NCBI RefSeq assembly: GCF_000226115.1
Contig: NC_016457.1
Coordinates: 5,828,001-5,892,000, forward strand
DNA: 64,000 bases
Reading direction: 5' to 3'
From: Thermothielavioides terrestris NRRL 8126
Lineage: Eukaryota; Ascomycota; Sordariomycetes; Sordariales; Chaetomiaceae
The number at the start of each line of letters is the position of its first letter. Positions within the stretch are counted from its first letter, which is position 1. A program made the translations under genes and the position numbers. Shown here piece after piece: positions 1-64,000 of the stretch. The notes under the pieces are model-generated. The model was not told the origin of the DNA. It searched no databases and saw only the letters and a program-made list of their open reading frames with translations.

Positions 1-3000
1 TAGCTCAAGCCTATTCGGGTTTATCTACTAAGTACTAAAGACTAAGCGATCGTCGACGAAGAATACAATAAACTATATATATAAGGAAAGATGAACTTTA
101 TAGACTAGCTAACCCCTGTCGTTTACCTAGTCTTCGTAGTCTATTGTATAGTTGCTAGAAAAACGAAAGGTAGAGCTATAGTAGATCTCTAGCCCTTAAA
201 TACGTTGGTAGTACTAGATATATACCCATTGCTCAACTAAGACGATATTATAAATATAATGATAGGTAATACGATCTTTATAGTATTCGACGCTTCTAGA
301 TTCTTCTTCTAGCTTCTAGTTGTAGAAGAATATTGTAACTATATAGTAGTTATTAGTCCTAGAGGTTTAGAACGCTTAAACATTGTACTAATAGGATTTA
401 AAAACTTATTAGCTTTCGTATAGCGCTTTATAGACCGTTTGTTCTATAAGTATAAATACTTTGTATATACTTATATCGACAATATCATTATCGCTAGTAA
501 GAATATAGAGGAGTACCTTAAGTACGTTAAGACAGTTCTCGATATCTTTGACAAGGTATATATTTACATTTCGGTAGAAAAATCCTTTATAGCCTACCCG
601 TCAATGAGACTGCTTAGCTATATAGTCAATGGCAAAGGAGTAGCTAAGACAGACGATAGGATCGCTATATTTAAGAAACTTAAGTTTCCTAATACCTTTG
701 AGACCTTAGAGTAGTACCTTAGTATAGTCGGATAGCTATATAAAGGTATCCTGTAGTATATAGCGAAAGTATAGCCTTTATAGGACTATAAAACTAAGCT
801 CCTTGCCTAAGGGAGAGTAAGCAGAGACCTTCCTATCGCTAAGTCGAAGAACGCTAGGAAAGTATTCACTTCGAACGTTAAATTCAAGCCTATACTAGTG
901 GAACTAGAGTCCTTTAGGTTGCTATAGGAATACCTATATAAGTAGTACTTCCTATATTATTATTGTTCTAATAAGCCGCTATTCATTAAGCTCGATATAA
1001 GTAGCAAAGGATATAGAGCAATTGTCTTTCAACTCTATAGCGAATAGGACGGCATTAGTATCCCTAGCTAAGATATCCTAAGTAGCGAGATCTAGCCTAT
1101 TATATTCTTATCCCGTCTAACTTCTAATATAGAAAGGAAGTATAGGAATATAGAAGTAGAAGTCACTATTATCGTATAGGTAGTTAGGAAGCTTTGAAAA
1201 ATGATATAGTCAAACCAATATTCTATAAATATCCTAATAGACTATATAGCAACTAGAGGTATTATAAAGTATATATCTCTCGCTACTATAGACCTTGTAA
1301 AGGCCAACCTAAAGCTCGCCAACGCTATAAACTAGCTATCCTAGTTCGACTTTAACATTTTCTATATACTAGGAAAGCTCAACGTTGTACTAGACGCTTT
1401 GTTATATTTACTAACCTTCGAGGAGGACGCCCCTAATGAAACCTAAGACACTATCAACGAACTAAAGGACATTTGGTCTACTACCTAGATTAATACCGAG
1501 GAATACTACGCTATAGATACTAGTACCTTCGAACTAGTTATCAATGACGAGTTTAAAGCTAAGTTGACTATAGCTTACCCTAACGACTATCGGTATAATA
1601 AGATTATTAGGAGTCTCTACGATATAGAAGAACGAGCTAAGAAGATCGCTAAGTAGAGAGAACGCGAAGAGTGAGAAGGAGAGCCGCGAAGAAAGTAGTA
1701 TCGAAAGCTATAGCTTAGACCCTACGAACTAAAGGATAGTCTCCTCTACTATATTGACTACAAAGGAGCAAAGAAGCTTTATATCTCTAGTAGCTATATT
1801 AAGGACATTCTTACCGTTGTATACAACAATATTTACTACTTTGGTATAGACAATATAATAGTGAACCTCTTAGTATTTATATTTAATCGAAAGCGCTAGA
1901 TAGTATATAAATACGTTTAGCACTGCCTTATATATAGAGAGAACTAGACCTTGAGAGAACTGAAGCCTAAAGATCTTTAGCTAATTTGGATATCGCTATA
2001 GCCTTTCTATATTATTACTATAGATTTCATTGTCGGTTTGCCTACTATACCCTCTAAAAGGACACTATAGTCAATGAAAAAGTACCTAATCCTCAACGCT
2101 ATATATACTATTACCTATAAGTTTAGTAAAAAAAAGCTTTTTATAGCTAGAAACGACAAAATATTAGTAGAGGAATAGGCTATTATAATCCTTAGAGCGT
2201 TGATATATACGGATTAGGGACTCCTAGTGTAAATTATTAGTGACTAAGACACTAAGTTTACCTTTGACCTATAGAAAGAAATCTTTTGTATCCTAGGCAT
2301 TAGCCTCCTTTTCTCAATAGCCTATTATCTCTAGATAGACAGTTAGTTAAAGAGGATAAACTAGACAATAGAAATTACTATCTATATAGAAGCTATAGAA
2401 AAACTAAGAACGCTATAGCCTCTACTTCTTCTTATATTGTAGTATAATCTTAACAATATGCTTATAGTCACTATTGGAAGATTGTTAAACGAGTTAGTAT
2501 ATAGCTTTAAACTACGCTCTATCCTAGATATACTTTACTATAAGAAGGGTATCATTGCCTTTACCGAAGCTATCAATGTCCTTAGACAATAGTATTAGGA
2601 GGAAGTAGTAGAATAGATCGATTATATAGACGCTATTATAAAGATACGTTACAACGATAAATATATGTCTACTAAGTTTAAAGTAGGAGATACTATTTAT
2701 CTACAACTATATAATAGATACTATCTCCTAGGAAAGCCTAAACGAAAGTGGTCGCTATAGTGGGTAAGACCGTTTAAGATTGTCTGTAAAATCGATAAGA
2801 ACGTCTACAAGTTTGACTTCCTAGCTAGTTAGAAAGTCTATTCTATAGTTTCAGTTTCCTAGTTATAGAAACTAGATTAGGGGAAAGACCCCTTTAGCTA
2901 TAATACAGAGCCCCCTAGCTCTATAATCGTTGACGGAGACAAGCATTAGGAAATTAAGAGAATTGTACAACAATATATTATTTAGAGAAACCGAAGACCT

Positions 3001-3267
3001 AAAGTCGAGTATCTAGTATAATAGAAAGGATTTATCGCTAAGGACGACTAGTAGATCCTATATATCTAGCTTGTTGACAGTGCTAGGGAACTTGTCCAAG
3101 AGTATAAAAAGGTGTACCCTATCGACTAGGAGAAGGAACATTGTAATAAGGGTATCGTTACTAAGGAATAGAAGGAAGTGAAGGAGATTCCTCGATCTTA
3201 GAACTAAGTTGTCGTCGAGCTACTATAGAGGAAGGGTAGCGACTACTAATAGCTATATTGTTATTGA
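1..3267 (+). pseudogene. Gypsy pol relic: RT, RNase H, integrase, chromodomain (family P copy 1)
   Basis: Retrotransposon polyprotein that would copy element RNA into DNA and integrate it. One reading frame can be followed without net shift from the RT core (open stretch 439-714) to a TGA at 3265-3267, broken by many in-frame TAG and TAA codons. The RT active site is near 471-483 and reads YIDN where the other copy has YIDD. RNase H follows to about 1430. The integrase has its DDE region near 2010-2350 (TIDFIVGLP, ISDQDTKF and a NQT-containing third block). A C-terminal chromodomain lies at about 2953-3126 (VEYLV..KGF ... LVQEYKKVYP). The stop pattern, all consistent with Gln or Trp codons changed by C-to-T or G-to-A, is what RIP produces. 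Gag and protease are not in the window. It cannot encode protein now. Confidence 0.8.
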
Positions 3268-3849
3268 CTTTCCCTTTCCTTCTTTCCTATTTCTTTATTT
3301 CCTTCTTTTCCTTTTATTCGTTTATATTTTCTTTGTTAGAATATATTCGCTTTAGTATATCTGTCACTACTATATCGCCATTAAACGTATAAACGTCGTC
3401 CTCTATTTTATAGATCTCTTGGTTTTTCCTCTCTTTACCCTTTACTTAGATATTACCAACGCTTTTAGTTATAAAAGTATAGTCATTTAGTTCGTTAAGT
3501 ACTTTACTTATCCTAGTTTTCCTATATATAGATTTGCTACTAACCTTGACCTACAAATAGTTAGGGAAAGCTATCCTATTGCTATAAAGGTATAGGGCTT
3601 TGAGCCTCGAGGGCACAATGTTCTATTCTTTAGCTGCCACTAGATAGCAACACTGTTTATTGGCTATAGGCATTATACTATTGTTTTTATTTACTTCTAG
3701 AATAGCCTAACGTAGGCTACTACAATTTCCTTTCTCTTTATATATCAACTTTAACGTATCTATCTTCTTAACAATTCCTTATTATAGTCATTTATATTCA
3801 CTATATAATCGATCGTCAAACCTTCTTATTACTGAGCTATATATATTTA
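3268..3849. other. Spacer between family P pol and downstream ORF
   Basis: About 580 bases beginning with a C/T-rich tract and followed by AT-rich sequence without a convincing reading frame. It is shared with copy 2 (about 12773-13339), so it belongs to the element rather than to an insertion. It might hold the start or promoter of the downstream ORF; no motif decides this. Confidence 0.4.
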
Positions 3850-6054
3850 TATAAGCTACCGTCAGTCGGTATATACTTATACTATATTCGCGAATTAAGA
3901 CAATCCGCTATATATTCTTACAATACTTACGTCAACGACAGAGGCGACTATATAGTCGATTCTCTTAGCTCGTTGACGTTATCGAATAGCGAAGCGCTTA
4001 AGTACGATTATATCGATATTATAGAGGGAGATACCCAACTAGCCTTCGTCGTTTACAAGATACCTCCCTATATAAGAAAGACGCTTGTTAAAGGCTATAC
4101 TACTAATACCTAGAAGAGGGAGAGCGTCCAACTTGTAGCTAAGTAAATAGGAGGAGCAAAGAAAATCGACAATATGTCTAGCATTCCCTTATATACTTTA
4201 AGAGCTTCTACGTCCTACTAGACTATTATTAAAGATATCGCTACTAGAACCATTTACAACAATGAAATGATAGCCGCTAAAGAAGCTAATATAGCTAAAG
4301 CAATCTAAAATAGCTTAGAGACCGTTTGTAAAGAGCAATAGTAGAATGTTACTATAGACGCTATCGTAGTGTCCAATAATAAATAGGAAGTCTATAAGGA
4401 CTACAACAAAGCGCTAGATAGCGACGCTATATAAAAGTGTTTAGAAACTCTCTTAACTTATAAGTACGTAGAAGGGGAGTAGCCCCTATAATACGTACTA
4501 AAGATTAAGTATTTAGAAACTAGTAACGTCTCCTCTACTAGTATATAGTGCTAGGAAGTCTAGTAAGCTCCGTATATCGTATTAGAAGACGAGGCTACTA
4601 TAACTAACGACGACTTAGATGTCTTCGACGACGATAGTGCTAATTACGCTAGTGATAAGGAGGATATAGCGACTAAGCTATACTATATCCTAGAGCTTTA
4701 GGAAACCTATATATTACGTAGGTACTCTTAGCACTCAACTAGAGCTATAAACAAGTATATCGCTACTATAAACGAAGTACTTGCTTATATATATATAGAT
4801 TTTAGTTATAATGACGAATATATAGCTAAGCTAGCGATATAATTCACTAGGTTCCACTATATAGTCCTAAAGAAGGATTTCGGTAATAAGCCTACTAGCT
4901 TTATATACAACTTATATATTCGAAGGATCAAAGGTACAATCAAAAGAGCCCTTAAAGAGTTCTAAGAGATAGGTATAGTTATAGTAAGCTATATATCGAC
5001 TACGATAGAAATCCTTACGTTATATTACATTTCGCCTAAGGGCGAGGGCAACCCTTCTATAAACGTAATGTTGGTAGAGCTTGGACTAGCCTATTACAAC
5101 AACGCCTAAGCTATAGATATAGCGAGCGGTACTAGCTATATAGTTACTATAAACAATAACGCTATCAAATCTCTATAAATGGATATAAAAGCGGTATAAA
5201 CGTTGACCAAGGATCTACTCTAATTCGTCTAGAAGTACCAAGTCTATATTAAGGAAGTCGAAAAAACCGTAGTAGAATTAGTAAAGTTTATTAGTACATT
5301 GGAAGTAAATAGCAAAGCTAGTAACCTAGATCCTAGTAGTCTTGCCTTCTAGGGCAACCTTAATGATATATACTATTACTAGATAGTAAAGATTAGTGAC
5401 TTATAGCTAGTATATAACAAGACTATAACGGATCTCCGTTATAAAAACAACGCCCTTCTAGAGAAGATCGACCTCGCTACCTAAACGACAATGAACCTAT
5501 ATAATAGCATTTATATAGGACTAGCATAGTATATATAGGACGTTAAGCGCCGTTTAGTAGCTATTGAGACCTAAGCTATTACAATAGATTTACCTACTAT
5601 AAAGGTAGCTGTTATAAAATAAACTAGAATATCCGTTTAGACCGCTAGCTACTATAAAGCGGTACCTAAGATCGTTTACGCTACAACTACGACTATAGTA
5701 TACGCTATTAAAGCTATATAGTTGCTTATATAGAAGACGCTAAGCAAGACACTTATAGCTAAAGCTATACTATCGGTTGTACTAACAACGTTAGCTAAGA
5801 CGCTATAGAGTTAGTATAATAACGATATCCAATCGACGTTAGGAGTTAAAACTGTCGAGGTTATAGGTAGTAAACGCTAGAGAAAAGTAACAATCGACGA
5901 TAAGGCGTAGAAGACGCTAACGTATCCTCCTAAGAAAGTTAGGAAGACACTTATATCCATTGAACGTAGAGTAGCTACAAAGACGTCGAAGGTAGCTAGG
6001 GACGACCTATACGCTAGCGATAGTACTATCGACCTAGACAAGTAGAACAAATGA
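3850..6054 (+). pseudogene. Unrecognised ORF of about 730 codons downstream of Gypsy pol (copy 1)
   Basis: A long RIP-decayed frame ending at a TGA (6052-6054). Aligning by eye with copy 2 (13340-15552) shows the same protein with substitutions at scattered positions, and both copies end in the same LDKQNK tail, so this was a real coding sequence. The protein would be mixed-charge, with an acidic stretch in the first half (DEATI.NDDLDVFDDD), a long helical-looking middle and a basic Lys/Arg/Pro-rich C terminus that could be a nuclear localisation signal. I do not recognise a domain. Its place after the chromodomain is unusual for a Gypsy element. It may be a gag-like or accessory protein, or a captured host gene; I cannot choose. 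The start is not fixed; no clear ATG survives. Confidence 0.5.
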
Positions 6055-6270
6055 ATAGGCAAATTACAACGGAGGACCTTGCTATAGACTAGAATAACGA
6101 ATATAGAAATCTTATATAAAGTATAATATAGATTAGTTTTCTTTCTTTCTATATACTCCTTTATCCTATATTAAGTTCTATAATGATAGCGAGGACACTA
6201 TCTTTTTCTTCTTGTCCCTAGGCACTTGTTATACGCAACTATAGTAAGGGCACCTATGACCGTACCGCGG

Positions 6271-6465
6271 TTAGGGGTAACGAGCGTTCCCTTAAAAAAG
6301 GGAACCTCGCCTATAACCCCTTTGTAGAACAGTAGACTATATCAATATACTTTTATAATATATACTAGTGTTCAAGAGTGCCGCCTTATTAGCTGACGAG
6401 GCTAAGAGGCATTGATCTTTCTCACCCTTATACGTTTACCGCTAGATGGTCACTGAGCACCATCT
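6271..6465 (+). other. Structured 3' region of family P with two hairpins
   Basis: Two inverted repeats follow the unknown ORF. The first pairs AGGGGT (6273-6278) with ACCCCT (6316-6321), CGAG (6281-6284) with CTCG (6306-6309), and TTCCCTT (6287-6293) with AAGGGAA (6298-6304) around a short A loop. The second pairs AGATGGT (6444-6450) with ACCATCT (6459-6465). Both recur in copy 2, at 15771-15820 and 15942-15963. They are unusually GC-rich for this AT-rich block, which suggests they were constrained or are terminal structures of the element. Confidence 0.55.
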
Positions 6466-6474
6466 GCGTATAAT

Positions 6475-8789
6475 AAGATCTTTCTACCTAGAGAGCGACT
6501 TTTCTTATAAGCCAATTTTTTATACGCTATCGCAAGCATCGCTATAGGCCATTATAGGATTCCCGATTTTATAGAGCCTATATAGCTCTAGGCCAATGTA
6601 ACTGCTAACCTAGGATAGAAGTAGCCGCTTAGAGAGCTTAAGTTTCATATACTATAAGGTTTATAGAGGCCTGCTAGCGATAGCGATCAGGTATAGCATT
6701 ATACCTCCCTTATATAGCAAGAGCTAGGCTTAAAGATACTAGGCTACCTAAGTAAAATTAGCCCTAAGCTTTTCCTATTTTTATAGACTCTAAAGAAGTA
6801 CCTATAAGATATAATCAATCGACGACCTAATTGGATCCTAAGCCCTCGGCTTAGCGTAAACCCTAAGATTGTAAAGTACTTGTTCCTAGACTAGCTAGAG
6901 GGAAGGTCCTCGATAGATCAGTTTTTCGATATCTATTTTATAGATATAGATATTTCGCTCTTCAATATAGAAGGTATATTGCTTAGTAAGGAATAGCTAG
7001 ATTATAGGATAATCTTAGACGTTATATAGTTTTTCTTTCGCCTTTACAAAGATTGTCTCTAGATCTACCTATAGCTAGTCTTGGACTATAGTCCTACGCT
7101 AAAGGAGTTCTACTAGTCTGACCAAAGGGTTATTGCCAACAATTGCTATTTCTAGGTTTTCCTTTGCTTCGTTGATAGAAGGCATTAGGCAATTGCGATC
7201 TTCGATTAAATCGAAGGTCAGCTCTACTACTTTGATTCCCTATTCAAGAGCTTAGAGATATACGCTAATATCTTATTAGAGGTCTAGATCGCCTTTTAGT
7301 CTATCTATAGGTTCCCTTAGATATAGCTATATAAAGAGGTCATTGTCCATTGCCTTTAGCAAAGTTTAGAATAGGAGTATAGATAGTTTACCCTCGAGTT
7401 TATATAGGCTTTTCTTTAAGAACTCTAGCCCCGCCTTCTAGATGGATAGACGTAGTTTAGACTACTCTAGCTTCGGCTATACTAGGGAGATAGCGAGATA
7501 ATTATATAGCAATGTATATTATATTTATAGTTAGAAACTTATAGGCTAGCTCTTAGTACCTTTAAGGATTACTTACTTTGTACTAAGGTAGTCCCTTTAC
7601 TACTATAGGACAATAGTAAGACGTATAAGCTCCTTTTAGACCTACTATCTTCGACTAAAGAGCCTATATAGCCTATAGTCTTAAAGTATAACGAAGATAA
7701 GGTAATCAAAGTCCTCTAAGCCAACAATGTATTTACACCCAATGTCCTAGACTCGATAACCTACCTATATATCTCTATAACTACTTTAGCGATATAGAAC
7801 TCAAGATCCTAGCTATATACTCAATGGTATTTAGAGAAGCCTAGCTCTTTAACTAGAGTGAGAAAGGAATAATCGCTACTACCTAAATCATCCTTATACC
7901 CTAGTCAAAGAAGGATATAGCCTACTAAGTATACTATCGTAGAGTTATAAGACTCCTACTAGACAGACAGCTAAGCGGCGTACCGCCTTTATAAGACCCT
8001 ATAGGCGACCTTAGACGATAGCTATAGAGTATATTTCTAGTACCTAGTACCGTTCCACCCTTCTAACTAGAGGACTAGTAAGCTACTTTAGATCCGCTAA
8101 CGGCATTTATAGAAGATCTTAACAATATATCAACCTAGCGGGATATTAAAGCTAAGATTATAGAGATTACTATACTATAAACGACTATAATACAAAGGTT
8201 TGTTAATACTCCTATAGATAAGATAGACCGGAAGCGCCTCCTTAGTAGCGACCTAGTTAAGAACCTTAGGGCACTAGTATAAGTAGCCTTTAAGAAGATA
8301 GTACTCAATCCCTACCTCTAAGAAAAGGAGACGCTTATCTATATACTTATAAAGAGGCTAGACTATCTGAAGATGCCTTATATACTAATATAGAAGTATC
8401 TTCAAGTATATAGATTACCTACGTTATTTAGCTAGACGTCACCTTCAGTGTAGTACTATAGTAAATGCTCTTATAAAGAGCCTACGAAGCCTAGACGTCT
8501 ACTTCGCCTACTACTATACGACCTATACGACTATACCTTCGTTTATAAGTATAAGTATCCGATATAGTAGTAGGGCTAGGACATATATATCAAAGAGGTA
8601 GAGGAGTATAAAAGACAGTAGGATTAGCTACTATAGCCAACTAGACCTTCGTAAGCTAAGCGAGCTATATAGAGGGAGTAGTTTAAGGAGTAGCGACGAT
8701 AAGAAGTGCCTATTAAGAGAGCTTTTAAAGTACGAGCTTACCTATAGAAGCGTATAGTAAGCTCGAAAGAGAAGTGTAGATTAGAGTAA
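6475..8789 (+). pseudogene. Ulp1/C48-type cysteine-protease-like ORF relic (family U, copy 1)
   Basis: Relic of a protein with a Ulp1 (SUMO-protease, peptidase C48) core. In frame one can read R-H-(stop)-A-I-A-I-F-D with His at 7183-7185; the stop at 7186-7188 is Trp (TGG) in the copy at 40113-40111, giving the family's His-Trp signature. An Asp follows in YYFDSL (7234-7236), then a Gln region (7357-7362), then the position of the catalytic Cys-Gly, which here is TAT AGA (Tyr-Arg, 7378-7383), as expected from G-to-A changes of TGT GGA. About 440 further codons follow, charged and Lys/Arg-rich (KEVEEYKR..., KRAFKVRAYL). The frame shifts by one between about 7.9 and 8.1 kb, whereas the 38-41 kb copy has no such net shift, so this copy also carries an indel. 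Nonfunctional. Confidence 0.65.
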
Positions 8790-9272
8790 TAGACTACCTA
8801 GATATAAGGGGACTTAGTTTTCTACTTTTCTATTTATCTTAGAGCATTATATTCGTTGTTAGGGGGTCTAGCCCTCTAATTATATATATTTAAGTGGGCT
8901 AAGCCTATCTTCTTTATTATTAAGTAAGACATTAAGCAGTTGTCAATATACGTTTGTTGATACTACGTTGGTAGTCCTCCTTCTTCTAGGAAGGCTATTA
9001 AGCCTCTCTTTACGTTGTTCTACCTCTATCTAGACGGTAGGCATTCGAGCTATTGAGCTTTAACCGTATTCTTATTGTCTTTTGTCTTTCTACTGTATCC
9101 CACTAGACGCACCTAAGCTATATGTCTTCCTCTTGGGAGATATCCTTCCTACCATTCGATACGTACTATCTTCATCCGTCTAGAGGTATACTACATTCCT
9201 TTAGGAGCTATCTCGTACGCCTGATCCTAGGTGTGGTAGGGTAGGTTGGTGTAGAGGTTTTATACCATTTCA
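8777..9272 (+). repeat. Family U LTR (3' LTR of the fragment)
   Basis: 496-base LTR, from TAGATTAGAG to ACCATTTCA. It matches 12017-12513 directly and 38027-38513, 45523-46010 and 53345-53832 in reverse complement. A TATATATATTTAAG box lies mid-LTR in this orientation, consistent with a promoter. The right flank ATAT (9273-9276) is the likely target duplication; its partner is not visible. Confidence 0.8.
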
Positions 9273-9276
9273 ATAT

Positions 9277-12200
9277 AATCTTTATAGCGTTCAACGCCTC
9301 TAGATTCTTCTTCCAGCTTCCTATTATAGAAGAGCACTATAACTATATAGTAGTTATTAGTCCTAAAGGTTTAGAACACTTAAACGTTGTACTAATAGGA
9401 TTCAAAAACTCGCTAGCCTTCGTATAGCGCTTTATAGACCACTTGTTCTATAAATACAAGCATTTTATATATACCTATATCGACGACATTATTATCGCTA
9501 ACAAGAATATAAAGGAGTACCTCAAATACATTGAAACAGTTCTCAACATCCTTAACAAGGTATATATTTATATTTTAGTAGAAAAATCTTTTATAGCCTA
9601 CCCGTCAGTCAGACTTCTTAGCTATATGGTCAACGGTAAAAGAGTAGCTAAGATAAACAATAGAATCGCTATATTTAAGAAACTTAAGTTTCCTAATACC
9701 CTAGAAACCTTAGAGCAATACCTAGATATAGCTAAATAGCTATATAAAGGCATCCTATAGTATATAGCGAAAGCGTAGCCTCTATAGGACTGTAAAACCA
9801 AGTTCCTTACCTAAGGGAGAGTAAATAAAGACCTTCCTATCGCTAAGTCAAAGAACGCTAGGAAGATATTCACCTCGAACGTTAAATTTAAGCCTATACT
9901 AGCGGAACTAAAGTCTTTTAAGTTGCTATAGGAACACCTATATAAGTAGTACTTCCTATATTATCATTGCCCTAACAAGCTATTGTTTATTAAACTCGAT
10001 ATAAACGACAAAGAATATAGAGCAATCGTCTTTTAACTCTATAGCAAGTAGAATAGCACTAATATCCCTAGCTAAGACATTCTAAACAACGAGATCTAAC
10101 CTATTATATTCCTCTCCTATCTAACCTTCAACGTAGAAAGGAAGTATAGAAGTATAGAAGTAAAAGTCGCTACTATCGTTTAGGCAGTCAGAAAGCTCTA
10201 AAAAATAGTATAGTCAAACTAATATCCTATAAACATCTTAACAGACTATATAGCGACTAAAGGCATTGTAAAGTATATATCTCTCGCTACTATAGACCTT
10301 ACGAAAGCTAATCTAAAGCTCGCCAACGCTATAAACTAGCTATCCTAGTTCGACTTTAACATTTTCTATATACTAGGAAAGCTCAACGTTATACTAAACG
10401 CCTTATTACGCCTATCGACCTTCGAAGAAGATGCCCCTAACAAAGCCTAAAACGACATTAACGAACTAGAGGACATTTAGTCTACTATCTAGATCAATAC
10501 TAAAAAATACTATACTATAGACATTAGTACCTTCGAGCTAGTTATCAATAACGAGTTTAAGGCTAAGCTAACTATAGCTTATTCTAACGACTGCTAATAT
10601 AACAAGATCATTAGGAGTTTCTATAACGTAGAGGAACAAGCTAAGAAGATCGCTAAGTAGAAAGAATACAAAGAGCGAGAAGGAGAGCTATATAAAAGGC
10701 AGTATTAAAAACTATAGATTAGGCCCTATAAACTAAAGGACAATCTCCTTTACTACGTCGACTATAAAGGAATAAAGAAGCTTTATATCTCTAGCAACTA
10801 TATTAAAGACATTTTTACCGTTATATATAACAATATTTACTACTTCGGTATAGACAATATAATAGCGAACTTCTTAATATTCGCTTTTAACTAAAAGCGC
10901 TAGATAATATATAAATATATTTAGCACTACCCTATATATAAAGAGAACTAGACTTTGAAAGAGCTAAAGCCTAGAGACCTTTAGCCAATTTGGACATTGC
11001 TATAGCCTTTCTATACTATCACTATAGATTTCATTATCGGTTTACCCACTATACCCTCTAAAGGGACACTATAGTCAACGAAGAAGTACCTAATCCTCAA
11101 CGCTATATATACTATAACCTATAAGTTTAGTAAGAAAAAGCTTCTTATAGTTAGAAACGATAAGATATTAGTAAAGGAATAGGCGATTATAATCCTTAAA
11201 GCGCTAACGTATATAGATTAGGGACTCTCAATGTAAATCATTAGCAATTAAGACACTAAGTTCACCTTTGACCTATAGAGGGAAATCTTTTATATCCTAG
11301 GCGTCAACCTTCTTTTCTCGATAGCCCATTATCCCTAGATAGACAGTCAATTAGAAAGGACGAACTAAATAATAGAAATCGCTATCTATATAGAAGCTAT
11401 AGAAAAACTAAAAACGTTATAGCCTCTACTTCTCTCTATATTGTAGTACAACTTTAACAATACGCTTGTAATCACTATTAGAAGGTCGCTAAACGAGTTG
11501 GTATATAGCTTTAAACTACGCTCTATCCTAGATATACTTCACTATAAGAAAGGCACTATTACCTTTACTAAAGCTATCAGTGTCCTTAGACAGTAGTACT
11601 AGGAGGAAGCAATGGAATAGATCGACTATATAGGCGCTATCGCGAAAATACGTTACAACGACAAGTATATGCCTACTAAGTTCAAAGTAGAAGATATCGT
11701 TTACCTACGACTATACAACAGATACTATCTCCTAGGCAAGCCTAAACGAAAGTGGTCACTATAGTAGGCAAGACTATTTAAGATTATTTGTAAAATCAAT
11801 AGGAACGCCTATAAGCTTAACTTCCTAGCTAGATAAAGAGTCTATCCTATAGTTTCCATTTCTCAATTATAGAAACTAGATTAAGAGAAAGACCCCTTTA
11901 GCTATAATATAGAACCCTCTAGCCCTATAATCGTTGATAGAAATAAGCATTAGGAAGTCGAGAAAATTGTATAACGGCGTATTATCTAGAGGAATAGGAG
12001 ACCTAAGGTCGAGTATTAAATTAGGGTGATAGACTACCTAGACATAGGGGGACCTAGTTTTTCTACTTTTCTATTTGTCTTAGAGCGTTGCATTCGTTGT
12101 TAAGGGGTCTAGCCCTCTAATTATATATATTTAAGTAGGCTAAGCCTATCTTCTTTATCATTAAGCAAGACATCAAATAGTTGTTAATATACGTTCGTTG

Positions 12201-12772
12201 ACACTATGTTGGTGGTCCTCCTTCTTCTAGGAAGGCTATTGAGCCTCTCCTTTCGTTGTTCTACCTCTGTCTAGACGGTGGGTATTCGAGCTATTGAGCT
12301 CTGACCACATTCTTATTGTCTTTTGTCTTTCTGTTGTATCCTACTAGACGTACCTGAGCTACGTGTCTTCCTCTTAGGAGACATCCTTTCTACTACTCGA
12401 TATACATTATCTTTATCCGTCCAGAGGTACACTGCATTCCTTTAGGAGCTATCTCGTATACCTAATCCTGGGTGTAGTAGGGTAGGTTGGTGTAGAGGTT
12501 TTACACCATTTTAGTATCTAGTATAGTGGAAGGGGTATATCGCTAAGGACAACTAGTAGATTATATATATTTAGCTTATTAACGATACTAGAGAGCTAGT
12601 TAAAGAATATAAGAAAGTATATCCTATTGACTAGGAGAAAGAACACTATAATAAAGGCATCGCTATTAAGGAATAGGAAAAAGTGACGAAGATTCCTCGA
12701 TCCTAGAACCAAATTGTCGTAGAGCTACTATAAAGGAAGGGTAGCGACCAATAACAGCTATACTATTATTAA
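9277..12772 (+). pseudogene. Gypsy pol relic (family P copy 2), chromodomain split by a solo LTR
   Basis: Same polyprotein as 1-3267, beginning inside RT. The RT active site is intact as YIDD near 9476-9487 (open stretch 9443-9739), followed by RNase H and integrase. The chromodomain is interrupted between 12016 and 12514 by a 497-base LTR flanked by GTAT on each side. LTR plus duplicated GTAT adds 501 bases, so the downstream part remains in the upstream frame, ending at TAA 12770-12772. Many in-frame TAG and TAA codons make it a pseudogene. Confidence 0.78.
12017..12513 (+). repeat. Solo LTR of family U, target duplication GTAT
   Basis: 497-base LTR (TAAATTAGGG to ACCATTTTA) flanked by GTAT at 12013-12016 and 12514-12517. 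The uninterrupted site is visible in family P copy 1 (cgaGTATctag near 3008-3017). No internal sequence remains, so this is a recombined solo LTR. The terminal bases read TA...TA rather than TG...CA, as RIP of TG and CA would give. Confidence 0.85.
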
Positions 12773-13339
12773 CTTTCTCTTTCCTTCTTTCCTATTTCCC
12801 TTTCTTATTTTTATTTATTCTCACTTTCCTTAATAAGATACGTTCACTTCAATATATCTATTACCGTTATACCGCTACTAGACGTATAAGCGCTATCCTC
12901 TATCTTATAGATCTCCTTTTTCTCTTTTCTTTACCCCTTGCTTAGGATAGTACTACCGTTTTCAGTTATAAAACTATAGTCATTTAGTTCGTTAAACGCT
13001 TTATACATTCTAGTTTTTCTATATATAGATTCGCTACTAGCCTTGACCTATAAATAGTTAAGGGGAGCTAACCTATTGCTATAAAGGTATAGAGCTCTAA
13101 GCTTTAAGAGTAGGAATTTCTATTTACTAGCTACTACTAGATAACAACATTGTTCGTCGACTATAGTTACTACACCATTGTTTTTATTTACTTTTAGAAT
13201 AGCTTAATGTAAGTTACTACAATTTCCTTTCTCTTTATATATTAACCTCAATATATCTATTTCCTACAACAATTTTATATTATAGTCGTTTACATTCGCT
13301 ATATAATCAATTATTAGACATTCTTACTACCGAGCTATA
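12773..13339. other. Spacer between pol and unknown ORF, family P copy 2
   Basis: C/T-rich then AT-rich spacer homologous to 3268-3849. No reading frame supported. Confidence 0.4.
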
Positions 13340-15552
13340 TACATTTATACAAGTTATTGCCTATTAGTATATGCTTGTACTATATTTGTAACTCGAAGTA
13401 TTCTACTATATGTCTCTATAAGACCTATATCGCTAATAAGAGCAACTATATAACCAGTTCCCTTAACTTATTGACATTATTAAGTAGTAAAGCGCTCGAA
13501 GACGATTATATCGATATTATAGAAGGAGATATATATCTAGCTTTCGTTATATATAGAATACCTCTTTATAGACGAAAGACGTCTACCAAAGGCTATACCA
13601 CTGGTACCTAAAAGAGGGAGAGCACTTACCTCGCTACAAAGTAAGTGGAAGGTACGAAAAAGGCTACTAGTATACCCAATATACCTTTATATACTGTAGA
13701 AGTATATATATCTTATAAAGCTACAACTAAGTACGTCGCTACTAGAGCTGCCTATAACAATGAAATAATGGCCATTAAGGAAACCAATATAGCTAAAGCA
13801 ATTTAAGACAACTTGGAGACTATATATAAGGAACAATAGTAGGCTATTACCTCAAGCCCTATTATAATCTCCGATAATAAATACAAAGTTGCTAAGGACG
13901 ATAATAAAGCGCTAGACAATAATATAGTACGAGAACACTTAAGATCTCTCCTTACTTATAAGTATATAAAAGGAGAGTAGCTCCTCCAATATATACCTAG
14001 GATCTACTATCCTAATACCAATAACGTCACCTCTACCTATATATAGCGTAAAGAAGTATAGCAAGCTCTATATATTATATCCAAAGACGAGGCCACTATA
14101 ACCAATAACGATTAAGACGCCTCTAATAACAATAGAGCAGAGTATACTAACGACGAAGAAGATATAGCCACTGAACTATACTATATTCTAGAACTCTAAG
14201 AAACTTATATATCCTATAGATATTCTTATTGCTCTACCAAAGCTATAAACAAATATATCGCTACTATAAACAAAGTACTTGCTTATATATATATAGATTT
14301 CGGTTATAATAACGAGTATATAGCTAAGCTAACAATGTAATTCACTAAGTTTCACTATATAGTCCTAAAGAAGGATCTTGATAATAAGCCTGCTAGTTTT
14401 ATATACAACCTATATATCTAGAGGATTAAGGGTACAATTAAGAAAGCCTTTAAAGAGTTCTAAGAGACGAACATAGTTATAGTAAGCTATATACCAACAA
14501 TAATTGAAATCTTTATATTACATTACATCTCGCCTAAAGGCGAAGGCAACCCTTCTATAAATGCAATATTAGTAGAGCTCGAGCTTACCTACTACAACAA
14601 CGCCTAAGCCATAGATATAGCGAACAGTACTAGCTATATAGTTACTACGAACGATAACGCTATCAAGTCTCTACAAATAGATATAAAAGTAGTATAAGCG
14701 CTAACCAAGGATCTACTCCAATTTGCCTAGAAGTACCGAGTCTATATCAAAGAGGTTGAAAAAACTATAGTAAAGTCAATAAAGCTTATTAGTATATTAG
14801 AAGTAAATAGTAAAGCTAATAACTTATATCCTAGTAATCTTACCTTCTAAGACGACTTTAATAAAATATACTATTATTAGATAGAAAAGATTAGCGACCT
14901 ATAACTAATGTACAACAAGACTATAATGGATCTCCGTTATAAGAACAACGCTCTTCTAGAGAAGATCGACCTCGCTACCCGAACAATAGTAAACCTATAT
15001 AATAGCATCTATATAAGACTAGTATAGCGTATATAGGACGTTGAGTACCGCCTAGCGGCTATCAAGACCTAAGCTACTACAATAGACTTATCTACTACGA
15101 AGGTAGCTATTATAAAATAAACTAGAACATCTATTTAGACCACTAGCTACTATAGAGCAATACCTAAGATCGCTTATACTATAACTACGACTATAGTATA
15201 TACCGTTAAAGCTATATAGCCGCCTATATAGAAGACACTAAGTAAGACACCTATAGCTAAGGCCGTACTATCAGTCGTATTAGCAACGCTAGTTAAAACA
15301 CTATAGAGTCAGTATAACAACGAGACCTAATCGACGTTAAGAGCTAAAGCTATCAAGGTCACTAACAGTAAATGCTAATGTAAAATAACTATTGACAACA
15401 AAGTATAGGAGACGCCAACGCGTCCTCCTAAGAAACCTAAGAAGGTACCTATATCTATCGAACGTAAAGTAGCTACGAAAGTATCTAAGGTAGAAAAAGA
15501 CGACCCTTATACTAGTAATAGTATAGTCGATCTCGATAAATAGAACAAATGA
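13340..15552 (+). pseudogene. Unrecognised ORF of about 730 codons (family P, copy 2)
   Basis: Counterpart of 3850-6054, ending at TGA 15550-15552. It retains an 84-codon open stretch (13357-13611) whose end, EGDIYLAFVIYRIPLYRRKT, matches copy 1 closely. The distance from the pol stop to this ORF's stop is 2780 bases here against 2787 in copy 1, so the two diverged almost purely by substitution. Function unknown; basic C terminus as in copy 1. Confidence 0.5.
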
Positions 15553-15770
15553 ACAAGTATATTATAATGAAGGACATTACTATAGGATAAGATAATAGGT
15601 ATAAAAGTTATATATAGAGTATAATATAGATTAGTTTTCTTTCCTTTCTATACACTCCCTTATCCTATACTAAGTTCTATAATAATAGTGAGAATACCAT
15701 CTTTTCTTCTTATTCCTAGGCACTTGTTATATATAACTATAGCAAGGGCACCTATAACTGCACTACGGTC

Positions 15771-15963
15771 AAGGGTAACGAGTATTCCCCTTAAAAAGGG
15801 AACCTCGTCCGCAACCCCTTTGTAGAACAGTAGACTACATCAATATACTTTTATAACATATACTAGTGTTCAAGAATGCCGCCTCATCGGCTAACGAGGC
15901 TAAGAGGCATTGATCTTTCTTATCCTTATACATTTACCGCTAGATGGTCACCGAGCACCATCT
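15771..15963 (+). other. Two hairpins at the 3' end of family P, copy 2
   Basis: Homologous to 6271-6465: a compound stem around TTCCCC...AAGGGAA with flanking GGGT/ACCC pairing (15771-15820), and AGATGGT/ACCATCT (15942-15963). The stems are kept although the surrounding bases differ. Confidence 0.5.
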
Positions 15964-15972
15964 ACGTATAAC

Positions 15973-16210
15973 AGCATCTTCCTAGGCTTATAGGCATCCT
16001 CCTAGCTAACGCGGGTATCTTCCTAGGTTCGTAGGTATCCTAGCCAACGTAGGCATCCTAGCCAACGTAGGTATCTTAGCCAACGCGGGTATCCTAGGTT
16101 CATGGGCATCCTAGCCAACGTAGGCATCCTAGGTTTGCGGGCATCCTAGCGAACGCGAGCATCTTCCTAGGTTTGTGGGTATTCTAGCCAACGTGGGCAT
16201 CTTCCTAGGC
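15973..16210. repeat. Minisatellite, about 13 units of 17-20 bases
   Basis: Imperfect tandem array of units such as GCATCCTAGCCAACGTAG, with a second variant in which CCTAGGTTCGTAG replaces CCTAGCCAACGTAG; some units have an extra TCC. It lies exactly at the junction between the AT-rich relic block and the GC-rich gene island. No ORF. Confidence 0.75.
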
Positions 16211-16351
16211 ACCGTTAAAAAGCGTATTATCTAGCTATTGCGGATCAACTTACGGCTTGTTCAAACACCTACATTTGATAGTGTGGTGGCTGTCGGTGCA
16301 ATGCGCCCTGCACTTTGCGTACGTTGATCAGGCCTAATCTCGAACTTTGCA

Positions 16352-16482
16352 CTCAGACCAGTATAGGCTCAAATTGCAATGGGCGCTCTGATTGGCTGTA
16401 GGCAATGTAGTAGAGCAGTGTTGTAGGCTAAGCCGGTTTAAGGCCCGAGCAGCGAGCCAATATAGCCCAATACTGGTCTGAG
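16352..16482. repeat. Short inverted repeat pair, 16-base arms
   Basis: CTCAGACCAGTATAGG (16352-16367) and CCAATACTGGTCTGAG (16467-16482) are reverse complements apart from one base, 131 bases from end to end. A looser pair (GCGTACGTTGATC near 16316 and GATCAACTTACG near 16234) lies just to the left. This may be a small MITE or remnant; no target duplication is clear. Confidence 0.45.
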
Positions 16483-19400
16483 GTCTGAGATAAGAACGGG
16501 AACACGAAAATCCGGGATCGAGATCTGAGGCTGCTAGGAGCGCAAGTGCCTCCTGTCGTCGGCAATGCACGTACTAGGCAGGTAGCTCAGGTATGGTATG
16601 GACACTATCATCAGAGACTAGGAGGACGGTGGTAGATGACGTCCTCGGTGTGCGGACTGCGGACTCCCTCACTTGAAGATCCAGTCCCGTTGCAACGCAC
16701 TACGTCTTGTCCCGGCCAAGGGCTGAAGGCACCCCGACACTCAGAGCTCGGGACCGGACCGGCCTGCAAGGTATCAAAGTGAACATAGAACCCGGACCAT
16801 GAACAAGGGTGATCTTGCTCGAGAGGCTTGGAGAGAGCCGCCGCGGTTTCGCCTGCCAGAAAGGGAAGCTTGGAAACAGAGGCAGGGACCAGGGCCCGGA
16901 CAGGGGGGGCTGTAGGGCTGAGGATGACTGCGGGGCAGCGGCGATCCATGCCTATCAAGTGTTGGCTGCAATGCTCCGTCGGCGGGTTGATGATGACCGG
17001 TTCCATTGAATGCGATGGGACGGAGGGAGGCCAGGAGCAAGCGCCAGGGCCAGATGACAATGGCCGAGCTGCCCGCACGATGCTCGGCTTGCCGCGCGGG
17101 AGCAACGAGATCCTCGCATGTGTGGAAAACAGCGAAAGCAGGGCATGCCCTTTGACCACGGAAGCAACGATTGAGGTGGAGCGCCGGGGTGTTGTTTCAA
17201 TGGGACAGGAGGCAGTTGTAGTGGTGGAGGTGGGAGGCTGGCAACCGTTGCACGCCATTTTGGGGCGGTGCCTGCCCTGCCTGCAACAGACAGTTCCAGA
17301 CTACCTGCGTTACCGAATTGCGTAATTCGGCCCAGTGAGCGTCAAAAGTTCCAATGTCGCCGGACGCCCATGACACTCTTGGGTATGTACGATAGCTTCC
17401 GCGATTCCGAGGTTTCCAGTCGTTTTCTGATTGAGGCAACTGAGCCTGCAAATGGCAACAGAAGTTAACTATTGCAAACCTAGGTAGGTCGTTCGTTAGC
17501 TAGCGACGGTGAGAAACGAAGATTCAGCTGTCTCATGGTCGCAAATTGTGCAAGGAAGCCGCCCGGTAATTGCCAATCACTGTGGTGTTTAACGGTAGAC
17601 CTGAGCTGAATCGCAGGGCACTTGCCGTTTGCGGCTCAAGATGCGGATACGGTGGGCGGAGTTGGTGAGGGGCGTGATGTTTGGTCCCACCCCAGCGTTC
17701 CCATGTCCCAAGCACGCCGCCCCTTGCCGTGTTGCTCCTGCCCATCTCTTCCCGAACAACTTCGGTCTTCCTCACGTTGGCTGCTGCCTGCTCCCGTCAA
17801 ACTTCCAGATTGGTCCGGATTCTCATGCTCAGACACTCGGGTTTCCAGCCCCCAATTCGTGCTCGTTTTCATCGCCGTCTTGCCGTCTTCTACAATACCA
17901 CCGTCGCACCGAGGCAACACCAACATTGTGATTTCACTGGTTCCTGCAGCGGACCGGCAATGCGTCCGCATACTGCATGGTTCGTGTCTGGTTATCGCCT
18001 GAACCCTGGAAGCGTCCACGGTGTTACCGGGATGCGAGATGCGGGAATGCGTTTTCGGCTCAGGGCAATTCCCCGAGTGCTCAGCGGGCTCTGACATCAG
18101 ACAGACACCCCCCGCTATCGTTCCCAGGGCTGCTGCAGATGTACGATGCATGCATGCGCACATCACATCCCCCACAGTCAGACTGTCTGTTAACTAGCGC
18201 CAATGCAGGCAGCAGCCGCCTCTCATAGGCTGGGGGAGTTGTCTCAGCTGCAATCCGGATGTAAGGCAGTGAGTGGCCACGGGCAGCACTGATGGTGAAC
18301 AGGCTGGGAAACTGGAGGGGGCCGGCCAGGAATGGCGCTGCGCACTCGCCTTTTCCATCCATCGTCGTCGCAATGGGGCTGGCTGACCCAAGTCGACGGA
18401 TTGGCAGGGAGTAATCCGTAGGAAAGATCGAATCGAGCGTCGTCGCCCATGCGAATCCGCCCGTGCCACCCGTGACGCGCCTTTCCCATCTCCAAGCTCT
18501 CGACCGAGCTGAAGGCCCGGTCGCTAGGCCGGATTCCGTGCTTGCGACCGGGGACCCAAATACATGGCTCAGACTGCCAGCGACATGGCGTTGTGTTGGA
18601 CATGTTCGAGGCATTTGGTCCTGCGTAACTTCTGTGCACGGAGTGGTTGTCCTTGGTCTAGTGTACGCCCCCATGCCCCTCAGGGTCTCCACCCCTCGCC
18701 AGTCAAGCACCGCCGAACAGCCGGTCTCTTGATCCGACAACCACCGGGTTTTGCCTAACGACTCTTTGGTCGCCAAAATGCGGGACCGCTGATGCACACC
18801 GGCGCCGTCCCAGCTGAGCTGAACGCCGCCACCCAGATCTCCCTCCTCGAGAAGTCCCGGCTGGCCCCCAGCATCCCCGCCTCGGCTGCCAAACCGAACT
18901 TGTCAGTTAGTTAGTGTACACCAGAGTCCGGCTGTTGCAGGGCTGGCGACAGGGATTGTCTGGCTGTTTCTTCGCCCCGCCCACAGACCCTGACCCCCCT
19001 TGGCCTCCCTCTCCTCAGCAGGGTGAGGGTACACTAGCGTCAGCGTGCGCTAGGCTGCATCTCGCCAACCTGCAACATCCACAAGGAAGGCAAGAACAAC
19101 CTGATTAACAGACGCGAAGCTCGCAAAACACCCTGGCTGCCCGCCGCGATCACGCAGTTCGAAAGCGTCATTATTTCGCGTGCTAACAACCCAGGGCGCA
19201 GATGGCAATTATTTTACGATATGTATTAACCCACCAGCGGTCGAGTTCTCCACGGCAGCGCGGCAGGGTGTGCACGACAGGCAATCGGGCGTGATCCTAT
19301 CCCAAGGCCCATCAGGGTTGCACAGCCGGCTTCCCAGGATTGGCCAGCCCACTCCGGCGGCGTCTTGAACAAAGCTGACCTCCAACCTCGATGGGTTCTG

Positions 19401-20304
19401 AGCGAGCGACACTAGTTGGTGCTTGGGGAAGCTAACGAGTGTCAGCGTCAACCGGACCAGCTCTCTCCTCGATCCGATTTCCGCCCTGTGCTCCTAGCGT
19501 TCCACTCGTCTACCCAAATCGAGTACGATGGCGGTCTGGGTCAGATGCGGCATTGCCGAACTCCTCAAGGGGGCAAGCTGGGCGCGATGTTTAAAACGGC
19601 CGAGTTTCCCAGCCCGAGCGCGGCCAGGACTGGGGAACGAACTAAATGCCATTCTCTTGTCAGCGGACCGGGACGCATCTGTCCTCCGTTACAGACCCCC
19701 AGCGCGGCCACTCAACCCTCGCATCGATGATCTCCTTGAGCTTTCCGGTGCCGCTCTTGGGTCATCAACGGAAACCGCGCCTCTCCGGTTGTGCTACCTC
19801 ATCTGGCTCATGTAAGTGTCCTTCCTTTTCGAGCGCGCACGTCCTCATTGGAGGGTCGGACGCAAGGCGCTGCCATGCCACCTCATCGCGCCTTGGGTGT
19901 TGACGAGACAGTAGTCGGCCGGTGAACCTCAACTCGGCCATTGGACACTCGGCCAAGTCGGCACTCTCGCTCCGTTTCCCCTCAAGCCACCTCGTCCTCT
20001 CGGAACTCAACAGGGAGAGGCGTCGGTCAACTGGGTTACCAGGGGCGCTCAAGCGGCAACGGTCGCAAGTTAGCTCAGCCCAAGTGGAACCCGGATCCTG
20101 ACACCGAAAGTCAGCCAATTTCCGTGCCACCCTCGGGCTCCGACTTTCAGGGCCACCTCCCTGAACCCCCTTGTTTCCAGGGCCAGCCACCCACCAAACC
20201 CCCAGACCAGATCTTCAGTGCAGAGGATCCCCTGGCCACCCCCAAGGCCAGCGGTAAATTACACAGTATCTCACTTTCCCTGAACGTGTTGGCCGGTGGT
20301 CCAG
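16483..20304. other. GC-rich intergenic stretch, no supported gene
   Basis: About 3.8 kb of single-copy-looking GC-rich DNA. Open frames exist on both strands (e.g. 16611-17258 minus, 18081-18797 minus) but they overlap one another, have no recognisable domain and arise readily in GC-rich non-coding sequence. The last part may be promoter and 5' leader of the gene at 20305; a possible small leader intron (GTAAAT at 20254 to AG at 20304) is only a guess. Confidence 0.5.
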
Positions 20305-21741
20305 ATGCCAGCCTTCCAGCAACCCCCCGATAACGCGGCCTGGGAGTTACCCGTTTGGAGCCGCGACTACTACCCTACGGTCGTGAGCACGCGTATATAT
20401 CTTGCAATCGCTCTCCTTCTCATCGTAGTTGCGTCCCGCGCCCTCATTCGGCGCGGTCGAGTTTCGCGGAGTTCTGGTCCAGGGTCCCCCACGGCCCACA
20501 ACCAGCACAAGTCAAGTCAGCTCTCACTCTCATCCCCGTCTGCACCAGAAAAGGACCTGCAAGGGTTAACGGCCAAGCTCGAGCCTCACCCTGGCTGCCT
20601 GCCGGCTCAAGCAGACTGTGCGCAGGCACACAGGGCCCTGAGTATCGTACCGAGCGAGCTCAGGCCTTCGGGAAGGCAGCCAACGATGGATGGCACTGAC
20701 AGTGAGCTCGGTCAGGATTTCCAGCCATGGCCAGCAGTCCCGGCGTCATCACGTGGTATCAGCATCAGCAACCCGAAACCGCGTCACGATACCACCCCCG
20801 CACGTTTGATCTCCGTGGCGGTAAAAGGGAGAACAAGACGCAGCCGCTCGCCTGCCGGCTCTTCTCGAGCGTCTTCTGCGAAACGCCATAGCGGGAGCTC
20901 AGATGGGTTCGACAGCGGTGCATCCATTGACAAAGGGAAGAGGTCGACATCGGGGCTCGGGCCGAGCTTGGAGCGGGCGGGAGAAGCGAGGCCTTCCGCT
21001 TCGCAGTTCGACGACAGCGGCGAGTTTCGTCCGGGGCCCTTTCAAGACAATTCGTTCCTTGGCCTGGACCTTTCCGTTCCCAGACGCTTCTCGCGCCCTC
21101 CTCCTCCGCCGCCCTTGACGCCCCCGACGCTCAGCAGCGCCGGTTTTCCCTTCGAGGACCGCCGTCCGAGCCGTGCCGCCTCGATATCTCCGGCTCGGGA
21201 TACGAGCTTCATCCACCAGCCCAACCCAGAGTACGGCGCTGCCGCCTCCACGTCCAGCGGCCTGCCTAGCTCCAGCCCCCTGAGCGCCGCAGCCCTTCCG
21301 CGCCGCAGGTCCTACACCAGAAGCGTACCCATCGGCATCCCCGTCCCAACCACGAACGCGTCCGCCCCCTCGTCGTCTGGAACCATGACGACCCCGGGGA
21401 ACAGCAGCCACGCCTTCTCGCCGTCGAGCTACCCGCCCACATCCCCGCTGCTCCCGCCCCCGCCGCCGGGCCAGTACGACTACTACAAGACGCCGCCTTC
21501 CGCACCGCCCGAGTACGAGTTCGTCGGCGGGCCCGGGGGGCCGGGCGTGTTCCTCTCGCAGCACGAGATCGATCTGCAGGGCGAGATCATCTCGGTCGTG
21601 GACGACGCCGGGCACGGGTGGACACGCCACACGCGCGTCTATGGCGGCGGCGTGTGTCTGGCCTGCGCGGCGGCCGCCGCGCGGGACGGCGGGCAGGGCG
21701 GCTTCTACGGGGATAAAGTGCCGCTGGAGGACCGGCGGTAG
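20305..21741 (+). CDS. Hypothetical membrane-anchored proline-rich protein, 478 aa
   Basis: Intron-free ORF with ATG at 20305 (earlier in-frame codons are not ATG) and TAG at 21739-21741. It has a short N-terminal head, one hydrophobic segment at about residues 31-48 (IYLAIALLLIVVASRALI) followed by arginines, and then a long low-complexity Ser/Pro-rich region with a polyproline run near residues 263-275. The C terminus looks conserved: GWTRHTRVYGGGVCLAC at about 438-454, with two cysteines, and ending KVPLEDRR. I have a vague memory of similar WTRHTRVYGGGVCLAC tails in uncharacterised Pezizomycotina proteins but cannot name a family. It is probably a single-pass membrane protein with a cytosolic disordered tail. 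No function is inferred. Introns cannot be excluded, but the frame is continuous and of coding character. Confidence 0.72.
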   Translation: MPAFQQPPDNAAWELPVWSRDYYPTVVSTRIYLAIALLLIVVASRALIRRGRVSRSSGPGSPTAHNQHKSSQLSLSSPSAPEKDLQGLTAKLEPHPGCLPAQADCAQAHRALSIVPSELRPSGRQPTMDGTDSELGQDFQPWPAVPASSRGISISNPKPRHDTTPARLISVAVKGRTRRSRSPAGSSRASSAKRHSGSSDGFDSGASIDKGKRSTSGLGPSLERAGEARPSASQFDDSGEFRPGPFQDNSFLGLDLSVPRRFSRPPPPPPLTPPTLSSAGFPFEDRRPSRAASISPARDTSFIHQPNPEYGAAASTSSGLPSSSPLSAAALPRRRSYTRSVPIGIPVPTTNASAPSSSGTMTTPGNSSHAFSPSSYPPTSPLLPPPPPGQYDYYKTPPSAPPEYEFVGGPGGPGVFLSQHEIDLQGEIISVVDDAGHGWTRHTRVYGGGVCLACAAAAARDGGQGGFYGDKVPLEDRR

Positions 21742-24700
21742 CTGGTCGGTTTCTGGTAGGCGGCGTTGCAATCGCGGGATGCCCCCGTAGAGAAGGGGAG
21801 GGGTGGGGTTCGGGAGATTGACCGGAGGGGAGGGGGAAGTTGGAGTCGGTTGGATATCTGCGTGTATCTGCGGCTGCCGGCTTGTTGGTCTGGTGTTTTT
21901 TTCTGGGACAACAGGAAGTGGTGGGCTCTCTCTCCCAGCAACACACTACGGACGACAGCAGAAAGCCATCGCCGCCAGCTTGCTCCACGGGGAGGTCAAA
22001 TTTGAGTTGTGGGGCATCAATATGCGCTGCAACAGTCAGCGTTAAGGAATCCTGGATACCCGCATTGGGGGCGGACGATGCTGCGTCTCGCATAGGTCGC
22101 ATGCAGGTCTTCCTAAAAGGGTATGTATGTACCTGGGTGGGGGGACGGAGGCGGTCAATGCAGCTCACGTAGGCGGTGTCGTGTTGGTTCGCGATGACGG
22201 TCCGGTATGGGGCCGGGCCTGTTTGTCTACGACCTGCCATATACAGACGGTGCCTATCAGGCATTAAGCGAGAAAGCATGGGTTTTAGCCGCTTCGTGCC
22301 AAACTCAGTATACTGCTTTGCATGCTTTGGGCGTCCATTGTGTAGCGCTAGAAGGAGCACGTCTTTGCTATTGGGCTTGTTGTGGTGTCCATCAAACACT
22401 TGGGTACGGGTAGGGCACAGGTAAAGTACTGTCACCTCTCCGGCCCTGCATCCAACGTTGTGCGGTCTTGTGGGCTGAAATCGTCTGTATTCCTGACCCA
22501 GTCTAAAACTGTCTCCTGATTTGGGTTGTCTATCCGCCCGTCTTGTGCGCACAAGACCTCCGCAGGGATGCATTAGGCAGACATCGGCGGCTGCCTATAG
22601 ATCAGTCGAATTGTAGAATTCCTTGGTGCAAGCAACATCATCTTGCCACTACTCCAGCTATAAATGTACCTCAATGTGACTGTAAGGGACCTGGACGCGT
22701 AGGTGACCCAGCCACTCACCCGATGCGCCTTCGGTGCCACACCCCATCCATCAAACCACGACTTGACAACCCGCAGCAGCTTTAGCGTAATCATCACATC
22801 CAAGTAACATCTCCACAGGCTCTGGCCTACGTACACCCCGGCTATTTAAAGGGACATGACCATCTCGGCCGTGATCATGGATGATGCACGCGGCGATCCA
22901 TCCGCGTCAAGGTCACCCACCATCACCAGACGGAGGAGGCGAGGTCAAGCCGTAGACGCAGGAGCCAGTCGGGCCAGACTATCTCCTACAGCCGGCGCCT
23001 AGTATTTGCTGGACTTGGTCGTCCTGCAGCGTCGCGAGAACCGGGTACCGTGGTACCCAGGTTCTGGCTGACGGTGTAGGTCCGACTTATATCACCACGC
23101 TGGCCCGGTGGTCTGTGGTGTTGCGCCAGGTATTTGCCCGGCTGCTAGCTTACGAGTTTGCTGTGCGCGTTGTTGCAGGGCGCTGCGACAAGGCAAGAGG
23201 CCCGGGTGTGATACCCCTTGAACAGGCTGCTCTTGTGTCAAAGAGAGCGAAAGGCCTGGCTAGTCGGGGCCAGCCGGGCTTTTGTTGCCGCTGCCGATCC
23301 CAGTCTGGAGTCGAGCCCGTGTATGTCCGGCTATTCACCCCCCGATGTGATCTTGAGGAGCATCGTGCAGTTTGTGCTCTACCGGGCATCGTCGACGCTG
23401 GCCCGAAGTCGCGTGCCCGCTGCCTCCTGCCTCGGCCTGGCTGACGGTATGGGCACGGGGTTTCGAGGTCAGAGCTGGTATGGTTTCCTTGCAGAGGGAG
23501 AGAGCAAGGACGAAGAAGTTCCTTTTGAAAGCGCACCCTCCCTCAAGGTATGGGGATCCGCAGCTGAGTTGTGACAATGAGGGCTTGCCAGTCTCCTTGT
23601 CATCGCCAACTCATCAAAGCCGACGATATTCCTCCTACACACACCATCGCGACCATTGTGGGTGGCTTGATGTGAGCGGTCGTCATTCGATAACTTGCAC
23701 AACAGCTCCACTTGACTAAGTGGCCTGCCGAGGCATCTTACAACGTTTGTCAGTTGTAGTGCAGTATTCGCCGCGTCTGTACGAAAATCCAGGGTAAAAG
23801 GGCGGCCATTGCTCCAGTGCTTGGGCTAATCGCGCCGCTCAAGGACGAGCCAGACGGCATGGTTGGGTCGGAATCAAAGGCTGAGGCGCTGGCGACGGCT
23901 TGTGTGCCAGCCCGGAGGGAGAACAACTTGTTATGAGTGACATTGTCCGGTTTGCATGCGGCCACCTTCTAGTCGTGGAGAGTCTCTTTCCCGTTGCTCT
24001 GACGGTTATGTCAAATGGCTGTTGCCGTTGACAATTCAATAACTTGATGTGTACAAGCGCGTCACGGCGATATAGTGCCCTGAGTTTACGATCGCTCATC
24101 GGGAGGCGCAGATCAATGTCTTCTGGAAAGTTGTCATTATTGCTTTCGTCTTGGACACTGGGAGCTTTAACTCTAGTTACCAATACCACAGGTTCAGCAG
24201 CTTGTCCCAGGGTGCCATGGCATGTTGTCCTAACGAAGAGCAGCGTGACGGTCCACTTGAGCCTTAATTCAACACGGTTCAGGGGCAATCGCTGCCCGCT
24301 ACCCGATTTAGACTGTATTCTACTCGATGTTCGGGTAATCTGGTGTTGCGAGTCAGGGTCGGGGCTGTGGAACGAGACTGACTCGCAAGCACTTAGGATG
24401 AAGTACGTCCGCTGATCAGGACGCCACAAGGTATTCCTGTTTGGCGGAGTGTTTTCATGGAGAAAAGGAGGCGGCTACGATCCTGCTGCCCAACTGGTCA
24501 TGGTGGCTTGGTAAATAGACAAGTGTTTCAATGTTTATCTCTTCGCAGGATAGTAGCCTCTGCAGGCCCTACTCCGCTGGGCTATTGGAAGTAGAGTCAT
24601 GGACCTCATGACACGGGACGAACACTCTGCAATCAACCGGGGCGGGGCCACATCTGGCTCATGCAGGGAGAATGCGCCAACAGGTGGAACAGGATCACCA

Positions 24701-25007
24701 CAATCCACGCATCGCTACTGTATGCACGTGGGCCAGTACGGAGCCCCTGGCATACCAGCAGGATATGTAGGTAGTCCATGTGGTGTAGACGATGCATGTA
24801 CCAGCTCACAGTCCAGATGCAAACAAGATAGACACGCATGCAAGGCGTGGCGGCGTATCTAAATAAAGACGGAGGATCTGACGGCCAAGACCTGGGCCGG
24901 CCACGTTCCCGCAAGCTGGTCCTGCGGTTCCAGCCCGCTTGCAGCTGGGCTGGAAAGACGAGAAAAACACGGGCTTGGCGGAACGGCGTAGCAGTTTCAA
25001 GTAGATG
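21742..25007. other. GC-rich intergenic stretch, no supported gene
   Basis: About 3.3 kb downstream of the 478-aa gene. Short overlapping open frames on both strands have no recognisable features. A TATTTAAA at about 22843 is followed by an ATG with only 48 codons, too little to call. The first few hundred bases are presumably 3' UTR of the upstream gene. Confidence 0.45.
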
Positions 25008-25383
25008 TTAAAGAGGTCCCGCCAAGACTAATTTCGGCCAATTGTCGGCAATGTTTTTATAGCGTCAGTACCCCGCCAAGACCGCTAAGGGGTTTACGCT
25101 ATCGCCAAGGGTTAGTTCGCCAGGGGTACGGGAGGCGGCGCTAGCCCCCCGCTAGTTAGGGTTTAGGTTAATAGTTAGGATTCGGGTTAAGGTTAGAGTG
25201 TAGGTTAACCTTGTTTTCTTTTTTTTCGATTTAGTTGAAGTTTTACGAAGTTGTTGCTATAAGTCTTTATAATTCTTCGTTGTTGATGTTGCTCTAAGTC
25301 GTCGTAGCCCTGCTTACTCTATGGCGATTGTAAATATTTGTAAGCGGTAGTCTCCGAAATTAGTTTTGGCGGGACCTCTTTAA
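25008..25383. mobile_element. MITE-like element with 30-base terminal inverted repeats
   Basis: TTAAAGAGGTCCCGCC...ATTTCGG at 25008-25037 is the reverse complement of 25354-25383 with one mismatch, giving a 376-base non-coding element. The ends include TTAA, so the duplication could be TTAA (piggyBac-like) or TA (Tc1/mariner-like); the sequence alone does not decide. The interior is unlike the flanks: a GC-rich part with CCGCCAAG repeats, then a G/T-rich run of GTTAGGGTTTAGGTTAA-type motifs (about 25155-25210) resembling degenerate telomere repeats, then AT-rich sequence. No ORF of useful size. Confidence 0.75.
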
Positions 25384-25575
25384 CGACGACCGTTTGACGA
25401 GAAGGCATCTATGTAAGGGCTGCAAGGTTCGTGGTTGGTTGCCGTTTTATAGTGGGATGTCTGGGTATGAACCATTACTATCAGATAGCAGGGGCAATGT
25501 TGAAGACCAGGCTTGGCGGTCATTGCTAGGGAGCATAACCACTTAACAAATATGAACTTCCCTACCTATATAGAA

Positions 25576-26140
25576 CGACCCCCTTAAATCTACTACGTAG
25601 ATTCCTTATTTCCACTACTCACCAACGATGGTCTATGCGCACCCACCAATCACCAACGAACTGCTCCCTAGGCTAACCACCTCGTGTTGGAAACACTAGC
25701 TCGTAGGGGAAATATTGCCCGCCTTGACCGCCTAACTGCCTACTTAGCTAAGCCTCTAAGCAGCTAAGTCACATGACAATAATCTTATCGATAAGACCTC
25801 TTATCGATAAGAGACTTATTTAGTTAGCTAAGCCTCTAAGTAGCTAGGTCACGTGACAATAGTCTTATCGATAAGACCTCTTATCGATAAGAGATTTATT
25901 TGGTTAATACCTAACATAGCTCTTTCTCCGTCTTTGTAAATGCTCTCTCCTTTGGTAAGCAACGTAGCCGTTGACCGTTTGAATCTCTCAACAGTTCCTA
26001 TCGCGATTCCTGTTGTGGCATGTCAGCTAGGGAGCGAGATGACACTTCCAAGGTTGTTGCCAAGTTTTGGTGGGTGCGCACGGACCGTCCCTGGTGAATA
26101 GTGGAAATAAGGAATCTGCTTAGTGGATTTAAGGGGGTCG
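25576..26140. mobile_element. MITE-like element with about 74-base inverted arms
   Basis: The arm at 25576-25649 (starting CGACCCCCTTAAATC, later CCTTATTTCCACTA and GCGCACCCACCA) is the imperfect reverse complement of 26067-26140. The 565-base element has no ORF of size; its centre holds an 80-base tandem duplication described separately. Flanks share only loose similarity (ACTTCC...TA), so no target duplication is assigned. It is non-autonomous and the transposase family is unknown. Confidence 0.75.
25746..25905. repeat. 80-base tandem duplication carrying palindromic GATAAG sites
   Basis: 25746-25825 and 25826-25905 are adjacent copies of an 80-base unit differing at a few positions, nearly all transitions. 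Each unit holds two perfect 12-base palindromes CTTATCGATAAG (25784-25795, 25800-25811; 25864-25875, 25880-25891), i.e. four palindromes and eight GATAAG half-sites. Each unit also has GTCACRTGAC, a complete palindrome GTCACGTGAC in unit 2 (25848-25857). GATAAG is the core recognised by fungal GATA factors such as AreA/NIT2, and CACGTG is a bHLH site; whether either protein binds here is inference. Confidence 0.8.
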
Positions 26141-28847
26141 CGTATGGAAGTGCAGTACTCGCCGCACACAGCAGTCCGGATTCAGTGCTCCGGACGGAGT
26201 ATGGTATAAATGCTCAGCCAGTAACGTTATTACCTATGGACAGCCCGGAAGGATGATCCCCCCTTTTGCAAGTGGCTTGGACCAGGCTGTTTCAAGCGAA
26301 TTGCCTGCCGCCGCCGTGCCCCTTATTTCAGGGGCTGTTGAGAGAGAGCCTGCCGCACGGACCCCGCGCAACCTGAGGGAGGCTGGTGGTCACTCCACAG
26401 AAGCTGCCTGGAGCAACAAGACCTGCACATCAAGATTGCGCAGGGTGTTCTCGTGTTCCCTCCAGGATTCCGAAACGCAATGCTTCGATCTGGTCTCCAA
26501 CGACGGGGCCCGGGCGGGCACCTCACCCTTCCTTGCGGGGACCCATGTCCTTAGTGCTGCCAGGAGGAGGCCAGGGAGTTTGCAAATCTTGGTGGAGTCG
26601 GGGCGGTGTTGGTTCCGGGAAAACCCTCTCCAGCCGCATGGATCGCAATTTGGAACAACCTCTGTCGTCAATGCAATGAGGCGAAGGGCCGTTTGATGAT
26701 AAGAACCGGAAAAGGGCGAAGGGAGGAAATGGAGTGCGGTCGTCGAGGTACGGTTTCCCTGGAAACTCTTGTTGGAACGGGAGCTGGAGGCGTGGTCTGG
26801 CAGAAGCTCGCTTCATGTCATGGGCCAACAAAGGCAGGCCGGTTTCGACGCGAAACACAAATAACTAAGGTAACTAGAATACCTTACTGTGTATTCCGTC
26901 AATTTACCGCGAGTTAACTCTTTCCAGTGTTGGGACAAGGCAGCGCCGCCCGAGAATAATGGCGCCTGATTAGTCACTCGGACACTTAAAAATCCAAAAA
27001 TCGGCTGGAGATTCCGGCACAACGGGAGTGGTCAATATTGGTTGTTGTGGTTCGGCACGGAGAGCGAGCTGCTCTTGCCGATGCAATTTCTGTTCGTGTG
27101 CCAAAAACAACTTGCAAGCTGCAAGCAGATTCGCCCAGGTGACCGGGGCCCCTCGAGCTGTCGAGCCTGACCATCTGATCTCCTCCTGTTGTTGACGCTC
27201 ATTGGCCTGCTCCTGACCAGGCAGGCACAGCTTCTAGCCCAATTCGGCTTGGACACTGTTGAGCTGGCAGCTCTTGAGCGTCCCGAGCCACAATGCCCGA
27301 GAGCAGGATCAGGCTGTCAGCTAACAGATTGCGTGCCGTTTTCCTCTTCTAGACTGTTAGCTGTGGGAATTTGCCTGTTTAGCCGCTGCGTACCAAGCGC
27401 CCGCGCCGCTTATGTCATCCTTCAATTAACGCGCATCTCGCGCGTGCTCATTGGCCGATCTGCTTCGCTCGGGCAACTCACGGGCTCTCATTGATCCAGC
27501 GTGGCAGCCACCTGCCAGGGCGGGCACACACACCCATTTTGTCATTCTGTTGTCCCCGCAGGGCTCCTCTGTGCAATCACAGTGGCCTCCTATCCGCTGG
27601 GCCCTTGCTCGCGACAGGTTCCCCTGCCGCACTCCCCCTGCCACCCAGCCAGTCATGTCGCTCCTTGCCGCTTCCTGGCCCACTCCATTCGCTTTCCTCC
27701 TCCGCCCCGCCCGTGCTCCAAGTCTCCATTGGGCCAGCCTTTCATCTCTCGCTTCTTTCGAAGCCCTCGTTCCTCCCTCCACTTCCCCCCTTCCCTCTGC
27801 ATCACCAGCACAGCAAACCTTCCTTTTCGCCTTCCCTCTTCCTCCCTTCGTGGTGCGTCCCTGTGTCGTTGCCGTCGTTGTCCAGCTACCTGTCATAATT
27901 TTTGGTTCGACAGCCAGAATTCAGGCCACGCGTTCTCTCGACCGACTCCACCAATCTCAATCACAAAAAAAAGGAGGAAAGAAAAAAGAGCAATAAGAGG
28001 CATTCGGAAAGCCCTCGGCAGAACATCCTTTTTAATCCTTGTATTCTATTCGGCACCATTTTTGATTTCGTTTCGCCTTCATCTGCAAGCCTGGGCTTGA
28101 CCGCTCGAATTCCAGCTTCGATACGGACACGAGCGCTTAATTCTCCGAGTCCCTCAGCTTTGGTTGGTCTGCGCGACCGAGACCCCCGAGGCCCGCATCA
28201 CCGACCTTGTTTCTTCGCCAATTTGGGGAGCCACTGCTCAACAGCGCGAGTCTGCCTGGAGCTGGCGCGGTTGTCAATTTCTTCATCCCTTCTGTGACGC
28301 GCTTCGAACAGCACAAAGGGTGCCGCGACCGTCCCGGAAGTGGGACCCCGAGGAACCCTCGAGCCGTTTTCGCATCGCCCATCGCCACCCCAGCGTGCCG
28401 TTGCAGGCAGGAAGCTGCGTCATTTCACCCCATCGAGCGAGTCAACGCCTTCCTTTCACCGGCTTCGAAGGACAACTGAATTCACCGAGTCTTTCCTTCC
28501 ACTCCGCCTCGTTGGTTTCGATCGCTTCGTCGCTCCCTCGGGCCCCACTGTCTCTACGACGCATCGTCAATATCTTCGAGCATTTTGCGCAACCGATTGT
28601 TCTTTCGCGTCGCCGGTTATTTCAGCTTTCGTCATTGGAAAACAACATTATCGCATCATCGCTTTCGGTCTCTGAGAGAGACGTTATAGAGTCCGTCGTC
28701 GTCGGAAGCCAGGCGTTTGAGGACGCTTTCGCCGCGACAGTTTGCATCAGTACTTTCTAATTTTCAGGCATAGCCAATTTCGCCTGTTTTCCCTTGCAGG
28801 GCCTGCCGCATTTCGTTTGAGGACCGTTGAGCGCCGATCCCATCGCC
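26141..28847. other. Intergenic region and probable promoter/leader of the 28848 gene
   Basis: About 2.7 kb. A TATAAA at 26205-26210 lies 43 bases upstream of an ATG (26253) opening a 147-codon frame to 26696 with no recognisable domain; I do not call it a gene. From about 27640 to 27860 the + strand is strongly pyrimidine-rich (TCC/CTTCC runs), a common feature of filamentous-fungal promoters, and is followed by a long leader. Branch-like CTAAT and acceptors TTTTCAG (28767) and TTGCAG (28799) just before the coding start suggest a 5' UTR intron, but I could not fix a donor. Confidence 0.5.
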
Positions 28848-30623
28848 ATGGACGCTGCCAGTCTCGCCCGGATGTCTCATACTCCTCCGTTCAACCAAGC
28901 CCACGGCCTGACTATGGGCTCTGGCCTAGCCTCGCGCCGGGGCGGCCAGAACATCAAGCCGCTTTCGTTCGAAGCGCTTAAGTCCCCGACCGAGCGGGAC
29001 AATGGGCTCCCGACTCCTCGCACCAGCCGGTCTCATTTACTGGCCGGGTTGCGCACGGCTCCCAAGTCCGCGACTGCGACGAGCTTCCCAAACCTCCCAT
29101 CCCCGACGACGGTCGCGCCGCAGGCTCGGAACCGCAACTCGATGGCGCCCGGCATGTACGAAAACGCCAGCGTGTACAACGGACCTAAGACGTCGATGCC
29201 GCGCTTCGCTGCCCAGCAACAGCCGCAGCAGCAGGCCTACAATCCGATGGCGCCGTTCAACCAGCAGTACACGGCCGAACAGATTCTGGCGCCCCCGCAG
29301 CTCGAGTTGGACGAGGCTCCGGAGGGCATGGACCCTAACCTGCACGCCCGGCTTGTGTACACCAATGCCTACCTGTCGGAGCAGCAGCAGCGGCTGCAAC
29401 AGCAGCTGAGAGCGCTCCAGGCTGCTGCGAAGCAGTTCCAGGGACTGACCCTCCGCGGCCAACCCCAGATGATGGCCCAGGCTTATCCGGCCGTGTACCA
29501 GCAGCAGCTGCAGAATGTCCAGGCCATGATGACCCCGGCCACGCCCCAGCCGAGCATCTACACGGTCTACGATCCGGTCACGGGCCAGCCCACCCTGTAC
29601 ATGGACCAGAGTCATGCCCAGGCTCAGGCTCAGGCGCAAGCTCAGGCACAAGCTCAGGCACAGGCGCAGGCCCAGCTCAGCGCCCAGCTCAGCGCCCAGC
29701 TTCACGCGCAGCTCAATGCCCAGCTCGTCAACCAGGCCCAGCTGGCCAACGCGTATGCGAACGCGCATCAAGCCACCGTCGGCACTCCCAGTCTGCAGGT
29801 TTCCCCTCCGCCTTCGGATGCTCACAAGACAGGATTCCGGATCCCATCGCCGCCGCGTCAGGTCGACTCTCCCGGAGAGAGCACCAGCCCTCTGCCGCCG
29901 CCGTCCGCCAACGCATTCCGCAGGAGCCACAAGAAGACTCCGTCGCTGTCCAGCGGCAACAAGGCCCAGCTCTCGATTGCGACGAATGAGGAGCCGCCCA
30001 GGTCTGCGGGACCCAAAACTGCTTCGTTTCCGCTCACGCCTGTGACTGCCGGCTATGGACCTGGTCAAGGCCGAGCTGGCGAGCACCCCGTTCGCCAGCC
30101 TCGCAATCCTCCGTCGCTGGACGAGCTCCTGTCCAAGCCGACAGCCAAGCACGAGGGCAGCAAGAACTTCGTTGCTCGCACCCGGCGCTCGGCCATCAAC
30201 AACCTGGTCCGGGCGGGCCTCGAGAGACGCAAGGAGGCGCGGAGCTCTGGAAGCATCAGCCCCAATTCCGAGAGCACCGAGGAACTGGTCGAGACGCCTA
30301 TGACGGATAATGATAGCGATTCTGGCCGGAGCGGCTCTGGCAGCCTGATTGACCGCGATGATGCCGAGTGCAGCCTGCCTAGCTCGAGGACCAGCACGGG
30401 CAGCTGGGGCGCCATCGGATCTGACCGCCCGGGCTCCCGTCAGAAGGCCGATCGTAACAGCGTTGACAGCGCACCCTCGGATTCTGAGAGCGCACGGGAG
30501 CCGGGCAGTTTCGCCAGCCTGCTCAAGAACAGCAACTCGGGCGCCAAGAATGAGGGCGAAGTTCAGCGGAAGGCGCCCAGGCTCGTTCTCACTAGCGCCG
30601 AGAAGCGCAAGCTGGCTGTCTAG
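28848..30623 (+). CDS. Hypothetical Gln/Ala-rich, largely disordered protein, 591 aa
   Basis: Intron-free ORF. The start is the ATG at 28848 in a good context (CATCGCCATGG); the frame extends upstream only through a TTG. The N terminus (residues 1-80) contains KPLSFEALKSP and PTPRTSRSHLLAGLRTAPKS, which look like conserved short motifs. Residues about 130-230 are Gln-rich with a likely coiled coil (YLSEQQQRLQQQLRALQ). Residues 257-297 form an (Ala-Gln)n run passing into AQLS/AQLH/AQLN repeats, encoded by a hexamer-like CAGGCT/CAGGCA tandem. The rest is Ser/Pro-rich with a basic patch (RRSAINNLVRAGLERRKEA) and ends APRLVLTSAEKRKLAV. No catalytic domain; a scaffold, RNA-associated or regulatory role is possible but not shown. 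I do not recognise an orthologue with certainty. Confidence 0.8.
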   Translation: MDAASLARMSHTPPFNQAHGLTMGSGLASRRGGQNIKPLSFEALKSPTERDNGLPTPRTSRSHLLAGLRTAPKSATATSFPNLPSPTTVAPQARNRNSMAPGMYENASVYNGPKTSMPRFAAQQQPQQQAYNPMAPFNQQYTAEQILAPPQLELDEAPEGMDPNLHARLVYTNAYLSEQQQRLQQQLRALQAAAKQFQGLTLRGQPQMMAQAYPAVYQQQLQNVQAMMTPATPQPSIYTVYDPVTGQPTLYMDQSHAQAQAQAQAQAQAQAQAQAQLSAQLSAQLHAQLNAQLVNQAQLANAYANAHQATVGTPSLQVSPPPSDAHKTGFRIPSPPRQVDSPGESTSPLPPPSANAFRRSHKKTPSLSSGNKAQLSIATNEEPPRSAGPKTASFPLTPVTAGYGPGQGRAGEHPVRQPRNPPSLDELLSKPTAKHEGSKNFVARTRRSAINNLVRAGLERRKEARSSGSISPNSESTEELVETPMTDNDSDSGRSGSGSLIDRDDAECSLPSSRTSTGSWGAIGSDRPGSRQKADRNSVDSAPSDSESAREPGSFASLLKNSNSGAKNEGEVQRKAPRLVLTSAEKRKLAV

Positions 30624-32357
30624 GCATCGATGAGAATCTGGGGCGGTGGGCGCGGGTGACGTTTCTCTTACGCTAATTCACGATTATGCCCATGTTTCTT
30701 GCTTCGACGTCGCGATGGAGGTGCTTTTCCCCAGCGCTGGGTTGCAGTGCTTCCTCCGAGGCTGGGAATGGACCTCCGGCGCGGCATTCCGAAAGTTTCT
30801 TCTGACCTTCTCGATACGACCGGGACCTGACGTACGACATCCGGTTTACGTTTGGGATTCCTGCTTCTCTTCTTCTGCCTTTTTTTTGTTCTACCTTGCG
30901 TGGTATAACTGGTTTGGTTTTGGGGTTGCATTTCTTGGGACAAGTGGCTTAAGTCTCCGGCTTCGATTCTCGACGACATGGAGTCCTTGCCGACTCATTC
31001 CTTCCGACAGGCTTCTTTGTGTGAAGGTTCAACTTCGGCCGACCGGGCCCTTCGATTCTTACGGTCCTTTTACCGGCACTCATGACAATCTGACCTATCG
31101 CGTCTGACTGCGATGTTTTTATTTCCCCCTTCTGCTGGCTTGGGAACAGGCAGCCCAGAGCTTGTTGTTCGGCGGGTTTTGGAGCATGGGATAAGGGATA
31201 TCGGCCGTATGAGCGGGGGATGAATGGGTCGCCGGGATCCAGAGTGTTTCTGGGGAACAGAAGACAGGGGCACATCAAGACCGGTCTTTTAGTGCTCGTC
31301 GTCGGCCTGGCAGTGATTTCAGGTGTTCGCGTTGCGATCCCTTTGCGATGATGAGGTGCTGGGAAGGATCCAGGTACGCAATAGGCGACAAACCGATGGG
31401 ACAGGGCACTTTGCGGTGCCTTCCAACACGGATTACCATTCGGCTTGGTAGGAGAGGGGCATGCCGAGGTGTCGAAAGACGTTCAGATAGCTAGAGCTAG
31501 CTACCCTGGTTAGTCTCCCATTCTATGTGCATCATTGCCTGGTCCTGGTAGCTCTGTGTCGCTGCGGGCTGTGTCATGGTGTCCAAGCGTGAAGCATCCG
31601 TCAATTCCTTCGTGCGAGATATCCCTCAATCGCAACTGCTTTACGCAGCAGCTTTTGGTATTGTGAGGGGTTTATGCCTGATCTCGCTCGCAAGTCACTA
31701 GCGCGCTGCTTACCCTGGGGATCACAGCCAGCAATGCTGCTGTTGCAGCGGGTAGGTTGGCTGCCCGATGAGCAACCGACTTCGTGGAAGAGATGGCTCT
31801 CAAGTCTTGACATCATAGGGGAACATCGGCCTTCGGGCTTAGTCGCCGATGAGTCATTGCCGAAAAGCGCGGTGTCGTTAGGTGCAGGGGAGGTGAGCCG
31901 GGAGACTCAGTGTACGGGGCCGGCGCTGAGCTCCGGCAGGGAGGGTGGACCTTCTCCGCACGCCACGCGGCGTCTCTGCCGACGCCGGCGATGGCCAAGT
32001 TACACAGTAGTACTAGGACTAGCGCCGAAGGCTGTCGTCATTTCTGTTTTCCCGGTGACGAGGAGGGGTTCGGATTGCAAATCGCCGGTAAACCCGAGCC
32101 AGTTCGGTGTTTTTAACCTCTCCCCTCCCGGAGCCCCAAACCCCCCTTTCGGTCTGTTCGCCCCCATCCGTCTGCAGCGTACGTACGATCCCGGCGCTGT
32201 CTAGCATATCCCTAACCGACTTGCAGCACGCACCCTGCCTGTCATCCACTCTCCACCACCAAATCGCTCCCATCACCCCTCACCAACTCGACGACGACCA
32301 CGACCACCACAACAACCACAACCCGGAATCACCCCCGCACCCGCCCACCCCATCACC
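30624..32357. other. 3' flank of the 591-aa gene and promoter of the reductase gene
   Basis: About 1.7 kb with no supported gene. The first part is likely 3' UTR. The last about 200 bases before 32358 are rich in CA and CCA (ACCACAACAACCACAAC), typical of a fungal leader, and run straight into CATCACCATG. Confidence 0.45.
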
Positions 32358-33597
32358 ATGTCCCGCCCGCGCGTCATCCTCGGCCTGATGACCTTCGGCC
32401 CGGACGAGGCGGCCGGCGCGCGCGTGACGGACCCGGCGGCGTTCACGCAGGTGCTGGACCGCTTCCAGGCGCGCGGCTACGGCGAGGTCGACACGGCGCG
32501 CACGTACGTCGGCGGGCGGCAGGAAGGCTGCACGCGCGCGGCGGGCTGGCGCGAGCGCGGGCTGCGCCTCGCCACCAAGGTCCGCTATCCCGCTGCCGGC
32601 GGGGAGAACACGGCCGAGGGCGTGCGGGAGTCGGTCGCGGCTAGTTTAAGGGAGTTGGGGTTGGACGGGGTGGAGGGGGGGAAGGTGGATATTTTGTATT
32701 TGCATGCTGCGGTGGGTTTTTTCTTTTCTTTTCTTTTCTTTTCTTTTCTTTTCTTTTCTTTTCTTTTCTTTTCTTTTCTTTTCTTTTCTTTTCTTTTCTT
32801 TTCTTTTCTTTTCTTTTCTTTCTTTCTTTCATTTTTTCTTTGCCTTCTGGCTTCTTTTTCTTTTAATTTATCAAGCAAATACTGACGAGGAGCCGGACCA
32901 GGACCGCGCAACGCCCTTCGCCGAGACGCTCCGCGCCATTAACGAGCTGCACCAGGCCGGCAAGTTCGTCCGGTTCGGCCTGTCCAACTTCACGGCCTTC
33001 GAGGTGGCCGAGATCGTCATGACGTGCAAGTACAACGGCTGGGTGCGCCCGACGGTCTACCAGGCCATGTACAACGCCATCACGCGCGCCATCGAGCCCG
33101 AGCTGGTCGTCGCCTGCCGCCGCTACGGCCTCGACATCGTCGTCTACAACCCGATCGCCGGCGGCCTGTTCTCGGGCAAGATCAAGTCCAAGGACATGGT
33201 CCCCGCCGAGGGCCGGTTCAGCGACAAGGCGGCCTCGGGCCGCATGTACCGCGACCGCTACTACCGTGACTCCACCTTCCGGGCGCTGCAGGTGGTCGAG
33301 CAGGCCGTCGAGAAGGCCGGGCTGACCATGATCGAGACGGCGCTGCGGTGGGTGGTGCACCACTCGGCGCTCCGGGTCACCGACGGCAACGACGGCGTCA
33401 TCATCGGCGTGTCGAGCCTCGAGCAGCTCGAGGCCAACCTGACCGACCTCGAGAAGGGCCCGCTGCCGGACGAGGTCGTCCGCGCGCTGGACGAGGCCTG
33501 GGCCATCAACAAGGCTGACGCGCCCGTCTACTGGCACAAGGAGCTCAAGTACACGTACGACACGCGCGAGGCCCTGTTTGGCGCGGGGGCCCAGTAG
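32358..33597 (+). CDS. Aldo-keto reductase, AKR7 (aflatoxin aldehyde reductase)-like, 349 aa, two exons
   Basis: NADPH-dependent reductase of aldehydes and dialdehydes, presumably cytosolic. Exon 1 is 32358-32711 (118 codons) and exon 2 is 32902-33597. The proposed intron starts GTGGGT at 32712 and ends CAG at 32901, with branch site CTGAC at 32882-32886; both exons are in phase and the joined text LYLHA-A-DRATPF fits the family. The catalytic tetrad is visible: Asp45 and Tyr50 (DTARTY), Lys74 (ATKV) and His116 (LYLH). Exon 2 carries FVRFGLSNFTAFEVAEI, WVRPTVYQAMYN, DIVVYNPIAGGLFSGK and the cofactor-loop-like VIIGVSSLEQLEANL. Length is normal. The intron is filled by a TTTTC microsatellite. 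Alternative acceptors at 32889 or 32892 exist, the latter adding three residues in frame. The donor GTGGGT is weak, so the exact junction needs cDNA. Substrate is not inferable. Confidence 0.9.
32717..32832. repeat. (TTTTC)n microsatellite inside the reductase intron
   Basis: About 20 nearly perfect TTTTC units, ending in a few TTTC units, fill more than half of a 190-base intron. Strand composition is completely pyrimidine on +. The open frames that cross it (Phe/Ser/Leu or Lys/Glu/Arg repeats) are artefacts of the repeat. Confidence 0.95.
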
Positions 33598-35226
33598 GCT
33601 GCCATTGACTTGCCGTCGTGGAGGGCAAAAGACACTGAACGTCAGTCCTTGTGGGATGGGCAGCAAGCGTGCAACTCTCGTAGGGAAGCTCGTCGACATC
33701 CGTTTGCCTGTCGATGGCAGCTCCCGGGTTGTCTGAGCTTTATCACGCCGGAGGTCACTGAAGGACAGGTGATGGGCAACCAATATGAGCGATGAAGGTC
33801 TTGGACTGTTCTGTCCCAACGCCCTCGGGATCTGGGCAACAAGCCGAGCATGGTGGTCCTTTGCGCAGTTGCTTGGCCCTGACGCCCAGCGAAAACACAC
33901 TCTCCTTGCGTGGTATTTCCGATGACGAAGGAAGCGACAGTTAATTGATAAATTGCAAGCCAGCTGAAGAGAGCAAAGGAGATCTATGTCTATGTCTATG
34001 TCCCATCCACACGCAGATGCCCTGTTGTGAGTCAAGTGACACAAAGGAAAACAGCATTATAGATTCCCGAGTCCAACACCTGTATCTCAAACACAACAAC
34101 CCTCGCTTCTGCCCCTCAAAGAGTCTCCAATCCCAAGGCAAAGCTCCCAGATCTCGCCGCCTCTGCTTCGTTCTCGAGCAGGGAATGCCCGACTCGGGCA
34201 GCCGGGAGCTGAACCGATGGCTTCGTCCTGCGATGATGCTGCGTCAGCAAAACCCCATAAGCTGAATTACCGAGAAGCCAGTCAGTGTCATCTTACCATG
34301 CTAGTTAGTTGGACGCCTGGCCGGAGGAAGGAGTGGGCGACGGCTTGGGTAGGCTGGGCTTCTCGTAGGCACCGCGCTTTTGGTGGGCCCCGGGGAAGGG
34401 GAGAGAGACGGAGGCGGCCGGGCGCATCTTAAGGGCGGTTTGGTTGGATGAAGAGTGACGATTTGAAGCAGGAGGAATCTCGCAGATGATTTTGTTTGTT
34501 GGCTGGGCAAGTGGTGGTCTTGGTGTGACCTGAAGCAGGGCTTGGAGATGGTCCAAATATCTGCAGGAAGTTGGAGATGGAAATCAAACAAGATGACTCC
34601 CGCCTCTGGAAGGATGAGTTGATTTAAGTCTTTGCATCCTGTCAATGCTCACGGACTGACGGAGTTCGCCGCCGCCAGCAATGGGACCGTGGGGACATTG
34701 CGTTTCAACAATAGTCGTTATTCGTTTCGGCCACGCCGACGGACCAACGACGACAAGATGTGAGAATCTCAGAGTTGGGGCTTGCAGAACAACGGCTAGA
34801 TCCGGCCCACAAGTCGAGATACCGGGCGCCTGAGCATAGCAGCCGGGACCCGGGCCACTGGTTCCCAATAAGCTTACCCCTGAACGCCACGTTGTGCGTC
34901 CTGAGACGGCGCTCGCATAGCGGCCACAAGCCGGTGTCATTTGGCGACAGGCACAAAGACGAGCGACGGGAGGGGCCGCCGTGGAGGGATATTTATTGAT
35001 GCTGCTGCGTCCTTGGAAAACAGCCATGTCTCAGCTGGCCGGCTCGGCAAGCGCCCCGGCGCGCCCGGCAGACAAAGAACCTCACCACGTGGGTTGCCCC
35101 TCTAACGGAGAGAACGAACAGGTGACCAGGGTAGTCTCTCATTTCTCACATCAACTATCACTTTCAACCGGTTGTTCCCCCAGCCAATCTCCCACCCGCT
35201 TGCATCGACTGGGTTGCGATGTCCAC
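33598..35226. other. Intergenic stretch between convergent reductase and peroxidase genes
   Basis: About 1.6 kb between two genes that point toward each other, so it should hold both 3' ends. No ORF with recognisable features and no repeat noted other than a short (TATGTC) run near 33987. Confidence 0.5.
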
Positions 35227-36222
35227 TCAGTGGAGTGGAAGTCGAACCGCCCGGGATTTCACTGACACCGGCACGGCCGTGACCCTGGCAAACATGGCGT
35301 TGATGGTGTCATTGCCTCTCTGCGTTTGAGGTGCTTTGTAACCCTCGCGATACGGGATGCGCTCCTCCTCTGCGGGACGATCTTTGCGTCAGCATCCGCC
35401 GGTGCGTTGCTCATGTGGGTGTGGGGGGTTGAGAGGAAGAATTTCTTCTGGAACCACCGCCAGGAGGACGGACACAAAGAGGCAAAACACACACACATAC
35501 CAAAGAAAGCGCGAATCCAGGCCTTTGGCGCGGCATCCGCCTTGTCGTCCCACAGAGTGGTCAGATACAGGGCGGTGGTGCCGGGGCTGCCGAACATCTC
35601 GTTGGTAGAGGCGTTGAAGTGCGGGTTGGCGCGCATGGCATCGCGCACGCGTTGCGCGCGGGCGCGGGCGGCCGTCTCGACGGTGACGTACTTGTCGGCC
35701 TTGGACGGCCCCGTCCGGTAGAGGCCGAGGTACTGGGCCACGGTGTGCCAGATGGCCGGGTCGAAGTGCAGGTTGTCGCCCAGGGCGTAGTCGTTGCGCG
35801 ACAGCGAGCCGTCGAACTCGATGGCGTCGTGCTTGGCCAGGTCGGCCAGGTGGATGGTCGACGGGTTGCCCGTCGTCGAGAGGTTGAAGTCGATGGCGGC
35901 CTGGAAGGCGCCGTCGAACGCGTGGGGCGCGTAGTTGAAGGCGCCCACCACGGCATGCTGCAGCGAGGCCAGGTCGATATCCCGGCCCGAGCGAGGAAGC
36001 CAGCCGTGGTTTGCCATGACATTGAGGCCAGGGCAGGGAGACCGGCCTGAGAGATACTCTTGAGTCAGTGGCTGGCTCTGCAGCAAAGGATGGGGTGAAG
36101 CTTCGCGGAGGAAACTGACTGTACCACGGCAGGCGCAGGTACTCGTGGCCTGGCGGTTCACGGCCTAGCAAGGCAGCGGCAAGGCCGAGGAGGCCTGCGT
36201 TGGCAAGCAAACTCAACTTCAT
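35227..36222 (-). CDS. Secreted chloroperoxidase-like heme-thiolate peroxidase, 263 aa, three exons
   Basis: Member of the Peroxidase_2 (chloroperoxidase / short unspecific peroxygenase) family, which uses heme with a cysteine thiolate ligand and H2O2 to oxidise or halogenate substrates outside the cell. Exon 1 is 36222-36120, exon 2 36046-35501 and exon 3 35369-35227. Introns are 36119-36047 (GTCAGT...CTCTCAG, branch CTGAC) and 35500-35370 (GTATGT...CCGCAG, branch GCTGAC); the total is 792 bases, in phase. Residues 1-20 form a signal peptide (MKLSLLANAGLLGLAAALLG). RSPCPGLNVMANHGWLP holds the heme-ligand Cys39 in the PCP motif. H107-D-A-I-E-F-D-G-S-L-S-R118 is the distal signature, with Phe where the family usually has His in EHD. 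The tail WIRAFFEEERIPYREGY is family-typical. Length fits short members. A TATAAATA lies about 105 bases upstream. Confidence 0.9.
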
Positions 36223-36327
36223 AATTTCGCAGGTTGATAATATCTTCGAGGTCCGTAGCTCTGAGGCGGGAGAAAACGTCGAGAAGATTGCCGAGTCTTC
36301 GGGCATTGAACACTCGGACGAGGCATG

Positions 36328-36335
36328 TATTTATA
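36328..36335 (-). promoter_or_regulatory. TATA box of the peroxidase gene
   Basis: TATAAATA read on the minus strand, 106 bases before the ATG at 36222, in the expected place for a core promoter. Assigned by position and sequence only. Confidence 0.55.
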
Positions 36336-36795
36336 ATCTGAAGATGCCCCCATTTCAAACTGCCCGTCCGTGGACTCGTGGCAGGAAGAACATCTTGTGA
36401 GCGTATTCGGCTGCGAAGAAGCCCTCGGCGAGGCGTATTCTGTGTATGTGTAGTATTGTAGTTGGACATGTTTACTGGGGTAGCGAGATGAGGATCCCAG
36501 GGCTGTGACGTCGTCAAATCAGGGACCGAACTCACGACCGCATCTATCCGGGCATCCGGTAGCTGCGGCACCGCCGCGATGGTTCTTGGGCTTCGGCGAT
36601 GGCTGGTGCCAGGGGTTCAGGGGTTTGTCATCTACGGCGCTCCAAATCCTTCACTGTCCATAAACGTGACACTCGTTTGCAACTAACTCCAACCAAACAA
36701 ACAAACCTGGCCCACTTTCAAAATCGCTCTTCGCTATATGCAATAAAACATTGCCTACCCTGCCTATCGCTCCCGCTTACCTACCTATAGCTTAT
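36336..36795. other. Upstream region of the peroxidase gene
   Basis: About 460 bases of promoter-side sequence with no supported gene, leading into the minisatellite at 36796. Confidence 0.4.
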
Positions 36796-36971
36796 GCGCA
36801 CCCTGCAGCACCCACAGTTACGCACCACTGCGGCACCCACAGTTGCGTACCCTACGGCACCCACAGGGCAGTTGCGTACCCTGCGGCACCCACAGTTACG
36901 CACCACTGCGGCACCCACAGTTGCGTACCCTACGGCACCCACAGTTACGTACCCTGCGGCACCCACAGTTA
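36796..36971. repeat. Minisatellite, about 7 units of 24-25 bases (cluster 1)
   Basis: Tandem units like CGTACCCTGCGGCACCCACA plus GTT(A/G), alternating with CGCACCACTGCGG-type units; one unit has an extra GGCA. Open frames in this array on both strands are a by-product of a unit length near a multiple of three. A second cluster of the same unit follows at 37343. Confidence 0.85.
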
Positions 36972-37342
36972 GGTACCATAGCGCGCCACGGGGTGTTGCC
37001 GAAATGGTCCTAGGGCCCGTCTCCTTGGCGAGGGACAGTCCGACAGACCGAAATATTTCCCTTAGGAGAAGAACGTACGTTGATCCCTCCTTCCGCAAGT
37101 AACCTTCAACCTGAAATATTTGCTTTTAAAAATGATCCCTTCTCTTAAAGATGTTCTCTTATACTGAGGGATGTTCTCTTAACTACAATGTGCTCTAAGA
37201 GGTTAGAGAATTTCGTCTAGGCGACTTTTATAGTAATGATCTTAGAAAATCGAACATCCTCCTACGACCAAGTGATCCAATTTGTACTCTAAGATAGTAG
37301 TGGAGACTATGTCGACAACCCCCGGTAGCGCGCTATAGTACC
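36972..37342. mobile_element. Small inverted-repeat element lying inside the minisatellite
   Basis: The left end GGTACCATAGCGCGCCACGG (then GGTGTTGCCGA) is matched in reverse complement by the right end, which finishes CGGTAGCGCGCTATAGTACC at 37342; the arms are about 35 bases with several mismatches. Total 371 bases. Both outer flanks are the same GTACCCTGCGGCACCCACAG minisatellite in the same orientation, so it looks like a MITE that inserted into a pre-existing array. A third related end (TTAGCGCGCCAGGGG) occurs at about 37465. No ORF. Confidence 0.6.
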
Positions 37343-37465
37343 GTACGTACCCTGCGGTACCCACAGTTGCGTACCCTGTGGCACCTACAGTTGCGTACCC
37401 TACGGCACCCACAATTATATACTCTACGGTACCCACAGTTGCGTACTCTGCGGCACCTATACCTT
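37343..37465. repeat. Minisatellite cluster 2, about 5 units
   Basis: Units of about 24 bases related to cluster 1 (CGTACCCTGCGGTACCCACA, with GTTG), somewhat more diverged and with more A/T, including ATTATATACTCTACGG. It leads into a copy of the inverted-repeat end and a CCAAAATG/CATTTTGG hairpin near 37486-37511. Confidence 0.8.
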
Positions 37466-37950
37466 AGCGCGCCAGGGGGGGGTGCCAAAATGATCTCTGG
37501 GACCATTTTGGAGCGTCAAGATATTTCGCCTAGAAAACAGGCGCCTACCGGTCCCGAATTTAAGATATCTTTTCTAAAAAATGATTTTCAACTAAGAGGA
37601 TTAATTCAAATAAAATAGGAATTTAAAAAGTAAAAATATCTTATAATAAAAGTAATCTTTTACTAATAAGATTATTTTAAATAGATATTAATATTAGTAA
37701 CTAAAGATAATTATTAATAAGAAAAAAAATCTTAGAATTTAAAATAGTTTTAACTAATTTAAAATTAGCTTTTAGATAAAAGATTATCTTCTAAAATTTT
37801 ATTATCTATATACCTATATATAAAAGTAAACCTTTCTATCTATTCTAAGCCTTCTACCTCTTTCTTTCTTATCTTTTCTCTCCTTCTTTTTTTCCTTTTT
37901 TCTTTTATTCTCTTCTCTTTTTCTTTCTTCCTTTTTTTTAATTGAAAAAA
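37466..37950. other. Extremely AT-rich strip with a pyrimidine tract
   Basis: After about 37560 the sequence is almost pure A/T for some 270 bases, then strongly pyrimidine-rich (about 37830-37940, CTTT/CTTC runs). It is clearly lower in GC than the RIP-decayed retroelements and lacks their TAG-rich texture. No gene seen. Confidence 0.55.
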
Positions 37951-38025
37951 CTAGACTCTACGAGGAATCGAACTCAAAGCCTATACAATACAAGCTTACA
38001 GATTTACTATTACACTACGAGACTA
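37951..38025 (-). tRNA. Decayed tRNA-like sequence (possible tRNA pseudogene)
   Basis: On the minus strand about 75 bases show an A-box-like TAGTGTAATAGT, a B-box-like GAGTTCGATTCC, a TAGTCTC/GAGTCTA acceptor stem with one mismatch, and a run of six T directly after the 3' end as a Pol III terminator. A 7-base loop TTGTATT would give anticodon GTA (Tyr), but the anticodon, D and T stems each contain mismatches, so the isotype is unsafe. It ends one base from the LTR at 38027. It may be a decayed gene rather than a working one. Confidence 0.4.
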
Positions 38026-38026
38026 C

Positions 38027-38513
38027 TGAAATAGTGCAAAACCTCTACACTAACCTACCCTACCACACCTAGGACCAAGTATACGAGATAGCTCCCAAAG
38101 GAATATAGTGTCCCTCTAGACGAATAAAGATAGTATATATCGAGTAGTAGGAAGGATATCTTCTAAAAGGAAGATATATAGCTCAAGTACATCTAGTAGG
38201 ATATAATAGAAAGACAAAAGACAATAAGAATACGGTCAAAGCTCAATAGCTCAAATACCTATTGTCTAAACAAAAGTAGAACAACGAAAGGAGAGGCTTA
38301 ATAGCCCTTCTAAAAGAAAGAGAACTACCAACGTAGTGTCAACGAACATATATTGACAACTACTTAATATCTTACTTAATAATAAAGAAGATAAGCTTAG
38401 CCTATTTAAATATATATAATTAGAGGGCTAGACCCCCTAATAACGAATATAATATACTAAAACGAATAGAAAAACTAGGTCCCTATATCTAAGTAGTCTA
38501 TTACCCTAATTTA
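38027..38513 (-). repeat. Family U 3' LTR of the outer element
   Basis: 487 bases, TGAAATAGTGC...CCCTAATTTA on the + strand, matching the two LTRs of element A. The adjacent internal bases CACTTCCTTTTC are the complement of a polypurine tract, which fixes this as the 3' LTR of a minus-strand element. Confidence 0.85.
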
Positions 38514-38523
38514 CACTTCCTTT

Positions 38524-40840
38524 TCAAACTTACTATACACTTCTATAGGCAAGCTTATACTTTAAAAGCTCCCTAGTATACACCTCTTATCGTTGCTACT
38601 CTTTAAGTTGCTCTCTATATATAGCTCTTTTAGCTTATAAAGGCCTAGCTAGCTATAGTAGCTAATTACACCATCTTTTATACTCCTCTACTTCCTTGAT
38701 ATATACGTTCTATCCTTACTACTATACTAGATACTTATACTTATAGGCAAAGGCATGATCGTATAGGTTGTATAGTAGCGAGCAAAGTAGCTATTTAGGC
38801 TTAGTAAGCTCTTTACAAAGGCGTTTACTACAGTACTACACTAAGGGTAACATATAGCCAAATAATATAGGCGATCCTTATACTTATAAATACTTCTATA
38901 CTAGCGAATAAAGTATCTTAAGATAGTTTAGCCTCCTTATAAGTATATAGACAAGCGTCTTCTCTTTCTAAAGATAGGGATCAAGTACTATTATCCTAAA
39001 TACCGCCTATACTAGAGCCCTAAGCTTTTTGACCTATATACTACTAAGGAGGTACTCCTAGTCGAACTTGTCTATAGGGGCGTCAACGAGCCTTTAAATC
39101 GTAGCCGCCTATATTGTAGCGATCTCTATAATCTTAGCTTTAACGTTCGTCTAAGTCGATATATTGTTAAGATCCTCTATCAATGTAGCCAATAGTTCTA
39201 AAGTAGTATTCTAGTCCTCTAGTCGAAATAATAGAATAGCTTTAGATGCTAAAAACGTAGTCTATAACTATTGTCTAAAGTCGTCTACAAAGTCTTATAA
39301 AGATAGCCTACTACTTAGCTATCTATCTAATAGAAGCTTTGCGATCCTATAATAATACGCCTAGTACGCTACCTCTTACTTTAATTAAAGTATAAGGACT
39401 AGCTATACAATAGTAATTAGTCCCTTCTTACTTCGGTCAAGGATCTAGGCTTACTTAAATACTACTAAGTATATAACTAAGATTCTAAGTTCTATATCGC
39501 TAAAGTGGTTATAGATATATATAGATAGGTCGTTGAGCTTAGAAATATCTAGCTTATTAAACGTAAATATATTATCTCCTTAAAGGACTTTAATCACCTC
39601 GTCTTCGTTGTACTCTAAGAGTATAGGCTATATAGGTTCTTAGATCGAAGACAATAGATCTAGAGAGAGCTTATATATCTTACCTTTATTCTACTATAAT
39701 AAAGGGATTCCTTTAACGTAAAGTAGGCAATCTTTAAAGGTACTAAAAGCATTCCTATAAGCTCCTAACTATAAGTATAATATATACTATCGTATAACCT
39801 TCTTACTATCTCTCTAATATAGTTGGAGCTAGAGTATCTTAAATTATATTAGTCTATCTAAAAGGTAGGGCTAGAGCTTTTAAAGAAAAGCCTATATAAA
39901 CTCTAAGACGAACTATCTATACTTCTAACTTATACCTTACTAAGGACAATAGACAATCACCTCCTTATATAGCTACAACTAAAGGAACCTATAGATAGAC
40001 TAGAAGGCGATCCGAACCTCTAATAAGATATTAGCGTATATCTCTATACTCTTAAGTATAGAGTCGAAGTAGTAAAGCTAACCTATAACTTAGTTGAAGA
40101 TTGTAATAGCCCAATGCCTTCCATTGACAAAGTAAAGAAAGACCTAGAAACGATAATGGTTAGCAATGACCTTCTAGTTAGATCGGTAGAACTCCTTTAG
40201 TATAGGACTAATATCCGAGATAGGCTATAGGTAGAACTAGAGACAATCCTTATAAAGACGAAAGAAAAACTATATAACGTCTAGGATTATCTAGCTCTCT
40301 AGCTATTCCTTAGTAAATAGTATACCTTCTATATCAAAGAGTAAAACACCTATATCTATAAAACTAATCTCGAAAAACTGATCTATTATATACTTTCCCT
40401 CTAGCTAGCTTAAAAATAGGTAGCTTATAATCTTAAGATTCGTATTAAGTCGAAGGCTCTAAATTCAATTAGGCTACTAGTTGATTATATTTTATAAGTA
40501 CTTCTTTAGGGTCTATAGAAATAGAAAAAGCTTAGAACTAGTCTCTCTAAGGTAACTTAGCATCTTTAAATCTAGCTCTTGCCCTATAAAGAAAGTATAA
40601 TACCTCGCTTAATCGCTATCTCCTATAGGCCTTTATAAACCTAATGATATATAAAACTTAAACTCTCTAAGCAGCTACTTCTATTCTAGGGCAATAGTTA
40701 TATTAGCCTAAGATTATATAAGCCTTACGAAATCGAGAATCCTATAATGACCTATAGTAATATTTGCAATAGCGTATAAAAATTTAGTTTAATAGAAAAG
40801 TCGCTCTCTAAGTAGAAAGATCTAGACTAATTAAAGTGAT
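38524..40840 (-). pseudogene. Ulp1/C48-type cysteine-protease-like ORF relic (outer family U element)
   Basis: About 770 codons ending at TGA (38526-38524), just before the polypurine tract. The catalytic His-Trp is intact (CAT TGG, 40116-40111: GRHWAITIF), followed by the Asp in LYYFDS and a Gln-rich C-P-Q/stop stretch. The Cys-Gly position again reads TAT AGA. His codon and terminal stop are in one frame, so there is no net indel, unlike the copy at 6475-8789. The C-terminal half (KEVEEYKR...) is shared with element A and the left copy. Ulp1 enzymes cleave SUMO or related tags; a Ulp1-like domain is known in some DNA transposons, but what it does in this retroelement is unknown. In-frame TAG/TAA codons show it is dead. 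Confidence 0.65.
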
Positions 40841-41189
40841 TATAAAAAAATCTAAAGTGTAGTAGACAAGGCGAAAGAAATGGTTAATCGTAAGAAAGCT
40901 AGCGAGAGGATTAAAAAAAGGGGTAGACAAGCCTTTAAAGGTAGAAGAGCTATTTAGCTCTTTCCTAATCTAGGCGAAAGAAAAACGGATAAAGCCTATA
41001 GCACCTACTAATTAGCTAGAGATAGGCTAGAAAAGAGTATCCGCCTCCTAAATTCTTAAGGCCTTCCTCTCCTCTTTACTATCCTAGAACTATTTCCTTC
41101 CTCTAACCTTTTTACTATCTTATTCTAGTGCCTTTATCTCTCTAGGCAAATTAGGTTCTTAGTAGTCGGGTCTTCTACTTCTCTTTCGA

Positions 41190-42387
41190 ATTCGTATATA
41201 GCTCCTATATATAAATTTATAACCTAAAACCTAAGATATCGAACAACTAACGTACCTACAACGTCTTATAGGAAATCACTAATAAAGTAGACAACTAAAG
41301 GCTATTGTTATATAAAATTATAAACTACTAGATCGATCTTTTACTAATACCGAAAATAAATATTTTTATAACCTAGAAGTATATCTAGGTAATCTAGAGC
41401 AAGATAAAGGATCTACCAATACCAAAAGATAAGTACTATACTAACGAGTATACTACGATCTTAGTTGAATATAAGGCTATCTACAATATAATTAAGATCT
41501 TCCGACTAAACGTTAGGCTACTATATATCTAGTAGGTCTTGCTAAGTAACTAGCAAGATCAATATAGAATATAGCGATTAGTTTATATCGACGATAAGCT
41601 AGTCGATGTGATTGAACAGTACTATGACACCTTAGTTCTTTGTCCAACGTATATAGAGCACTACAATAGTAGACCACTTAAACGTTAGATATACTATCTC
41701 GCTATACGCCTAAACTAAGCTTCGGCTCTCTTAATCTAGGTATAGGGTTATAAGTAAATACTATACTTCCCTTTTATACTTGCTCTCTAGACAAAGGAAG
41801 ACTAATACTTCTATAGTAACAAAGTTCTTTATTAAAGCTATAAACTATTATACCAACGTTCAACAACTCTTTTTAGCGAAGACAGAGATATCTATATAAC
41901 CTAGCTCTTCAATAGCTACGCTTCTCTCACTTCTCTCTTTACTAATAAGTATACTAACTATATCTAATCGAAAAAAGAATATATCTAGACTTATATCTAT
42001 AAGAATAATTAGAAGCACCTAGCTTAGGACTTAATCTTATAGAGCTATCTCCTATACGATCTAAAGAATAATCCTAGGTTGAAGCTATACCTAAAAGAAG
42101 TAGACTAAAAGTAGTTTATCTCGCTAAAGGATATTATTAAAGAACAGATAGTATAGTATTAGGTTAACTATAAGAGTTTACGCTACTAAAGGACAAAGAC
42201 AATAGACAAAGATAGGCAAAGAGTAAGATATAGTCTAGGAGCTTAGCCTATAAACAGTAAATTAAAAGACTATATACCCTAATTATAGATTTTTCTTAGC
42301 CTTGACTTTAGCTCTAAGAAACTTAGTCCTATATAATAGAAACTATCTATCTAGAGGGCAGAAGTGAAAAGAAAAAGGTATAAATGA
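41190..42387 (+). pseudogene. Possible antisense ORF between integrase and Ulp1-like ORF
   Basis: On the strand opposite to the element's other genes a frame of about 390 codons can be read to TGA 42385-42387. Its interruptions are nearly all TAG with some TAA, as Gln or Trp codons after RIP, and the residues between them have balanced charge (e.g. RLVYIDDKLVDVIEQYYDTL). The opposite strand reads less like protein. However, TAG is common everywhere here, and the stop density is not clearly below chance. No domain recognised. Confidence 0.3.
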
Positions 42388-42699
42388 CTATAAAGCTCCT
42401 AAAAGTAAGATCACCCCCTAAGAGGAAAACTTAGATACTAGCGAAAAAGAATAAGGTCTTAAAGACTAAAAATGAACAAAGGACAATAGATAGACGAAGA
42501 CTAAATAAGATATAGCTAATAGAGATATTATTAGTGAATAGGAGGCTAATATAACAATAGGTTTTAAGAAGGAAATATAGCTAAACGCTAGTGAAACTAT
42601 TGGAGGTAGTAGCTTCTATACCCTCCTCCCCTTCTAGAACGTATATCTCTATACGTCTAGAGGGCTAATGTTAAAAGCTAAATAGCTTTCTATAAGGGA

Positions 42700-45522
42700 T
42701 TTCAACAATAAGCTTCTAACGAGGTCGCTCCTTCTTTACCCCCTTCGCAATCGAGTAAGTCTAGCTAGCCTAAAGCGCTATAATATAACTAAGGGTTTCT
42801 TCCTTAAAGACCTTCTCCTTAACTATAATCGTAGCGTCCTCTATACCGTCCTTTCTTAGTACTCTATCGTCGTAATCACTTATACTATAGACCTTATTGT
42901 AATCTAGAACTATAATATTATTATAGAGAAACCTATTTAGGTAATTGGTATAGCTACCTAGGCTAGTAAAGATATAGGCGTAGTCCCCCTTTGCCTAGTT
43001 GAAGCTAGTACTGTCGATAACACTGTATTCCCCTTCGCTATCGTCGGCGAACGTCGAGTAATATATATTTATAGAATCTCGCTCTCTATCACTATAGCCC
43101 TTGCTACCAACCTTGTCGTAGTGCCTACTATTATAGCGCTCCTCTCTACAATAGAACAGGGTCGGTCTATCCACTTCTAGCTAGACGTTATCTAGCTTAA
43201 AGAATTTCTTTATATAGTTTAGAGGATATAACGTCTAGATAGGTATATCGTCCAAAGTCTCTAAAAAGTAAATGTCCTAATCTTTAATTATCTAAATATA
43301 GAATAGGCTGAACCAACGATACTTCAACTTCTAAACTAAGTTTATATTTAGCTAGTATATATTGTTGTAGACGAGGACAAGATTATCGATAGATATAACT
43401 ATATTTTTAAAGCGAAATTTACATTTATAGGCCTTATTATAGTGTTTAACTATCTTTTTATAAGCTATAGCAACCTGTTTAGTAGTAATCTTATAATTAT
43501 ACTCTACTTTCTAGAGGATATAGGTATAGAGGGCAATAAACTTTGTATAAACCTTTATAAAATCTTTTTCCTCTAACTAGGTATAGATAAAGTCCTAAGT
43601 AAGAATTCGCTATATAGGAACATTAAACTCGACTAGACTAATAGGCTTATAATTGTAGGTAAGAAAGAAAGGAGACATTCTATAAAAACCTCTAATAGTC
43701 GTATAATCTATATATAAGATATATAAAAGGAGCTCCCTCTACCTTTTTCTTATACTATTAATCATCTTTGTAAATAAGGTAATAATTAGGATATAGCTAG
43801 CTTTATTTATACCATTTATATATAAATTGTATAGTAAAATAATAACTCTTTTAATACCTAGCTTATATAGGATCTCTTTAACTTCGCCTTTGAACTTAAA
43901 GCCTTCGTTAACAACTATAACTATAGGGTAACCCTAGCGACAAAGGATATACTATAAGATAAAGGACTTAATAGACTTAAAGAACTTATTTAATAGGATC
44001 TTAGCTTCGATATATTCTATAAGATTATTGTAAACCTCGATAAAGAAACACTTCTTCTCTCTATAGCTAAACAATATATATTGGATATCAAAGTGCTATT
44101 TAGCAAAAGGAAAAGGTGGAGACGTTATCTAACCTACTACTTCCTTGAACCTCTAAGTATTATACATTTAATATAGGGCGTAAGCCTAAATCTAGTTTGC
44201 TATATCTTTGTATATACTACGCTAATAATAGTAGTTCGTTACTCGTCGATATATCGACTCCCTTCTACAATAGCCAACCTTATTATAACACTAGTCGAAG
44301 ATTAAACGCCTCTCCTTAAGGGTATCAACAATGTATTTATAACACTATATATAATTTGTACTTTAGAGAAAAAGGTAATGATCTTCGATAAAGTACTTTA
44401 ACGCTTCCCTTTTAAGCTAACGTCGCTTCTAGTATAGACTATAGCTAGATAGAGCTTCTATTGTCAATAGAAAGTAGACGATATCCTAGGAACACTAGGA
44501 GTAACTATCCTAAAGGCGGACAAGTTCTAGCTTCCCCTCTAGATACAAAGTCTCTTTACTTATATAGTTAATAAAGATTTAGACGTTAACCTAATCGTCG
44601 ATATCCTTCTCTAACTCCTTCTCTATATAATTAGAGGGCCTAGGCAGCTTATAAGACAATATATTAGCTACAACGTTTTTAGAACCTAGGATATATTTAA
44701 CTTCGAAGTTGAATAAACGAATCTAGGTAATCTAATATATTATAAGAGTACCTAGAACATTGCTTATAGCACTATTAAGCTAATAGACTAGAACTAGAGT
44801 ATCGGTCTCTATAATGAAATATATATTAAAAAAGTAATAGCGAAAACGCTTTAGAAGGAAGAGTAGCCCCTTTAGCTCCCTCTTTATAGTATTATACCAC
44901 TTCTCTGCCTTTGACTAGATACCGCTCTTAAACCTATATAGGTATCTCTTACTATTGGGACTAACCTACTTAAGTACACCTCTCTAGCTAAGGATACTAG
45001 CGTTGTAAACTAAGAAGATTATATTATATCGTAGATCGCTATAGACGAGCGTCGTAAAGACTAAAGCAATAGTGATTTTCTCCTTTAGCTCGTCTATCAC
45101 CTTTTATTTAATAGGCCCCTAAGTTTATTTAATATCCTTCTTTATTAGAGTATAAAAAGGAATTATAATAATTGTAAAGCCTTTAATCTAGATCTAGTAG
45201 TATCCAACTATTCCAACGAAAATATATACCTCCTTTATATTAGAATAGGTCTTCTACTCTCTTATCTTAATCACCTTCACTTCTTTAGAAAGGCGCCTAT
45301 TAAGTATATAAAAATAACTAAGTAGAACCACTTTTGGCTATATCTACTTTGACTTCACTATAGCGATAGTTATATCTACTAGCTCTACGTTTAGCAACAC
45401 TATATCAATGTTCTTAAGATACTTAACAATAAATTTGTAACATCCCCCTTTGTCTAAACGGCTATTATAATTAGATTAAGGACCTTTCACTATAATATCG
45501 TCTAGGTAAACTCAATAAATAT
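42700..45522 (-). pseudogene. Gypsy integrase, RNase H and RT C-terminal relic (outer element)
   Basis: Reading leftward from 45522: the RT active site YLDD (45508-45497, intact here), the RT tail and RNase H ending with the LGSKNVVANILSYKLPRPSN-type linker near 44640, an integrase zinc-binding region near 44200-44450, the DDE core near 43800-44100 (VVNEGFKFKGEVKE), and a C-terminal ELDGTPLQ-like segment near 43220. No chromodomain follows, so this is a different Gypsy clade from families P and B. TAG/TAA codons throughout. Element A inserted 25 bases beyond the YLDD codons. Confidence 0.7.
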
Positions 45523-46010
45523 TGAAATAGTGCAAAACCTCTATACCAACCTACCCTACTACACCTAGGACTAAGCGCACGAGATAGCTCCTAGAAGAAT
45601 ATAGTATCCCTCTAGATAGATGAAGATAGTGTATATCGAGTAGTAGGAAGGATGTCTTCTAAAAGGAAGATATATAGCTTAGATACATCTAGTAGAATAT
45701 AATAGAAAAGATAGAAGACAACGAGAATACGGTTAGAGCTCAATAGCTCGAATGCCTATCGTCTAGATAGAGGTAAGACAATAAAAGGAGAGGCTTAATA
45801 GCCTTCCTAGAAGAAGGAGAACTACCAACGTAGTGTTAATAAATATATATTGACAACTGCTTAATATCTTACTTAATAACAAAGAAAATAGGCTTAGCCT
45901 ACTTAAATATATATAATTAGAGGGCTAGACCCCCTAGCAACGAATATAATGTACTAAAATAAATAGAAAAACTAGGTCTCTATATCTAAGTAGTCTATTA
46001 CCCTAATTTA
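45523..46010 (-). repeat. Element A 3' LTR
   Basis: 488 bases, TGAAATAGTGC to CCCTAATTTA on +. Followed by CACTTCCCTTTT, the complement of the polypurine tract. Confidence 0.85.
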
Positions 46011-46020
46011 CACTTCCCTT

Positions 46021-47345
46021 TTAAGCTTACTATACGCTTCTATAGGCAAGCTTATACCTTAAAAGCTCCCTAGCGTATACCTTTTATCGTCGCTACTCCT
46101 TTAGCTACTCTCTATATATAGCTCTCTTAGCTCGTAAAGGTCTAGCTAGCTATAGTAGTTGATTATACCGTCTTTTATACTCCTCTACTTCCTTAATATA
46201 TATATCCTATCTTTGCTACTACGCTAGATACTTATACTTATAGACGAAGGTATAGTCGTATAGGTCGTACAGTAGTAGGCGAAGTAGCTACTTAGGCTTA
46301 GTAAGCTCTTTATAAAGGCGTTTACTATAGTACTATACTAAGGGTAATATATAGCCAAATAACGTAGGCGAACCCCAAGCCTATAAATATTTCTATACTA
46401 GCGAGTAAAGCATCTTAAGGTAGTTCAGCCTCCTTATAAACGTATAGATAAGCGTTTTCTCCTCCTAGAGGTAAGGATCGAGTACTATTATCCGGAGTAC
46501 CGCCTATGCCAAGGCCCTAAGCTTTTTAACCTACGTACTACCAAGGAGGTACTCCTAGTCGAATTTATCTATAGGGGCGTCGACAAGTCTTTGAGTCATA
46601 GTCGCCTATATCGCAACGATCTCTATAATCTTAGCCTCAACGTTTACCTAGGTCGATATATTGTTAAGATCCTCCGCTAGTGTAGCTAATAGTCCTAAAG
46701 TAGCATTCTAGTCCTCTAGTTAGAGCAGCGGAATAGCTCTAGGTACTAAAAACGTAGTCTACAACTATCGTCCAAGGTTAGCTACAAGGTCTTATAAAGA
46801 TAGCCCACTACTTAGCTATCCGTCTAATAGAAGCTCTATAATCCTATAGTAGTATACCTAGTATACTACCTCTTACTTTAATTAGAGTATAAGGATTAGC
46901 TATATAGTAGTGATTAGTCCCTTCTTACTCTAGTTAGGGATCTAGGCTTACTTAAATGCTACTAAGTATATAGCTAAGGTCCTAAGTTCTATATTGCTAA
47001 AGTGGTTATAGATATATATAGGTAGGTCGTCGAGCCTAGGAATATCTAGCTCATTAGGTATAAATACATTGTTGCCTTAGAGGGCTTCAATCACCTCGTC
47101 TTCGTCGTACTCCGAGAATATAGGCTATATAGGTTCTTAGGTCGGAGATAGCAGGTCTAGAGGAAGCTTATACGTCTTGCCTTTATTCCACTATAGCAAA
47201 GGGATTCCTTTAGTGCGGAGTAGGCAATCCTTAAAGGTGCTAAGAGCATTTCTATAAGCTCCTAACCACAAGTATAATATACGCCGTTATACAACCTTCT
47301 CACTGTCTCCCTAATACGGTCGGAGCTAGGGCATCTTGAATTGTA
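46021..47345 (-). pseudogene. C-terminal part of the Ulp1-like ORF in element A
   Basis: Homologous to 38524-39850, ending at TAA 46023-46021. The Ulp1 catalytic residues are not included because the upstream part was deleted. It shows that the ORF lies between LTRs with a proven target duplication. Confidence 0.7.
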
Positions 47346-50300
47346 TTAGTCCGTCTAGAAGGCGGACAGGTTCTAGCTTCTCCTTCGGATATAAAGTCTC
47401 TTCGCCTATATAGTTAACAAAGATTTAGGCATCGACCTAGTCGTCGATATCCTCCTCCAACTCCTTCTCTATATAGTTAGAGGGCCTAGGCGGCTTGTAG
47501 GACAACGCGTTGGCTACAACGTTTTTAAGACCTAGGATATACTTAACTTCGAAGTCGAATAGATAGATCTAGGCAATCTAGCGTATTATAAGAGTACCTA
47601 AAACATCGCTTATAGTACCATTGAGCTAATAGACTAGAACCAGAGTATTAGTCTCTATAGTAAAATATATACTAAAGAGGTAGTAGCGAAAACGCTTTAG
47701 GAAGAAGAGTAGCCCCCTTAGCTCCCTCTTCGTAGTATTATACCGCTTCTCTACCTTTGACTAGATACCGCTCTTAAACTTATATAGGTATCTCTTACTA
47801 TTAGGACTAACCTACTCGAGTACACCTCCCTAGCCGAGGATACTAGCGTTGTAAACTAGAAAGATTATACTATACTATAGATCGCTATAGACGAGCGTCG
47901 TAAAAACTAGAGTAGTAGTAATTTTCTCCTTTAGCTGGTCTATCGCTTTCTACTTAGTAGGCCCCTAAGTCCACTTAATATCCTTCTTTATTAGAGTATA
48001 AAGAGGAATCGCGATAATCGTAAAGCCCTTAATCTAGATCTAGTAGTATCTAACTATTCTAACGAAGGTATATACCTCCTTAACGTTAGAATAGGTCTTC
48101 TACTCCTTTATCTTAACTACCTTTACTTTCTTAGGAAGGTACCTATTAGGTATATAAAGATAACTAAGTAGGACCGCTTTTAGCTACATCTACTTCGACT
48201 TTACTATAGCGATAGTCGTATCTACTAGCTCTACGTTTAGTAATACTATATCGATATTCTTAAGATACTTAATAATAAATTTACGACGTCTCCCTCTATC
48301 TAAATGGCTATTATAATTAGATCGAGGACCTTTTACTATAATATTGTCTAGGTAGATTTAATAGATATCTAGGATAAAATTACTAAAGATTATCGTTATA
48401 GCCTATTAAAACTAGGCAATAGAATTTATACCTCTTATCGATAGCGTATATATATAGAAGAGACTAATTAGCGTTGAAAAGGTCGTTAAATTATAGCTCC
48501 GTTTATCGAGATTAACCTAGTTATAACTAGAGAAGAGATCTAGGAGAGACATTAGCTTATAGCTACCAAAGTCTTTACTAAATTCTTCTATAGTAGGTGG
48601 GACAAAAGCGTCGTAGATCGTTATAGTATTAGCCTTTTAAGCATTATTAATAAGCTACAATCTACTATCCGTCTTAAAAACAAAGAACTAGTTATTACAA
48701 TAGCTTATATAGCTATATTTGATAATCCTATATATTTGCCTCTCTCTAAGTAGATCAATAACCTTTTATATTAATAGCTTTGGAATTAGAATAGACTTAC
48801 TCTACTAGGCCTTATATAGGATAGTCTTAATATACTAGGGCAGGACAATATCTTTATAAATACGTCTATACTTAGTGAAATCCTATATAAACGTAGCTTC
48901 CTAGTTTTATAAAATTTTAGCGAACATCTCCTTTTCTAGCTTATTAAGGAATCTATCTATAGTAGTGAGTATCGTTTAAAAGTGCTCCTTAGTAAGCTTT
49001 AAGCCTAGCTTAAGATCTAAGAAACAAAGGACTATAAAATCGTCCTATTCCTTTTTAAACTATATCTTTACTTTAGCCTTAATAAACCACTTTTCTTACT
49101 ATAACGAATCTCCCTCTAGTATAGAGCTATTTAATAGTACTAAATCGACTAGTCGAACTTTATTTATAATATTCTTTTAAAGTATAAACGTCTTTAAAGT
49201 ATATTTAACCTTATACTTGAATCCCTACTTTAGCCTCTAGCTAGAAAAGGGGTTTCCAACTAAGGTCCCCCTCTTCCCTTTTAAATAGGACAACAATTCG
49301 ATCTTTGTCTATTTAGATAGAGAAGATAAAGAATAAGAATATATAATATAAAAAAGAGTATTAAAGAGCAGTATATAGAACTTCTATAAAATAAAATAAA
49401 AAACCATTTTACCTATATTATCGTCGAGGAAACTAAGAGTAGTCTCACCTTCCTCTATCTTTACCTAGTCAAAGATTCTTTTAGGACTCTTCGTTAATCC
49501 CTAGAATTGCTTCTAGATAGCTAATTACGTTAGAGATAGTAGGCGATTCCGCTAAGTAATCTTCTTAGAGACGATATATATTTAGACTATCTTTCCTTTT
49601 ATAAATAGATTAACAGTAATTAGGTTGTTATTATAGTAATTGAAGGTTAGAGCAATATCTTTAACAAATAGTATACTAAGGATTACTTTGTATCTACTAG
49701 CAGTGTCCTTAGTTATAAAGAAGTGAAGGTTAATACTAACTCTACCTAGGTAAAGAGTAACCTAGGTCTCTCTAATAAATAGTACTAAGCTATAAAGGCC
49801 TTTTGAAATGACCTTAGTAGGCTAATATAGTAGTGTATACTTCTTAACAACGTTTATCGAAATATAGTTGCACTCTAAACTAAAGTCAATTAAGGCAAGA
49901 TACTTATTATAATAACCCTTCTTAAACTAGATATATAGAGTAGGAAGCGACTATATTTTTATTATTATACCGAGTTCTATATACTATAAAACTAAAAGCA
50001 TTAAGATAGACTTCTAGAGTAGGGTATAGATATAATTGTCAACGTCTCTAGGTAGACCCTTATAAATCTAATGTTCTTAGAGGCTTCCTATATAGATGCC
50101 CTATACACCGTCCTTAGTAACTCTAAAGATCGCTAGAACCGTCTTAGTCTAGCTAGAGCAAAGACTATTAAGTATATTTATATTAGTATATAGAGCCTAT
50201 ATATAAACTCTTATATCTTTTAGTATAATAGCTAGTCCATTAAGCTTAGGAACACTAGACCCTTTATAGTTGATAACCTCGATATTAGTAGAAATGCCTT

Positions 50301-52450
50301 ATAGATATATAATTAGAGCGTTCTTATACTTAGGTAAGATATAGACTAAGTCGTCAAAGGTTAGATTAGTCTTCGCTTTCATTATAGTATAGATTATATC
50401 CTTTATATACAAAGGCAATATAGTAACCTTTAGTATAGACGGCTTAGACTATAGCTCCTCTTTCTTTGTACAATTCACTATAGCTAGGTTCTTAAGGATA
50501 GTTATATAAGAAGGCTCCGCTAGAGATATAGAAGTACCGCCTATTAGGAAGTTATCTTCCCTTTCGTCCTTAGTGAACCGACGTTTAGTAGGCAGTATAC
50601 CTTAAAGTATAGTCTCCACCTCCTTGTTCGCTTCCTCTTTAGCTTCCCCCTTAGTCTAGTTAGAGAGAGGAAGAGGTAGCTAACGGAATTTGTTAGCCTT
50701 TAGTATAGGCTATAGGACAACCTTCTAAGTTAAGATACGACCTCCCTCTAATAGGACTATATAAAACGACAACTAATTAGACGCTATATAATAGAAGGTA
50801 GAGGTAAGCTTAGGCTCCCTTTTATATATAAGACGATTAATCGTTGTCTAGATAGTCGTAGACTCCTAATATAGCTTAGGCTACTAGAGGTAATACTTGT
50901 TTAGTACTAGGGATATATCTAGCTTAAACGGACAACTATTTAGGCGCTTATACTTACAATAGTACGCCTAGTATATAGGATAACTGTTATACTATAGGCA
51001 ATAGGCTATATATATAAGGACGAGCTAGCTGATCTTACTAACCTCTTATATACTATTAACATCTGCCTTTGTAAAGGTAATTATCTTAGCTAGCGTATAG
51101 CCCTTCTTACTCCTATCGCTAAAGCAGTAGTCTATACCCTTATAATATATTAGACCTATAGCTATAGCTTTTATAGCTTCTATATACTTAAGGACTATAT
51201 AGTCAAAGTCACTATAATAGTAGCAATAGCTAAAGCTTATAGGTCTACTATAGCTAGGAGGACGACTATCAATATATAAGCCAATGACAAAGCTAATATA
51301 TCTCTCCTATAAGCGGCTCCGCTACTAGAAATACGTCTAGAGAACCTTAATCTCGTTAGGAGTAGGATCAATTTCATATAAACGAAGGGCCTTAATCTTC
51401 TACTCGAACTGCTTAACGATCTTCTACTTCTAGATATATAGACGCTAGAGCTAATTAGCTAGATCGTCGATATCGTTGAACGTAGGTATAAGAGCTTTCT
51501 TTAGCTCCTCCTCTTCCTACTTCTATAGCTTAAGAGTCGTCTTAATAGTAGGTATAGCTAGAGGCAAATAATACTTCTATAGATTAATCTTACATTTATA
51601 GGTCTTAAGAAAGAGGTCTCCTACGTTGAGACCCTTTTAAAGAGTATCCTAAACGAACTTAAGGAAGTCTATCTACTTTATAGTACGAATAGAGTCCTTG
51701 TTATCCTTCTTCAGAGTATACTAACGGTCCTTAAGAGCTACTTAGATCTGCTAATTAAGTGTACGCTATATAGTTAGAACAATTATATACTATAGCTCTT
51801 TATAAACTTTAGTAGAGGCGACAACGTATATATAGTCGATCAACTCAAAGTAGTTGTAAATAACCGTATTAACTAGCTAGTATCTCTCTTCGATTAGATT
51901 ATAAAGGTAACTTCTATTACTATACTATTTAAGATTATCGCCTTTCCAACGTTTTAGGAACTTAGCCTTAAAAGCTACCTAGGTCTCTTAGTCCTTTTTC
52001 TCCTAATGACGAATAATAAGCTAGATCGTAGTATTATATTAAAGCTTAAATAGATATATATAGGTCTTATTATTAGTAACCTAATAAGCTTTATACATCT
52101 TCTCGAAGGTCTTGATCTATTGTATAGCATTCTAACCAAAGAAGTAGCCCTAAAGGCTAGCCTTCGCTAAGGTCGGAAAGGTCGTACTAAGCGTAGTAGC
52201 AAGGATATACTTAGTCATCTTCTTTAGAGCTTCGGCTTTAGAAAGACTAGAAGGTATTACCGTAGGTACCTCTATATAGATAGACGGAGTAGAGGTATCT
52301 AGCGAAGACGGAAGGGGTGTCTATACCGCTTTAGCTAGGTCTTCTTTGCTTAGTATACCTTAGAAAGGCTATAAGATAGATATATCCTTAGACTCTCCTT
52401 TAGAGGTTAGTATTAGGATTAATAGTGTTACAAAGGTTAATAGGATTCTT
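47346..52450 (-). pseudogene. Gag-protease-RT-RNase H relic of element A
   Basis: Reading from right to left: a gag-like frame (about 52450-51000; includes MTKYILA at 52218 and VAFKAKFLKRWKG), a Cys-containing region near 50950-51000 where a zinc knuckle would be, an aspartic protease with D-F-S for D-S-G at 49887-49879, RT with FVFKTDSRLRLINNA-type and YLDN (48354-48343, the second Asp changed to Asn) motifs, and RNase H to 47346. The part 48523-51175 aligns with 61348-64000 at a constant offset of 12825 with no net indel. All frames contain RIP-type stops. Confidence 0.7.
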
Positions 52451-53344
52451 AGAGCTTCTATAGACAGTGTATATATATATTGCTAGAGCCTAGTTATTAG
52501 GCATTTGGCTATTGTCTTTGAGAAAGGCAACGACTATATTAATAGACTATAAAAAGACTAATATATACACTTCTATAGGAACATTGATTCCTTCGACGTC
52601 TATCTAGAGGAAGAAAACCTCTTAAGAAGCTAGGTTCCTTTGGAATATATAGTCTAAAGGCCCTAAAGGATAACTATAGGTTCCTTATAGATTACCTAGA
52701 TACCTTTAGTAACTAATATACTAAACTCAACTAGTATAATAGCGGTAAGAGTATAGCTCTTAAGAAGAAAAGCAAAAGTCTATACTAAGACCTTATATCC
52801 AATATAAAACAGTGCTAGATATACTATTAGAAGGAGCTAAGTATCGTAAAAGTGTAGCCCTAAGCTTAGAAGCTCGTAAATAGCTATTATACTTAACTAC
52901 TTTTATAATTAGTTTGGCTAGACCGGAGAAGAAAATGATAATCAATGAAAATTCTGCCTTTGTCTCTACTTAGGAGGATAGAATTACCGTCTTTCGATTA
53001 GATTAGCGTTTTACAATCGCTACATTGATAATAACAAAGCCTTAATAGATCTTCGAAGTATTAGGGATAATAAGATATCTTTTTAATGCCCTACGCCATC
53101 TAGGCAAAGGAAGGTCTCCTAGGACAAGGTCTCAATAGACCCCTAGAACGTATACGCCTCAATAGGTTTCTATACCTCTTAGAAATACTGGTATTGGTAT
53201 ACTAGAGCCTTAACAGGTTAGCTATATCGTCGTTGTATAGCTATTAATATAGTATCGTATAGTTTTATAATCTTAGAAGACTTTATAGTCTATACTATCT
53301 CGTTTAGATATAGAGCTAAGCTCCTCCCTAATTAAGCCCCTATT
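52451..53344 (-). other. 5' leader of element A
   Basis: About 890 bases between gag and the 5' LTR. Next to the LTR, in element orientation, the sequence is AATAGGGGCTTAATTAGG, where the tRNA primer-binding site should be; RIP has obscured it and I cannot name the tRNA. Confidence 0.4.
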
Positions 53345-53832
53345 TGAAATAGTATAAAACCTCTATACCAACCTACCCTACTATACCTAGGACTAGGCGT
53401 ACAAGATAGCTCCTAGAGAAATGTAGTATCCCTCTAGACAAATAAAGATAGTATATATCAAATAGTAGGAAGGATATCTCCTAAGAGGAAGATATATAGC
53501 TTAGATATATCTAGTAGGATATAGTAGAAAAGATAGAAGACAACGAGAATACAGTTGAAGCTTAATAGTTTAAATGCCTATTGTCTAGATAGAGGTAGGA
53601 CAATAAAAGGAGAGGCTTAATAGCCTTCTTAGAAGAAGGAGAACTACTAACGTAGTGTCAACGAACGTATATTGACAACTACTTGATATCTTGCTTAATG
53701 ACAAAGAAGATAGGCTTAGCCTACTTAAATATATATAATTAGAGGGCTAGACCCCCTAGCAACGAATATAATATACTAAAACGAATAGAAAAACTAGGTC
53801 CCTATATCTAGGCAGTCTATCACCCTAATTTA
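53345..53832 (-). repeat. Element A 5' LTR
   Basis: 488 bases, TGAAATAGTATAAAACC to CCCTAATTTA, followed by target duplication ATAT and outer-element RT. Confidence 0.85.
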
Positions 53833-53836
53833 ATAT

Positions 53837-53995
53837 TTAGGATAAAGTTACTAAAGATCGTTGTTATAGCCTACTAGAACTAGGCAATGGAATTTATATC
53901 TCCTATCGATAGTATATATATATAGAAGAGACCGATCGACGTTGAAAAGGTCGTTAAATTGCAATTCTACTTATTAAGATTAACCTAGTTGTAAC
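53837..53995 (-). pseudogene. Fragment of outer-element RT between elements A and B
   Basis: 159 bases matching the RT region 48364-48527 of element A; the outer element's coding sequence between the two insertions. It ends in GTAAC, the duplicated target of element B. Confidence 0.7.
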
Positions 53996-54386
53996 TGTCA
54001 CGGCAAGGCAAAACAAGTGCTGGATGACTCGTAGCTGAATTAATCCTCGATTGACGAAGACTTTAAGTCTGAGGAGAGAGAGGAAAACTATCAATATATA
54101 GGTAGAAAACTGTGCTCAAATACCTTAGGTAGTATATATAGACAATTTGTAGTAGGGCTACAATTTACAGTAGGGCTACAAAGTCTATATATTGCAGGGT
54201 AAGACGCGGTTCGCCTTATCAGTGCGTTTTTCCTTATCGGTAAGTTAACCCCTCCTTCCTAATCCAGAAGTCGACTCGAATCCTATAAATCCACCAACTT
54301 AGGAGGTTATATAAGTGTATAGTTATATCACAGGTCTGTATACGAGTTATATAACAGTGGTCAATGTACTATACCGTTATATCACC
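53996..54386 (-). repeat. Element B 3' LTR
   Basis: 391 bases beginning TGTCACGGCAAGG. More A/T-shifted than its partner at 60962-61347, especially in the last 100 bases. Confidence 0.85.
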
Positions 54387-54599
54387 CCCCCCTCGAAAAA
54401 GCGTTGTGCCTATACGACGGATACGTTGCAGTCCTCTACTAGCTATTGGTAATCAGAAGAGTTGGCTCGCAAGCCTATTTTTTACGAAGTTTATACAATT
54501 GAGTTCTGTAGGACTCGGAAATCTGCCCTATAGCCTGCTAGGCTATATAAGATACTATATCTAGGCCGGTAGGTATACGAGGGAGCTAGGATGAAATGT

Positions 54600-57500
54600 T
54601 ATCCTACGACCTTATAGTAGGTTTATATATATATACAACGTCTCTTAGATCGAGTTAGATCGCATTGTCCTTTAGGTACTAGCAAGTTATCATCTAGGTG
54701 TTTATTATCGAAGTAATCCTCCTTATAAACTTTTAGCTATTATAGTAATCGCTAAGGTGGTCTAGCTACGTAGGGGAATTCCTTATAGAACTCCTAGAGG
54801 CAATATAGTACATTCTTAAAATTGACGGCGTTGTACTATTTAGGGTCCTCGCCCTAACCGATCTATTAAGTACGATACTAGAGTTTCCCTTTAAATATCT
54901 AGGAGGTAAGAATCTTTTCGATTTACTATTCTAATTCGTTGTCTACCTCAATTAGTGGCTTAGGCTAGGGCTCTTAACCTAATAATAGGTTATTCGGTAC
55001 CCTCTAGAGTCGATCTAGGGTAAATACTAGATATATCTTCTAGGTCTTAGGTAGCTTTAGCTTATAGGAATAACCCTTCTTAGCGATAATCGGAAAAGGC
55101 TTAGCAACTAGGTAGTCGAGCTTATCATTTAGTCGGTTTGTCTACTAGTAGCCCTTTATAATATAGACCTCCTAACTAACTTTAAATTCTTTTAGCTACT
55201 AATACTTATCCGTTTACCGCTTTTAGGCTTCCTAGGCTTTCTATATACTTTCCCTAGCAAATTGGATAGTAGAATTGATTCTAGAGAGTATCTTCTACAC
55301 TTCAATGCGATTAAACTTGTCTTTAGCGCTACTAAATTCTCAAGTATACTCCTACTAATTGTAGGTTATCTAGGGGAGCGTACTAGTCTCGACCTCGAAT
55401 AGGGCAAAGCTAGTAGACGAGTAGGGTAAAATGGCTTAGGCAAAATCTATTATAGATAGTAATTTTGACTAATTGTCTTAGAAATAGTTAACAAAGGGGC
55501 GTAGACGCTAGTCGAGGTATTGATTTATAATTTTAGTCTACCTATCCGTTTAAGGGTACTCTAAAGAAGAGAAGTATAAGTTAATTCTAAGGATCTTATA
55601 GAACTCGTCCTAAAATACTAAGATAAACTAAAGGCTTTAGTCCAAAGTAATCGATTCTAGGGCTCTATAGGTATACTAAATATACCGATAGTAGAGTTGC
55701 ACTATCTCTTTAGTAGTAGTAGTCTTATAGTAGGGGAGTAAGTAGCTACGCTTCCCTAGGCGGTCTACTACAATAAAGATTTAGTTGTAGCCCAACTTGT
55801 CTTAAGGCATTGTATAGAAGTCTATAGTAACATATTGCCAAGGTCTTATAGGGACTTCTAAGGGCTTAAGGAAGCCTAGTAGCTTATTGTAAAGTATATA
55901 GGAACGTTGGTAGGTCTAGCAATTCCTAACGAACCTATTGATATCTCCTATTTGCCCTAGCTAGAAGTATTGTCTCCGAACCAACTCTCGTATCTTATTC
56001 CTACCTAGGTAGGCTATAGAAATCTAGTTATAGATCTTAGCTAATAGGTAGGTTTATAGGTAACTATCTAGTAGAACTATCAACTTCTCTCCCTTTAGTA
56101 GGAGGCCACTATCGCTTAGAGTCCAATCGATATCATTCTAGTAGGCAAGCTCCTAAAAACTCTCTAGGGCTTCGCTCTCCTAGTTCGCTTTAAAGATAGT
56201 ATCTACTAGTTTATATCCTTCGAATCGTTGTAGGCGAGATAGCTCGGATTCATTGGCTTCGATTTGATAGATTATATACTATAAGTTGTACTCAATAGGC
56301 TCCTTAGGCGGTAACTCCAGCTTCTCTAGGATCTATAGGTCTAGCTTGCTCTTAGGGAGGACCGTCTAGGTATAGTAAGCTTCTTAGACTTCCTTCTAGG
56401 TAGCGAGCTCCTTAGCTTTATAGGACAAGGCATTAGCAATAGCGTTCTACTTACTAGGTCGGTAGACGATTTAAAAATCTAGGGTAGAAAGGAGCTTAGC
56501 CTATTCGGCTTATTGTATATTGAGTAGCCTCTTTTATATAAAGTATTACAATGTATAGTAGTCGAATAAGATATTGAACTACTACTAGAGGCTAAATAGC
56601 ATTAGGTACTATTTTTCAATAGTATATATAATGGCAAGGAGCTCTTTATCGTAGATAGGGTAATTACTTTCTAGTCTAGACATTGTTCTTAAGAAGAACG
56701 TAATAAGGTACTAACTATCGTTGTATTTCTACTAGAAGACTCTAGCTACGACTTTACCGAATATGTCGACTTCGATTCGACTCTCTCTAGTAGGATTGTA
56801 GTGTTTAAGGAGTAGAGTATTGGTCATTCGCCTTTTAAATTCTTAGAAGGCTTCTTTATACTCTTTAGTCCATTTAAACGGTTTTCCCTTAACGGTTAAG
56901 CGCTATAGGGGATATATAATCCTTCTATATTTATAGACAAATTAGCGATAAAAGTTATAGAATCTAAGGAAGGCTTATACTCCCTATATAGTAGTAGGTT
57001 GATCCTAAGAAACTACTGTTTCGATCTTCTTTAGGTCTACTTAGACGCCTTTAGTGCTAACGATAAACCTAAGGAACTTAGTTTTAGTAGTATAGAATTT
57101 ATATTTCTTAATATCTACCTAGAGACCTACTTCGTATAGCTTCTAAAAGACAAGTCGTATATATTTATAGTGCTCTTCCTTATTCTAAGAGTAGATAATT
57201 AGGTTATCGATATAAGCGGTTATAAATATATCGAGGTACTCGAAGAACTAGGAATTGACGAATCGCTAGAAGGTAATAGGTCTATTATATAGGCCGAACG
57301 ATAGAACTTTATAGTGGAATTGACTATATTAGGTTTAGAAAGTTGTTAGGTCTTTGCTTCTAGGGGCAAGTCGGATTCGATAGAAGGCTTACTAGATATC
57401 GATCTTAATAAAGATTTTAATGTTTCCTAGTTATTACAAAGTTTCGTCAATATAGGGTAGTAGGTAGTAGTCCTTAATAGTAACCTCATTTAGGGCTTGG

Positions 57501-58950
57501 TAGTCGATATAAAATCTCTAGGTCCTATCTCCTTTAATAGCAAAGAGTATAGGGGAGCTATATAAAGCGGTACTTAGCTTAATAAAACCCTTCTATAGGT
57601 TCTCAACTAGGTACTTTTTTATAGTCTTTAGCTAGTCGAGAGTATAGGAGTACAAGGGGCTTACTCGCTAAGGTAGTAGTCTAGTGAGTTTAATCTTATA
57701 GTCGTATTTACGCCTTAGTAGTATCTCGTCGAATTCCTTTTTCGAAAATATATCAGCAAATTCAATAAAGTAAAGGTACTTTGTAATCGCTTTCTCGACT
57801 TAGGCTTAGACCTCTTTGTCTTCGTTATTAGGGAGTTTACTAATCTTCTTAGCCTCGATAGCTCGATCGATCTAGGCGATCGTAATAAACCCTAGTATAG
57901 AATTCCTTTGTCGATTTCCTTTAAAGAACATTTTATCAAAGGCTATAGTAGAGATGACTATAGCTTTGATTAGGTCTTCTAGAATTTACGGTCGTTCGCC
58001 CTCTTCTATCTAAGAGGCGGCCTATTTCTCTTCTTCCTTAGGTATTATAAGTCGAGTAAGGTTCTTAGGGAGATAAATTCCTCTCCCTTCAGTGCCTAGT
58101 CCATTTTCTAGAGGCTATTGTCCTATACGCCTCTAAACAATACCTTCTAAGGGGGTTTCTCAGGGGGTTCAATAAGATTACTCCTAATAGTATACGTTTC
58201 AGAGACTTCGAGTTATACCGATTAGTATAATCCTAGGCTTGTCTTAGGTTATATTGATCGATATATTCCTAAATCTTTAGTAGGTTATATCAATTAGTAG
58301 GATTTGTCGAGTAAGGGTTTAGAGAGTATTTCTCTATACTTTAGTATTCGTAGCTACTATTGAGCCTTCTAACGCTAATCTTAACGCTCTATCGCTTAGT
58401 CTCTCTATTCAATATCCTTTTAGTGTTTAGGGTTTAGTACCTTAGAAATAAGGGGGTTATAAGGAATCTCGAAGATATAATTCTATTCTAGATTATATAG
58501 TTTATCTTTAAGCTAGATTAGTCGATACTAGCGAGTATTTAGTAGAATATTGTAATAAGCGAGCTACTATTAGCCTAGTAATAGCTAATACTCCTTCCCT
58601 ATATCAAGGGCTAAAAATGGAGTATCCTTCTATATTCTCCTATCAATTTGGAGGTCAAGTCTTAAGATCAAGTTAATAGAGTCTATAGATTGGCCTTAGA
58701 AGTCTTTTACAAAGATCAGAGTCTTAAGTAGTGTCCCCTCAACGTCGAGTTTCTTAGCGATTCACTTTATATAGGTTCGATTAAAGAAGGTATATCCGTT
58801 TACTCTAGAGTCAACGAATATAATAATAGTAATACTAGTTCTATTAACAGCTAACGTACAAAGGAAGGAGAGACTCCAACTGCCTATAAGCTACTAAAGG
58901 TCTACCTAGGTAACCGCTAATCTAACATCTAGCCCTAAGCTAGAGTCTAC
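54600..58950 (-). pseudogene. Pol relic of element B with C-terminal chromodomain
   Basis: From right to left: protease-like region (58900-58500), RT with AYIDNLIIYS (57215-57186; Asn for the second Asp) and FLRFYNFYRQF, RNase H to about 56400 with a SKQNAIANALS-type linker, an integrase with a zinc-binding region near 55900 and DDE motifs (VTIDFYTMPQDKLGYNQI), and a clear chromodomain near 54930-54740 (KILTS.IFKGKL.Y, YNAVNFKN, EFYKEFPYVA). Broken by many TAG/TAA codons. A chromodomain can direct integration to heterochromatin in chromoviruses, consistent with this nested site. Confidence 0.72.
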
Positions 58951-60653
58951 TTTCCTTAGGGCTCTTAGTTTTCTAATTCAATAGTCTTAGTCTTGTTTTC
59001 TTTAACTAAGTTCGTCATTTTCTCTAGGTCTACCTCTATCTTCTTAATCGTAGCTATAATACGTTTACCTCTATCTTCTTAATCGTAGCTATAATACGTT
59101 TTAGGCACTATACCTTTATATAACTAGTCTCCTAGCAATAGAAGCATTTGCCCTCCTCTTTTAGGGTATTACGCTCCTTCTAAGAGAGTCTAGGAGATCC
59201 TAATTTAGTCTTGCCTCTACTGGAACTATCTAGCTAAAGGGTCTTTTCTTTCTTCTTTATAGGAGCTATTCCTCTGTTCAGTTGTCTAGATCCCAATGAA
59301 CTAGATTTTCTATCTTTCCAATCCTTCTTAGCTATCTCCTAGAGTAAGGAGAACTAGTGTCCAAAGCGAGTAAAGTCGTCAAAGTTAATATTTAGATCGA
59401 CTAGGTCTCTTACTATCTAGAAACATAGGCTCTAAGAGAGTCGAGTATAGAATTCTTCTTTCTATTTATCTTTAGGTTTCTTAGACTTAGTAGTAAAGTA
59501 GATAAACTTAGTAAGGAACTTATAATAGGATATAGATCCTATCTTTAAGACTATAAAATTGTTCTTTATATAACGGAGTTTAATAGGATCAATATAAAAT
59601 CCATCTAGGAAGTCGAATAACTCGTTAAAATTAGTAATCAACTCTATTATATCCTTTTCGAGGTAGGGTATAAGAGCCTCTATTACTTCGCTATCGATAA
59701 AGGACATTGTATATCTGAATTTCAAATCCTCTATTAGAAACAATTTGTAGTTCCCTTTGATCTTCCAAAGTATAGCTACCTTCTAAACCAAATACTTTAG
59801 GTCTTTACTATCGGTGAACTTCTTAGAGTTGACAATCTTTATAGTTTTTATATAGGTCGTAGGTTTAGGAGTCTTTTCAGTCGTCGAGATTAGACGATCG
59901 AAGTTATATAACTTTGTATATATCTTAGTTTATATTGGTTTAGTTTAGGTCGAGGGTACGGCTTAGCCCTATAGATCGACTATATTAGCAATCTTCTTAA
60001 GGAGTTCCGTCCTCTCGTCTTCCAATGCTATCTTATTATATAAGAGTACCTCGACTTAGATATATAAAGTAGAAAGTTCTTTAGGGTCGGGGATATTACT
60101 TTGTTCTTATTTAAACTACTAAACCCTTGTAAGTAGTACTGCTATCGAATTAGCTAGTGTATTGTAGGTGACTTATAAGGCTATAGCCTATCTAATTGCT
60201 ATATTGTACTACGCAATGATCGATCGAATCATCTTAATAAGATCGTCGCCTTACAACTGATCGACCTATTCGATACTCAATAGCTAGATCTCCTTAGAAA
60301 CAATCGGTTCGTTATCCTAAGGGAAACGGGCAATAGTAATATACTTGTTCTTAAGCCTTAGATAGCGTTTAATTAAATCTATCTCCTATTCCTTAGCTAA
60401 ATACTCGATCTAATTGATTCGATCGAAAAACTTAGGAATAGGATTCGTAAGTTTATATTCCTTGATCAAATTGATAGTTATTTAAGTTTAAAAGCTAAAC
60501 GGAGTTAAATCGCTAATCTTCGATCGAATTTAGGTACCTCGATTACCTCCTACGTTGAACTTATAGAGATCTATCGGATTAATCTTCTAGGTGTTCTAGC
60601 CCTATTTGGTAGGCCTAGGAGTATAACCTACGTTCTCTGTCTTATAAGCCATT
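58951..60653 (-). pseudogene. Gag relic of element B
   Basis: An ATG at 60653-60651 opens MAYKTENVGYTPRPTKQ. A capsid-like segment is still open over 93 codons (59743-59462: FIDSEVIEALIPYLEKDI.ELI, FDFLDGFYIDP), similar to fungal Gypsy gag. A zinc knuckle follows near 59147-59104 as C-x2-C-x4-Y-x4-C; His is expected where Tyr stands, a C-to-T change. Frameshift or stops elsewhere make it nonfunctional. Confidence 0.65.
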
Positions 60654-60961
60654 GTCGGTATTATACCTCTTTTAAGACTTCTTTTGTCGATCGATATAGT
60701 TGAATCGCCTCGACGAGGTAATTGTACTACTTGCCGCTAGTCGATCAGAGGTTACTTCGCTATCGGCAACCTATTATATACTTAACGGTTTATCCTTAGT
60801 ACCAATTGGTTCCTAGCTAATCTGTTGTACTGTACTGTCGGTAAGTCGAAGGTTCTATCGGAGATTCGGGTTCCCTAACCAACTAAACTAGTCCTATTGG
60901 GAAAGACTATATTGGATATTATATCGCCTTCGTAGGCCTATAGTAGTGAGACTTGAAGTAA

Positions 60962-61347
60962 TGTCATAGTAAGGTAAAACAAGTGCTAGATAACTTGTAG
61001 CTAAATTGATCCTCGATTGACGAAGACTTTAAGTCTAAGGAGAGAGAGGAAAACTATTAATATATAGGTAGAAAACTGTACTTAAATACCTTAGATGGTA
61101 TATATAGACAATTTGTAGTAGGGCTGCAATTTGCAGTAGGGCTGCAAAGTCTATATATTGTAGGGTAAGACGCGGTTCGCCTTATTAGTGCGTTTTTCCT
61201 TATCGGTAAGTTAACCCCTCTTTCCCAATCCGGAAGTCGACTCGAATCCTGTAAATCCACCAACTCGGGAGGTCACGTGAGTGTGTAGTCACGTGACAGG
61301 TCTGTGCGCGAGTTATATAACGGTGGTCAGTGTGCTGTGCTATCACA
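60962..61347 (-). repeat. Element B 5' LTR
   Basis: 386 bases. Its last 100 bases keep GTCACGTGA twice (61272-61280, 61288-61297) and GC-rich context where the partner LTR reads GTTATATAA-like sequence. Followed by target duplication GTAAC. Confidence 0.85.
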
Positions 61348-61352
61348 GTAAC

Positions 61353-64000
61353 TAGAGAAGAGATCTAGGAGAGACATTGGCTTATAGCCACTAAAGTCCT
61401 TACTAAATTCTTCTATAGTAAGCGAGATAAAAGTATTATAAATTGTTATAGCATTGGCCTTTTAAATATTATTAATAAACTATAATCTACTATCCTTCTT
61501 AAAAACAAAGAACTAGTTATTACAATAGTTTATATAGCTATACTTAATAATTCTATATATCTACCTCTCTCTAAATAGATCAATGACCTTCTATATCAAT
61601 AGCTTTAAAATTAGAATAGACTTACTCTACTAAGCTTTATATAGAATAGTCTTAATATACTAAGGTAGGACAATATCCTTATAGATATATCTATACTTAG
61701 TAAAATCTTATATAAACGTAGCCTCCTAGTTTTATAAAATCTTAGCGAATATCTCCTTTTCTAGCTTATTGAGAAATCTATCTATAGTAATAAATATCGT
61801 TTAAAGACGCTCCTTAGTAAGCTTTGAGCCTAGCTTAAGATCTAAGAAATAGAGGACTATAAAATCGTCCTATTTCTTTTTAAACTATATCTTCGCCTTA
61901 GCCTTTGTAAGCCGCTTTTCTTATTACAATGAGTCTCCCTTCAATGTAGAGCTATCTAATAGAGCTAAATCAACTAGTTAAACCTTGTTTATAATATTCT
62001 TTTAGAGTATAAACGTCTTTAAGGTATATCTAACCTTATACTCGAATTCCTATCTTAGTCTCTAGTTAGAAAAGAAGTTTCCAACTAAGGTCCCTCTTTT
62101 CCCTTTTAAATAGGATAATAATTCGATCTTCGTCTATTTAAACAAAGAAGATAAAAAATAAAAATATACAATGTAAAAAAAAGTGTTAAAGAGTAGTATA
62201 TAAGACTTCTATAAAACAAAATGAAAAACCACTTTATCTATATTATCGTCGAGGAAACTAAAGGCAATCTCACCTTCCTTTATCTCTATCTAGTTAAAGA
62301 TTCTTTCGAGACTCTTTGTTAATCTTTAGAATTGCTTCTAAATAGCTAGTTACATTAGAGATAGTAGGCGATTCTATTAGACAATCTTCTTAGAGACAAT
62401 ATATATCTAGACTATCTTTCCCTCTATAAGTAAATTAACAATGATTAGGTTGCTATTATAGTAGTCAAAGGTTAAAGCGATATCCTTGACGAATAGTATA
62501 CTAAGAATTGCTTTGTACCTACTAGCGATATCCTTAGTTATAAAGAAGTAAAGGTTAATACCAACTCTACCTAGATAAAGAGTGACCTAGGTCTCTTTAA
62601 GGAATAGTACTAAACTATAAAGACCTTTTAAAACGACCTTAGTAGGCTAGTATAGTAATATATACTTCTTAATAACGCTTATTAAAATATAGTTATACTC
62701 TAAACCAAAGTCGATTAAAGCGAGATACTTATTATAATAACCTTTCTCGAACTAGATATATAGAGTAGAAAGCGACTATACTCTTATTATTATACTAAGT
62801 TCTATATACTATAAGACTAAAAGCATTAAGATAGACTTTTAGAGTAAAGTACAAATATAATCGTCAACGTCTCTAGGTAGACCCTTATAAATCTAACGCT
62901 TCTAGAGGCTTCCTATATAAATACCCTATATACTATCCTTAGTAACTTCGAAGATCGCTAAAACTATCTTAGTCTAATTAGAGCAAGGACTATTAAATAT
63001 ATTTATATTGGTATATAGAGCTTATATATAGACCCTTATATCTTTTAGTATAGTAGCTAGTCTATTAAGCTTAGGAACACTAGACCCTTTGTAGTTGATA
63101 ACCTCGATATTAGCGGAAATACTCTATAGATATATAATCAAAGTGTCCTTATACTTAGGCGAGATATAGACTAAGTCGTTAAAAGTTAGACTAGTCTTCG
63201 CCTTTATTACAATATAGATTATATCCTTTATATATAAAGGCAATGTAGCAACCTTCGATATAGGCGGCTTAGACTATAGTTCCTCTTTCTTTATATAATT
63301 CACTATAGCTAGGTTCTTAAGGATAGTTATATAAAGAGGCTTTGCTAGAGATATAAGAGTACTACCTATCTAAAAGTTATTTTCTCTTTTATCTTTAGCG
63401 AACCGACGCTTAGTAGACAATGTACTTTAAAGTATAGTCTCTACTTCTTTATCCACTTCCTCTTTAGCTTCCCTCTTAGTCTAGTTAAAGAGAGGAAAAA
63501 GTAGTCGACGAAATTTATTAGCCTTTAGTATAGACTATAGGACAATCTTCTAAGTTAAGATATAACCTCCTTCTAATAAAACTATATAAAACGATAACTA
63601 ATTAAACGCTATATAATAGAAGGCGGAAGTAAGCTTAAGCTCCCCTTTATATATAAGACGATTGATCGTTGTCTAGATAGTCGTAGGCTCCTAATATAGC
63701 TTAGGCTACTAAAGGTAGTACTTATTTAGTACTAGGGATATATCTAGCTTGAATAGACAGCTATTTAAACGCTTATACTTATAATAGTACACTTAGTATA
63801 TAAGATAACTGTTATATTGTAGGCAATAGGCTACGTATATAAGGACGAGCTAGCCAATCTTATTAACCTCTTGTATACTATTAATATCTACCTTTATAAA
63901 GGTAATCGTCTCGACTAGTGCATAGCCCTTTTTACTCCTATCGTTAAGGCAATAGTCTATACTCTTATAATATATTAGACCTATAGCTATAGCTTTTATA
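61353..64000 (-). pseudogene. RT, protease and gag relic of the outer family U element
   Basis: Continuation of the outer element to the right of element B, colinear with 48528-51175 at a fixed offset. RT N-terminal part, aspartic protease region (near 62710) and start of the gag/knuckle region. RIP-type stops; continues beyond the window. Confidence 0.68.

What the first reader, a model, noticed from the sequence alone, without database searches (positions are those of the whole stretch)
38027..47345. An approximately 13-kb Gypsy-type retroelement (family U) that carries a Ulp1-like protease ORF next to its 3' LTR
Seen: a frame with His-Trp, Asp, Gln and a Cys-Gly position in Ulp1 order lies between integrase and the polypurine tract/LTR. 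The Ulp1-ORF/LTR association occurs three times (6475-9272, 38027-40840, 45523-47345), once between two LTRs with an ATAT target duplication. Known: Ulp1/C48 domains occur in some DNA transposons (e.g. Mutator-like in plants). I do not know of an established Gypsy lineage with one. Inference: a captured de-SUMOylation or processing activity that became part of the element, perhaps to counter SUMO-linked silencing or to process element proteins.
Basis: partly seen in the sequence, partly recalled or inferred. Interest (0 to 1): 0.85.

Follow-up and report, generated by a model that had tools for sequence, protein, structure and literature searches.

The report
Fungal Gypsy retroelement carrying Ulp1-like protease
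A 13-kb fungal retrotransposon family, now wrecked by the fungus's own mutation defence, carried an extra gene that looks like a SUMO-cutting (Ulp1-type) protease, which it may have used to loosen host control.

Summary
The observation largely holds. The window carries copies of a 13-kb Ty3/Gypsy LTR element (family U); two full copies elsewhere measure 12,966 and 13,051 bp, with LTRs and 4-bp target duplications. The copies examined are heavily RIP-mutated. Between integrase and the polypurine tract lies a second ORF whose degraded frame fits the Ulp1/C48 core. Under a RIP-aware likelihood this site is the best in the AT-rich window parts and in 34 of 34 genome loci scanned. Catalytic residues are still literal in some distinct copies: His 17 of 35, Asp 30 of 35, Gln 20 of 37, Cys 1 of 37. 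Of 40 integrase places scored, 35 have this ORF in line downstream.

Corrections: the third 'occurrence' (45523-47345) lacks the catalytic domain through an internal deletion, and it is the ATAT-flanked copy.

RIP-blind searches (Pfam, PDB, protein database, profile-profile) did not reach C48; no intact relative was found. Constraint between subfamilies shows in the ORF's C-terminal part, not in the C48 core. Function is inferred: most likely a deSUMOylase, less likely a maturation protease. In the open-licence papers searched I saw no LTR element with a C48 ORF.

The parts
38027..38513 (-). 3' LTR of U1
   Evidence: repeat comparison and boundaries; PPT-like purine run beside it
38600..40800 (-). 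ORF2 of U1 (approximate limits), separate frame from gag-pol, many RIP-type stops
   Evidence: RIP-aware coding measure about 40720-38900 with dips; only a 9-bp shared indel between subfamilies in this stretch
39889..40317 (-). C48-like core of U1: His codon 40116-40114, Asp 40065-40063, Gln 39939-39937, Cys position 39921-39919
   Evidence: four-block RIP likelihood 28.6 bits; controls; residue counts
42450..45522 (-). 3' part of the gag-pol frame of U1 (RNase H 45016-44774, H2C2-like 44317-44189)
   Evidence: Pfam, coding measure
45523..46010 (-). 3' LTR of U2
46011..47362 (-). C-terminal part of ORF2 in U2, catalytic core absent; deletion junction at about 47359-47365
47359..53344 (-). 5' internal part of U2 (gag to RNase H; RNase H about 47958-47623)
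   Evidence: colinear with full copies, Pfam RT_RNaseH 35.9 bits
53345..53832 (-). 5' LTR of U2; ATAT duplication at 45519-45522 and 53833-53836
53833..53995 (-). U1 continued beyond the U2 insertion
   Evidence: colinear with full copies
61348..64000 (-). U1 continued beyond the W insertion; leaves the window (an LTR match lies at C1:5894170-5894650)
   Evidence: LTR place
6476..8776 (+). ORF2 and 3' end of copy A (subfamily 3), cut at 6476 by another Gypsy element
6982..7410 (+). C48-like core of copy A: His codon 7183-7185, Asp 7234-7236, Gln 7360-7362, Cys position 7378-7380
   Evidence: 27.4 bits
8777..9272 (+). 3' LTR of copy A
12017..12516 (+). LTR of family U alone, inside another Gypsy element

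Best explanation
Family U is a Ty3/Gypsy LTR retrotransposon of about 13 kb: LTR, one long gag-PR-RT-RH-INT frame, a spacer, a second sense-strand ORF of roughly 700 codons with a Ulp1/C48-like cysteine protease core, PPT, LTR. SHOWN HERE: the LTR plan, Gypsy-type RNase H and weaker integrase signal, the regular place of ORF2, and that ORF2's degraded frame fits the C48 core with the catalytic spacing. INFERRED: before RIP ruined the copies, ORF2 made an active protease that took SUMO (or a related modifier) off host or element proteins and so eased SUMO-dependent repression of the element. It was made apart from gag-pol and was not the main maturation protease.
For: C48 core best in the AT-rich window parts and in 34 of 34 loci; permutation 1 of 500; holds for RIP rates 0.5-0.95. 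Literal residues in distinct copies: His 17/35, Trp 9/35, Asp 30/35, Ser 35/35, Gln 20/37, Cys 1/37, Phe 37/37; the departures seen (Tyr, stop, Asn, stop, Tyr, and Arg for Gly) are of RIP type. ORF2 follows integrase in 35 of 40 places at 2.7-4.2 kb and at 7.8-10.3 kb in 3 more. LTR pairs of three copies differ by transitions only. An aspartic-protease-like motif tops the gag-pol frame at the same element position in 3 of 3 copies (recalled pattern). In yeast, loss of SUMO conjugation raises Ty1 RNA, and the Nup84 complex restrains Ty1, Ty2 and Ty3 (PMC8585004, abstract and passages).
Against: Pfam, PDB, protein-database and profile searches that ignore RIP do not find C48; a cruder score did not single the site out. 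Without RIP in the model the margin vanishes: 20.8 bits against 19.7 in V and 18.5 for reversed blocks. The Gly after Cys is literal in 0 of 37 and Cys in 1 of 37. Transversions between subfamilies show no third-position excess in the core (5 of 17) or just after it (4 of 19). The coding measure dips over the Gln/Cys part. No intact relative was found; activity and substrate are untested.
Confidence: 0.55

Rival explanations
1. ORF2 is a maturation protease: like the adenovirus and Polinton cysteine proteases (same clan, recalled), it cut Gag or Pol during particle assembly.
For: Same catalytic order; the element's own proteins are its nearest substrates. The aspartic motif in gag-pol is short and found with a recalled pattern only.
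Against: The aspartic-protease-like motif is the best PR site of the gag-pol frame at element position 3933-3941 in 3 of 3 copies.
Confidence: 0.15
2. ORF2 is a passive passenger: a C48 gene picked up once, carried along and not needed.
For: No sign of codon-position constraint in the C48 core. C48 genes also occur in Mutator, Ginger1 and Crypton elements (PMC2836005, PMC3212892, passages), so donors exist.
Against: Kept in three subfamilies; between them the only indel shared in the ORF2 stretch is 9 bp (copy A has one base more). C-terminal part: 21 of 34 transversions at third positions, p 0.0006. In line with pol in 35 of 40 places.
Confidence: 0.12
3. The C48 likeness is chance: the RIP-tolerant reading fits four loose blocks to an AT-rich ORF of another kind.
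For: RIP-blind searches are negative; one of 500 permutations reached the score; the cruder score failed to separate; integrase of V scores 16.5-19.5 with RIP in the model.
Against: Blind scan ranks the two window copies first and second, far from the rest (28.6 and 27.4 against 17.5). W scores at most 7.0 and gag-pol at most 17.6 with RIP in the model. Literal HW, DS and Q stand at family spacing in several copies.
Confidence: 0.1

Closest known systems
Ty3/Gypsy LTR retrotransposons (Metaviridae)
   Same: LTRs with TG...CA ends, 4-bp duplications, PPT-like run, RNase H before H2C2-type integrase
   Different: about 13 kb, with a C48-like second ORF between pol and the 3' LTR
Ginger1 DNA transposons with Ulp1 (PMC2836005, passages)
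   Same: Gypsy-type integrase together with a Ulp1/C48 domain
   Different: cut-and-paste DNA transposons with terminal inverted repeats; Ulp1 is a C-terminal domain of the transposase; U has LTRs, RNase H and a separate ORF
CryptonF and CryptonS elements with C48 (PMC3212892, passages)
   Same: extra C48 peptidase in a mobile element
   Different: tyrosine-recombinase DNA elements, the C48 cases named being from oomycetes and relatives
Mutator-like elements with Ulp1 (named in PMC2836005, passages)
   Same: Ulp1 carried by a transposon
   Different: DNA transposons
LTR elements with additional ORFs between pol and 3' LTR (PMC7264820, first of three parts read)
   Same: place of the extra ORF
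   Different: env-like or antisense ORFs in the part read; no C48 mentioned there
Host Ulp1-like protease (L012; P0001 and relatives)
   Same: HW, DS and PxQxNGWDCG core with the same Q-C spacing
   Different: 1163 aa, GC-rich, intact; its 695-aa part gave no tblastn match to the window at E 1e-3, though RIP could hide one

Membership tests
Ty3/Gypsy LTR retrotransposon | paired LTRs with TG...CA ends and short target duplication | tested here: met
   C1 copy TTAG, C4 copy ATAT, U2 ATAT
Ty3/Gypsy LTR retrotransposon | RT and RNase H upstream of integrase | tested here: inconclusive
   RT_RNaseH over cut-off in four copies; H2C2 downstream in the same frame but below cut-off and seen in U1 only; RVT_1 not found; YxDD-like site in 3 of 3 with a recalled pattern
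Ty3/Gypsy LTR retrotransposon | primer binding site after the 5' LTR | not tested
   sequence printed but not matched to tRNAs
Peptidase C48 (Ulp1) | Pfam PF02902 over the curated cut-off | tested here: not met
   no hit for frames of the window copies or for 22 copies singly; genome search lists host-type genes only. All copies tested carry RIP damage
Peptidase C48 (Ulp1) | His, Asp, Gln, Cys in order with family spacing | tested here: met
Peptidase C48 (Ulp1) | proteolysis of SUMO or a related modifier | not testable with these tools
   no assay
Ginger1 / Mutator with Ulp1 | DNA transposon with terminal inverted repeats and no RNase H/RT | tested here: not met
   direct LTRs and RNase H present; ORF2 in a frame of its own

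The most novel reading that the evidence does not exclude
ORF2 was a fast-evolving, exchangeable counter-defence module of a Gypsy retroelement, comparable in role to env or an anti-restriction gene: subfamilies with nearly the same LTR (0.4% transversions) carry ORF2 versions that differ by 3.9%, another subfamily is a recombinant inside ORF2, and in the C48 core changes fall on first codon positions more than on third (9 against 5). SUMO would then be a battleground between RIP-bearing fungi and their retroelements.
Probability: 0.25. Interest if true: 0.85.

Novelty: new variant of a known kind. Interest (0 to 1): 0.62.

Why it matters
Ulp1-type proteases recur in unrelated DNA transposons (Mutator, Ginger1, Crypton), which suggests that cutting SUMO helps mobile DNA; how is unknown. 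An LTR retroelement that kept such a gene through several subfamilies would show that the benefit is not tied to DNA transposases. It fits yeast work in which SUMO conjugation restrains Ty elements (PMC8585004, abstract and passages) and offers a testable case in fungi, where RIP makes host control strong.

Tried and rejected
RIP-blind searches failed to see C48: Pfam on stop-masked frames of three window stretches and of 22 copies singly, PDB profile search, protein database with a 22-copy alignment (7997 candidates scored, none at E 0.01) and with residues 130-310 of the window ORF (160 candidates, none at E 10), hhalign of 672 window-frames against a profile of 37 fungal Ulp1 relatives and one host Ulp2-like protein (the site is not among the top rows). 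A whole-profile RIP-tolerant alignment did not separate the frames (59.8, 51.5, 55.2). A first block score that took the best precursor gave ORF2 31.1 and two places in the Gypsy element V 31.5 and 31.0; at higher costs V scored above ORF2, which left the listed rows at the highest cost. I replaced it by the likelihood, after seeing this result, because it rewards ambiguous codons; readers should weigh that order of events.

Rejected ideas: that 268-6476 is U's own 5' part (it is another Gypsy element); that 44513-45522 and 47359-48368 are LTRs of a third family (they are the same piece of U in U1 and U2); that ORF2 is a recent copy of host Ulp1 (no match).

Rows dropped: sites not at least 80% fixed in each group, and subfamily 2 as a recombinant, were left out of the subfamily 1-against-3 counts. 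One search counted three genomic copies twice; one search repeats the counts without them and is the one cited. Of 245, 90, 110, 81 and 88 first-look candidates the tool scored 40 each, so copy numbers are lower bounds. No structure prediction was run. tRNA scan of the window (bacterial code) found none.
Full report
WHERE WE ARE. The window is C1:5828001-5892000 of a 36.9-Mb genome in six contigs. AT-rich blocks with RIP marks (U copies: TpA/ApT 1.67-1.77, (CpA+TpG)/(ApC+GpT) 0.33-0.41) flank a GC-rich block (0.69 and 1.22).

ANATOMY. The LTR of family U is 487-496 bp in the window and begins TGAATTAGGG and ends CTATTTCA in element sense where least changed. Two full copies, 12,966 bp (C1) and 13,051 bp (C4), show that what looks like several families in the window is one element. 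U1 occupies 38027-45522, is broken by U2 (45523-53832), goes on at 53833-53995, is broken again by another Gypsy element W (53996-61347), and goes on at 61348 out of the window. U2 has two LTRs and an ATAT duplication but lacks about 4.6 kb, including the end of pol and the first part of ORF2 with the C48 core. Copy A (6476-9272) is the 3' end of a U of another subfamily, cut where a Gypsy element V abuts.

GYPSY POL. RT_RNaseH is over the Pfam cut-off of 24.8 in the C1 copy, the C4 copy, U2 and U1 (29.2, 36.2, 35.9, 34.0 bits); H2C2 follows in the same frame in U1 only and below its cut-off; RVT_1 was not found. A RIP-aware coding measure favours one sense frame from about element position 1.3 to 8.5 kb, with a dip near 6.5 kb, and a second coding stretch at window 40720-38900 with dips, one of them over the Gln/Cys part of the core; antisense frames reach part of these values. 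In the long frame an aspartic-protease-like motif at element position 3933-3941 and a YxDD-like motif at 5466-5474 are the best sites in 3 of 3 copies, the latter narrowly in the C1 copy (9.6 against 9.5); both patterns are recalled.

THE C48-LIKE ORF. RIP-blind tools see nothing. I therefore scored each copy alone with the likelihood that RIP turned a C48-type codon into the codon seen. The C48 side was four ungapped blocks from host Ulp1-type and Ulp2-like proteins, SENP1, SENP7 and yeast Ulp2. In 336 tile-frames of the AT-rich window parts the two U copies that hold the region come first and second with 28.6 and 27.4 bits; the next independent site has 17.5. In 34 genome loci (the window copy among them) the same place is best of six frames in 34, with 21.4 to 33.0 bits against 2.7 to 15.8 for the runner-up frame. 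All four blocks lie in the window's register in 22; in 10 the second and third blocks are displaced by 10 to 24 codons, in one the first and second, in one the first only. The loci share descent and are not independent. Permuting columns within blocks reached the score once in 500 (mean 10.2, sd 3.7). With RIP rates from 0.5 to 0.95 ORF2 of the window scores 27.0-29.1 and of the C1 copy 24.8-27.3, against 3.8-7.0 in W, 9.7-17.6 in gag-pol and 16.5-19.5 in V; with RIP switched off 20.8 and 19.3, no better than V (19.7) or reversed blocks (18.5). The signal thus depends on allowing for RIP.

RESIDUES. In distinct copies the codons read His 17 of 35 (else Tyr), Trp 9 of 35 (else stop), Asp 30 of 35 (else Asn), Ser 35 of 35, Gln 20 of 37 (else stop), Cys 1 of 37 (else Tyr), Gly 0 of 37 (Arg), Phe 37 of 37. 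Each of these departures is of RIP type. H-to-D spacing (17) equals that of SENP1 (blocks), and P-x-Q-x-x-G-x-[DE]-C-G spacing that of SENP1 and host Ulp1.

IS IT PART OF THE ELEMENT? Of 40 integrase places scored (81 first-look candidates), 35 have ORF2 at 2.7-4.2 kb downstream on the same strand, 3 at 7.8-10.3 kb and 2 none within 20 kb among 72 distinct ORF2 places. Of 40 LTR places, 18 have a scored ORF2 place within 2 kb; the rest were not sorted. LTR pairs of three two-LTR copies differ by 58, 64 and 49 transitions and no transversion in 489, 486 and 485 sites: units inserted whole and were then mutated. A PF02902 search of the genome lists GC-rich host-type genes only (six matches, five over the cut-off).

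SUBFAMILIES. RIP makes transitions, so transversions show older divergence. Subfamilies 1 and 3 differ by fixed transversions at 3.9% of ORF2 sites (86 of 2190), 1.2% of the stretch upstream (14 of 1150) and 0.4% of the LTR (2 of 459). Subfamily 2 matches 1 upstream and 3 downstream of about 39.5-39.9 kb, a recombinant within ORF2. Third positions of the ORF2 frame are favoured in the C-terminal part (21 of 34, p 0.0006) but not in the C48 core (5 of 17) nor just after it (4 of 19); whole ORF 37 of 86 (p 0.04). Constraint is thus shown for the C-terminal part and not for the core. Either ORF2 versions were exchanged between lineages or the gene evolved fast.

MECHANISM. Since gag-pol seems to have its own aspartic protease, ORF2 is more likely to act on modifiers such as SUMO than on Gag-Pol. 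In yeast, loss of Ubc9 or of Siz1 and Siz2 raises Ty1 RNA, and the Nup84 complex, through Ulp1 tethering for Ty1, restrains Ty1, Ty2 and Ty3 (PMC8585004; abstract and passages). An element-made deSUMOylase in the nucleus could have the same effect. This step is inference.

NOVELTY. Ulp1/C48 domains in mobile DNA are known from Mutator, Ginger1 and Crypton elements (PMC2836005, PMC3212892; passages). Searches for Ulp1 or C48 with Gypsy, LTR retrotransposon and fungi listed no paper that, from title and start of abstract, describes an LTR element with one (one search showed 15 of 683). 'LTR Retrotransposons in Fungi' (PMC3248453, passages) and 'Giant Transposons in Eukaryotes' (PMC6431247, passages) do not hold the word Ulp1. 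The library holds open-licence papers only, so the absence is weak evidence.

Noticed in passing
268-6476 and 9272-15984 (plus): Gypsy element V: RNase H over the Pfam cut-off in the first copy, RVT_1 over it in the second, SH3_Tf2-1 below cut-off, then about 3.4 kb more without a Pfam hit; a U LTR (12017-12516) sits alone in the second copy.
   Followed up: partly
53996-61347 (minus): Gypsy element W inserted in U1 with duplication GTAAC; RVT_1 74.8 bits, both RNase H families over cut-off. No C48-like site, so it served as a control.
   Followed up: partly
L012 (C1:6055370) and L013 (C6:2167509): Two places with an identical host Ulp1-like gene and flanks (3549 of 3549 bases), without RIP damage although the genome shows strong RIP; recent duplication or assembly effect.
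   Followed up: no
41170-42350 (minus): Between pol and ORF2 coding potential is weak, yet the 14 fixed transversions avoid one codon phase (6, 8, 0); possibly a small further ORF.
   Followed up: no
about 39500-39900 (minus), loci L034, L035, L040-L046: Subfamily 2 is a recombinant of subfamilies 1 and 3 with its breakpoint inside ORF2.
   Followed up: partly
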